From: Bacillus cereus
GTDB taxonomy: Bacteria > Bacillota > Bacilli > Bacillales > Bacillaceae_G
DNA length: 39,618 nucleotides
NCBI RefSeq assembly: GCF_002584535.1
Contig: NZ_NUOT01000086.1
Span: 1 to 39,618, forward strand
Reading direction: 5' to 3'
The position numbers and the translations under genes are program-made. Under the pieces are notes generated by a model. That model made no database searches, was not told the DNA's origin, and saw nothing but the letters and a program-made list of their open reading frames with translations. This document shows, one piece after another, positions 1-39,618 of this stretch (position 1 is the stretch's first letter; every line of letters begins with the position of its first letter).

Positions 1-47
1 GATAACATGCGCAAGAAAATGGTAATTTAGGTAACTTAACCATAACA

Positions 48-75
48 TAAAAGCTCTGATTTATGGGGCTTTTTC
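48..75 (+). terminator. Terminator-like hairpin at left edge
   Basis: AAAAGCTC and GGGGCTTTT can pair (with G-U pairs) around a short loop, followed by a T-rich run. It probably ends a gene lying to the left of the window. No coding sequence can be assigned to it here. Confidence 0.4.
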
Positions 76-117
76 TTTTTTCTCAATAAACAGTATAGAT
101 AAATATGGTAAAATGGT

Positions 118-198
118 AAGTGGATGGGAGTCCACTTACATATTATTAAAATTAAGATGGTTCAAGTCGGAGAAAGGTACCTTAGGGTGCCTTTTCTT
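118..198 (+). terminator. Hairpin followed by rho-independent terminator
   Basis: Two stem-loops lie in a row. AAGTGGA (118-124) pairs perfectly with TCCACTT (131-137). Further on, AAAGGTACC and GGTGCCTTT form a 9-bp stem with one G-U pair around TTAG, followed by a T-rich run near 190-200. The second has the form of an intrinsic terminator. The tandem arrangement could also be a small structured leader, but no downstream plus-strand gene is visible to support that. Confidence 0.5.
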
Positions 199-325
199 TT
201 TTAAACTGACCCCTAATAATAAATGAGAGTGTTGTATCTTCATAACCATTTGTAATAAATATATTCCATATTTTTTCTAGTAACTCATTTCTTTTGTTAT
301 TGAAATCTTTATTTGTTCTAGCCAT
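182..325 (-). pseudogene. TetR-family regulator, N-terminal fragment
   Basis: A 47-codon minus-strand reading frame starts at ATG 323-325 behind a good GGAGG site. Its first ~37 residues look like the start of a TetR/AcrR DNA-binding domain: a basic stretch (NNKRNELLEKIW), then NIFITNGYEDTTLSFII, which matches helix 1 and the start of the helix-turn-helix. The expected recognition helix and YxHFxSKE-type motif are missing. The homology stops around position 210, next to the sequence ACTGACCCC, so the gene was probably cut by a rearrangement. The remaining ~10 codons look like read-through into unrelated DNA. I regard it as a gene remnant without function. Confidence 0.6.
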
Positions 326-374
326 TTCTCCTCCTTATAACAAATAATTTGTAAATACTGCCAGGGTCCTGCCG

Positions 375-501
375 AATGCCCATCAATCTAAGATTTTGAG
401 ACACCCCCATAACAAAATTTTTACCTTCTACAGTTATTTATGAGAATTCAACCATTTTTTTCGTTTTGGGGAGGAATGTATTTCTTAAGTTGATGGGCAT
501 G
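375..501. repeat. Short IS231-like inverted-repeat element (copy A)
   Basis: This 127-bp segment begins ATGCCCATCAATCTAAGA and ends with the reverse complement of CATGCCCATCAACTTAAGAA. The latter is the terminal repeat I recall for IS231. The inner flanks are also inverted (C-rich CCCCCATAAC on the left, GTTTTGGGG on the right). It contains no reading frame, so it resembles a MITE or a collapsed IS231/MIC231 element. It directly abuts the truncated IS256-type transposase on its right. A second copy with the same architecture lies at 36956-37074. Confidence 0.6.
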
Positions 502-516
502 TATGGTGACCCCTAG

Positions 517-1118
517 TAAAAAAAAGATATTACAGAAATTTTTCGTTTGCATTTAGAAACAGAGGTAAATATACTGTTGGCGACAGAGTTAACAGCTTTT
601 TTAGACTACGAAAAATACGATCGCATAGGCTTTAATTCAGGCAATTCCCGCAATGATTCCTATCCCCGTACGCTACGTACGGAATACGGTGATCTTCAAA
701 TTTCTATTTCACGTGACCGTAATGTCGAATTTAAACAACAGACTGTCGCACCTTACAGACGCTCAAACGAGATACTTGAATCATTTGTCATTCATATGTT
801 CCAAAAGGGGGTCACACTGGCGGAGATTACGGAGTTAATCGGAAAAATGTATGCTCATTCTTATACACCACAAACGATTTCAAATATGACAAAAATGATG
901 ACAGCACTAGTATTTATTCAATGAATTTAATCTAGTCCTTTAACAAGCAAATCAAGAAATATACAAAGCGCAAGGAACTGTTTCAAAATGAGGAATCACT
1001 AGAATGCTTTCTCATATACCAGTTCGAAGACTACAACCAGCGCTTTGCGACTCGTTGTCACATCGGCTTCGACCAGGCACGGGCAGAACTAACAACGATG
1101 TTTGAATCGAAAGAATAA
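517..1118 (+). pseudogene. IS256-family transposase remnant
   Basis: The frame from about 517 to ~905 encodes the N-terminal part of an IS256/Mutator-type transposase (ALETEVNLL-type start, SRNDSYPRTLRTEYGD, ISRDRNVEFKQQTVAPYRRS, FQKGVTLAEI, YTPQTISNMT). An original start codon is not visible. The protein then runs into a stop at 922-924. Positions ~940-1118 encode the family C-terminus (KELFQNEESLECFLIYQFEDY then RCHIGFDQARAELTTMF) up to a TAA at 1116-1118. About 200 central residues, including most of the DDE catalytic core, are missing. It is a dead element with a 5' truncation and an internal deletion. Confidence 0.85.
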
Positions 1119-1148
1119 GCGAAGGTCACGGAAAGGCGTATAATTTTA

Positions 1149-1182
1149 ATGTTTTTGGAAGGGGTATCCCTTCCAAAAACAT
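1149..1182. repeat. Perfect 15-bp hairpin
   Basis: ATGTTTTTGGAAGGG (1149-1163) pairs perfectly with CCCTTCCAAAAACAT (1168-1182) around a 4-nt loop, just after the transposase remnant. No long T run follows. It may be a terminator of the IS element or part of its right end. Confidence 0.6.
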
Positions 1183-1254
1183 CAAAACCATTTCTGCAAA
1201 TTAAACATATAAAATTCAATAAAACGACGGTCTATAAGAAAAGGTTGGAATGTC

Positions 1255-1282
1255 ATTTACACAAAAATATTGACACTCCTCA
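1255..1282. repeat. Probable right end of the IS256-type element
   Basis: The stretch around ATTTACACAAAAATATTGACAC resembles IS256-family right ends, which carry TTTACACAAxx near the tip. No matching left end is visible upstream, in line with the 5' truncation. Assignment is by resemblance only. Confidence 0.35.
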
Positions 1283-1304
1283 AAATATGATTATTTGGTT
1301 ATAT

Positions 1305-2126
1305 TCATTTCTTAAAAAAACATTCTACATTTTCGTAGGTTTTTAAAGGATTTCCCTTTAAGAAATCTATAACCATATCATTGAATATATTTTTTTCCAT
1401 AATATTTAAAGGATCAAACGAGTTATTAAAAATGGCTAGGGTAGAATTTGGGATGTTTTTGAAAAGTATTTGAGCTGCTTTTTCCTCATTAACCCCAATA
1501 AAAAACTTATTGCCTCCTCCCATAACTAGTGTATTAGCTTGTATTAAATGTAATAGATGAGTATGTGTTGGAAAAGGAGCTGTTTTCATAGCTAACAGAG
1601 TTTTTTTATCAATAGTAAATGATTTTCTTAGAATTTCTTCGGTATATGGATATGGCTTATAAACTTTCATCATAAGATTGATAATAGTTGAGTAAGGAAG
1701 TAATGAAAACAAAGCGTTTGATATTTTTAATACAAAATTAGAGCTCAATGAGGGAAGTTCACTGAAGCTATCTGCGATAACTAAATTCTTTATTATGTCA
1801 GGTCTCTTTATGGCTAGCAAGGTAGCAATCTGTCCACCTTGAGATACTCCCACAAGGTTTACACGATCAAGAGAAAGAGCATCTAAAAAAGCCGAAATAT
1901 CTTCAGTTATTAAATTATGGTCATACTTATTATTTGGGAAAAATTTTCCGGAATCGCCATGTCCACGATAGTCAATCATTATCATTTTATAGAAAGGTGA
2001 GAAAGCCTTAATTTGTGGTTCCCACATTTTCCAAGAAGCACCACTTCCGTGTAAAAATATAATTACATCTCCAGTTCCTGATACTTCATAGTGTATATGA
2101 GTCCCATTTACTTTTATATTAGGCAT
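1305..2126 (-). CDS. Alpha/beta-hydrolase-fold protein, apparent triad loss
   Basis: This 273-residue protein has the alpha/beta hydrolase layout: an oxyanion-type HGSG at 26-29, the DYRGHGDSG loop at 52-60 and the nucleophile elbow GVSQGG with Ser95. I chose the ATG at 2124-2126 because GAAAGGAG lies 6-7 nt upstream; an in-frame ATG 27 nt earlier lacks such a site. The acid is expected after strand 6, where the family has GxxD, but the protein reads GGGNK (Asn206). The catalytic His is expected in an NAGHxxxxE-like motif, but here the text is NNSFDPLNIME, so no His is present. The protein may be inactive, may use other residues, or may bind rather than hydrolyse a ligand. It runs away from the ABC genes and has no clear operon partner. 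Confidence 0.8.
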   Translation of the reverse strand: MPNIKVNGTHIHYEVSGTGDVIIFLHGSGASWKMWEPQIKAFSPFYKMIMIDYRGHGDSGKFFPNNKYDHNLITEDISAFLDALSLDRVNLVGVSQGGQIATLLAIKRPDIIKNLVIADSFSELPSLSSNFVLKISNALFSLLPYSTIINLMMKVYKPYPYTEEILRKSFTIDKKTLLAMKTAPFPTHTHLLHLIQANTLVMGGGNKFFIGVNEEKAAQILFKNIPNSTLAIFNNSFDPLNIMEKNIFNDMVIDFLKGNPLKTYENVECFFKK

Positions 2127-2153
2127 TAAAAAGACTCCTTTCAACATTTTCAT

Positions 2154-2609
2154 TCCATTTTATTGAAATTCCAAACTCACAGCATTATTTTGAAAGTCAT
2201 GTATAAGTAATGATAATGAACAAGACTTATCTATCATTAATAACTCTTGTTGATATTAATTAATGATTATGAAATGGTAAAGTAAGATATTATTAATGGA
2301 ATTTATGTAGAATTATACATGTTTCTATATTTTTGACTATTGATAAAATAAATTTAGCCGATAGCGTTATTTCCTTATATATAGTTAAAATAATGAAATG
2401 TTTCTTAGAAAAATAAAAATAGAAGTTTAAAAGTGAAATAGCTAAAAATCCCTATGTAGTAAAGTGGGAAAGAAATTTTATATTGTATTGATAATGTAGA
2501 GATAGGGTTGAATTTAATGTTTCTCAAATTTTAATATATGAAATAAGAAAAATAGATATTTTTTCTTATTATGCTAATTAATCATTCATTAGTAAATAAC
2601 TTTTTGACA
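2154..2609. other. AT-rich intergenic stretch, no gene seen
   Basis: This gap separates the hydrolase start from the ABC promoter. It is very AT-rich and has no reading frame with a convincing ribosome binding site. I see no terminator or strong repeat before the operator at 2610. Confidence 0.5.
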
Positions 2610-2642
2610 TTTTTGAAATTTATAACGATAATATTTCAAAAA
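2610..2642. promoter_or_regulatory. TetR-type operator, site 1 (ABC promoter)
   Basis: TTTTTGAAAT (2610-2619) and ATTTCAAAAA (2633-2642) are perfect inverted arms, with 13 nt between the TGAAAT and ATTTCA cores. It ends 3 nt before the -35 box. The same palindrome occurs at 2677-2707, 5531-5576 and 5606-5635. Confidence 0.75.
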
Positions 2643-2645
2643 GTA

Positions 2646-2674
2646 TTGAAAAGTTATTTTTTGTAGATTATAAT
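2646..2674 (+). promoter_or_regulatory. Sigma-A promoter of the ABC exporter genes
   Basis: The -35 box TTGAAA (2646-2651) and the perfect -10 box TATAAT (2669-2674) are separated by 17 nt. Operators sit immediately upstream and downstream, so a bound repressor would cover the promoter and the start of transcription. Confidence 0.75.
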
Positions 2675-2676
2675 AA

Positions 2677-2707
2677 TTTTGAAATATAAAATAAAAATAT
2701 TTCAAAA
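2677..2707. promoter_or_regulatory. TetR-type operator, site 2 (ABC promoter)
   Basis: TTTTGAAATAT (2677-2687) is perfectly inverted as ATATTTCAAAA (2697-2707). It begins 2 nt after the -10 box and spans the expected transcription start. Its centre is 66 bp from that of site 1. Confidence 0.75.
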
Positions 2708-2719
2708 AGGGGTGTTGGT

Positions 2720-3616
2720 ATGATTTTAGTAAAAAATTTAACAAAACAATTTTCTAATGGAAAGGGGCTTTTTGATATTTCATTTGAAGTACAAGAAGGT
2801 GAAGTTTTTGGGTATTTAGGACCGAACGGAGCTGGGAAATCTACCACCATTAGAAATTTAATGGGTTTCACACGCCCTACCTCTGGAAAAGCATCCATAT
2901 TTGGACTTGATTGTTGGGAGGATTCAGCAAAGATCCAAAGGGAAGTTGGTTATTTACCAGGAGAAATTGCATTTATGGATGGAATGAATGGTTTAGAATT
3001 TTTAAAGTTGATTCAAGGTATGAGAGGGATAAGAGATAATCGAAAACGTGATGAACTAATAGAAAGATTTCAATTTGATGTTAAAACTCCTATTAGAAAA
3101 ATGTCCAAAGGAATGAAACAGAAGGTTGGAATAGTGGCAGCCTTTATGCATGATCCACAAGTATTAATTTTAGATGAACCTACATCTGGATTGGATCCTT
3201 TAATGCAACAATTGTTTATTGAGTTGGTATTAGAAGAAAAGAGTAGGGGAAAAACAATCCTTATGTCTTCACATATATTCCCAGAAATTGAACGTACATG
3301 TGATAGAGTTGCAATTATTAAAGATGGTCGCTTATTAACCATTGAAAAAATTTCTGATTTACGTGCAAAACAGCGACAGGTTATTGAAGTTACCTTAAGT
3401 TCTAAGGAAGAATTAAATTCTTTGAAAAAATTAAACTTTCAATTTGAAAATTTTAACGGAACAACAGCATCAATTATTGTGCATGGAGATTATGATACTC
3501 TTTTCCGTGCTTTATCAAAATTTCATGTTATTGGTTTTCAAGTTAGAAATATGGATTTGGAAAGTATCTTTATGCACTATTATGATAGACAACAGAAGGG
3601 AGTTGTTAATTTATGA
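2720..3616 (+). CDS. ABC transporter ATP-binding protein
   Basis: This is the 298-residue ATPase subunit of an ABC-2-type exporter. It has Walker A GPNGAGKST at 34-42, the signature MSKGMKQK near 128-135, Walker B VLILDEP at 148-154 with catalytic Glu153, and the H-loop SSHIF with His184. The C-terminal ~80 residues form the usual accessory domain of drug- or lipid-export ATPases. An AAAGG site lies just upstream. Its stop overlaps the permease start by 4 nt (ATGA), so the two are translationally coupled. The promoter carries the same operator pair as the ketosynthase operon, so export of, or resistance to, the cluster's product is a reasonable inference. The substrate cannot be read from the sequence. 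Confidence 0.95.
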   Translation: MILVKNLTKQFSNGKGLFDISFEVQEGEVFGYLGPNGAGKSTTIRNLMGFTRPTSGKASIFGLDCWEDSAKIQREVGYLPGEIAFMDGMNGLEFLKLIQGMRGIRDNRKRDELIERFQFDVKTPIRKMSKGMKQKVGIVAAFMHDPQVLILDEPTSGLDPLMQQLFIELVLEEKSRGKTILMSSHIFPEIERTCDRVAIIKDGRLLTIEKISDLRAKQRQVIEVTLSSKEELNSLKKLNFQFENFNGTTASIIVHGDYDTLFRALSKFHVIGFQVRNMDLESIFMHYYDRQQKGVVNL

Positions 3617-4419
3617 GTAAGTCATTATTTATAGCTAGTTTGAAGGGTAACAGCAAAAATATTTCTAATTTTGCTATTGGATCAGTTCTATATTTATGGA
3701 TACTGATTTGGGTTTTTCCATCAATGTCTTCTGCAAAAGGGCTGAATGACTTAATAAAATCTATGCCAGAAGCTCTGCAGAAAGTAACGGGCTTGCAAAG
3801 TGGTGTTCATAAATTAAATGACTTTTTAGCTGGTGAATATTATGGATTAATTTTTGTGCTCTTACTAATGGTTTATAGCATTATTGCTTCAACTCAATTG
3901 GTTGCAAGGCTTGTTGATAAAGGAGCGATGGCTTATTTGGTTGCTACACCAGTTTCGCGTGCTAAAATTATTTTGACACAGGCATCTGTTCTAATTCTTG
4001 GTCTGCTTACTATTGTTATTTTCACTTATGTTGGTGGATTAATTGGTGCAGAATGGTTTATTGAAAAGTCTGATCTGGACAAGGAATTATTTTTGAAGAT
4101 GAATTTAGTAGGTGGATTGTTATTTTTAGTTGTATGTGCATATTCGTTCTTTTTCTCCTGCTTATTTAATGATGAAAAGAAAGCAATGAGTATTTCTGCT
4201 GGTGTTACAGTATTATTTTATGGATTAGATATGTTAGGGAAGTTAAGTGATAAATTTGAATGGATGAGAAATATATCACTGTTCAATCTTTTTCAACCCC
4301 AAGAGATTATTTCAGGTGATTACGATGTAGTGCCAACAAGCATAGGTTTATTAGTAAGTGCTATAGTTATTTTCGGACTTTCAACTTTAGTGTTTAAAAA
4401 AAGGGACTTACCATTGTAA
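3613..4419 (+). CDS. ABC-2-type transporter permease
   Basis: This 268-residue membrane protein has about six hydrophobic segments: near residues 20-38, 75-95, 115-140, 158-182, 192-212 and 240-260. The pattern matches ABC-2 permeases that pair with a separate ATPase. The motif VARLVDKGAMAYLVATPVSR between segments 2 and 3 matches the coupling region of that family (usually ...DRGTLDLLLSRPVSR...). It overlaps the ATPase gene by 4 nt and is followed by a strong terminator, so the transcript is a two-gene exporter. No other transport subunit is present. Confidence 0.9.
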   Translation: MSKSLFIASLKGNSKNISNFAIGSVLYLWILIWVFPSMSSAKGLNDLIKSMPEALQKVTGLQSGVHKLNDFLAGEYYGLIFVLLLMVYSIIASTQLVARLVDKGAMAYLVATPVSRAKIILTQASVLILGLLTIVIFTYVGGLIGAEWFIEKSDLDKELFLKMNLVGGLLFLVVCAYSFFFSCLFNDEKKAMSISAGVTVLFYGLDMLGKLSDKFEWMRNISLFNLFQPQEIISGDYDVVPTSIGLLVSAIVIFGLSTLVFKKRDLPL

Positions 4420-4507
4420 TTAGATAATATTTGCTTGTGAAATAAATAAGCATATGTACATTGTATTAAAAAACAGTTTTTAAGTAAGATAATTATAGTC
4501 ATAAAAT

Positions 4508-4550
4508 AACCTGATTTTAATATTTCTATTAAAATCAGGTTATTTTTTTA
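4508..4550 (+). terminator. Rho-independent terminator of the ABC genes
   Basis: AACCTGATTTTAAT (4508-4521) pairs perfectly with ATTAAAATCAGGTT (4528-4541), followed by a T run. Confidence 0.9.
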
Positions 4551-4734
4551 ATAGGATTTTTTAATGATAGTGAGATTAATAGAAATTGAAAATATGTAAG
4601 TATCTTCGGCGAAATAGGAGTTTGTAAATAAAATTAATATTTTATTTATAATGAGTTTTTGAAAGTATAATATTATTTTTCTATATTAAATGAATTAAGA
4701 ACAAGAACATAATAAACTTAGGTGTCTGTTTAGT

Positions 4735-4768
4735 GAAAGGTCCAAAAATTGAAAATTTTGGACCTTTC
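4735..4768. repeat. Perfect 13-bp hairpin without T run
   Basis: GAAAGGTCCAAAA (4735-4747) is inverted as TTTTGGACCTTTC (4756-4768). It lies between the convergent permease and TetR genes. It may act as a bidirectional barrier. The rest of the 4551-4858 gap shows nothing gene-like. Confidence 0.6.
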
Positions 4769-4858
4769 ATAAATGATTGGGATATTTCCTATATACCATA
4801 AAAGGCTATTTTTTAATTATTGAATGTTAAACAGGCAGAACTAACAAAATATGCTTTA

Positions 4859-5470
4859 TTATTTATTGGGATTAGATAATCCATAATAAAACATTGTTAG
4901 TAATTCTTTTGTGTGTTGTTCATGATTCATATCAAGCAAGAAAGGGGCCTGTTGTTCACCTAATTGATTAAACATATTAATATATAGCAGAATCATTTCT
5001 TGTGACAGATCAGGGTTAATTTCTCCATCTTCTTGAGCGCGTCGAACAAAACTGAGGAAAATTGGGATGATAGTTTTATTTTGGTATGAAATCAAAAATT
5101 CTCGCAGTTTTTGGTCGCTATGCATAGCTTGTTCAATCATTTCAGGATGAAATATACTGGATTGTTGTAGTTTGCGTGTTAACATCTGATGCATTTTTTC
5201 CTTAAAACAGAGTTGCGATTTAATTAACTCTTCATAAAAGGAAACCTCTTCTATTGTAAAATCCATAATTAATTCTCGGAAAAGTGCATCTTTGCTACCA
5301 AAGTGATTATAAATTGTTACTTGAGACACCTGTGCCTGTTTAGCTATATCTTCAATTTTTACATCTTTGTAGCCTTTCTCTGTAAAAAGAGAAAAAGCTG
5401 CTTTTTTTATGGCCTCCTTTTTCTTTTTTTTGACTCTTTCAAATCCATTTAATGTTGTTGTATTCCTCAT
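4859..5470 (-). CDS. TetR/AcrR-family transcriptional regulator
   Basis: This 203-residue repressor has a basic N-terminus (KKKKK at 14-18) and a TetR helix-turn-helix at about 20-65. The domain shows AAFSLFTEKGYKDVKIEDIA, then VSQVTIYNHFGSKDALF. The rest is the variable ligand-binding and dimerisation domain. ATG at 5470 has an AAGGAGG site upstream. The gene lies between the exporter it probably controls and the SDR-ketosynthase operon transcribed in the opposite direction. The intergenic region carries two copies of the palindrome that also flanks the ABC promoter. I infer that the protein binds all four sites and represses exporter, biosynthesis and itself. The inducer may be a pathway product or intermediate. 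Binding is not shown by sequence alone. Confidence 0.92.
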   Translation of the reverse strand: MRNTTTLNGFERVKKKKKEAIKKAAFSLFTEKGYKDVKIEDIAKQAQVSQVTIYNHFGSKDALFRELIMDFTIEEVSFYEELIKSQLCFKEKMHQMLTRKLQQSSIFHPEMIEQAMHSDQKLREFLISYQNKTIIPIFLSFVRRAQEDGEINPDLSQEMILLYINMFNQLGEQQAPFLLDMNHEQHTKELLTMFYYGLSNPNK

Positions 5471-5495
5471 TATACAACCTCCTTATCTCACTTTT

Positions 5496-5524
5496 AATAT
5501 AAATGATGAAATATAAAGGTGCAA
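5496..5524 (-). promoter_or_regulatory. Promoter of the TetR gene
   Basis: On the minus strand, -35 TTGCAC (complement of 5519-5524) and -10 TATATT (complement of 5496-5501) are 17 nt apart. The 17-bp-arm operator at 5531-5576 lies directly upstream, which allows autoregulation. Confidence 0.65.
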
Positions 5525-5530
5525 GAATTT

Positions 5531-5576
5531 CAACTCTTTTTGAAATTTATGTAACCATTAATTTCAAAAAGAGTTG
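5531..5576. promoter_or_regulatory. TetR-type operator, site 3 (long palindrome)
   Basis: The 17-nt arms 5531-5547 and 5560-5576 (CAACTCTTTTTGAAATT and its exact complement) surround a 12-nt spacer. The core TGAAAT-14-ATTTCA matches the other three sites. It lies between the TetR promoter and the cluster promoter, and its right arm touches the cluster -35 box. Confidence 0.8.
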
Positions 5577-5602
5577 ATTATTTACAAATTAAGGATTATA
5601 AT
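5574..5602 (+). promoter_or_regulatory. Sigma-A promoter of the SDR-ketosynthase operon
   Basis: The -35 box TTGATT (5574-5579) and the perfect -10 box TATAAT (5597-5602) are 17 nt apart. Operator-to-promoter distances match those at the ABC promoter within 1 bp. The implied 5' leader is long (about 190 nt to the SDR start) and contains a small AGTTATA/TATAACT hairpin near 5704-5720, but no recognised riboswitch. Confidence 0.72.
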
Positions 5603-5605
5603 GGG

Positions 5606-5635
5606 TTTGAAATTTGTTATTTCTGATATTTCAAA
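5606..5635. promoter_or_regulatory. TetR-type operator, site 4
   Basis: TTTGAAAT (5606-5613) and ATTTCAAA (5628-5635) are perfect inverted arms, with 14 nt between the TGAAAT and ATTTCA cores. The site begins 3 nt after the -10 box. Its centre is 67 bp from that of site 3. Confidence 0.7.
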
Positions 5636-5803
5636 AATATCTTTTTATAACGAGTATTTTGTACATTCATTGTTTTGATGAAAGGAGCTGCTAATTAATC
5701 TGAGTTATAGTTTATAACTACAATACTATTAATCTAGTAAACAACTAACTTTATTCATTTGATTGAGAAGATAGTTTTATAAAGTGCAAAGGAGTGACTA
5801 AAA

Positions 5804-6544
5804 ATGCAATTAGATTCCAAGGTCGCAATAGTTACAGGTGGAACAAGAGGGATTGGGAAAGCTATAGCTAAAACCTTCTTGGAGGCGGGTGCAATAGTGA
5901 TATGTGCAGCCAGAAAAGAGAATGAATTTAAAGAGTTACATTCTCAGTTTCCTCTTAGGGCTATTTTTTCAGAAGTCGATGTAAGGGATGCTGAATCAGT
6001 TAAGCAAATGGTTCAGTCCGCGATCTCTAATTACGGTCAAGTAGATATTATGGTAGCGAATGCTGGGGTTTTAAGGGATTCATTATTAATCAATATGACT
6101 TGTGAAGATTGGAATGAATCTATTAACACAAATTTAAATGGTGTTTTTAACTGTACTCATGCTGTAATAGAGCACATGGTTGAACGAAAATCGGGTCATA
6201 TTATTAATGTTTCATCAGCAGCAGCAACTCGTGTAAATATAGGTCAAGCCAATTATTGTGCTTCTAAGGCTGGAGTTGAAATGTTTACTAAAGTCGCAGC
6301 TATGGAACTAGGACCACATGGGGTTAGGGTTAATTGTCTTTCTCCGGGAATTATTGAAGAAGGTATGGGTGCTGAATTGGTGAAAAAAGAAAAGATTTGG
6401 GAAAGGTATCAAAGAAGAATGGCTCTTCGGCGGGCTGGGACATCAGATGAGATATCAAAGGCTGCTTTATTCCTAGTAACAGATTCAAGCTCGTATGTTA
6501 ATGGACATGTTTTAGAAGTAAATGGTGGTTTGTTATGGGGCTGA
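5804..6544 (+). CDS. SDR-family reductase (FabG-like)
   Basis: This 246-residue short-chain dehydrogenase probably reduces a beta-keto thioester to a beta-hydroxy thioester with NAD(P)H. The Rossmann motif TGGTRGIG is at 11-18, NAGV at 86-89, and the catalytic set Asn110, Ser138, Tyr151 and Lys155 (YCASK) is complete. The length and the C-terminal VNGHVLEVNGG motif are typical of FabG/PhaB-type reductases. An AAAGGAGTGA site precedes the ATG. It is the first gene of the operon and is followed by KS1 after 24 nt. It is the obvious source of ketoreduction for the ketosynthases. Whether it prefers ACP- or CoA-bound substrates cannot be told, though the absence of an ACP gene favours CoA. Confidence 0.93.
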   Translation: MQLDSKVAIVTGGTRGIGKAIAKTFLEAGAIVICAARKENEFKELHSQFPLRAIFSEVDVRDAESVKQMVQSAISNYGQVDIMVANAGVLRDSLLINMTCEDWNESINTNLNGVFNCTHAVIEHMVERKSGHIINVSSAAATRVNIGQANYCASKAGVEMFTKVAAMELGPHGVRVNCLSPGIIEEGMGAELVKKEKIWERYQRRMALRRAGTSDEISKAALFLVTDSSSYVNGHVLEVNGGLLWG

Positions 6545-6568
6545 TTAGAAAGGAGGAGTTTTAAAGAA

Positions 6569-7618
6569 ATGTTGACTGTACCAAAAGTTGATGGTAAGCA
6601 AAATGGTCTTACATACCCTGTAGGAATTATGGGAACAGGAATGTATGTTCCTGAAAATGTAATAAATAATAATTATTGGGAGAGTCGCCTGGATACTACT
6701 AGTAATTGGATTATAGAAAAAACAGGCATTATAGAAAGACGTCACATTAGTAAGGATATTTCCACATCTGACATGTGCGTTGCAGCAGGGAAAGAAGCTT
6801 TGGATAGATGTGGTATTGCTGCCAAAGATCTAGATGCCATAATTATAGCAACAATTACACCTGACTATCAGTTACCTTCAACAGCGTTAATTGTAAAAGA
6901 AAAGTTAAAAGCTGATAATGCAATTCCACTAGATTTAACACAAGTAGCTTGTGCAGGTGTAGTTTTCGGTGTTTATTTAGGAGTACATCTTCTACAAAAT
7001 AAACAATTTAATAATGTATTAGTTATAGGAGCCGATGCATTATCACGTATATATAATCCTGAAGATAGAGGATCATGTGTATTTTTTGGAGATGCGTGTG
7101 GTGCTATGGTTTTACATAGAATGAAAGAGGAGTCACTGGGGGTTTTGTCTTGGGATATTGGTTCGAAATTCAATATAAATGGGGCAGGAGTTTCCCATGG
7201 TGGGGCAAAATATCCACTCTCACAGCAAGATTTTAATAATGGTAAACATTATCTTTATATGGAAGGTAAGGAAGTTTGGAAGGAAGCTGTGAAAGCTTTA
7301 CCAGCAACAATTGAACGCTCTATTCATAAAGCAGGATTAACAGTTCCACAAATTGATTTTTTTGCTGTACATCAAGCAAACAAAAGGTTAATTCAACATG
7401 TTTTTGACAATCTAGGTGTAGATTCTGAGAAAACTTTATTTAATGTACATAAGTATGGAAATACAGGAGCAGGTACTATACCAACAGTATTACATGAAGC
7501 AATAATAAGTAAAAAAATAAAAAATCGGGATTTAGTGTCATTAGCCGGTATAGGGGCAGGATTTAAGTGGGGCTCCTTATTAATTAGACACTCTTCTGAT
7601 TCAGAAGATTTTGAATAG
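6569..7618 (+). CDS. KAS III-like ketosynthase KS1 (full triad)
   Basis: This 349-residue FabH-type thiolase-fold enzyme keeps the full KAS III triad: Cys128 (QVACAG), His268 (AVHQAN) and Asn298 (YGNTGAG). Such enzymes catalyse decarboxylative condensation of an acyl starter with a malonyl unit, or sometimes acyl transfer. The start has AAAGGAGG about 10 nt upstream. It carries ~20 extra N-terminal residues and an acidic C-terminal tail (DSEDFE) past the normal FabH end; KS2 and KS9 have similar PEDF tails. It sits directly after the SDR and 11 nt before KS2. The triad suggests a real condensing enzyme, but its starter and extender are unknown. Confidence 0.92.
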   Translation: MLTVPKVDGKQNGLTYPVGIMGTGMYVPENVINNNYWESRLDTTSNWIIEKTGIIERRHISKDISTSDMCVAAGKEALDRCGIAAKDLDAIIIATITPDYQLPSTALIVKEKLKADNAIPLDLTQVACAGVVFGVYLGVHLLQNKQFNNVLVIGADALSRIYNPEDRGSCVFFGDACGAMVLHRMKEESLGVLSWDIGSKFNINGAGVSHGGAKYPLSQQDFNNGKHYLYMEGKEVWKEAVKALPATIERSIHKAGLTVPQIDFFAVHQANKRLIQHVFDNLGVDSEKTLFNVHKYGNTGAGTIPTVLHEAIISKKIKNRDLVSLAGIGAGFKWGSLLIRHSSDSEDFE

Positions 7619-7629
7619 TAGGTGAGGAA

Positions 7630-8649
7630 ATGAATAAACACATAAAATCTGTAGGTATAGCCGGTATAGGATCATATGTACCTCATAAAGTACTAACTAA
7701 TTCAGATTTAGAAAAAATGGTAGATACGTCTGATGAATGGATTGAAAAACGTATTGGGATAAAAGAAAGAAGGATTGCAGAACCAGATGAATTTGCATCC
7801 GATATGGGAGTTAAAGCTTTACTAGACGCTTGTGAAAAATCAAGTATTAAGTTAGAAGAAATTGATTTGTTGGTGTGTGGCTCTAATACACCTGATTATA
7901 ATAGTCCGCAAATGGCTGCTTTAATATTAAATAAAGCAGGGATGCGTAACACGGTGGCTATTGATATTCGTGCTGGGGGATGCCCAGGAGGTGTTTTTAC
8001 TGTAGATGCAGCAGCGCAATATGTAGCAACAGGCAGATATAAAACAGTAGCAGTTGTTAATACAGAATTGAACTCATCAATTTTAAACTGGGAAGATAGG
8101 ACTACTTGTGTAATTATGGGAGATGCAGCAGCATGTGTAATTTTACGTGCTTGTAAACCAGAAAAGGGGATACTTCATACAATTCTATGTAATGATCCGT
8201 CAGGTTATTTTGTCGGTTATATACCAGCTGGAGGTAGTGTGATTCCAACTAGTTTAGAAACGTTAGAAAATAAAATGGGATACTTTCATATGGATGGACG
8301 AGCTATATGGGATTTTGCTACGACTAAAGTACCTGAACTAATAAAAGATTTATCTACAGAAACAGGATATGCGTTAAATGAGGTTGATTTATATATATCT
8401 CATCAAGCAAATCTAAATATTATAAAAGAAATTATGAAAAAAATAGAGGTTCCATTTTCTAAAACCTTTACAAATATAGAGAAATACGGAAATACTTCTA
8501 GTGCTTCAGTCTTATTAGCAATTTGTGAAGCTGTACAAGAAAGACGACTGAATAAAGATGATTTACTATTTACATTTGCCTTTGGTGCAGGTTTATCATA
8601 TGGGGCAACAGCTATAAGATGGTGTGGCCCAGAAGACTTTTTAGATTAA
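7630..8649 (+). CDS. KAS III-like ketosynthase KS2 (full triad)
   Basis: This 339-residue KAS III-type enzyme has Cys118 (RAGGCPGG), His258 (ISHQAN) and Asn288 (YGNTSSAS). It also has the FabH-family N-terminal signature TNSDLEKMVDTSDEWI and KERRIA. It ends IRWCGPEDFLD, an extension beyond the usual FabH terminus. By eye KS9 is its closest relative, with the same SGSNTPDY, DPSGYF and PAGG motifs and the same tail. The gene is in the middle of the operon, with GGTGAGG before its ATG and 36 nt before the dehydrogenase. It is probably catalytic. Its separation from near-twin KS9 suggests a different step or chain length rather than simple redundancy; that is inference. Confidence 0.93.
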   Translation: MNKHIKSVGIAGIGSYVPHKVLTNSDLEKMVDTSDEWIEKRIGIKERRIAEPDEFASDMGVKALLDACEKSSIKLEEIDLLVCGSNTPDYNSPQMAALILNKAGMRNTVAIDIRAGGCPGGVFTVDAAAQYVATGRYKTVAVVNTELNSSILNWEDRTTCVIMGDAAACVILRACKPEKGILHTILCNDPSGYFVGYIPAGGSVIPTSLETLENKMGYFHMDGRAIWDFATTKVPELIKDLSTETGYALNEVDLYISHQANLNIIKEIMKKIEVPFSKTFTNIEKYGNTSSASVLLAICEAVQERRLNKDDLLFTFAFGAGLSYGATAIRWCGPEDFLD

Positions 8650-8685
8650 ATACTCATAAAAGTATAAATAAAGGAGAAGAACAGA

Positions 8686-9519
8686 ATGAATGATAAAAAA
8701 GTAGCAGTTATAGGAATAGGAGCAATTGGAAGGGGCGTTGTTCACTCTTATGCATTGGCAGGTTGTAAAGTATGGGCTGTAACAAGAAACGGAGAGGACA
8801 AAATGACTTCTTATATCGAAAAAGAAGTAGAGAAAGGACGGTTAAGTTTTGAACAAAAAGAAATGATTCTTTCAAATGTTTTACATTGTAAATTAGAAGA
8901 GCTTCCAGAAGTAGGATTAGTTATTGAAGCAATAATTGAAGATGTAGAAGAAAAACAGAAATTGTTTAGTTATTTAGATGAAACACAGCCAACTTCAACT
9001 GTTTTGGCATCTTCCACATCTACTATACCTATTAGCCAAATATCCTCATTAAGCAAAAATAAAGATAGAATAGTAGGGATGCACTTTTCAACACCTGTGC
9101 CAATAATGGAATTAGTTGAAGTAATTCGGTCTGTGTTTACTAGTGAAGAAATACTAGAGAAAACAATGAAATATTGCGAATTAATTAATAAAGTAGGAGT
9201 CGTTGTGAAAGATTTTCCAGGTTTTGTAGTATCTAGATTAGCTCAAGCGATGATTAATGAAGCGGCTTACATCTTAATGCAAGGTATTGCGGATGCAGAA
9301 GCTATTGATACAATTGCTAAATTAGGATTGAATGTTCCCATCGGTCCGTTAAAACTAGTAGATCAAACAGGCATTGATGTGGCATTAAATGGAATGGAAT
9401 CAATGCGGAATTTACTAGGAGATCAAAGATATACACCGTGTCCACTATTCCGTCAAAAGGTATATGATGGGCACCTAGGAAGAAAAGTGGGATGTGGTTT
9501 TTATAAATATGAAAAATAG
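8686..9519 (+). CDS. 3-hydroxyacyl-CoA dehydrogenase family protein
   Basis: This 277-residue NAD(P)-dependent dehydrogenase belongs to the HbdA/PaaH/FadB-type family and interconverts 3-ketoacyl-CoA and 3-hydroxyacyl-CoA. The Rossmann motif GIGAIGRG is at 10-17. The catalytic segment GMHFSTPVPIMELVEV gives His133 and Glu145. PGFVVSRL has Ser where mitochondrial-type enzymes have Asn, a variant I recall in other bacterial members. The C-terminal all-helical domain is complete. It starts after AAAGGAG and its end overlaps KS3 by 11 nt. A CoA-specific dehydrogenase inside a ketosynthase operon without an ACP supports chemistry on CoA thioesters. It may act with the opposite stereochemistry to the SDR. 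Confidence 0.92.
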   Translation: MNDKKVAVIGIGAIGRGVVHSYALAGCKVWAVTRNGEDKMTSYIEKEVEKGRLSFEQKEMILSNVLHCKLEELPEVGLVIEAIIEDVEEKQKLFSYLDETQPTSTVLASSTSTIPISQISSLSKNKDRIVGMHFSTPVPIMELVEVIRSVFTSEEILEKTMKYCELINKVGVVVKDFPGFVVSRLAQAMINEAAYILMQGIADAEAIDTIAKLGLNVPIGPLKLVDQTGIDVALNGMESMRNLLGDQRYTPCPLFRQKVYDGHLGRKVGCGFYKYEK

Positions 9520-10468
9520 TATTGGAGTTGCTGCTTTAGGTCTTTATTTACCAAAAGAAAATCAAGAAATAATTTCAAAAGAGAACTCAAAAATAAATGT
9601 TCATATAGCAAATTATGAAGATACAACTTACGAAATGGGAAAAAAAGCATTAATGAATGCTTTAGAAAACTTAAATGAATGTAAAACAGATTTGAAATAC
9701 TGGATACACTGTAATGATTCTCCAGGTGATTATTTATTTCAATTAGTAGGTCGCAAAATATTAGACCGTGTTAATGTCGGAAGGTGTAACACATATAATA
9801 TATATCAGTCTTCTAATTGTTCGCTATTAGCGATTAAACTTTTAATTGATCATTTACGTAATGACGAAAAGGCTTTTCTTGGAGGTATATCCACCAGTAA
9901 TCATTGGCAGTATCATAGTGAAGATAGAACTGTAGGGGATGCGGTTCTTGGAGATGGAGCGGCTACTCTTTTATTAAAAAAGGGAGTAGAACAATACACA
10001 TTTGATTCATTTGCTATAAAAACAATTGGTGAGTATCATGATATAGCTGCTATAAAAATAGGTGGATATTTACAACCTTTAAATGAACGGGTTATTCAAG
10101 AAGGGGGTTTTAAATACACTCTTATAAATGAAGATAAGTATCTACAACTAAAGAAAGAGACGCATAAAATTGCTTGTGAGGTAGCAGATGAAGCTCTTTT
10201 AAAAGCTGGTATCACAAAGAAAGAAATTCAATTGGTGGTATTGCATAGCCAAACACCTGGTGTATCAAGGTCATTTATTCAGGAGTATGGGTTAAATCCT
10301 AGTATAGTTATTGAGACAGTAAACGAAATCGGATATATGTGTTCTGGTGGAATACTATTTTCTTTAAGTAAGGCTATTTATAATTATAAACCTTCAAAGG
10401 GAAGTAAAATACTTGTTATATCAATTGGGATAGATGGAAATTGGTGCGCAACTATCATGACGGTTTAA
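9509..10468 (+). CDS. KAS III-like protein KS3 (degenerate active site)
   Basis: This 319-residue thiolase-fold protein aligns with KAS III but has a damaged active site. At the nucleophile loop it reads YQSSNCSLL. A Cys is present (104), but the alignment places Asn103 or a Ser at the catalytic site, and sister KS5 has Ser there. His246 (VLHSQTPG) is kept, while the Asn position is Tyr276 (IGYMCSGG). I chose the ATG at 9509 because it aligns with the start of KS5; a GTG at 9494 is possible. It overlaps the dehydrogenase by 11 nt and precedes KS4 by 18 nt. I infer a structural or chain-binding partner of KS4, as PqsB is to PqsC, rather than an independent condensing enzyme. Confidence 0.85.
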   Translation: MKNSIGVAALGLYLPKENQEIISKENSKINVHIANYEDTTYEMGKKALMNALENLNECKTDLKYWIHCNDSPGDYLFQLVGRKILDRVNVGRCNTYNIYQSSNCSLLAIKLLIDHLRNDEKAFLGGISTSNHWQYHSEDRTVGDAVLGDGAATLLLKKGVEQYTFDSFAIKTIGEYHDIAAIKIGGYLQPLNERVIQEGGFKYTLINEDKYLQLKKETHKIACEVADEALLKAGITKKEIQLVVLHSQTPGVSRSFIQEYGLNPSIVIETVNEIGYMCSGGILFSLSKAIYNYKPSKGSKILVISIGIDGNWCATIMTV

Positions 10469-10486
10469 AGTAAAAGGAGAATAGAT

Positions 10487-11461
10487 ATGATTGGAATTGC
10501 AGGTATAGGAGTTACTTTTCCTGATAAGGTAGTCGATACTTGGGAAAGGTACGCGCAACCTAATGGGATAAGAAAAGATATTTGGCAGCGCATGGGATGT
10601 CATTCCACGTATGTTTTAGAACCACCTTTAACACCAACAGATTTAGCTGTTCAAGCGGCGAATAAGGCGTTATTAGAGGCTAAAGTTAATAAAAATGAGG
10701 TAGATTTAATAATTTGTAACAATTATAATTCAGAATATTTGTATTGGCAAACTAGCGCGAAAATACAATCTCTTTTAGGCTGCGAAAATGCTTATACTTT
10801 TGATGTTTTTGGTGGTTGTAATGCAGTAGGATCAGTAGTTCGTTCGGCAATAGATATTATGTCACAAGATAGCTCGGTTCAAAATTGTTTATTAGTTTTT
10901 ACTGAGGCGATAAGTGGTGAAACATGGCCACAATTTATCTCAGATGGGGCTTGTGCCTTGCTTTTAAAGAGGGAATATTCAGATCTCGTTTTTTTATCAC
11001 ATAGCCAAGTGAGTGATATCTTTCCAAGTTTTCAACGATTACCTGTTGGGGGAACAGCCAAGCCATTTGAGAAAGATATGAAGTTTTCAGGAAACGTATA
11101 TGAAAATTTCGAATTTAGTGCTGAGAATTTTCGCAAAGAAATTAAGCCTATAATATATCCCTCATGTGAAAAGGCAATAAGAGAAGCTATACACAAATCA
11201 GGGCATAAAATATCGAACATAGATCAAATTTTTCTTGTACACCAGCAAAAGTATGTCAACGAGAAAATATTAGAAATGCTAGATTTAGATTTAAATTTGT
11301 CTCCAATTGATTATATTGATGATATGGGACATGTGTCTGGTTCTGATGTATTTATATGTATGAAAAGAGCAATTGAAGATGGAAGAATAAAAAAAGGTGA
11401 TTTATTGGTTTTTGCTGTAATGGGATTAATGGATTTTCATAGTTGGGTAATTCGCTATTAG
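10487..11461 (+). CDS. KAS III-like ketosynthase KS4 (Cys-His-His)
   Basis: This 324-residue KAS III-type protein has the nucleophile Cys111 (VFGGCNAVG) and His252 (LVHQQK). The Asn of the KAS III triad is replaced by His282 (MGHVSGSD). A Cys-His-His set is the rule in KAS I/II enzymes, but those His residues come from different motifs. KS6 has the same change. PqsC also works without the triad Asn as I recall, so loss of Asn need not abolish activity. AAAAGGAG precedes the ATG. It follows degenerate KS3 and precedes degenerate KS5, giving a KS3-KS4 pair. It is probably the active half of a heterodimer. Confidence 0.87.
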   Translation: MIGIAGIGVTFPDKVVDTWERYAQPNGIRKDIWQRMGCHSTYVLEPPLTPTDLAVQAANKALLEAKVNKNEVDLIICNNYNSEYLYWQTSAKIQSLLGCENAYTFDVFGGCNAVGSVVRSAIDIMSQDSSVQNCLLVFTEAISGETWPQFISDGACALLLKREYSDLVFLSHSQVSDIFPSFQRLPVGGTAKPFEKDMKFSGNVYENFEFSAENFRKEIKPIIYPSCEKAIREAIHKSGHKISNIDQIFLVHQQKYVNEKILEMLDLDLNLSPIDYIDDMGHVSGSDVFICMKRAIEDGRIKKGDLLVFAVMGLMDFHSWVIRY

Positions 11462-11484
11462 TGATACATAAAAAGGAGAATATT

Positions 11485-12453
11485 ATGGAAAAACCTATTA
11501 TTGGAATACGTGCCGTAGGAAGTTATATGCCAGAAAAAATACGTACAATTACTTCATCAGAAGAAATGGAGATTAATATAAGAGTCGCATCCGAAGAAGA
11601 AACTACATATGAAATGGGAGCGAATTCTATAAGAGATATGGTGAAACGTGCTGGAATTAAAATTAATGAACTAGAAAAACAGTATTTTTTTGTAAACCAA
11701 GAATCTTATGGAGATTACCTTTTTCAAATGCATGGTAGGCAGATCATGGATAGGGTGGGGGTTAACAGGATAGTTTCATTTAATATGCATCAGGGTGGAA
11801 GCTCATCTTTACTTTTAATGAGACTGCTAAAAAACCATCTTCTGGTTAATAAGGACATCAAATTTGGAATTGTTGGTGCCCCTCAATCATGGGAGTTTCA
11901 TAGTGTAAATAGGTCTTTGGGAGATGCGATTCTTGGTGATGGTGCGGCGAGTTTATTGATGGAAAAAGGATATGAGAGATATCGTATTTTATCAATTGTA
12001 AATAAAACAATTGGAAAATATCATGATGTAATCTATAACGAGGTAGGTGGATGGAAGGTACCTATAACCGATAAACCTTGTCGTGAGGGAAAGTTCGTTT
12101 ATAAAATTCATAATATTAAAAAGTACAAGGAAATTAAGGGGAATATGTTTTCTTTTCTTGTACCAGTTATAAAAAAGGCTTTACAGGAGGCAAATGTTAG
12201 CTGGGAAGAAATAAAAAAGTTTTTAATCCATAGCCCTACTCCACTTATGCATGAAGGATTTTTAAAATATTTTAAATTAGAAGAAGATCAAGTTATTGAC
12301 ACTGGAGAAAAATATGGTTTTATGTGTTCCGCTGGTTTACTGCTATCTTTACAAACTTTAGTACACGACACGTATTTAAGTGAAGGGAGTAAAGTTTTAA
12401 TTGTATCATTTGGTGTAGATGGAAACTGGGGAGCCTCAGTATTAGAAGTGTAG
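11485..12453 (+). CDS. KAS III-like protein KS5 (no catalytic Cys)
   Basis: This 322-residue protein is a clear relative of KS3: matching lengths, INxRVA/INVHIA and TTYEMG near residue 40, YGDYLFQ, and GDGAA. The nucleophile loop reads HQGGSSSLL, with Ser106-108 and no Cys, so it cannot use the normal thioester mechanism. His249 (LIHSPTP) remains and the Asn position is Phe279 (YGFMCSAG). The ATG at 11485 has AAAAGGAG at a proper distance; the upstream in-frame start overlaps KS4 and lacks a site. It is followed after 17 nt by KS6. Best reading: a non-catalytic partner of KS6. A Ser nucleophile, as proposed for DpsC-type proteins, is an alternative. Confidence 0.87.
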   Translation: MEKPIIGIRAVGSYMPEKIRTITSSEEMEINIRVASEEETTYEMGANSIRDMVKRAGIKINELEKQYFFVNQESYGDYLFQMHGRQIMDRVGVNRIVSFNMHQGGSSSLLLMRLLKNHLLVNKDIKFGIVGAPQSWEFHSVNRSLGDAILGDGAASLLMEKGYERYRILSIVNKTIGKYHDVIYNEVGGWKVPITDKPCREGKFVYKIHNIKKYKEIKGNMFSFLVPVIKKALQEANVSWEEIKKFLIHSPTPLMHEGFLKYFKLEEDQVIDTGEKYGFMCSAGLLLSLQTLVHDTYLSEGSKVLIVSFGVDGNWGASVLEV

Positions 12454-12470
12454 AGGAAGGAGGAGTAATT

Positions 12471-13454
12471 TTGAACGAAAAGATAGGTATTTCAGGTATT
12501 GGAATTGCTTTGCCTGATAGATTAGTAAGTACATGGGATGTTTTGGCTCCTGCTGCGAAAATGAGAGAATCACTAAAAGAGACACTAGGGTGTAATTATG
12601 TCCCTATTGCAAATAAAGAAGAAAGTCCTATGTATTTCTCGTTAAAGGCTGTAAAAGAAGCTTTAAACGAATCCAATACTAAACCAGAAGAGGTTGATTT
12701 TATTATTGCTAATAATCTTTCATCTGACTACGATAATTGGCAAAGTTCAGCATATATTGCAGAGCAGTTTTCTTGTACAAATGCTATAACAGTAGATGTA
12801 TATGGTGGTTGTAATACCACAGGTATGGCTTATCATATGGCAGTAGAGGCAATTAAAGCGGATCAACAAATTAACACTGTATTGATTGCACTAACGGAGC
12901 ACTTGGGGGGGAGAACTTTTCCTCAATTCATAGGTGATGGTGCATGTGCTCTAATTGTTCAACGAGGTTCTTCGGATTTAATATCATTAAATTATCTTAA
13001 TTTAAATGAGAAAATGCCTATTCTGGGAGTAATGCCTGAAGGAGGAGTAGTGGTACCTTTCTCATCCGAAACCAGATTTGATGGTGGATGGGAAGATCGG
13101 GTCGAATTTAATTTTGATAAATACCGCAAAGAATTAAAGCCTATATTTGCTGATATTTCTACACGACCAATCTTGGAATTATGTGCAAAATCAAATATAA
13201 AAGTAGAAGATTTAGATATGCTATTTGTAGTTCATCAACAAATGGAGTATCACTTATCACTTCTTAAAGCTCTAGGATTGCCAACTTCAAAGGCACCTCT
13301 ACAGTATATAGAAAATTTAGGGCATATTAGTGGGTTTGATGTTTTTATTGTTTTAAAATGGGCGATTCGAGACAAATTAGTTAAAAAGGGAGATTTGTTA
13401 GGATTCATGGTAATGGGGCTTGGAGAATGGCATGCATTTTTACTTAAGTACTAA
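12471..13454 (+). CDS. KAS III-like ketosynthase KS6 (Cys-His-His)
   Basis: This 327-residue protein is closely similar to KS4. Cys114 (VYGGCNTTG) and His255 (VVHQQM) are present, and the triad Asn is replaced by His285 (LGHISGFD). It begins with TTG behind a strong AAGGAGGAG site and shares the ISGIGIALPDRLVSTW start pattern with KS4. KS5-KS6 thus repeats the order and classes of KS3-KS4. It is likely the catalytic subunit of a second heterodimer, perhaps acting at a later chain length. The His substitution is shared by both copies, so it is unlikely to be random decay. Confidence 0.87.
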   Translation: MNEKIGISGIGIALPDRLVSTWDVLAPAAKMRESLKETLGCNYVPIANKEESPMYFSLKAVKEALNESNTKPEEVDFIIANNLSSDYDNWQSSAYIAEQFSCTNAITVDVYGGCNTTGMAYHMAVEAIKADQQINTVLIALTEHLGGRTFPQFIGDGACALIVQRGSSDLISLNYLNLNEKMPILGVMPEGGVVVPFSSETRFDGGWEDRVEFNFDKYRKELKPIFADISTRPILELCAKSNIKVEDLDMLFVVHQQMEYHLSLLKALGLPTSKAPLQYIENLGHISGFDVFIVLKWAIRDKLVKKGDLLGFMVMGLGEWHAFLLKY

Positions 13455-13481
13455 TACATATATACAGAAAGGAGAAACGAT

Positions 13482-14474
13482 TTGAAAAGTGTTGTAGGCA
13501 TGGTTGATGTTTCTATCTATCTTCCACCAAATAAACTTATAAGTGATGTACTTGTACCTGGAAAATTGAATGAAAGAAAACTAGCGCAAATAGGGGTAAA
13601 GTCTGTTCCTGTGGCTCAAAAGGCTTTGGCCAGTGATTTGGCGATTAATGCAGCTAGAGCATTGTTAGAAAAAAATAAAATCAACCCTAAAGAAATCGAT
13701 ATCTTAGTATATGCTGGGAGTTTAACTCCCGATTTTCTTGCATGGCTTCCTTCAGCTCGAGTTTGCCATGAATTAAACCTAAGTAATGCTTTTGGGTTTG
13801 ATTTAAATATTGGATGTGGAAGTTTCCAATTAGCCATTAAGTTAGTTTCAGAGACTCTTTGCAATAATAAATGGAGTACAGCATTGCTAGTTTCAGGAGA
13901 TAAATTTGACTATTTAACTAATAATCAAGAAACTAATGAAGTGATTATGGGCGATGCAGGTGCAGCAATGCTCCTAAAAAAGAATTACGATAAAAATGTA
14001 TTCTTTGGTTTTGATGCTATAACTAAGGGGTATTATCATGACATGACTTTATATACTGGATTTACGCCAGCAGCTAATAAGTTTATAGAAGACAATCCTT
14101 CTATTCAAAAAGATTTATGGACTTTCGCTAATAAGGGAAAACTTGAAAGTTTTTTAGAGGAAAATATAGATAATTATATTAGAATGAGCGAAAAAGTATT
14201 GTTTGATAACGGAATGAATATTGAAGATATATCATATGTTGTAGTCCCTACAGGAAGACTGGATATTATGGATAAGATAGTGCAAAAATTAAACTTTCCC
14301 AGGGAAAAAACCAATATTCCATTTATTGAAAATTTAGGAGATTGTGCGGCCTCTGGATTTGCAATTGATATAAAGAATATTATAGAGCATTATCAGCCAA
14401 ATTCTGGGGAATACACGCTTTGCTTAGGAGCAGGATTAGGAATCTCCTGGATGGGGTCAATTTTAAGACATTAA
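13482..14474 (+). CDS. KAS III-like protein KS7 (Cys, Thr, Asp)
   Basis: This 330-residue KAS III-fold protein begins with TTG behind AAAGGAGAAA. It has the nucleophile Cys112 (NIGCGSFQ). The His motif reads VVPTGRLD, with Thr257 in place of His, and the Asn position is Asp287 (LGDCAASG). KS10 shows the same pattern with Ser instead of Thr. This is not a decarboxylating KAS III site. Some KAS III-like acyltransferases such as CerJ have Asp in place of Asn but keep His, so acyl transfer is one idea and a partner role is another. The two relatives sit in different parts of the operon. Long inserts around 185-235 (TGFTPAANKFIEDNP) are also shared only with KS10. Confidence 0.85.
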   Translation: MKSVVGMVDVSIYLPPNKLISDVLVPGKLNERKLAQIGVKSVPVAQKALASDLAINAARALLEKNKINPKEIDILVYAGSLTPDFLAWLPSARVCHELNLSNAFGFDLNIGCGSFQLAIKLVSETLCNNKWSTALLVSGDKFDYLTNNQETNEVIMGDAGAAMLLKKNYDKNVFFGFDAITKGYYHDMTLYTGFTPAANKFIEDNPSIQKDLWTFANKGKLESFLEENIDNYIRMSEKVLFDNGMNIEDISYVVVPTGRLDIMDKIVQKLNFPREKTNIPFIENLGDCAASGFAIDIKNIIEHYQPNSGEYTLCLGAGLGISWMGSILRH

Positions 14475-14492
14475 GAAAGGATGTTGTTTAAT

Positions 14493-15476
14493 ATGGAAAG
14501 TGTAGCGATATCAGGAAGAATTATAGGGACAGGCTCGTATGTTCCGGAGAAGGTGTTAACAAATAGGGATTTAGAAAATATGATGGATACGAGTGATGAA
14601 TGGATTCAGGAAAAATATGGGATTAGGGAACGAAGAGTAGTTTCTAATCCTGATGAACAAAATATTTCAGATTTAGCATATTATGCAGCTAAAAATGCGC
14701 TAGCGGCTGCAAATTTAGAAGCAGAGGATTTGGACTTGGTTATTCTAGCTTCCATTTATTCTGATATAAAAAGCCCAGCTACTGCATGCATATTGCAAGG
14801 GAAACTTGGAGCAAAAAATGCTGTTGCGTTTGACATGAATATAGGTGGGTGTCCAAATGCAGTTTTTGCAATGACTACAGCTTTAAAATACCTTGATGGT
14901 AAACGATTTAAAAGGGCTTTAGTGGTATGTGCAGAGATATATTCACGTTTTATTGATTGGTCTTATCGTAATACAGCTTGTTTTTTAGGTGATGGAGCTG
15001 GTGCTGTTATTTTAGAAGCTTGTCCTAAAGAAGAGGGTATTTTAGCGTATAATTTACATACTGATGGAACTAAGTATAATAAAGCCTGGTGGCCTGGTGG
15101 AGGAACAGTGGATGTACCATTAGAGAAACAAACTCCACATATCGAAGGAAAAGAAGTTTGGAAATTTGGACATACAGCTACCCCAAATGTAATTATTGAA
15201 ACTGTACAGGATACAGGCTTAAAAATGGAAGAGATAGATTTTGTGGTGTTCCATCAAGCAAATGTTAACATAATTCATAATGTAATGGATATGATTGGAC
15301 TACCACGTGAACGAACATACATGAATAATTACAAATATGGGAATACAGGTGGGGCATCTGCTTTAATTGCTTTGGATGAAAGTATACGTGAAGGAAGAAT
15401 TCAAAAAGGGGATAATATTGCCATTTGTTCATATGGAGCAGGACTAGCATGGGGTGCAATGGTTATGAAGTATTAG
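14493..15476 (+). CDS. KAS III-like ketosynthase KS8 (full triad)
   Basis: This 327-residue FabH-like enzyme has Cys120 (IGGCPNAV), His254 (VFHQAN) and Asn284 (YGNTGGAS). It also carries the typical FabH N-terminus GTGSYVPEKVLTNRDLENMMDTSDEWI and IRERRV. Among the ten it looks the most like housekeeping FabH and ends at the usual position without an extra tail. I chose ATG 14493 because AAAGG lies about 10 nt upstream; ATG 14481 directly abuts that site. It is followed by the only sizeable gap in the operon (about 100 nt) before the flavin monooxygenase. It might provide the priming condensation, which is inference. Confidence 0.92.
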   Translation: MESVAISGRIIGTGSYVPEKVLTNRDLENMMDTSDEWIQEKYGIRERRVVSNPDEQNISDLAYYAAKNALAAANLEAEDLDLVILASIYSDIKSPATACILQGKLGAKNAVAFDMNIGGCPNAVFAMTTALKYLDGKRFKRALVVCAEIYSRFIDWSYRNTACFLGDGAGAVILEACPKEEGILAYNLHTDGTKYNKAWWPGGGTVDVPLEKQTPHIEGKEVWKFGHTATPNVIIETVQDTGLKMEEIDFVVFHQANVNIIHNVMDMIGLPRERTYMNNYKYGNTGGASALIALDESIREGRIQKGDNIAICSYGAGLAWGAMVMKY

Positions 15477-15580
15477 TCTTTTATTGTTACTTGAGGTGCA
15501 GTGACCACTCAGTGTCAATAATGTTTTTTGATAATTCGGTCATCTTGTAAATTCTAACTATGCATTTTAGGAGGAACGTT

Positions 15581-16591
15581 ATGAAATATTCTATATTTTG
15601 TTTAGCAGATTATTATGAGGAAGATAACACATTAATTTCTTCTTATTATAAAGAGATACAGCAACAAATTATTTTGGCAGATTTATTAGATTTTGATACC
15701 TTTTGGGTTGCGGAACATCATTTTAAAAATGAACATGGAAGTTTAGCATCTCCAGCTTTATTTTTAGCAGCTGCATCGCAGAATACAGAGAAAATTAGGT
15801 TAGGAGTGGCGGTTTCTGTAATACCTTTGCATAATCCTATTCGAATTGCTGAAGACTTTGCAATGTTAGATGTTTTATCAAATGGACGTATGAGGTTTGC
15901 CACTGGTAGTGGGTATTTACAATACGAATTTGAAGGTTTCAATATTAAATCTGATCAACGTTTAAGTTTATTAAACGAAGGGATTGAAGTGATTAATCGT
16001 CTTTGGACAGAGGAAAAGGTCAATTTTCAGGGTAAACATTTTCAAGTGAATACGGGGCTAAATATTAGGCCTAATCGTTGTGTAGAACCTCCAATGATGG
16101 CTGTAGTGCGGACTGAAGCAGTACATGCGATGGCTAAAAAAGGACAACCCATATTTATATCATCTCTTTCAATTAAAAATATAGAAGAATTAAATGAACT
16201 GGTTCGGGAATACAAACAAATATACTTAGAGCATGGTCATCCGGAAAATGAAATGAATATTTCGTATTGTTTAAATGTTGTTTTGGATCATAGTGATGAG
16301 GTTGCTAGGGAAGCAGGAATTAATGCGTTACAACGATTATTTGATCATCGTTGTATTCAACGAACACCACTTGATTTTATTGATGAAAATCTGTGCTTGT
16401 TTGGTAGTCCGAGCAAAGTTGCTAAACTCTTAAACCAATATATTGAAAGTGGTATTACTGAATTGGCAATTTCAGCATCATTTGGTCAAATAGGTCATAA
16501 ACAAGCTTGTAATACAATGGACTTACTAAAGAAAGAAGTGTTACCTCTTGTAGACAAGAAGAATAATGTTGATTACGTAGTATCGAAATAA
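15581..16591 (+). CDS. Luciferase-like flavin-dependent monooxygenase
   Basis: This 336-residue protein has the bacterial luciferase-like TIM-barrel fold. It has the N-terminal FCLADYYEED segment, WVAEHHF at 42-48, then ASPALFLAAASQNTEKIRLG and RIAEDFAMLDVLSNGR. FGSPSKVAKLLNQY near the C-terminus is typical of the family. I chose ATG 15581, which follows AGGAGG; an in-frame ATG at 15560 lies before that site. Such enzymes use reduced FMN or F420 and oxygen for hydroxylation, Baeyer-Villiger oxidation or related steps. It sits between KS8 and KS9 and is the only tailoring oxidase in the operon. No flavin reductase gene is nearby, so a host reductase would be needed. Confidence 0.9.
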   Translation: MKYSIFCLADYYEEDNTLISSYYKEIQQQIILADLLDFDTFWVAEHHFKNEHGSLASPALFLAAASQNTEKIRLGVAVSVIPLHNPIRIAEDFAMLDVLSNGRMRFATGSGYLQYEFEGFNIKSDQRLSLLNEGIEVINRLWTEEKVNFQGKHFQVNTGLNIRPNRCVEPPMMAVVRTEAVHAMAKKGQPIFISSLSIKNIEELNELVREYKQIYLEHGHPENEMNISYCLNVVLDHSDEVAREAGINALQRLFDHRCIQRTPLDFIDENLCLFGSPSKVAKLLNQYIESGITELAISASFGQIGHKQACNTMDLLKKEVLPLVDKKNNVDYVVSK

Positions 16592-16617
16592 TAGTTGATT
16601 TATAAGGGGCTGATTAA

Positions 16618-17643
16618 ATGCTAGGAACAAATCGTACTTTAAAGAATGTAGGAATTCTTTCAACTGGAAAGTATTTGCCTGAAAAAGTAATAACTAATTC
16701 TGATTGGGAAAAATTAGTGGATACTTCTGATGAATGGATTGTAAATAAAATTGGAATTAAAGAAAGACGTTTTGCGGCTTCAGATGAGGTAACATCAGAT
16801 TTAGGGGTAAAAGCTGTTGAAGATGCAATTAAAAGAGCAAATATTTCATTAGATGAGATTGATTTATTAATCTCTGGTTCTAACACACCTGATTATCCAA
16901 GTCCTCAGTTAGCTACGATGATGCTTAGAAAGCTTGGAATAAAAAATACTCCTGGGTTTGATGTTCGTTCGGGAGGTTGTTCTAGTGGTGTATTTTCTTT
17001 ATCTGTAGGTGCTCGTTTTGTCGCAGATGGTACATACAAAACGGTTGCTGTTGTGATACCTGAAATCAATTCTAGAGTAATTTCTTGGAAAGATCGTAGT
17101 ACGTGTGTCATATTGGGAGATGGTGCAGGTTGTTATATTCTACGGGCAACAAAAGAAGGAACGGGTATACTGTTTTCAGAATTGGGAAGTGACCCTTCTG
17201 GATATTTTTCAGCTTATGTTCCAGCTGGAGGAGACGCCCTACCATTAACAAAAGAGAATATTGATGAAGGTTTACAATATTTCCATATGGATGGGCCCGC
17301 TGTTTGGAAGTTTGGGACGTCTATAATTCCAAAGCTTGCAAATAATATATCTATGAATTTAGGTATTCCCTTAGATAACGTAGATTTATTTCTTACTCAT
17401 CAAGCAAATATAAATATTATACGTAAGGGATTAGAAGATTTAAAAGTACCTTTTGAAAAGGCGTTAATAAATGTAGATCGTTACGGTAATATGGCGGGGG
17501 CAAATTTACCTGTTGCTTTGACAGAAGCAGTAGATGACGGAGTGTTAACACCAGGTAAGTTAATCTATCTTATTGTATTTGGAGCAGGTTTATCTTATGC
17601 ATCAATGGCTATTAGATGGTGTGCTCCTGAAGATTTTGAGTAA
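16618..17643 (+). CDS. KAS III-like ketosynthase KS9 (full triad)
   Basis: This 341-residue KAS III enzyme has Cys121 (RSGGCSSG), His261 (LTHQAN) and Asn291 (YGNMAGAN). It closely resembles KS2 (SGSNTPDY, SDPSGYF, PAGG, FHMDGPAVW) and ends IRWCAPEDFE. The Asn motif reads GNMAGA rather than GNTSAA, a small change next to the catalytic Asn. AAGGGG precedes the ATG. It follows the flavin enzyme by 26 nt and is followed by KS10 after 8 nt. The KS9-KS10 pair places a full-triad enzyme next to a Cys-Ser-Asp one, so a heterodimer is possible here too. Confidence 0.92.
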   Translation: MLGTNRTLKNVGILSTGKYLPEKVITNSDWEKLVDTSDEWIVNKIGIKERRFAASDEVTSDLGVKAVEDAIKRANISLDEIDLLISGSNTPDYPSPQLATMMLRKLGIKNTPGFDVRSGGCSSGVFSLSVGARFVADGTYKTVAVVIPEINSRVISWKDRSTCVILGDGAGCYILRATKEGTGILFSELGSDPSGYFSAYVPAGGDALPLTKENIDEGLQYFHMDGPAVWKFGTSIIPKLANNISMNLGIPLDNVDLFLTHQANINIIRKGLEDLKVPFEKALINVDRYGNMAGANLPVALTEAVDDGVLTPGKLIYLIVFGAGLSYASMAIRWCAPEDFE

Positions 17644-17651
17644 GGGAAAGG

Positions 17652-18662
17652 GTGAGGTTGTTGGAATCGGTAGGCATTAGAGGAATTAATATTTACTTTC
17701 CAAAACAAAGATACTATACTAATGCTCTTTTAGAGTCTGAAATAGTAGATGAAAAGGTTTTTCGTAAAATTGGAGTTGATAGTGTTCCAATTGCTGATAA
17801 TAAAGAAACCCCTACAGGAATGGGAATTAAGGCTGCAAAAGATTTATTGCTGCAATTGCAAGTCGATCCAGATGAAATTGATTTGGTTATTTATACAGGG
17901 GCAACGCCTCCAGACTATTTTGTATGGTCACCAGCAGCAAAAATATGTAATGAACTTAAAATGAGTAAAGCCTTTGGTTTTGAAGTGCAACTTGGATGTG
18001 GGGGTGTACAACCTGCATTCCAAACAGCAAAAGCCATGTTACAGACATCTTCTGAATGGAAAAAAGCTTTAATTGTAGCAGCAGATATTTGGAGTGGATA
18101 TACTAAAGACCATTATGGACCGGGTTTGATATTTGGTGATTCAAGTGCTGCAGCTTTATTAGAAAAGTCATCAAGTTCACTAGCTCGTTTGGTCGATTTT
18201 TATGGTTATACAGATGGTAAATTCACAAACTTAGCTCATGTTACCAGTGGAACACCTTATTCTGAAAAAATTATCAGAGAAAACCCAGACTTATTAGAGA
18301 ATCATTATACATTTATAAATAAAGAATTAATTTCAGAATTGAATCAAAATAATATAGAGAATTATTGTATGGTCGCATCAAGGGTATTAGAGAAGAGTCG
18401 ATGGAGCTTAAATGATGTTGATTATTTAATTCTTCCCTCTGGAAGAATTGATCTTATGGAAAAAATTGCTTCGGTTCTCAATTTTAATACAGAAAAAACT
18501 AATATTTCATTTTTAAAAAACCAAGGAGACTTGGGTGCACCAGGAATTTTAATTGATTTATATAATATGCTTAAGAATATGCCAATAAGGAAGGGAGATA
18601 AGATTTTGGTCCTTGCAGCTGGTGTAGGAATTAGTTGGATGGGATTGACTATAGAAATATAA
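17652..18662 (+). CDS. KAS III-like protein KS10 (Cys, Ser, Asp)
   Basis: This 336-residue protein is the relative of KS7. Cys116 (QLGCGGVQ) is present, Ser263 (ILPSGRID) replaces the catalytic His and Asp293 (QGDLGAPG) replaces the Asn. It starts at GTG 17652, with AGGG five nt upstream. A TTG at 17661 would fit the KS7 N-terminus better, so the start is uncertain by three codons. It is the last gene of the operon; a strong terminator lies 290 nt downstream. Conservation of the same substitutions in KS7 and KS10 argues that this form has a real function, perhaps acyl transfer, chain release or a partner role. Confidence 0.85.
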   Translation: MRLLESVGIRGINIYFPKQRYYTNALLESEIVDEKVFRKIGVDSVPIADNKETPTGMGIKAAKDLLLQLQVDPDEIDLVIYTGATPPDYFVWSPAAKICNELKMSKAFGFEVQLGCGGVQPAFQTAKAMLQTSSEWKKALIVAADIWSGYTKDHYGPGLIFGDSSAAALLEKSSSSLARLVDFYGYTDGKFTNLAHVTSGTPYSEKIIRENPDLLENHYTFINKELISELNQNNIENYCMVASRVLEKSRWSLNDVDYLILPSGRIDLMEKIASVLNFNTEKTNISFLKNQGDLGAPGILIDLYNMLKNMPIRKGDKILVLAAGVGISWMGLTIEI

Positions 18663-18950
18663 AATAGTGCAAAATTTTATGTGATAAAGATAGGTGTACT
18701 GCAATTCTATTAATGAAGTTTTTATAAGATTAGGACATTCAATCTTTTAAAGAGAAAAACCATTTATAGGTTAAATAATGTTTGTAAAATGCTATAAGAC
18801 CATAAAATTTCAAGTGCAATTCTTGTGATTATTATTTTAAATTTTTGTTCGAAGTAAACATGATCATATGAGTGAATCATTAAGTTAAGTCATAGATTTC
18901 ACCAAGAAAAAGTTTATATGACAAATAAAAAATTAATGAAGCATTTAGAT
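18663..18950. other. Intergenic stretch after KS10, no gene seen
   Basis: This AT-rich gap has no convincing reading frame. A lone half-site ATTTCAAG near 18807 resembles one operator arm, but no inverted partner lies at the right distance. Confidence 0.5.
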
Positions 18951-19003
18951 TTACATTAGGATATTTTTACAAGAGTAAAGATATCCTAATGTAATGGTTT
19001 TTT
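18951..19003 (+). terminator. Strong rho-independent terminator after KS10
   Basis: TTACATTAGGATAT (18951-18964) pairs perfectly with ATATCCTAATGTAA (18981-18994), followed by TGG and a T run. It should end the ketosynthase transcript. The next gene starts only 39 nt later, which leaves little room for a separate promoter. Confidence 0.9.
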
Positions 19004-19041
19004 AATAAAATGGATGGGCTATTTTAAAAGGAGGACAGTAA

Positions 19042-19452
19042 GTGATTGAGAAAATTGACCATATCGGAATTGCGGTACAATCTATAGAATCAGTTTTGCC
19101 ATTCTATACAGAAGTGTTAAAATTGAAACTTTTAGGAATAGAAGAAGTACAATCACAACAAGTAAAAATAGCTTTTTTAGTAGTAGGGGAAAGTAAATTG
19201 GAATTGTTAGAGCCCCTAAATGACAAAGGGGCAATTGCACAATTTATTCAAAAAAGTGGTGAAGGTATTCATCATATAGCATTTGGAGTCCAATCGATTA
19301 AACAAAGAATTCAGGATATAAAGAAAAATGGAATACAGATGATTGATGAATTACCTCGAATTGGTGCACAAGGCGCACAAATTGCTTTTATTCATCCAAA
19401 GTCAACATATGGTACATTGTACGAATTATGTGATAAAGGAGAGCAAATATGA
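19042..19452 (+). CDS. Methylmalonyl-CoA epimerase (VOC family)
   Basis: This 136-residue protein has two glyoxalase/VOC half-repeats with the epimerase pattern: DHIGIAV with His7 at the N-terminus, GIHHIAF near His78, and YGTLYELC with Glu128. These match the metal ligands of methylmalonyl-CoA epimerases, and the length fits. The enzyme interconverts (2R)- and (2S)-methylmalonyl-CoA in the cytoplasm. It starts at GTG behind AAAAGGAGG and overlaps the carboxyltransferase start by 4 nt. With that gene it could supply methylmalonyl-CoA of the right configuration for the ketosynthases. It could equally be the ordinary propionate-metabolism pair found in bacilli (YqjC/YqjD type), so its link to the cluster is inference. 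Confidence 0.88.
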   Translation: MIEKIDHIGIAVQSIESVLPFYTEVLKLKLLGIEEVQSQQVKIAFLVVGESKLELLEPLNDKGAIAQFIQKSGEGIHHIAFGVQSIKQRIQDIKKNGIQMIDELPRIGAQGAQIAFIHPKSTYGTLYELCDKGEQI

Positions 19453-20999
19453 TTGATATTTACGAGAAAATTACTGAATTACAAGACAAAAAGACTGTGA
19501 TTAAAATTGGTGGCGGCGACGAGCGTATCGCTAAACAACATCAAAATGGGAAATTAACTGCCAGGGAGCGTATCGAATTACTAGTAGATCCAGGTACATT
19601 TGTAGAACTACAACCTTTTATTGAACATCGATGTATGGATTTCGGTCTTGACAAAAAATATGGCCCTGGGGATGGTGTTATTACAGGGTATGGTAAAATT
19701 AATGGTCGTCCAATTTATCTTTTTTCACAAGATTTTACCGTATTTGGTGGCGCGCTGGGAGAAATGCATGCGAAAAAAATTGCGAATATAATGGATTTAG
19801 CAGCCAAAAATGGTGCTCCTATTATTGGGTTAAATGACTCAGGGGGGGCACGAATTCAAGAAGGTGTATTATCACTAGATGGATATGGTCAAATTTTTCA
19901 AAGAAATACAAGTTACTCAGGGGTCGTACCACAAATATCAGTAATTATGGGGCCTTGTGCGGGTGGAGCTGTATATTCTCCTGCCATTACAGATTTTGTT
20001 ATTATGGTTGAAAAAACAAGTCAAATGTTTATTACTGGACCAAAAGTAATTCAAGCAGTAACAGGAGAAACAATTTCATCTGAAAATTTAGGTGGCGCAA
20101 GCGTGCATAATAGTATTAGTGGAAGTGCACACTTTTCTGCGATTAATGAAGAAGAGGCATTATATTTAGTTCGTACCCTGCTTTCTTATTTGCCACAAAA
20201 CTATACTGAGAGAGCACCAGCCACACAAATAAAAGAAGTAGGTGACTATCGTATCGATTTAGCAGATATTGTTCCAAGTGATACTATTCGTGCTTATGAT
20301 ATACGACGTGTAATAGAACAAGTAGTTGATATAGCTTCTTTCTTTGAAGTACAAAAAAACTTTGCAAAAAATATTGTTATAGGATTTGCACGTATAAAGG
20401 GGGAAGTAATTGGTCTAGTTTGTAATCAACCAAAGGCATTGGCAGGAAGTTTAGATATTGATTCATCTGATAAAGCAGCACGTTTCATTCGCTTATGTGA
20501 TTCTTTTAATATTCCAATTGTTACATTCGAGGATGTGACAGGTTTCTTTCCGGGAGTACAGCAAGAACATAATGGAATTATTCGTCATGGTGCTAAAATT
20601 TTATATGCATATGCAGAGGCAACGGTACCAAAAATTACAGTAATTTTACGTAAAGCATATGGGGGGGCATATGTTGCAATGAACAGTAAAGCAATTGGAG
20701 CAGATATTGTGTTCGCTTGGCCAAATGCAGAAATTGCAGTTATGGGTCCTCAAGGAGCAGTAAACATTATTTTTTCAAAAGATATTCAGACTAGCAGTAC
20801 ACCAGAAATTACGCGTCAAGAGCTGATTAATGAATATCGTGAGAAATTTGCAAATCCTTATATTGCAGCCCAAAATGGGTTGGTTGATGATGTTATAGAC
20901 CCAAGGGAAACACGTATAAAATTGATACAAGCGCTTGATATGCTACGAACAAAGAAAGAAGAACATCCTATGAAAAAGCATGGGAATATACCGTTGTAA
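19449..20999 (+). CDS. Acyl-CoA carboxyltransferase beta subunit (PccB/MmdA type)
   Basis: This 516-residue biotin-dependent carboxyltransferase has both crotonase-like halves. The N-terminal half has HQNGKLTARERI, SGGARIQEG at 131-139 and GPCAGGAVYSPA at 168-179. The C-terminal half has GFFPGVQQEHNGIIRHGAK and RKAYGGAYVAMNSK. It would carboxylate propionyl-CoA to methylmalonyl-CoA, or run the reverse, with a biotin carboxylase/BCCP subunit that is not in the window. The position that is Asp in actinomycete PccB and Ile in AccB (GGAYDVM/GGAYIVM) is Val here, so substrate choice cannot be assigned. It overlaps the epimerase by 4 nt. With the epimerase it suggests branched (methylmalonyl) extender supply. 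Confidence 0.9.
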   Translation: MIDIYEKITELQDKKTVIKIGGGDERIAKQHQNGKLTARERIELLVDPGTFVELQPFIEHRCMDFGLDKKYGPGDGVITGYGKINGRPIYLFSQDFTVFGGALGEMHAKKIANIMDLAAKNGAPIIGLNDSGGARIQEGVLSLDGYGQIFQRNTSYSGVVPQISVIMGPCAGGAVYSPAITDFVIMVEKTSQMFITGPKVIQAVTGETISSENLGGASVHNSISGSAHFSAINEEEALYLVRTLLSYLPQNYTERAPATQIKEVGDYRIDLADIVPSDTIRAYDIRRVIEQVVDIASFFEVQKNFAKNIVIGFARIKGEVIGLVCNQPKALAGSLDIDSSDKAARFIRLCDSFNIPIVTFEDVTGFFPGVQQEHNGIIRHGAKILYAYAEATVPKITVILRKAYGGAYVAMNSKAIGADIVFAWPNAEIAVMGPQGAVNIIFSKDIQTSSTPEITRQELINEYREKFANPYIAAQNGLVDDVIDPRETRIKLIQALDMLRTKKEEHPMKKHGNIPL

Positions 21000-21064
21000 G
21001 AACAACACAGGTTTCTTGTTAGCGTCCTCTACGTAAATTTTTTACAAATCTAACATGGCCGAGA

Positions 21065-21299
21065 GGCTCTGGTGTAAAAATACTAGATAGAAACATAGAG
21101 TAGCAATTTCCTCTTCATTTCTATCTTATGAAGCTAAGCCAAACAATTTATGAATACATCTTTTCTAATTTTGAACAGACTGGTCCCGTAAATCAATCTG
21201 TTCTTTTTTCATCATATGCATGGCTTCAACACCACTCAATATAGAAATTGCTGTTTTAAATGACTTTAACCCTAACATAGAACGAACTCGCCTTTTAAT
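21065..21299 (-). mobile_element. IS6/IS240-type element remnant
   Basis: A minus-strand reading frame ending at 21126-21128 encodes RRVRSMLGLKSFKTAISIL then SGVEAMHMMKKEQIDLRDQSVQN, an in-frame stop, and RCIHKLFGLAS. This is the C-terminus of an IS6-family (IS240-like) transposase. GGCTCTGGTGTAAAAA at about 21065 matches the family end (GGTTCTGGTGCAAA). The homology stops exactly where the IS66-type repeat begins at 21300, so the element was interrupted there. It is inactive. Confidence 0.75.
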
Positions 21300-21362
21300 G
21301 TAAACGTCAAGTAACTTCAAAATATACAATAAAGATTGATTTTAGAGTTGCTTGACGTTTAC
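21300..21362. repeat. Inverted 17-bp repeat at the IS66-type end
   Basis: GTAAACGTCAAGTAACT (21300-21316) recurs inverted at 21346-21362 with one mismatch. The outer copy has the GTAA... start expected for an IS66-type terminal repeat. The inner copy overlaps the transposase stop codon and would fold with it into a long hairpin. Confidence 0.65.
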
Positions 21363-21683
21363 TTCACTTTTTTCGGTACTTTGCAACTAGATGGTAAATC
21401 CATTGACCACGGTAAGACTTTATCAATTGCTTCTTTATTGTTTAAATCCATATTGGGGGAGCATTTCAAACAAATAACGAAGATAATGATAGGAACTTAA
21501 ATTGTTCTCTTTTGCGGTTTCAACCACACTATACATGATGGCACTTCCTCTAGCACCTCGCGGTTTGTTTGAGAACATCCAATTTTTTCTCCCGATTACA
21601 AATGGTTTAATAGAACGTTCACTTCTGTTGTTATCTATTTCTAAACGACCGTCTAATAAGAAAGCTTCAAAGTGATTCCATTA
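21359..21683 (-). pseudogene. IS66-family transposase, C-terminal fragment
   Basis: The minus strand encodes NHFEAFLLDGRLEIDNNRSE, RSIKPFVIGRKNWMFSN and GSAIMYSVVETAKENNL, a typical IS66 transposase core with the final catalytic-Glu region. A +1 frameshift in a CCCCC run near 21451 separates this from the C-terminal DLNNKEAIDKVLPWSMDLP and KVPKKVK, which ends at TAA 21359-21361. The 5' part is missing beyond about 21683. It is inserted into the IS6-type remnant and is inactive. Confidence 0.8.
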
Positions 21684-21723
21684 ATTCAAACAATAAGGGG
21701 GATCGCCAGCTAAGCAAAAAATA

Positions 21724-21753
21724 CAATAAGCTGCCAATATGGACAGCTTATTG
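21724..21753. terminator. Perfect 10-bp hairpin
   Basis: CAATAAGCTG (21724-21733) is inverted as CAGCTTATTG (21744-21753). No T run follows. It lies in a 230-bp gap between the IS66 fragment and the next gene; a possible broken small hydrophobic peptide follows it. Confidence 0.4.
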
Positions 21754-21953
21754 ACATAATTATCGTTAGGGGAAATAAAGATGTAACTTTCTTAACATTA
21801 GCACTCATTACTTTAACTGTAATACTTCACAAAGTTAGTAAAGAACAATAAATAAATAAATAAAAACACTCCTATGAGATATGATTGTGAATTGGTACTC
21901 TTTAGATGATATAATTGGAGGTAGATTACTTATCCAATGATGAAGGGGGATTT

Positions 21954-22355
21954 ATGCGTATGGAAGTAACATTTACAGTAAGTAAATGGGATGAAAAACC
22001 AATCGATGGCACTAGAAAAGATTTCCCTATTAATATTGCCCATGTCGAATATGATATTGATGGTGAATTAAAAGGGAAAGCTTTTGTTGAATATTTATTA
22101 TATTATTTAGAATCAAATATAGATAATGGTCACTTGGCTACTGCTAAAATTTCTGGATTTTTGCATTTCGAAGGAACTTATAAGGGAAAACGAGGGACAT
22201 TTACAGCTATAGAGCAAGGAATATTTGATAAAGGAAATCTAGATTCCCCAGCAACAATTATCAGAGCTACCGGTGACTTAGAAAGCCTGAGAGGGTCCTA
22301 TAATTATAAATTTACAGGTCAAACCAGTAAACTTATTTTAGACTTTGAATTGTAG
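21954..22355 (+). CDS. DUF3224-like beta-barrel protein
   Basis: This 133-residue protein looks like the DUF3224 family, a small allene-oxide-cyclase-like barrel of unknown role. Features are an N-terminal FTVSKWDEKPID, GHLATAKISGFLHFEGTYKG, GTFTAIEQGIFDKGN and RATGDLESLRGSYNYKFTG. I chose ATG 21954 with AAGGGGGA just upstream; a TTG at 21915 is possible. There is no signal peptide, so it is cytoplasmic. A terminator follows. It is flanked by mobile-element debris and has no visible operon partner. Confidence 0.7.
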   Translation: MRMEVTFTVSKWDEKPIDGTRKDFPINIAHVEYDIDGELKGKAFVEYLLYYLESNIDNGHLATAKISGFLHFEGTYKGKRGTFTAIEQGIFDKGNLDSPATIIRATGDLESLRGSYNYKFTGQTSKLILDFEL

Positions 22356-22382
22356 TAAAATACACTATAGTTTAGTAAAAAG

Positions 22383-22415
22383 GACATTCCTTGTAATATC
22401 AGGAATGTCTTTTTT
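22383..22415 (+). terminator. Rho-independent terminator
   Basis: GACATTCCT (22383-22391) pairs with AGGAATGTC (22401-22409), followed by six T. It ends the DUF3224-like gene. Confidence 0.9.
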
Positions 22416-22485
22416 GTCGAACGAACTTGTTCAACTATCCTCCCATTAGTTGAGAAAAGAACAGTGTATATCCTATTCATGTAAA

Positions 22486-22525
22486 GTTAACATAACGTCC
22501 CATTATCAGTAGTCTATATATCTAG
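22486..22525 (-). repeat. GACTACTGATAATG repeat, copy 1 (inverted)
   Basis: On the minus strand this reads TATAGACTACTGATAATG, then GGACGTTATGTTAAC. Near-copies in the opposite orientation lie at 28184-28217, 28905-28938 and 28977-29015. Function unknown. Confidence 0.6.
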
Positions 22526-22743
22526 AAATTTCAAAAAACCATTAACTTAAGAGGTTTTTTCCAATTTGAATAATAATAAATGAACTGAATTAATAAAGTT
22601 ATTACTGAGATTCCAGCAGTTCTGGTACATTTACCTGGGGTTATAATTATACCACTTGCCTACTTATCTTATAGCTTTTGAGAATATATCCACACATATC
22701 GGCATATATCTTAAATACAATAGATATGCGAAAGGGTGAGAGT

Positions 22744-22911
22744 GTGATTTCATCATATTCGGTAAGATATATTTTAATAACGGGTAATACTTTTATAAAA
22801 AAAGTAATCACTGTATATGCATCCTCTGAGTTCTTTGCTATTGAAAAAATCAAAAAAGAATTAGCACGCCGTTTTTCTAACCCTACAAAAATTGAAGTCT
22901 ATACGGTATAG
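22744..22911 (+). CDS. Small protein of unknown function
   Basis: A 55-residue protein can start at GTG 22744 behind AAAGGGTGAG. An in-frame ATG at 22678 or 22726 would lengthen it, but neither has a binding site. The sequence (ISSYSVRYILITGNTFIKKV, EKIKKELARRF, IEVYTV) is mixed beta and amphipathic, with no membrane segment. I do not recognise a family. It ends at a bidirectional terminator shared with the recombinase gene on the other strand. Confidence 0.5.
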   Translation: MISSYSVRYILITGNTFIKKVITVYASSEFFAIEKIKKELARRFSNPTKIEVYTV

Positions 22912-22929
22912 ATACTTAAAAATAATTAA

Positions 22930-22978
22930 AAAGAAAGGGGAAAGGATGGATCAATATCGATTTCATCCCTTTTTCTTT
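22930..22978. terminator. Bidirectional terminator
   Basis: A-rich AAAGAAAGGGGAAAGGATG and the opposing CATCCCTTTTTCTTTT form an imperfect long stem. A T-rich side on each strand can serve both the small gene and the convergent recombinase gene. Confidence 0.7.
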
Positions 22979-23003
22979 TGATTTATTATATATTAATTAC
23001 ATA

Positions 23004-24170
23004 TTAAAATTCAGCTTCTGTAATTAGATTTCCAGCATCATTATCTTTCGTTAATCGTTGTTTCAAATAATTTTCTTTTGTTGTTCTATCATTTTTATGA
23101 CCAACTGCAGCTGCGATGACATGAGGTGCTAGTCCCTTGTAATCGTATAAGTATTGTACATAAAAATGCCTAAAGAAGTGGGGAGTAATTCGTATATTCT
23201 CCGTGAAGGGTAGCTTTGTATCCTTAATGATTTTAGAAATATATTGCGACAAGTAATTCTCTCTATAAGCAGTATGGTTTTTGGTTTGAAATATAGTTCC
23301 ACCATTTTTATTCCCAATGTCTACAGTTAATCTTCTCCGGATTCGAAACGCGACAATACGATTAAAAATCTCCTTATTAATAGAAACAATCCGTTCATTA
23401 CCTCCCTTTGTATCAACTGTTAAATAGTAACGTCCACGTATAGCGTCATACTCAAGGTCTTCCCACTTTGCATGCGCAACTTCTGCAACACGTAACCCTG
23501 TAGTAGCTAGGACCGATAATAAAGCGTAATTGATTTCATTGTCCCTATAGTAATGAAGCAATTGCTTCACTTCCTCATATGATAACTCGCGTTTTGGTTT
23601 ATGGTGTTTATTAATGGTCGTACTTAGAATCTCCACATGAAGAGGTTCCTGGATATATTGAACTTCATATAGCCATTTCAAATAAGAACGGATCACACCA
23701 AGTTTCCTACTAATCGTAGATGCTTTGTACTTTTCTTTTGATTGATAGGAGATTGCCTCCTCGGATAACCACTTTTGATAGTTTCGGATATGCCGATTTC
23801 TTAGGTTTCTCCAAACTTGGCCAACTTCATAATCTTTAACATCTTGCTGCAGGAATTCTGTACTTTGTTTAATAAAGAAGTAAAACTGGCTTAGATCACG
23901 TGCATATAGAGTCCTGGATGCATCCTTTATACGCTTTTCTTGGTCAAAATGGGTTTGCCGATTCAAGTAATAGTACAATATTTCTTCATCTGAAAATCCC
24001 TCATATGTATATGAATCTTCTCTTTCATTATTTTCCTTTTTAAATTCAGCTTCATTAATATAATCACGATTCCATAATGAAATTATGTTTGTGAAATTTT
24101 GTTTTTGTTTCTCTATATTTTCTAAAGAAGTTTCACTATGAATTGTATTCAATTCAAATTTCATTGTCAT
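23004..24170 (-). CDS. Tyrosine recombinase / integrase
   Basis: This 388-residue site-specific recombinase has an N-terminal SAM-like DNA-binding region (about 75-185). Its C-terminal catalytic domain has the complete set: Arg227 (TGLRVAE), Lys255 (DTKGGN), His331 and Arg334 (HFFRH), His358 (VGHKND) and the nucleophile Tyr368 (ENYLKQ). AAGGAG lies 4 nt before the ATG. It cleaves and rejoins DNA for integration, excision or resolution of plasmid multimers. It is longer than XerC/D (about 300) and TnpI. The gene is divergent from the HTH protein at 24519 across a very AT-rich region. It is intact, unlike the surrounding IS genes. Confidence 0.93.
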   Translation of the reverse strand: MTMKFELNTIHSETSLENIEKQKQNFTNIISLWNRDYINEAEFKKENNEREDSYTYEGFSDEEILYYYLNRQTHFDQEKRIKDASRTLYARDLSQFYFFIKQSTEFLQQDVKDYEVGQVWRNLRNRHIRNYQKWLSEEAISYQSKEKYKASTISRKLGVIRSYLKWLYEVQYIQEPLHVEILSTTINKHHKPKRELSYEEVKQLLHYYRDNEINYALLSVLATTGLRVAEVAHAKWEDLEYDAIRGRYYLTVDTKGGNERIVSINKEIFNRIVAFRIRRRLTVDIGNKNGGTIFQTKNHTAYRENYLSQYISKIIKDTKLPFTENIRITPHFFRHFYVQYLYDYKGLAPHVIAAAVGHKNDRTTKENYLKQRLTKDNDAGNLITEAEF

Positions 24171-24518
24171 TCAACTCCTTATTAATTTCTTTTATATCTA
24201 CTATTATAACTAAATTACATTCAAAATTATTTACATAGTAAGATTAAATTTTATAAAAACGAAAGTGTAATATAATTATAGAAAACTGCCCATTTTCTAT
24301 GGTTATAATGCGTTTCCTTTTATTTATTATTTTTTATTTGTTTTATACTATAGTGAAAATGAATTTAATTATAAATTATATTCCGCTATTAGCTAATAAT
24401 TTAAATAGTTACTTTTTATATATGTTATAATAAATTTAAATTATCTATTTTATAAATTATAATTCACATAATAATATTATTTCTTATATATATAAATGGA
24501 ATATTAGGGGGAACTTAA
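24171..24518. promoter_or_regulatory. AT-rich divergent intergenic region
   Basis: This 348-bp region between the recombinase and HTH genes is almost pure A and T in its right half. It contains a perfect hairpin ATAGAAAA (24278-24285) / TTTTCTAT (24293-24300), a possible operator. It should hold both promoters, but the base composition makes individual boxes unreliable. No gene is seen. It is also a candidate for the recombinase's own site. Confidence 0.5.
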
Positions 24519-25502
24519 ATGCTTAGTACATATGAAATAAATATGACAACGAATGAAGTAAAAAAGTATTTAGATATTAGTCACTTCACATTTAATAATT
24601 TGATGAAACAGGGACAACTAAATCCAATTAATAAGGATACATGGCGTTTAGATGGAAGTTTTTTATTTAAAAGAGAAGAGGTAGGGAAATTAAAAGAAGA
24701 ACTTAAGGTAGAAGGAATTACTCTATATCAAGCAAGCAAAGCGTATCATATCAGTATGTATCAACTCGAAAAATGGATAGAAGAAGGAGAGTTAGCTTGT
24801 ACTATACAGGAGCATCGTAATCGTAAAACAAAATTTGTAAAAGAAGAAGAATTACGTCAACTTGTACATCGATTTGATCAAGCAAATTCACTGTATACAT
24901 ACTCTCAAAAGTATAATACAGTCCTGTTCCAAAGGTACCTTCAGGGGAATACGATAGCAAGAGTCATCTCTATTCCAAAGCGTGGAGATATTATGCTGAT
25001 TGATGAATTTGGAAGTGAATTTACCTTAAAGGAAGCGAAAAAATCAGGGTACGTACCGGCATATAAATTATCCGAAAAACCACGTAGCCATCATCAAAGA
25101 TTTGTTAAATTTCGTATACCAAAATCTGATCAATTGCGTAGTAGTTCTTTTCAACTGGTTGATTTAATACTACAGTATGTTTCACCAAGGAATCTGAAGG
25201 TTTCTGAAGAAGAAGGTTTTTTGTATTTTGATGTGCGTCAGTCCCTCATTGAATTACCTATGGGTATGCAGATGGAATGGATTGAAACTTTAACACCATA
25301 TTTAATAGAAGGAAAATTAATAAAGCGTGTGAATAATAGTGTGTATTTAGATAGCAGCAGCGTGACTAAACCTGTTACGATGTCCAGCAAAGAATATCAA
25401 GCGATTAATAAAATAGTTGAAGAAACTAACAGTACGATCGAAGAATTCATTGCAAGCGCAATCCAAGATAAAATTAATCAACATTCGCTGTATAAACATT
25501 AA
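24519..25502 (+). CDS. Helix-turn-helix DNA-binding protein
   Basis: This 327-residue protein has two MerR/HTH_17-like helix-turn-helix units. The first is near 9-55 (MTTNEVKKYLDISHFTFNNL ... FKREEVGKL); the second near 64-112 (ITLYQASKAYHISMYQLEKW, FVKEEELRQLV). The central part is of mixed structure, and the C-terminus (KEYQAINKIVEETNSTIEEF) looks like a short helical or ribbon-helix-helix-like tail. AGGGGGAA precedes the ATG. It is divergent from the recombinase, so it may regulate it or act as its accessory factor. I know similar arrangements on B. cereus-group plasmids but cannot name a characterised homologue. Confidence 0.7.
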   Translation: MLSTYEINMTTNEVKKYLDISHFTFNNLMKQGQLNPINKDTWRLDGSFLFKREEVGKLKEELKVEGITLYQASKAYHISMYQLEKWIEEGELACTIQEHRNRKTKFVKEEELRQLVHRFDQANSLYTYSQKYNTVLFQRYLQGNTIARVISIPKRGDIMLIDEFGSEFTLKEAKKSGYVPAYKLSEKPRSHHQRFVKFRIPKSDQLRSSSFQLVDLILQYVSPRNLKVSEEEGFLYFDVRQSLIELPMGMQMEWIETLTPYLIEGKLIKRVNNSVYLDSSSVTKPVTMSSKEYQAINKIVEETNSTIEEFIASAIQDKINQHSLYKH

Positions 25503-25595
25503 GCTTCTGTTGAAAAGTTTCTTAAGAAATTTGCATATACAGAGGACTATTTTATACAATACAGTTAAGAAAAGAAAGACAGGGAAAGAAAACCC

Positions 25596-26473
25596 ATGTC
25601 CACAAAATTAGTAAATTTACGAATCGATTTTGCTTTTAAACAATTATTCGGAACAAAGGGGAATGAAGAAATCTTAACTGGATTTCTAAACGCCATCTTA
25701 GAAGAATCTTTAGATACACCTATTACCTCTCTACAATTAGAGGATCCACATCTTCATAAATCTTATGAAGATGATAAGTTATCTATTTTAGATTTATTAG
25801 CTACACTCGACAACGGAACGCAAGTGAATATTGAAATTCAACTTCGAAATACACATGATATGGTAAAACGATCTTTATACTATTGGAGTAAGCTCTACAC
25901 ATCCCAAATGCAAGAGGGAATGCCATACCGTTCACTTCGTAAAACAATTACCATTAATTTATTAGATTTTATGCTGTTTTCTAATGATGAATCCTTTCAT
26001 ACAATCGGACAGTTATGGAATACGAAGACACAACAAATCTTAAGTAACGATATGGAAATTCATTTTGTAGAGATTCCGAAACTTGTGAAACAATGGCGTG
26101 AAGAAAAAGTAAATCCATGGGAAAATACATTTGTTCGCTGGATGTTATTATTACCAGCACATGAAGACGAACATTTAACTCAAACATTGGAGGAGATTGC
26201 AATGAATCAAGATCCAATTCTACAAAAGGCTATGAATAAATGGGAAAATATGAGCCATGATTCATCTTTCCGAACAGCGTATGAAGCACGTGAGAAGGTA
26301 CTTCTAGATGAACAAGCTAAAATAGCTCATGCTCGCGAAGAAGGCTTAGAGGAGGGCATTGAACAGGGGAAAATCCAATTAATTCGTGGTATAAAAAAAA
26401 TGGTATGCCATTAGAAGACATTGCAAAATTTACTGGTCTAAGTACAGAAGAAATACGAAAGCTATTATTATAA
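25596..26473 (+). pseudogene. Rpn/PDDEXK_2-type nuclease with 3' frameshift
   Basis: The first 272 codons (to the stop at 26412-26414) encode a PD-(D/E)XK transposase/nuclease of the recombination-promoting Rpn family. Features are VNLRIDFAFKQLFGTKGNEE, Asp66 (SILDLLA), Glu80 and Gln82 (NIEIQ) and KRSLYYWSKLYTSQM. After an A8 run at 26393-26400 the frame ends quickly (MVCH). In the neighbouring frame the missing family C-terminus continues as GMPLEDIAKFTGLSTEEIRK and stops at 26471-26473. One base therefore separates a 272-residue form from a full-length one of about 291. The catalytic core is intact. It may be a real frameshift, programmed slippage on the A run, or a sequencing error. Confidence 0.8.
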
Positions 26474-26486
26474 TATGTACTATAAT

Positions 26487-26519
26487 AAAAAGCTTTGCGA
26501 AAAGATTTGCAAAGCTTTT
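26487..26519 (+). terminator. Rho-independent terminator after the Rpn gene
   Basis: AAAAAGCTTTGC (26487-26498) pairs with GCAAAGCTTTT (26509-26519), followed by a T-rich stretch. Confidence 0.85.
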
Positions 26520-26640
26520 GTTATTTCATTCTTATTCTTTTTTTCCTGGAAAGGTTGAATATACTGTGTATTTAACAAAGGCTTATGATTCCTAATTAAT
26601 TGTTGTGGTACCGCTACATCGCTATCCATAAAGCAAAAAA

Positions 26641-26688
26641 AACATTATCCTTTCTAATCTAGCTTATTTAGAAAGGATAACGTTTTTT
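26641..26688. terminator. 17-bp hairpin with T run
   Basis: AACATTATCCTTTCTAA (26641-26657) is inverted at 26668-26684 with one mismatch. A T run follows on the plus strand and a poly-A precedes it, so it can act in either direction. Confidence 0.75.
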
Positions 26689-26860
26689 GTATTTAAGGGT
26701 ATAATAAAATCCTTAAGGTGACCCCAAACAGGTGATCTCTACACTTGCTACGTAATACATACTAGATTTATGGAAACATTTCTCAATATTATATTATCGT
26801 TATATAAACTATAATATAAGTAATTCTTTTTTTATTTATATTTTGTTATTTCCTGTTGCA

Positions 26861-26890
26861 AGAATCCTTATGGTAAGGATTCTATTTTTT
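26861..26890 (+). terminator. Rho-independent terminator
   Basis: AGAATCCTTA (26861-26870) pairs with TAAGGATTCT (26874-26883), followed by a run of T. No complete gene is visible upstream of it; 26415-27395 holds only terminators, repeats and IS-like ends. Confidence 0.7.
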
Positions 26891-27135
26891 TGCATTAAAT
26901 TTCTAGAAAGAAAAAAGATAAGACCGGAGAATGCAATCTTATCTTCAGCATAAGGAGTAAAACAAAGGGTAATAACCATCTTATTTTTATTATATTATAT
27001 TTTTAAATATCAAAACCATAGATAACAGTTACATCTATATTGAGAAATTTATTACAAAATTAGTTGTAAATATTTTTAAAAATGAAAGTAAACTTTTACA
27101 TATTTGTTTACTTTCACTTCAGAGCGTAACACCAC

Positions 27136-27154
27136 ACATCCATCAACTTAAGAA
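27136..27154. repeat. Solo IS231-like end (copy E)
   Basis: ACATCCATCAACTTAAGAA differs from the IS231 repeat CATGCCCATCAACTTAAGAA at few positions. No opposing end is visible close by. Confidence 0.5.
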
Positions 27155-27162
27155 AAATAAAC

Positions 27163-27204
27163 ACCACCTGTGAGCTGAACTCTCAAGGTCATCTCACAGG
27201 TGGT
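27163..27204. repeat. Perfect 12-bp hairpin next to the IS231-like end
   Basis: ACCACCTGTGAG (27163-27174) is inverted as CTCACAGGTGGT (27193-27204). It lies just inside the IS231-like end and may be a remnant of the element's leader. No T run follows. Confidence 0.6.
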
Positions 27205-27395
27205 CAAGATTACTTTAAGATTAAGCTTGTTAATCGTGGCGGTGACAAAATCAATATAGATAGCGGCCTATTATTCCATCAATAGTGTACATAAAAAGGC
27301 TGAATAAAAGTAAACAAACGGGTTCGGTTTTGAAGTACAAAATTAAAATAAATTAGCATACTAATTGTTGAATTATTGATAACACCAGTTTATGG

Positions 27396-28040
27396 TTAAT
27401 TTGAACTGATGGTTTCTTGAAGTTTTTTCATTATTTCGGATAAAACTAAAATTGAATTTGTTGCTTCAAATCCTTCAATATCTAAGGAGTGGTTTGCATT
27501 TTGGACAACATCAATTTTTAAATTCGAGTTACTTAATCGGTTAATTTGAGTTGAATTGTAATGATGATCTTTATTCCCGATAACTAACAGTCCTTGATGT
27601 TGACTATTAAAAATAGAGTCAAATACTGAATCGGACCTCAACAGCGGGGTAAGTAAAATCATTTTTGACTTTAAAAATTCATCTCTCTTCATTAGCTCAT
27701 TTGCAATTGGAATGGTTCCGAGTGATTTCCCTAAAAAAATTGTATTATTGTATTGACCATTTTTTAAAACTTCCACCATCACGGGATTAATATCATCCAT
27801 CATTATCTTAGTTAGTTCTTCATTGGTTTTTTTCATTGTTTGCTCATCATACGAGTAATGAATATGGACAATATCGATGTTGTTTTGAAGCATTACCATC
27901 GTCGAATAATAAAACAACGGGCTATCGTACTGATATCCTGCTCCAGAAAACATAAAGCAAATGGTTTTGGAACCAACTTCTATGTGTGTGTAACTAATTG
28001 CTGTGTCGTTGATTTGTATCTTCTTTTTATGAACATTCAT
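27396..28040 (-). CDS. Alpha/beta hydrolase family protein
   Basis: This 214-residue cytoplasmic protein has a compact alpha/beta hydrolase core: KTICFMFSGAGYQYDSP at the oxyanion region, the nucleophile motif GKSLGT with Ser106, Asp158 (IGNKDHHY) and His184 (NANHSLDIEG). The triad is complete, unlike the hydrolase at 1305. I chose ATG 28040, which follows AGAGGAGAAAACA; a start 34 codons upstream lacks a binding site. It lacks a cap domain and resembles small Tex30/KANL3-like dienelactone-type hydrolases. The substrate is unknown and there is no operon partner. Confidence 0.8.
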   Translation of the reverse strand: MNVHKKKIQINDTAISYTHIEVGSKTICFMFSGAGYQYDSPLFYYSTMVMLQNNIDIVHIHYSYDEQTMKKTNEELTKIMMDDINPVMVEVLKNGQYNNTIFLGKSLGTIPIANELMKRDEFLKSKMILLTPLLRSDSVFDSIFNSQHQGLLVIGNKDHHYNSTQINRLSNSNLKIDVVQNANHSLDIEGFEATNSILVLSEIMKKLQETISSN

Positions 28041-28118
28041 TGTTTTCTCCTCTATAACTTTTATGAATATTCTAACATACCTTACCGATTCTTTATAAAA
28101 AGAAATTATCCTATTGTA

Positions 28119-28180
28119 GGGGTAGCACGTCATGTCCATCAAGCTAAAGAATCAAAATTCCCCCATAACGAAAATTTTAT
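28119..28180. repeat. IS231-like end, left-type (copy C)
   Basis: GGGGTAGCAC, then CATGTCCATCAAGCTAAAG and a CCCCCATAACGAAAATTTT inner flank. It matches the left halves of copies A and B and, in inverted form, the sequence at 35325-35383 (copy D). Confidence 0.55.
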
Positions 28181-28183
28181 TCA

Positions 28184-28217
28184 TTATTGACTACTGATAA
28201 TGATGCGTTATGTTAAC
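28184..28217 (+). repeat. GACTACTGATAATG repeat, copy 2
   Basis: TTATTGACTACTGATAATG, then ATGCGTTATGTTAAC. It directly follows the IS231-like end and lies in the leader of the gene at 28384. The TTGACT...TATGTT spacing is also promoter-like (16 nt). Confidence 0.55.
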
Positions 28218-28383
28218 CGAGCATGTATATGGTATACATCCATTTTTTTACAACAAATTAATTATTCTAAATGATACAATAAAAGAAAAAACTTTTCTTA
28301 TAAATTACGACTACAAAAACGAGTAAAAGAACAATTAAAACCGTATTGTTTTCATTAGAAATAAATAAAGGAGAAGTATTAAA

Positions 28384-28908
28384 ATGAAGAAATATACATA
28401 CTTACCCCCTAAGGTAAAAGACTCTACTAAATCAGTCGATGTTATAGATGAAGCTGGAAATAAAGCATTTACATTTAAAAGGAATTACAAAAATATATTA
28501 ACAAAAATAGCAACCTATATATGGAATATTGATTGGAACGTTCAAATTGATGTCTATTCCAATGATAGAGATATAGTTTATCAGTGCATAAAGAATACCA
28601 AATGGTTAGGAAAGCCTACGTATAAAGTTATTAACTATCTGACAGGTGAAGAATATGAAGTAAGTTATATTTCATGGCAAGTTGTATCCCCTGAGCTTCT
28701 TATTAAATCTGAATCTTGTGAACTCATAGTAAAGAAAGTACCAATGGATTGGGCAAAATTTTATTATCAAGGTAAAGAAGTAGCAAGGTGGAGAATGAAG
28801 ACATCAGAATGGTTTAAAACATACTTAGAGATAGAAAAGGATTCTCCTATACAAGAACCAGAATTTTTTACGAGTATTGCACAAAGTCTGTTTTATATCG
28901 GCGAATAA
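28384..28908 (+). CDS. Tubby C-terminal-like domain protein
   Basis: This 174-residue protein has the alternating short beta-strands of a tubby/LURP-one-like fold: VDVIDEAGNKAFTFKRNYKN, then VQIDVYSNDRDIVYQC, GKPTYKVINYLTGEEYEVSY, SCELIVKKVPMDWAKFYYQG and EVARWRMKTSEWFKTYLEI. There is no signal peptide. AAAGGAG precedes the ATG and a terminator follows. In bacilli such proteins are uncharacterised; membrane-lipid interaction is suggested only by the fold. Family assignment is by pattern, so it is moderate. Its stop codon lies inside copy 3 of the GACTACTGATAATG-type repeat. Confidence 0.6.
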   Translation: MKKYTYLPPKVKDSTKSVDVIDEAGNKAFTFKRNYKNILTKIATYIWNIDWNVQIDVYSNDRDIVYQCIKNTKWLGKPTYKVINYLTGEEYEVSYISWQVVSPELLIKSESCELIVKKVPMDWAKFYYQGKEVARWRMKTSEWFKTYLEIEKDSPIQEPEFFTSIAQSLFYIGE

Positions 28909-28938
28909 TTGACTTCCAATAACGATCGTTATGTAAAT
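28905..28938 (+). repeat. GACTACTGATAATG repeat, copy 3 (diverged)
   Basis: ATAATTGACTTCCAATAAC, then GATCGTTATGTAAAT. It is a diverged copy that overlaps the stop codon of the tubby-like gene. Confidence 0.4.
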
Positions 28939-28941
28939 ACG

Positions 28942-28976
28942 AAACCCCTTCAACAAGTAAATTGAAGGGGTTTTTT
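28942..28976 (+). terminator. Rho-independent terminator
   Basis: AAACCCCTTCAA (28942-28953) pairs with TTGAAGGGGTTT (28962-28973), followed by T. It ends the tubby-like gene. Confidence 0.92.
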
Positions 28977-29015
28977 CTAGATATATTGACTACTGAAAAG
29001 TGAGATTATGTAAAC
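28977..29015 (+). repeat. GACTACTGATAATG repeat, copy 4
   Basis: CTAGATATATTGACTACTGA, then AAAGTGAGATTATGTAAAC. It includes the same CTAGATATAT lead-in as copy 1. Confidence 0.5.
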
Positions 29016-29045
29016 TAATCTATCTAAAAAAATTAGTTATTTTTT

Positions 29046-29825
29046 TTATGATAGTATGCCTTTATAAATTGTATAGGCTTTACCTGTAATATACGTTATA
29101 TCATCCTCGTATTCTATCATGAGTTCTCCTCCTCTTTTCGAGGCTTGAAAAGCATGGAATTTTTTCTTTTTGAGTCGCTTATTCCAATAAGGAGCAAGTC
29201 CGCAATGAGCAGAACCAGTTACAAAATCTTCTTTTACACCAATACTAGGAGCAAAATAACGGGAAATAAAATCATATTTAGACGATAAGCTTGTTACAAC
29301 AATTCCTACACTAGGCAGTGTAGAGAGAAGATCAAAATTAGGTTCTATACTTTTCACTAGTTCCTCATTTTCTAACTCCACAATGTATCTGTCCGAATTT
29401 GATTCAACATTCTTAATTGGTACAGATAATGCTTGCTGTAATAAATTAGGTATATGTATGGGGGCAGGAGGATCGGAAGGGAACGCCATTTGTATTCCTT
29501 TATTAAGGTATTTTACTTCTAAATTTTTAGATTTTGTTGAAAAGTAAATAGGACTTTCTTTAGAAACTTGATTTTCTTCCCACAAAATGTGAGCACTTGC
29601 AAGTGTTCCATGTCCACACAGGCTTATTTCTTGAGAAGGTGTAAACCATCTGAGGATGTAATTGTTATCTTTTTTTAATGTAACAAAAGCTGTAATAGGT
29701 TGATTAAATTCTAGAGCTAATTGTTGCATCCAGACTTCTGATTTTTGTTCATTTGTTTTAACAACATAAGCCGGATTACCTGAAGTTAGGTTATTAGCAA
29801 AAGCATTTACTCGATATATATTCAT
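29046..29825 (-). CDS. PhzF-family protein, catalytic Glu replaced
   Basis: This 259-residue protein has the two-domain diaminopimelate-epimerase-like fold of the PhzF/YddE family: VNAFANNLTSGNPAYVV at the start, WFTPSQEISLCGHGTLASAH near 60-79 and DFVTGSAHCGLAPYW near 198-212. In PhzF the acid/base is a Glu in an NLSETAFV motif; here the motif reads NQPITAFV, with Ile in that place. The enzyme may therefore not catalyse the PhzF isomerisation, or may use another residue. AAAGGAG lies upstream of ATG 29825. It is a single gene, not in a phenazine context. Function unknown. Confidence 0.85.
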   Translation of the reverse strand: MNIYRVNAFANNLTSGNPAYVVKTNEQKSEVWMQQLALEFNQPITAFVTLKKDNNYILRWFTPSQEISLCGHGTLASAHILWEENQVSKESPIYFSTKSKNLEVKYLNKGIQMAFPSDPPAPIHIPNLLQQALSVPIKNVESNSDRYIVELENEELVKSIEPNFDLLSTLPSVGIVVTSLSSKYDFISRYFAPSIGVKEDFVTGSAHCGLAPYWNKRLKKKKFHAFQASKRGGELMIEYEDDITYITGKAYTIYKGILS

Positions 29826-29915
29826 TTATTTAAAACTCCTTTCAATAAGAATAGTTGTTCAACATGATTTAAGTGGGATATTTAATTATCTTCTTTAGAA
29901 AATTATAACATAAAT

Positions 29916-29950
29916 GGGGTACAGCCGAGATACGTGTAAAAATAGGTCAT
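29916..29950 (+). repeat. 35-bp terminal-repeat-like sequence F1
   Basis: GGGGTACAGCCGAGATAC, then GTGTAAAAATAGGTCAT. An inverted copy with 33 of 35 matches lies at 35170-35204, and the first ~18 bases recur inverted at 30236-30253. The GGGG tip is like Tn3-family ends. Confidence 0.7.
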
Positions 29951-30229
29951 AGAATTACTTTTATTTCCAATTCAATTGAAAATAAATTTTTTTATCCATT
30001 ATTTTTTTGTAAAAATCCTTGGTACATCTAATATTTCATTGTTTAACGTATTATCATACACCCTAATCATACGATGGGAATTAAGTATTTTCAGTAACCA
30101 ACCAATGGATAATTAGGGTTAACCCCTAATAGACAAAGACAGATTCTTTATTGTAAATAAACAAAACGAAACCTAGTTATAAGTTCAATAGGTTTTATTT
30201 AAAAATAAAATACAGCCCATAACCTTAAA

Positions 30230-30529
30230 TTACATGTATCTCGGCTGTACCCCTAGAGCGGCTTGACTCACTCCTGTAATCTGACATATTTCCTTTACTG
30301 TTTTCTTGGTATGTTTTCGTAATTCAATCGCATGGTTCATGCCAGGATGTTTATCCGTGTATTTCTTCACTCTTCCTCTATATATGCCTTTTTGTTTTGC
30401 TAGCTTTATTCCCGCATGTTGTTTTTCTTTAATCATTTCACAATTTAACTCACTAAAGGCAGCCATGACAATTAGGCCCAGTTCCAGCGTTGCTACGATG
30501 AGGGGCAAAGTAAAAAATAGAGCAGCCAA
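30230..30529 (-). pseudogene. Serine resolvase, C-terminal fragment
   Basis: The frame encodes the end of a Tn3-type resolvase catalytic domain (AAFSELNCEMIKEKQHAGI), the linker LAKQKGIYRGRVKKYTDKHPG and most of a C-terminal helix-turn-helix (RKHTKKTVKEICQITGVSQA). The catalytic N-terminal half with the nucleophilic Ser is absent. The 3' end (GVQPRYM) is translated from the repeat F2, which cuts the HTH short. It is a dead fragment, interrupted at both ends. Confidence 0.8.
30231..30253 (-). repeat. Terminal-repeat-like sequence F2 (inverted)
   Basis: The complement reads GGGGTACAGCCGAGATAC then ATGTA, an inverted partial copy of F1. F1 and F2 delimit a 338-bp segment without genes, and F2 interrupts the resolvase fragment. 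Confidence 0.65.
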
Positions 30530-30606
30530 ACTCTAAGTGATTTTAGATGTATCACAAAGGATTTGAACTAAATATTGTTACAAAATAATTATGTGATAGT
30601 ATTGTT

Positions 30607-30660
30607 ACACTGTATCGGTTGTATTGTGACAGTAAATATGGTACAAATTGACACTGTATC
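30607..30660. repeat. Direct repeat ACACTGTATC, possible res site remnant
   Basis: ACACTGTATC occurs at 30607-30616 and 30651-30660, 44 bp apart, where the resolvase gene would have started. It could be part of the resolvase res site. Apart from this and the terminator at 30774, the 30530-30817 gap shows nothing. Confidence 0.35.
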
Positions 30661-30773
30661 TAAACTGGTCGTTTTTGTTACGGTGATATCATAAAAAATA
30701 CTACTCTATAAAAAGTAGTAAAGTTAAAAACTAACTCTAGATTATGAAGTACTACGTAGGCTAACATAAAATG

Positions 30774-30815
30774 AAGGAGACCATGCGGGTTATTTATACG
30801 GTCTCCTTTTGTTTT
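30774..30815 (+). terminator. Terminator beside the VOC gene
   Basis: AAGGAGACC (30774-30782) pairs with GGTCTCCTT (30800-30808). The T-rich side is on the plus strand, but the stem may also serve the convergent VOC gene. Confidence 0.7.
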
Positions 30816-30817
30816 TC

Positions 30818-31195
30818 TTAGGCTTCTACTTCACTCAGCAATGCATGAGTATTGTCTTCAGTATCCTTAAAAAATACCATCCATGTTTCTGTTTGTCCCA
30901 TTTTAGCTACAACATGTGGTTCGTCGATAAAAGTAACTTCTTTACCTAATAAGCGTTCATAAGTATCTTTAATATTATTTACTTCAAAATAAATTACTGA
31001 ACTTGAAAGAGCGAATTCCTCTTTTTCTGGAAGTGTTAACATGAGACGCAATCCGTTGCATTCAAAGAATGCCATACTATTAGTGTTAAACAAAAGTGAG
31101 AGACCTAATTTTTCTTTATAAAAATCTAGTGCTCTATTTAAATCTTTTACAGGTACTCCAATTTGTCCAATTTTTTGGATTATATTAGTTTCCAT
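30818..31195 (-). CDS. VOC (glyoxalase/bleomycin-resistance fold) protein
   Basis: This 125-residue single-copy VOC protein has the pattern IGQIGVPVKDLNRALDFYKE, LFNTNSMAFFECNGLRLML, then VIYFEVNNIKDTYERL and MVFFKDTEDNTHALLSE. The first metal ligand position is Gln (IGQIGVPV) rather than His. GGGAGCAA precedes ATG 31195. It follows an AraC-type regulator in the same orientation (54 nt apart), so the two may be co-transcribed. Reaction unknown; VOC proteins can be lyases, dioxygenases or antibiotic-binding proteins. Confidence 0.8.
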   Translation of the reverse strand: METNIIQKIGQIGVPVKDLNRALDFYKEKLGLSLLFNTNSMAFFECNGLRLMLTLPEKEEFALSSSVIYFEVNNIKDTYERLLGKEVTFIDEPHVVAKMGQTETWMVFFKDTEDNTHALLSEVEA

Positions 31196-31248
31196 AAAAA
31201 TTTGCTCCCTTCAAACTATCTTATTATTAAAAGGATAAATTATTTTAC

Positions 31249-32112
31249 CTAATTTTTCTTATCCAATATCACCTTTTTTCGATATTCTTTAGGAGATACG
31301 CCAACATGTTGCTTAAACATTTTGCTAAAGGATACAGGATTTTGAAATCCAAGTTTAAAGGTTATATCGGTCATATTATTACTTAATTCTGATAATAGTT
31401 GTTTTGCTTTTTTTACTCGAAACTCTGAAATATGCTGATGAGGAGTTTTACCATATATTTGTGTGTATGTTCTTAATAAATGATTTGGAGATAGACAAGA
31501 AATCCGTGCAATGTCATTTAATTTAATGGTTTTGTCATAATAAGCTCTTATGTAATCATGTGCTATACATATCCTTCTATATAATTCTTCACGTGTAGAA
31601 GTCCTTATTGCACTTAAAGATTCAACTTCCTTGTATGTATTAAAATGTTCATTCAAAATATATTGCATTAACTTATGAAATTGTTCCTCATAACCAACAG
31701 AATTAATTTCGAGACTAGATAAAATATGTTTGAAAGTTTCAAGTTGAAAAGATAAAGTATTATTTTTATGATAGGTTTTATCAAAAAAAACAATAGAACT
31801 CGTATCCATAAATGGATCGTTTAGAAGATTATCGTTTGTTTCTTTTAATGAATTAAAGACCTCGGCTTCAAACCCATCTTTAAAGAAAATACAAAAAGAT
31901 TCCACATCCTTCGTTTCATCAATTGAAATTGTGTATGAACCTTTATTAAGGAGTAGGTATCTACTTTCTTCAACAACAAACATGCCTTTATTAGTCTTAT
32001 AATGGGCTTTACCATTTGAAAATGTTTTTATGGACAGTTGGCCAATTCCTTCCCAGTAAAATTGGTCACTTTTTGCATGTAAAACGAAATTGGTAGAATC
32101 ATTTTTTGACAT
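31249..32112 (-). CDS. AraC-family transcriptional regulator
   Basis: This 287-residue regulator has an N-terminal cupin-like sensor region (about 1-150). The C-terminal double helix-turn-helix (about 180-280) shows CIAHDYIRAYYDKTIKLNDI, SCLSPNHLLRTYTQIYGKTP, then NMTDITFKLGFQNPVSFSKM and HVGVSPKEYRKK. The last two segments are the AraC/XylS signature. GGAGAG precedes ATG 32112. It is probably an activator of the VOC gene downstream. The sensor has no recognisable ligand motif. Confidence 0.9.
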   Translation of the reverse strand: MSKNDSTNFVLHAKSDQFYWEGIGQLSIKTFSNGKAHYKTNKGMFVVEESRYLLLNKGSYTISIDETKDVESFCIFFKDGFEAEVFNSLKETNDNLLNDPFMDTSSIVFFDKTYHKNNTLSFQLETFKHILSSLEINSVGYEEQFHKLMQYILNEHFNTYKEVESLSAIRTSTREELYRRICIAHDYIRAYYDKTIKLNDIARISCLSPNHLLRTYTQIYGKTPHQHISEFRVKKAKQLLSELSNNMTDITFKLGFQNPVSFSKMFKQHVGVSPKEYRKKVILDKKN

Positions 32113-32314
32113 AATACACTCTCCATAAGTGGCGTCATTATTTTTTAACTTTATTATACATAATAATGGAATCTAAGTATGAAAATATATATTATCAATC
32201 TAAAACAGTACGGTGGATATGCGTATTGTAAGTGTTAAACTTAAACAACTTATTGTAATCTTAACGTATCCTTATTGCAAATGGTGACAGCTTCGCTGGT
32301 ACTCAGCCTAATAT

Positions 32315-32352
32315 TGCTGTCTATAGCAAAAATATTCATTTTAGTTACAACC
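32315..32352 (+). repeat. 38-bp direct repeat, left copy
   Basis: TGCTGTCTATAGCAAAAAT, then ATTCATTTTAGTTACAACC. The right copy is at 35098-35135, with 32 of 38 matches. All six differences are transitions. The pair flanks the ArsR-type regulator and MFS genes. Confidence 0.6.
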
Positions 32353-32393
32353 CTTAGCGTACCTAAATCAAGGATTTGAATTCCAAAAAATGT

Positions 32394-32432
32394 CTTAACG
32401 TGGGTTTTATGTCATTTGGTTGGCGGGACCCC
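32394..32432 (-). repeat. Degenerate Tn3/Tn4430-like end
   Basis: The plus strand reads CTTAACGTGGGTTTTATG, then TCATTTGGTTGGCGGGACCCC. This resembles the inverted 38-bp Tn4430 end (GGGGTACCGCCAGCATTTCG ... ACCACGCTAAG). The element would have extended to the left. No transposase matches it. Confidence 0.45.
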
Positions 32433-32455
32433 TTGTTGTAAAACAATAGATGTAA

Positions 32456-32490
32456 AAAAACCTATATCCTAATTTGGGTATAGGTTTTTC
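32456..32490. terminator. Hairpin with T run
   Basis: AAAAACCTATA (32456-32466) pairs with TATAGGTTTTT (32479-32489). The rest of the 32113-32691 gap holds the Tn-like end and a direct-repeat copy, with no gene. Confidence 0.7.
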
Positions 32491-32691
32491 TATTTTTTAG
32501 TACTATTCCGACTCTCCTTATTCTTTTGATACAGCTAAAAGATGTAATTAAATCCCAGAGTGACCCCTCATACCCTGAATCGTTTCCGTACCCCAAAATA
32601 TTATAAAGTTTTAAAATGAAATTCAAAAAATATTGAATTTTATTTTCTGATATTTTAGAATATGTATTATAAATAGAAAGGAGGCTTTTAA

Positions 32692-33744
32692 ATGAAACAA
32701 ACGTATTCCTCACAACTGATTGAAACTATCTCCCTAGAAGTAGAATCTTCACCCGTTTGGGAAGTTATCCTAGGCATAGCTGGATACACACATGCACGAA
32801 TTAGACATACATTTGATTTAGACGAGAAATGGTTGACAGACCAGAGTTCTATGCCTACGTCACTTATAAATGTTCTACAATTGATACAAGAGACTAACTT
32901 CTGGTACGGATTGCTTATGCTTCAAAACAGATTATCTTCATCATCTGTTTCAGATTTTTCGAATCATCTTTATAACCTCTCAGCTGACTGTATATATGAA
33001 ACTATTTTGCCATATGGAGGTCGGGAGCTTGAACCTTTACGAAAAGAAGCTATCGAGGCTGCTGCTTTCCGTCATAGCTTAGCCTCATTTGAGGAATATG
33101 CTACACATTTTAATGACCATGATTATTTATGTGGATACATTCGAAGTTTAGCTCGTTACTCCCGTGATGAGTTATGTGCCCTTTTTATTGAAGTGATTAC
33201 AGAATGGCATAGCTGGATAAGTCAGCAGGAGGAATGGGAGAAGTGGAATAAAGCATTATCCTTTGAACAAAAACAACATGATTCATTGGATATTACTAGA
33301 CCTGTTGAGGAGATTGAACGTATTACGGACGGAGTGAGATATCAACCAGAGCCATCTATTTGGACTGTCAAACTGATTCCTCATGTTTCATATCGTCCCT
33401 GGGTTTTAGAGCAAAGAACTTCGGACACTAAATTATTATTTTATCCATTGAGGGACGAATATTTGCTAGAACCTGGGATACCATCTATTGATCTTGTTCG
33501 CGGCCATAAGGCATTAGGAGACGAAATTCGCTTACGATTGCTATGCCAACTGTTAAGGGGACCTTCATCTCTTCAAGAGATGAGCACCCAATTCAATATT
33601 TCAAAGACTACCCTGCATCATCAACTTTCACTATTGAAAGCTGCAAAATTCATTAAGGTTGATAAAGGAATATACTCTGCCAATCCAACACAGCTTACTC
33701 ACTTTTCCAGACGTCTTACCCAGTACCTTGGAGATGACATATGA
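32692..33744 (+). CDS. ArsR-type winged-helix regulator with large N-terminal domain
   Basis: This 350-residue protein has a long N-terminal all-helical region of unknown function (about 1-260). The C-terminal ArsR/HTH_5 winged helix (about 265-345) shows LVRGHKALGDEIRLRLLCQL, SSLQEMSTQFNISKTTLHHQ and LSLLKAAKFIKVDKGIYSAN. AAAGGAGG lies before the ATG. Its end overlaps the MFS gene by 4 nt (ATGA), so it probably controls that transporter. It lacks the Cys metal-binding motif of ArsR/SmtB sensors, so a metal signal is unlikely. GC content and codon use look slightly higher than in neighbouring genes, which hints at separate acquisition. Confidence 0.85.
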   Translation: MKQTYSSQLIETISLEVESSPVWEVILGIAGYTHARIRHTFDLDEKWLTDQSSMPTSLINVLQLIQETNFWYGLLMLQNRLSSSSVSDFSNHLYNLSADCIYETILPYGGRELEPLRKEAIEAAAFRHSLASFEEYATHFNDHDYLCGYIRSLARYSRDELCALFIEVITEWHSWISQQEEWEKWNKALSFEQKQHDSLDITRPVEEIERITDGVRYQPEPSIWTVKLIPHVSYRPWVLEQRTSDTKLLFYPLRDEYLLEPGIPSIDLVRGHKALGDEIRLRLLCQLLRGPSSLQEMSTQFNISKTTLHHQLSLLKAAKFIKVDKGIYSANPTQLTHFSRRLTQYLGDDI

Positions 33745-34961
33745 AGAAATACTCTAAATCATTTAAGGCACTATGGGTGGGCGAAGTTGTATCGGAATTT
33801 GGTGGAGCGGCTGGCGGAATTCTAAATGGACTGTTACTATATCAAGTCACAGGTTCTAAGGAATGGATGGGAGTACTCTGGCTTATCTATTTTATTCCTT
33901 CTTTGCTTCTACAAATTATAAGCACTCCCTTTCTTAATTATGTTGTAAAGGAGAAGATGCTTCGTAACATACAGCTTATTCGTTCCTTTGCATACCTTTT
34001 TCCTCTGGCTGGATATATCACAGATAAGTACACAGGAACCATCCTAGGGTTAATTATTCTGCAATGTACATTGGGACTGTTGCAGCCCATCTATGCTAGC
34101 ATTTCTTTTTCCTTGCTCCCTGATATTTGTAAAGAAGAGGAGCTTACTCAGGCAAATGGGTTATTAGATGCTACCATTCGCCTTATGAGCTTTATAGCTC
34201 CCGGAGCTACATCTTTGTTGCTACTAGTAAGTCCTATACATTTTATTTATGTTTTTTCATCTATTATGTTCTTTATCAGTTTTCTTTCACTATTACAGAT
34301 TCCTATAAGAAGTACAGAAAAAGTGGCTACCTGGTCAAAAAAGTTTTGGTGGGCTGAAATGAAGACAGGATACCGTATATTCTTCAAGTATCCTTCTCTC
34401 TTAAAATTGTCTCTTCTTTCCTCCACCGTCCAGTTTGCAGTAGGAACAGCAATGGTTATTGGTATTCCGTTTATAAAAGGAGAACTTAACGGCAACTCAT
34501 GGGAATATGCCATCTTTTCTGGTGCTTTCCCAATCGGCTATGCACTAGGAATGATTTTACTTACGCGGGTTCCTAAAACACCTCAAACTATGTATCTTGG
34601 TTTAATAGGAGGAGGCCTCTCCTTTGTACTATTATTTTTTGTGCATTCCATACCATTAGCTTGGATATGTGAGTTATTAGGAGGGATTGCTTTTCCACTT
34701 TTTAATGCTCAAAGTGCAGCCGCCTTTCAGCGTGAAGCTCCTAAAGACCGCCTACCCCAACTTAGCGCTGTACGTTTGCTCTTTCTCCGAATCACCATGC
34801 CAATAGGCATAGTGTTCGCATCGTCATCCTTCTTACATATGAATATAAGACAGACATATGGAATTGCCGGATTAATAATTATCTTACCAGGATTGTTCTA
34901 TTTATTTTCTTCACTGTTTCAAAGCAAACTACCAGTGAAGAAAGAGAAGAAGACAAGTTGA
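33741..34961 (+). CDS. MFS transporter
   Basis: This 406-residue membrane protein has about 12 hydrophobic segments and the layout of MFS drug/proton antiporters of the YfmI/enterobactin-exporter-like group. It starts FKALWVGEVVSEFGGAAGGI; SFSLLPDICKEEELTQANGL after helix 4 is the NxLLxxxxRxxxxxGP-type region of such proteins. It is translationally coupled to the ArsR-type regulator. Substrate unknown; efflux is likely. A hairpin with 10-bp arms (34998-35007 and 35022-35031) follows and may end the transcript. Confidence 0.88.
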   Translation: MKKYSKSFKALWVGEVVSEFGGAAGGILNGLLLYQVTGSKEWMGVLWLIYFIPSLLLQIISTPFLNYVVKEKMLRNIQLIRSFAYLFPLAGYITDKYTGTILGLIILQCTLGLLQPIYASISFSLLPDICKEEELTQANGLLDATIRLMSFIAPGATSLLLLVSPIHFIYVFSSIMFFISFLSLLQIPIRSTEKVATWSKKFWWAEMKTGYRIFFKYPSLLKLSLLSSTVQFAVGTAMVIGIPFIKGELNGNSWEYAIFSGAFPIGYALGMILLTRVPKTPQTMYLGLIGGGLSFVLLFFVHSIPLAWICELLGGIAFPLFNAQSAAAFQREAPKDRLPQLSAVRLLFLRITMPIGIVFASSSFLHMNIRQTYGIAGLIIILPGLFYLFSSLFQSKLPVKKEKKTS

Positions 34962-34997
34962 TTACAAGAGCAATGTTTTAAAACAATAATTCCTCTT

Positions 34998-35045
34998 GAG
35001 TAGGTAGTCATTTGATATTCTCTACCTACTCTTATGTCTATATTT
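34998..35045 (+). terminator. Hairpin after the MFS gene
   Basis: GAGTAGGTAG (34998-35007) is inverted as CTACCTACTC (35022-35031). The T tract is interrupted, so the terminator is weak. Confidence 0.55.
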
Positions 35046-35097
35046 TTTGTTGCTATCCATAATTAAATCAACAATCTTAATAATCTTTTCTTAATAG

Positions 35098-35135
35098 TGC
35101 TGTCTGTAGCAAAAATGTTTATTTTGACTACAACC
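35098..35135 (+). repeat. 38-bp direct repeat, right copy
   Basis: TGCTGTCTGTAGCAAAAAT, then GTTTATTTTGACTACAACC. Pairs with 32315-32352. Confidence 0.6.
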
Positions 35136-35169
35136 AAAACAGCAACAATTTAGTAAATGTTGTATTTCC

Positions 35170-35204
35170 ATGACCTATTTTTACACGTATCTCGGCTGAA
35201 TCCC
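35170..35204 (-). repeat. 35-bp terminal-repeat-like sequence F3 (inverted)
   Basis: The complement matches F1 (29916-29950) at 33 of 35 positions; the two mismatches are at the tip (GGGATTC instead of GGGGTAC). F1 and F3 face each other and enclose 5.29 kb. Confidence 0.7.
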
Positions 35205-35324
35205 AATCTATTTAGTATCTAACTGGTATATTTTGTCTTATTCCCCCTTTTCGGGGGATGGGCAAAAACACCCAAAATAAATATAAAATTAATGCTCACT
35301 CAAAGTAATTATCTGTAGAGAAAG

Positions 35325-35383
35325 AAAATTTTTATTTAGGGGGCACTTCAAAACCTTAGCTTGATGGCGATGGGTGCTACCCC
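35325..35383. repeat. IS231-like end (copy D, inverted)
   Basis: The complement reads GGGGTAGCACCCATCG, then CCATCAAGCTAAGGTTTTG and AAGTGCCCCCTAAAT. It is nearly the left half of copy B (36956) and is inverted relative to copy C (28119), including the outer GGGGTAGCAC. The 34962-35470 gap contains this, F3 and the repeat copy, with no gene. Confidence 0.55.
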
Positions 35384-35470
35384 ATATAGAACGAATGGTT
35401 TCCGGCCCAAAATTTGGATTCATTAAAAGGTTATATAAGATGAAAAATAACATAACGAAAATCGGTCGAA

Positions 35471-35932
35471 TTATTTCTTTTTTTCTGTCTTTTTGAGCGA
35501 GGTCAAAATTACTCCATCAGGTAATATGATATCTTTTACTTCAATAAAACCATGTTTTTTATATAAAGAAAGAGCGGGCATATTTTCTTTACCTGTTTGT
35601 ACAATATACGCTTCTGAAGAGGAGAACATGTCAAATATATGTAGTAGTAACTTCGTTGCAATTCCTTTATTGAAATGATCGGGTGAAACTACTAAGCGAT
35701 GAATATCTACTACATCTTCATCAACTTTAAAAGAAATAAATCCAGTGAGTGAGTCTTCATGAAAATATCCGTAAAAAGTCTCATCGCAGTTTTGAATATC
35801 AGTTACAGTATCATATAAACGAGGGATGGCTGTACTATTTATATATCTTGCCTCAATTTCATAGGCGGGAATTTGAATTTTTAAAATAGACATAGCTGTA
35901 TCATATGAGTTTACTATTAATTTTTGAATCAT
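35471..35932 (-). CDS. GNAT-family N-acetyltransferase
   Basis: This 153-residue acetyltransferase has the acetyl-CoA-binding motif A (RLVVSPDHFNKGIATKLLLH at about 79-98, with a G-x-A turn) and motif B (NMPALSLYKKHGF at 118-130). It would transfer an acetyl group from acetyl-CoA to an amine of an unknown substrate. AAGGAG precedes ATG 35932. It is a single gene with no operon partner. Confidence 0.9.
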   Translation of the reverse strand: MIQKLIVNSYDTAMSILKIQIPAYEIEARYINSTAIPRLYDTVTDIQNCDETFYGYFHEDSLTGFISFKVDEDVVDIHRLVVSPDHFNKGIATKLLLHIFDMFSSSEAYIVQTGKENMPALSLYKKHGFIEVKDIILPDGVILTSLKKTEKKK

Positions 35933-36069
35933 AGTTTATAATCTCCTTTTTGGCTTTTTTTTCATGTGTTTGAAAAGATTTTTCATTTCTGGATATAATA
36001 ATTATAAGGGTTACGTAATAAGTTAGTTGCTAAATAGATTTACACCATAATAGAAATGGAGGGCTAAAG

Positions 36070-36138
36070 ATGGGATGGATTATCACATTAATAGTTGGTG
36101 CTATTATAGGTGCAATTGTTCTGGACTCTCCCGAGTGA
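36070..36138 (+). pseudogene. GlsB/YeaQ/YmgE-type membrane protein, truncated
   Basis: ATG 36070 follows GGAGGG and encodes MGWIITLIVGAIIGAIVL, then DSPE and a stop (22 codons). The first 14 residues match the first membrane helix of the small GlsB/YeaQ transglycosylase-associated family. The next two helices are lost, close to the IS6-type end at 36166. Confidence 0.65.
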
Positions 36139-36165
36139 ATATCGAAGCACAATGATATGTAAATT

Positions 36166-36510
36166 GGTTCTGGTGCAAATAAATAATAGATTACAAAAAT
36201 ACTGCGGATTCCTATGGGAATTTTCCTTTATGCCGCTAATCCAAACAGTTGATGGATAAAACGATGCTGATTTTGAACAGACTGCGCTCCTAACCAAATT
36301 TGCCCTTTTTTGGCCATATTCATAGCTTCCACCCCGCTCAAAATAGAGACAGCCGTTTGGTATGACTTAAACCCTAACATAGTGCGTACACGTTTCTTAA
36401 TGAAACGATGATCTTGTTCCACAATATTATTCAGATATTTGAGTTGTCTGATCTGGATACCTGCTGGCATCTTTTTTTCTTTCTTTAATTTTTGGTTCTG
36501 GTGAAAAAAT
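36166..36510 (-). mobile_element. IS6/IS240-type element remnant
   Basis: GGTTCTGGTGCAAAT at 36166-36180 is an IS6-family (IS240-like) end. The minus strand from about 36510 to the stop at 36228-36230 encodes KLKKEKKMPAGIQIRQLKYL, NNIVEQDHRFIKKRVRTM, FKSYQTAVSILSGVEAMNMA and FIHQLFGLAA. This is the transposase C-terminus with its final catalytic Glu region. Everything upstream is missing. GGTTCTGGTG recurs at 36494-36503, where the homology ends. The element is inactive. Confidence 0.8.
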
Positions 36511-36556
36511 AGTGGGATATGAAAAAAGAACGAAAGATTCCTTGCGGCATTGAATT

Positions 36557-36868
36557 TTATTGTTGCTTTATATTATTGATGAATGACTTCCATATCAAAA
36601 CTATTATTACGCCTCCACATATACATACTGCATAGATGACACCCGCGATATCTCCAAATTTTTCCAATCCGAAAGGGAGTAGAAAAGTTGCAATTCCTAC
36701 AATATAAGCAAATATACCGAATAATTTAGCTAGTTTATTTTTATCACCAATAAAAGTTTCTTCCTGATATCCAGCAATAAGAGATAAACGTTTTTTTATA
36801 TGAATTTGGTAACCACTTATTATGATAATTAAACTAACAATCGTACAAATTCCTAATCCAGCCATCAT
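36557..36868 (-). CDS. DUF3784-family membrane protein
   Basis: This 103-residue protein (from ATG 36868, behind AAGGGATG) has three membrane helices: about 4-20, 45-65 and 72-92. The motif KRLSLIAGYQEETFIGDKNK between helices 1 and 2 matches the DUF3784 family of small Gram-positive membrane proteins of unknown function. An in-frame ATG six codons earlier is possible. It is a single gene. Confidence 0.75.
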   Translation of the reverse strand: MMAGLGICTIVSLIIIISGYQIHIKKRLSLIAGYQEETFIGDKNKLAKLFGIFAYIVGIATFLLPFGLEKFGDIAGVIYAVCICGGVIIVLIWKSFINNIKQQ

Positions 36869-36955
36869 ATTCACATCCCTTTTCATAATTTCACCATAAG
36901 AAGTTATTATTCTAAATGCTTACCGTACGAAATTCGCGTTTTGTTGGTGCTATCC

Positions 36956-37074
36956 CATCGCTATCAAGCTAAGATTATGAAGTACCCCCTAAATGGAAAT
37001 TTTGTGTTTTTATAGCACCGAAGTTTGTTTTTATCGTTTTGGGGGTAACTTGTTTTCTTAAGTTGATGGACATG
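36956..37074. repeat. Short IS231-like inverted-repeat element (copy B)
   Basis: This 119-bp element has a left end CATCGCTATCAAGCTAAG and a right end that is the complement of CATGTCCATCAACTTAAGAA. It has the same CCCCC/GGGGG inner flanks as copy A. It has no coding capacity. Its right end directly abuts a Tn4430-like end. Confidence 0.65.
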
Positions 37075-37111
37075 AGGTATCGTCAGCATTTTGGAAAATA
37101 ACCACGCTAAG
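37074..37111 (+). repeat. Tn4430-like 38-bp transposon end
   Basis: GAGGTATCGTCAGCATTTTG, then GAAAATAACCACGCTAAG. It is 38 bp long and ends TAAG, as in Tn3-family repeats. It differs at only a few positions from the Tn4430 end as I recall it. The element would extend to the right, but no Tn3-type transposase is in the window. Confidence 0.65.
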
Positions 37112-37181
37112 AGTTTTTGATTCATTTTAATGTAGGTTTAAAATAAAGTTTGATCACTTTTTGCTATGTTATTCAACTAAA

Positions 37182-37535
37182 TTACTCGTTTAGTTGAATA
37201 ACAACGGTTTGTTTTAAATAATTATACTGTTTTTCATTAGTATCTTTATATGCTTCTTCCCTATTTGAAGGAATATCCATATATAAGATGTCTTCTCCAA
37301 ATTGAGAAGCTGTTAAATCGTATCGTTTCTCATTAATAATATTATAAAAATGCCATCCATCAGGTAGTTTAGTTTTCTTTAATTCCCCACCTAATATATC
37401 ATTTACTACTAATGTGGTTACACCACATTGTCCCTTTGCAGGGTTATCCTTACTCCATTTTGAACTTGATTCTAAAGACCACGATTTAGACAAAGCATTC
37501 ATTATTTGTTCTATTTGTAACGTATTATTCTCCAT
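37182..37535 (-). CDS. YunG-like conserved protein
   Basis: This 117-residue cytoplasmic protein matches the B. subtilis YunG type by its pattern: ALSKSWSLESSSKWSKDNPA, GQCGVTTLVVNDILGGEL, PDGWHFYNIINEKRYDLTAS. The GQCG and HFYN elements (Cys37, His62) might form a catalytic dyad as in papain-like folds, but that is speculation. The ATG at 37535 has AGAGAGG upstream. Function unknown. Confidence 0.75.
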   Translation of the reverse strand: MENNTLQIEQIMNALSKSWSLESSSKWSKDNPAKGQCGVTTLVVNDILGGELKKTKLPDGWHFYNIINEKRYDLTASQFGEDILYMDIPSNREEAYKDTNEKQYNYLKQTVVIQLNE

Positions 37536-37557
37536 ACAAATCCCTCTCTATAATAAA

Positions 37558-37758
37558 TTAATTTATTATAATTATAATTAAGCAAGTCGAGTAGAAGGGA
37601 GCCTTTCTACCTTGCCAATACTTTGTCGCTTCTTCTTGTTCCAGTGGAGGTAAAAAACCTATTGACGCTCCATCATCTACTACAGTTTTCAAAAGTTCAG
37701 AAAGCTCTTCAATATCTTCATTAAGTAGTTTAATCTCTTTTATTTCTAGATTTTGCAT
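37558..37758 (-). pseudogene. GNAT acetyltransferase, N-terminal fragment
   Basis: The first ~55 of 66 residues (MQNLEIKEIKLLNEDIEELS, LLKTVVDDGASIGFLPPLEQ, EEATKYWQG) match the N-terminus of a GNAT acetyltransferase. The sequence then runs into YSTCLIIIIIN and stops, before any acetyl-CoA-binding motif. It is a truncated gene. Confidence 0.7.
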
Positions 37759-37998
37759 TACTTTTCGCCCTTTTATTCACTCAATATATAATTGTATATG
37801 TTAAACTGCGCTTACTGAAGAAACGGGTCATATAATTGAACAACATCCTATGCCTTATTGCATAGTCTTATTTTTGTCATAGGCAAAACGAATAAAGATA
37901 AGAAATAATAGTGATTAATTTGCTCCTGATGTAGAAGATAAGGCTAATACTACTCCAAAAATTAGATTTTGACTCTAACTTTTAGGGGACATTGATAG

Positions 37999-39219
37999 TT
38001 AGGACATGTATTTATTTTTGGTTTTTGATAAATTTATTGTATTATTTTTTATTAAATGAACGAATAAGGCGATTAAAGGCAAAGCTGTTCCAATGAGTAA
38101 AGTTACTTCACTATTAAATTTATAGTAAGTATAACTTCCAATCCATGAACCAAAGGCTCCTCCCAAAAAGAAAATAGTCATATATAATCCATTAAGCCTG
38201 TTTCTTATCTCGGGATTCAAACCAAAGATAACTTTTTGACCTAATAATAAATTTCCTGCTACACCAATATCAATGCAAATGCCTGAAATAAGTATTAAAA
38301 TTACACTAAATAGTGAATGATCTTGAACAAAAAATAATAGTACGATAGATAATAGTACGAGCGCCATTGATACATTAGTCATTGTAAAAATATAACCTTT
38401 ATCTGCTATTTTACCAATAGTAGGAGTTAAGAGAGCTCCTGCTATTGCAACAAAACCAAACAATGCAATTTCATTATTTGAAAAATGTAATGGCTCAGCC
38501 CTTAATAAAATTGGAATAACTGTCCAATAAAGACTAAATGTTGCAAATAAACATGCGTGATAAAAAGCTCTTTGTTGTAAAGCAGAAGTATTTATTAGTA
38601 GCTTTACCATAGAAGCTATTAAATTTGGATATAACATGTTACTAGTCGACACTACTTTATAATTGGGCAAAAATTTTATAATTAACAGTAATACGACAAC
38701 TAGAGTTATTAATGAAAAAAGAAATACCATTCTCCAGCCGAACCATTCTGCTATTCCGATAGATAATGGACGAGCAATCATAATCCCAATCAATAAACCA
38801 CTCATTACTTTACCCACATACTTACCAGTCTCTTCAATAGGCACAATCCTCATTGTTAGCGGAACTAACATTTGAGCCGCACAAGCTCCAATACCAATCA
38901 CAGTTGTTAATATTAAAAAAATAATTCCATTTGTCGAAATTAGCGTACCAATTAAGGAAATAATAGTTAGCCCGATAAGAATTCCGATTATTTTCTTACT
39001 TTTAAATAAATCAGCCATTGGCACGATAAAAAATAAGCCCAATCCATACCCAATTTGCGTCAAGGTGGTGAGCAATCCAGATAAATCAGAAGAGATGTTC
39101 AAATCCTTTGCAATGAATTGTACAATTGGTTGTGCATAATAAATATTTGCAGCAAGCGAACCACAACTAATTGCCAAAATAAATATTAGAAAATTTGTCT
39201 TTTTAGTCAACTTTATCAT
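37999..39219 (-). CDS. MFS transporter, NepI/YgaY-like
   Basis: This 406-residue protein has about 12 membrane helices and the family signature SCGSLAANIYYAQPIVQFIA near the first helix, shared by bacterial MFS drug/sugar antiporters. MADLFKSKKIIG in the loop between helices 2 and 3 corresponds to the GxLaDrxGrR MFS motif. SGLLIGIMIARPLSIGIAEW matches motif C-like helix 5. The start ATG 39219 has AAAAGGA directly before it, an unusually short spacing. A partial TetR gene lies 60 nt upstream on the same strand, probably its regulator. Substrate unknown. Confidence 0.88.
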   Translation of the reverse strand: MIKLTKKTNFLIFILAISCGSLAANIYYAQPIVQFIAKDLNISSDLSGLLTTLTQIGYGLGLFFIVPMADLFKSKKIIGILIGLTIISLIGTLISTNGIIFLILTTVIGIGACAAQMLVPLTMRIVPIEETGKYVGKVMSGLLIGIMIARPLSIGIAEWFGWRMVFLFSLITLVVVLLLIIKFLPNYKVVSTSNMLYPNLIASMVKLLINTSALQQRAFYHACLFATFSLYWTVIPILLRAEPLHFSNNEIALFGFVAIAGALLTPTIGKIADKGYIFTMTNVSMALVLLSIVLLFFVQDHSLFSVILILISGICIDIGVAGNLLLGQKVIFGLNPEIRNRLNGLYMTIFFLGGAFGSWIGSYTYYKFNSEVTLLIGTALPLIALFVHLIKNNTINLSKTKNKYMS

Positions 39220-39278
39220 TCCTTTTATTTATTTTAATTTTTTGGTACGTTCGTTCCGGAATTGTTAAAAAAGAAAGA

Positions 39279-39617
39279 CTATAGGTCCGCAATAGTCTTA
39301 TCCACTAGATTATAGGCTAGATTTTTCTCTTTTTTATATTTGGACATTAAATTAAGGCTATGATTTAAACTCAATAAAGAATATGCAACTAATTCAGAGT
39401 TAGCCTCTTGTAAAATTTCTCCTTTCTTTTTTCCTTCTTCAATGACTTGCTTAAATACTTTTTCAAGTTCATTAAAATCATTTATAAGTATTTCTTCTAT
39501 GGAAGGATCGATATGTCCAATAAGCAGTGACGAATTAGTTATAATACAACTTTTAGGAATGTCATCTAAATAGCATTTTTCAATATGTTGATAAAAAAAA
39601 GATTTAAGTGATGCTTT
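39279..39617 (-). CDS. TetR-family regulator, partial (C-terminal domain)
   Basis: An open frame enters from the right edge and stops at TAG 39279-39281 (113 residues seen). KASLKSFFYQHIEKCYLDDI, KSCIITNSSLLIGHIDPSIE and VIEEGKKKGEILQEANSELV are typical of the ligand-binding domain of TetR regulators with the GCLLVNSA-like motif. The DNA-binding part lies outside the window. The position upstream of the MFS gene suggests that it controls that gene. Confidence 0.75.
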   Translation of the reverse strand, partial: KASLKSFFYQHIEKCYLDDIPKSCIITNSSLLIGHIDPSIEEILINDFNELEKVFKQVIEEGKKKGEILQEANSELVAYSLLSLNHSLNLMSKYKKEKNLAYNLVDKTIADL

Positions 39618-39618
39618 C

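Follow-up and report, generated by a model that had tools for sequence, protein, structure and literature searches.

An operon of ten KAS III-like ketosynthases in a Bacillaceae-like genome as a candidate locus for polyketide synthesis by discrete enzymes

Background

Clusters that encode several discrete ketosynthase (KS) proteins are known from the nonactin (non) and pamamycin (pam) systems of Streptomyces. One report describes nonactin as the product of an ACP-less, non-iterative type II polyketide synthase (PKS) (PMC4979870). By definition, non-iterative type II PKSs combine KSs of two types, type II (KAS I/II) and type III (PMC9582728), and the KS homologues NonJ, NonK and CerJ are described as forming C-O bonds (PMC10006239). 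In Pseudomonas aeruginosa, according to the PqsBC report, PqsB lacks all three catalytic residues and PqsC has Val for Asn, and together they form a FabH-like heterodimer; this arrangement, with a KAS III partner devoid of catalytic residues, is termed unique there (PMC4807248).

Gene content and organization of the operon

The window, that is, the whole 39,618-nt stretch of DNA analysed, contains 13 intact genes, all on the + strand and tightly packed between positions 5804 and 18662 (Table 1), with intergenic spacings of -26 to 83 nt when the ORF starts are taken as listed. By Pfam, they encode ten KAS III-like proteins, one SDR reductase, one 3-hydroxyacyl-CoA dehydrogenase (3HCDH) and one luciferase-like monooxygenase. 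The KAS III C-terminal domain PF08541 matches 10 of the 13 proteins at 39.8 to 106.6 bits (cutoff 26.6), and the ORF list and translations confirm that all 13 frames are open, as the original prediction of thirteen same-strand genes with ten FabH-like proteins had it. The SDR reductase scores 251.2 bits against TIGR01830, below the cutoff of 297.75, and narrowly exceeds the cutoffs of the subfamily models NF005559 (glucose 1-dehydrogenase) and NF009466 (FabG). The monooxygenase has a better ATG at 15581, preceded by a ribosome-binding site, and its best PDB relative is 8k74, an alkanal monooxygenase alpha chain (8.8e-27). The start of KS5 was moved from the listed TTG at 11443 to an ATG with a ribosome-binding site.

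Table 1. Features of the ten-ketosynthase locus and its surroundings
Feature	Position	Strand	Evidence or remark
ABC-2 type exporter (ATPase 2720-3616, permease 3613-4419)	2720..4419	+	Pfam ABC_tran, ABC2_membrane_2
TetR-family regulator, divergent from operon	4859..5470	-	PF00440 1.3e-16
22-nt inverted repeat, arms 5530-5551/5556-5577	5530..5577	+	95% complementary
Sigma-A-like promoter TTGATT-17-TATAAT	5574..5602	+	overlapped by inverted repeat
SDR reductase (FabG-like)	5804..6544	+	PF13561 5.7e-63
KS1, FabH-type, Cys-His-Asn complete	6569..7618	+	PRK09352 317.7 bits, cutoff 249
KS2, FabH-type, Cys-His-Asn complete	7630..8649	+	PRK09352 325.4 bits; 52% identity to KS9
3-hydroxyacyl-CoA dehydrogenase	8686..9519	+	PF02737 and PF00725
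KS3, Cys->Ser, His kept, Asn->Tyr	9494..10468	+	Pfam, active-site alignment; PRK06840 79.6 bits
KS4, Cys-His-His (Asn->His), PRK06840-like	10487..11461	+	PRK06840 150.7 bits, cutoff 315
KS5, Cys->Gly, His kept, Asn->Phe	11485..12453	+	active-site alignment; predicted FabH/thiolase fold; PRK06840 99.7 bits
KS6, Cys-His-His, PRK06840-like	12471..13454	+	PRK06840 126.2 bits
KS7, Cys kept, His->Pro, Asn->Asp	13482..14474	+	active-site alignment; predicted FabH fold; PRK06840 120.1 bits
KS8, FabH-type, Cys-His-Asn complete	14481..15476	+	PRK09352 321 bits
Luciferase-like FMN monooxygenase	15560..16591	+	PF00296 3.1e-53
KS9, FabH-type, Cys-His-Asn complete	16618..17643	+	PRK09352 306.2 bits; best PDB 1ub7 FabH
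KS10, Cys kept, His->Pro, Asn->Asp	17652..18662	+	active-site alignment; PRK06840 161.4 bits
Terminator-like hairpin	18951..18994	+	20 pairs including 4 G-C
Methylmalonyl-CoA epimerase	19042..19452	+	TIGR03081 151.1 bits, above equivalog cutoff 114.95
Biotin-dependent acyl-CoA carboxyltransferase, PccB/MmdA type	19449..20999	+	PF01039 4.1e-199

The Pfam scan took in 38 window ORFs; seven of the 44 window ORFs of at least 80 amino acids, mostly antisense overlaps, lay outside it. No match to PP-binding, acyltransferase (AT), KAS I/II or PPTase was found among the 38, a carrier-protein motif scan of window ORFs of 55-200 amino acids gave a single match, antisense and by chance, and no modular PKS was found within the window. 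The originally claimed lack of ACP, acyltransferase, PPTase and modular PKS holds for the window on these scans; that of a thioesterase is weaker, since two window genes (1305-2153 and 27396-28142) encode alpha/beta-hydrolases. Among the operon genes, none was identified as coding for a dehydratase, an enoyl reductase, a CoA ligase or an enzyme dedicated to release.

Ten KAS III proteins in one operon, where by the original prediction primary metabolism needs one or two, also exceed what a survey of 398 whole Bacilli genomes shows. PF08541 matches at E<=1e-8 numbered 0 to 7 per genome, with at least one in 392 genomes, and the 15 genomes with at least five reached a maximum of 8 when rescanned at 1e-5; these counts may be undercounts, because at most 12 candidates were scored per genome and degenerate members score lower. 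Among the matches listed there was no orthologous cluster of the ten-KS kind and no product of one, and none of the literature matches listed describes such an operon, in Bacillus or elsewhere.

Active sites of the ten ketosynthases

The complete Cys-His-Asn triad, as in FabH of fatty acid synthesis, is found only in KS1, KS2, KS8 and KS9. These four exceed the cutoff of the generic KAS III model PRK09352 (NF006829), below which the other six fall, and only KS2 passes the stricter TIGR00747 fabH model (303.9 bits, cutoff 292.1). The best NCBIfam model of the other six is PRK06840 (NF005308), with scores far below its cutoff (79.6 to 161.4 bits against 315); KS4 and KS6 have the Cys-His-His pattern in common with this family, the alignment placing the His one residue further on. 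The original prediction took all ten proteins for condensing enzymes acting once each. The active sites do not support this: KS3 and KS5 lack the Cys, KS7 and KS10 lack the His and Asn of decarboxylative condensation, and additionally KS4 and KS6 carry His for Asn.

AF2 models of KS5 (pLDDT 87.0, pTM 0.89; Foldseek matches to FabH/PqsD) and KS7 (pLDDT 86.4, pTM 0.88; Foldseek match to the FabH fold) predict that both, although degenerate, retain the FabH fold. The KAS III-fold acyltransferase ChlB3 is among the fold matches of the KS7 model, and CerJ ranks third among the PDB sequence matches of KS7 (2.3e-16). The Asn-to-Asp change of KS7 and KS10 is a trait of CerJ as well; CerJ keeps the active-site His that these two have lost.

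Paralogy and phylogeny of the ketosynthases

Identities among the ten KSs range from 14 to 52%, and none are recent copies. Four paralogous pairs are found, each with its own residue class: KS2/KS9 (complete triad), KS4/KS6 (39% identity, Cys-His-His), KS3/KS5 (38-39%, no Cys) and KS7/KS10 (35-36%, Cys-Pro-Asp). All four are groupings of the phylogenetic tree, with support of 100/100, 100/100, 95/79 and 99/97, respectively. KS1, KS2, KS8 and KS9 are not united in this tree, which carries a warning of long branches meeting: KS8 and KS2+KS9 stand at an open fork, and KS1 stands beside the FabHs (83/60). Unlike all 20 compared FabHs, these four have in common an extra residue ahead of the Cys, which suggests that they are not copies of a housekeeping FabH. 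The nearest found are 42-44% identical.

Judged from their sequences, KS3-KS4 and KS5-KS6 look like one two-gene unit that was duplicated, in which case a Cys-less and a Cys-bearing protein have apparently been retained together twice. As genes, both units recall PqsBC, in that a KAS III protein without the catalytic residues adjoins one with Cys and His and no Asn. They differ in that KS3 and KS5 keep the His which PqsB has lost, in that KS4 and KS6 have His rather than Val for Asn, and in that two paralogous units occur here along with six further KAS III proteins. By analogy with PqsB and PqsC, the degenerate KSs may pair with competent neighbours. The placement of the degenerate genes within five adjacent pairs is not significant alone, as by simple counting 80 of 210 arrangements satisfy it.

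Flanking genes and control elements

The locus may reach past the operon to the exporter and TetR genes upstream and to the epimerase and carboxyltransferase genes downstream, none of which the original prediction mentions. The TetR protein is weakly similar to the RefZ (44.9 bits, cutoff 180) and FadR (36.6 bits, cutoff 200) models. The inverted repeat and the promoter-like site beside it form, by their sequence, the probable control region of the operon (5530..5602); the promoter-like site is suggestive only, because such matches over the scanned region are no more frequent than in shuffled sequence (65, with 81.2 expected). The hairpin at the other end probably terminates the operon, its stem being the longest found among terminator-like sites that are themselves near background (10 against 7.6 expected). 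The exporter ATPase is GldA-like and drrA-like in NCBIfam, both below cutoffs, and the permease has no NCBIfam match; from its proximity, the exporter possibly serves product export or self-protection.

The epimerase and carboxyltransferase genes overlap by 4 nt and are separated from the operon by a 379-nt gap and the hairpin, so that they may form a unit of their own. The best PDB relative of the carboxyltransferase is 1vrg, a propionyl-CoA carboxylase beta subunit (745 bits), and its score against the mmdA model TIGR01117 is below the cutoff (822.5 bits, cutoff 998.8). It has Val at the position aligned to the specificity residue of Streptomyces PccB, which is Asp. No biotin carboxylase subunit was found among the scanned window ORFs. 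The pair points to methylmalonyl-type extender units.

Proposed pathway and alternative explanations

We hold with middling confidence that this is a specialised-metabolite operon for a short polyketide, built by discrete KAS III enzymes with no modular or iterative synthase, and that competent KSs in it have degenerate neighbours as their partners. KS1, KS2, KS8 and KS9 would perform decarboxylative condensations, and KS4 and KS6 an additional condensation or acyl transfer. The degenerate KS3, KS5, KS7 and KS10 would be chiefly partner subunits or acyl-transfer enzymes: the Cys-less KS3 and KS5 would partner the adjacent KS4 and KS6, and the Cys-only KS7 and KS10 would partner the adjacent KS8 and KS9 or merely transfer acyl groups. 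Reduction of beta-keto groups would be the task of the SDR reductase and the 3-hydroxyacyl-CoA dehydrogenase, whose products may be of opposite configuration, and the FMN monooxygenase would add oxygen. Methylmalonyl-CoA would be supplied by the epimerase and carboxyltransferase, and methyl branches would therefore be expected. Control of the operon would fall to the TetR protein, and the product may leave through the ABC-2 exporter. For this reading stand the number of KAS III genes in a compact one-strand operon, their unbroken frames, the residue classes that recur in paralogous pairs, the precedent of PqsBC, the predicted folds of KS5 and KS7 and the epimerase score. Against it stand the absence of a second such cluster among the matches listed, the tree, in which the four complete KSs are not united, a host ACP as conceivable carrier, the separate position of the epimerase and carboxyltransferase genes, the Val of the carboxyltransferase, the biotin carboxylase subunit missing among the scanned ORFs, and the enzyme types that were not identified in the operon. 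A stricter version, put forward tentatively and in our judgement doubtful, has up to five KAS III heterodimers in gene order, (KS1,KS2) (KS3,KS4) (KS5,KS6) (KS7,KS8) (KS9,KS10), acting on CoA thioesters with no dedicated carrier protein. Tailoring genes stand between some of these pairs.

The nonactin system, to which the operon was originally likened, offers another explanation, which we regard as unlikely: a line without carrier, in which every KS is used a single time, with CoA esters as substrates, and some KSs form ester (C-O) bonds, leading to a macrodiolide or ionophore. The likeness stands in its logic, with multiple discrete KSs, no ACP or AT in the window as in the ACP-less synthesis of nonactin, and methylmalonyl-type supply genes close by. 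Against it, the normal mechanism calls for residues that four of the ten KSs have lost, and the 38 scanned window ORFs contain neither KAS I/II, all ten KSs here being KAS III, nor any crotonase-type match that could represent NonS, the tetrahydrofuran-forming protein annotated as enoyl-CoA hydratase. The luciferase-like monooxygenase, the four degenerate KSs and the low-GC Bacillaceae-like DNA further set the operon apart from the nonactin and pamamycin clusters.

Alternatively, the KSs might be extra FabH-like enzymes fed by the host fatty acid synthase, with an unusual lipid, a pyrone or a derivative of a branched fatty acid as the product. Any bacterium can be expected to have an ACP, malonyl-ACP is the usual substrate of FabH, and the absence of an ACP from a stretch of 39.6 kb has no bearing on the genome at large, so that a host ACP could be the carrier; the scores of KS1, KS2, KS8 and KS9 above the generic KAS III model fit this. 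CoA chemistry is favoured, indirectly, by the six more diverged KSs and the 3-hydroxyacyl-CoA dehydrogenase, by the PRK06840-like relatives found near SDR/3HCDH genes at several loci, and by the CoA-transferase-like and transport genes near such a relative at the single locus fully examined, which makes us doubt a pathway on host ACP.

The operon could also supply starters, extenders or side chains to a PKS/NRPS encoded elsewhere, the rest of the genome lying beyond the window. In a Streptomyces example, an adenylation-domain gene is followed downstream by ccrA, with one KAS III gene and a 3-hydroxybutyryl-CoA dehydrogenase gene next to it; with ten KAS III proteins rather than one, and with a divergent regulator of its own and an exporter close by, the present operon makes a supply role quite improbable. 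Runaway duplication of a FabH-like gene with four copies dying would account for the four KSs without catalytic residues, but is scarcely credible, because none of the ten frames is broken, no member of the set is a recent copy, residue classes are preserved within paralogous pairs diverged to 35-39% identity, and two degenerate members retain the fold in AF2 models.

Implications

If the proposed polyketide pathway is right, it would bring non-iterative synthesis by discrete KSs to a Bacillaceae-like genome, with KAS III proteins as its only KSs. It would also suggest that KAS III partners without catalytic residues are used repeatedly in one pathway. The product may be methyl-branched. An operon of thirteen small genes, each with a single function, lends itself to being rebuilt in Bacillus subtilis or E. 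coli, and the need for a carrier protein is thus directly testable. The five-heterodimer line, if true, would represent an architecture unlike that of modular, iterative KS-CLF or type III PKSs.

Organization of the operon and flanking DNA

The operon of ten KAS III-like genes put forward in the original prediction is confirmed: its 13 genes are all open reading frames, and each of the ten ketosynthase-like proteins (KS1 to KS10, numbered by gene order) exceeds the gathering score of the Pfam family PF08541. Intergenic distances as listed within the operon range from -26 to 83 nt. After a gap of 379 nt follow the overlapping genes of a methylmalonyl-CoA epimerase, which scores above its equivalog cutoff, and a PccB/MmdA-type carboxyltransferase; these two probably form a transcription unit separate from the 13-gene operon. 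The upstream control region contains a 22-nt inverted repeat adjoining a sigma-A-like promoter, while promoter-like sites are regionally not enriched overall. A known structured RNA was ruled out, as there was no Rfam match.

Location of the main features of the window
Feature	Coordinates	Strand	Remarks
Operon	5804-18662	+	Gene order: SDR, KS1, KS2, 3HCDH, KS3, KS4, KS5, KS6, KS7, KS8, monooxygenase, KS9, KS10
SDR	5804-6544	+	FabG-like reductase
3HCDH	8686-9519	+	3-hydroxyacyl-CoA dehydrogenase
Monooxygenase	15560-16591	+	Luciferase-like, FMN
Terminator-like hairpin	18951-18994		3' of KS10
TetR gene			Divergent, upstream of operon
ABC-2 exporter			Upstream of operon
Mobile-element mosaic	547-924, 23004-24170, 25596-26414, 30230-30529, 36228-36470		
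Plasmid-like segment	30666-32435		Encodes AraC-type regulator and glyoxalase

The pieces of the mobile-element mosaic comprise a Mutator transposase fragment, a tyrosine recombinase, an Rpn nuclease, an IS240-type DDE fragment and a resolvase-like fragment, the last called by eye without a Pfam match. The first four suggest, from sequence content, that the DNA belongs to a plasmid or mobile region. For the Rpn nuclease, the best match in 250 Bacilli genomes is 52%, as against 88% identity with copies on Priestia plasmids and 91.5% with one on a record labelled Klebsiella. In that record (CP079755, Klebsiella grimontii pNY3A), possibly a mislabelled or mixed assembly, the nuclease gene is flanked by integrase and helicase genes. 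The segment encoding the AraC-type regulator and glyoxalase shares 98.9% identity with a plasmid from Bacillaceae bacterium C02, whose source is sea water. These similarities of the flanking sequence indicate Bacillaceae.

Number of KAS III proteins in Bacilli

Among 398 whole genomes of the class Bacilli, 392 had a PF08541 match at E<=1e-8, with a maximum of 7 per genome, counts that may be too low since at most 12 candidates were scored per genome and degenerate members score lower. When 15 of the genomes with at least five matches were scanned again at 1e-5 and every candidate was scored, the maximum was 8, and three matches within about 8 kb were found in just one of the 15 (G323). Ten KAS III proteins in 12 kb are far beyond the range of the sampled Bacilli genomes.

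Active-site classes and phylogeny

Alignment divides the ten KS proteins into four classes of active-site residues. KS1, KS2, KS8 and KS9 keep the Cys-His-Asn triad of FabH, exceed the score of the generic KAS III model, and carry one extra residue between the conserved Asp and Cys relative to 20 aligned FabHs, taken from the 80 best loci of the KS2/KS9 search of genome contigs. In KS4 and KS6 the residues are Cys-His-His, and the first of the two His falls one alignment position later; this pattern is common to most aligned PRK06840-like proteins. The family cutoff of 315 bits is not reached by either KS4 (150.7) or KS6 (126.2). KS7 and KS10 keep the Cys, and have Pro in place of His and Asp in place of Asn. 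KS3 and KS5 retain a His and possess Ser and Gly, respectively, at the Cys position and Tyr and Phe at the Asn position.

Pairwise identities of 14-52% among the ten proteins rule out a recent amplification. Four paralogous pairs are recognized in identity and in a 35-row tree: KS2/KS9 (52%; support 100/100), KS4/KS6 (39%; 100/100), KS7/KS10 (35%; 99/97) and KS3/KS5 (38%; 95/79). The tree does not unite KS1, KS2, KS8 and KS9, leaves 17 of its 32 inner forks open, and is to be read with caution where long branches meet. Since the KS3/KS5 and KS4/KS6 pairs are both supported, the adjacent two-gene unit KS3-KS4 appears, on these sequence comparisons, to have been duplicated into KS5-KS6. A lone Embleya protein (11653-12861 of comparison locus L001) groups with the Cys-less KS3 and KS5 (100/98) on a very long branch; its gene adjoins a CorA gene, and the 25-kb region holds no other homologue of the window's KS proteins.

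AlphaFold2 models built from 30-sequence alignments gave pLDDT 87.0 and pTM 0.89 for KS5, and 86.4 and 0.88 for KS7. Foldseek matched both to FabH-fold enzymes in the PDB, including FabH 4dfe (TM 0.81) and PqsD 3h78 (TM 0.84) for KS5, and FabHs and the acyltransferase ChlB3 for KS7. The degenerate members (KS3, KS5, KS7, KS10) are therefore, as far as these two predicted models represent them, folded KAS III proteins rather than fragments.

Search for a second cluster

Megablast of positions 5804-20999 against plasmids gave no match, and tblastn found 12 plasmid records with KS5 and 16 with KS6, all below 30% identity. Four of these 28 places were examined: a Streptomyces KAS III gene adjoins ccrA, a Metabacillus one adjoins fabZ, and the two Embleya regions contain no second KS-like ORF. 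Genome contigs yielded 98 pattern matches and no relatives with KS3/KS5, and at least 589 matches with at least 588 relatives with KS2/KS9; more than one KS-like ORF was found in none of 85 loci, which include the best 80 of those relatives. Three scans of viral contigs returned one fragment. KS3/KS5 matched in 6 of 398 Bacilli genomes (best 85.9 bits) and in none of 15 genomes in another scan, and KS4/KS6 in 17 of 398 Bacillota genomes (best 125.4 bits). Around these genome matches no locus has more than three KS genes, the neighbourhoods covered being 24 short loci of about 4 kb (all matches) and 13 longer stretches at 12 places (some matches). Plasmids, viral contigs, genome contigs (among the matches listed) and the two 398-genome samples yielded no orthologous cluster, a result that does not prove rarity, since the window's own genus lies outside the sampled genomes. 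No description of such an operon was found in the portions of the literature covered by our searches, Bacillus-directed ones included.

Smaller loci were encountered in the course of these searches. Within 9 kb, at 7188-16176 of locus L122, three SDR-like genes accompany three KAS III genes in which inspection by eye shows complete triads of the FabH-like kind (Cys, His, Asn). This small locus with several KAS III genes is of another kind and does not resemble the ten-KS operon. Bacillota loci L094-L111 and L112-L121 carry PRK06840-related KAS III genes, most encoding Cys-His-His where aligned, several with SDR and/or 3-hydroxyacyl-CoA dehydrogenase genes nearby. In one of them (L115), a CoA-transferase-like gene and genes resembling branched-chain amino acid transporters lie next to the gene of a full PRK06840 member (541.8 bits), and a second KAS III follows 3.6 kb further on.

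Proposed working of the pathway

The original prediction saw ten single-use, nonactin-like enzymes acting on CoA substrates with no carrier protein, and this nonactin-like view has partial support. Its discrete ketosynthases and lack of a carrier hold for the window: Pfam detected no ACP among 38 ORFs, and a motif scan of ORFs of 55-200 aa, with one antisense chance match, rules out an ACP concealed in a small ORF. The chain may be carried by the host's own ACP, the absence being established for the window only. NonJ and NonK are assigned to C-O bond formation (PMC10006239), and the pamamycin cluster is given two main biosynthetic operons (PMC10644645). Because PamS is described as a NonS-type cyclase by PMC4979870 but as a putative hydrolase for resistance by PMC10644645, NonS alone served as the reference for a hydratase. 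The operon is similar in spirit to nonactin-type systems, but it is not classed as a member, since a NonS-type hydratase and KAS I/II are absent from the window.

Reading the genes as an array of five KAS III heterodimers is improbable; their arrangement in five adjacent pairs was not significant by simple counting. According to PMC4807248, His and Asn mediate extender decarboxylation in FabH-like enzymes, and PqsC, without the Asn, forms a FabH-like heterodimer with PqsB, which is without catalytic residues. Hence four of the ten proteins look conventionally competent for condensation, KS4 and KS6 possibly so, and four do not. By analogy, KS4 and KS6 would have KS3 and KS5 as PqsB-like partners; KS7 and KS10 would either be partners of KS8 and KS9 or serve in acyl transfer only. 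The SDR and 3HCDH would reduce keto groups and the monooxygenase would oxidise. Supply of methylmalonyl-CoA by the epimerase and carboxyltransferase would be an uncertain step, because Val in the carboxyltransferase aligns with the specificity Asp of Streptomyces PccB, because no biotin carboxylase partner was found among the scanned window ORFs, and because of the probably separate transcription unit. The operon is best read as a pathway of discrete KAS III enzymes in which degenerate members act as partner subunits, a reading to which we give an even chance.
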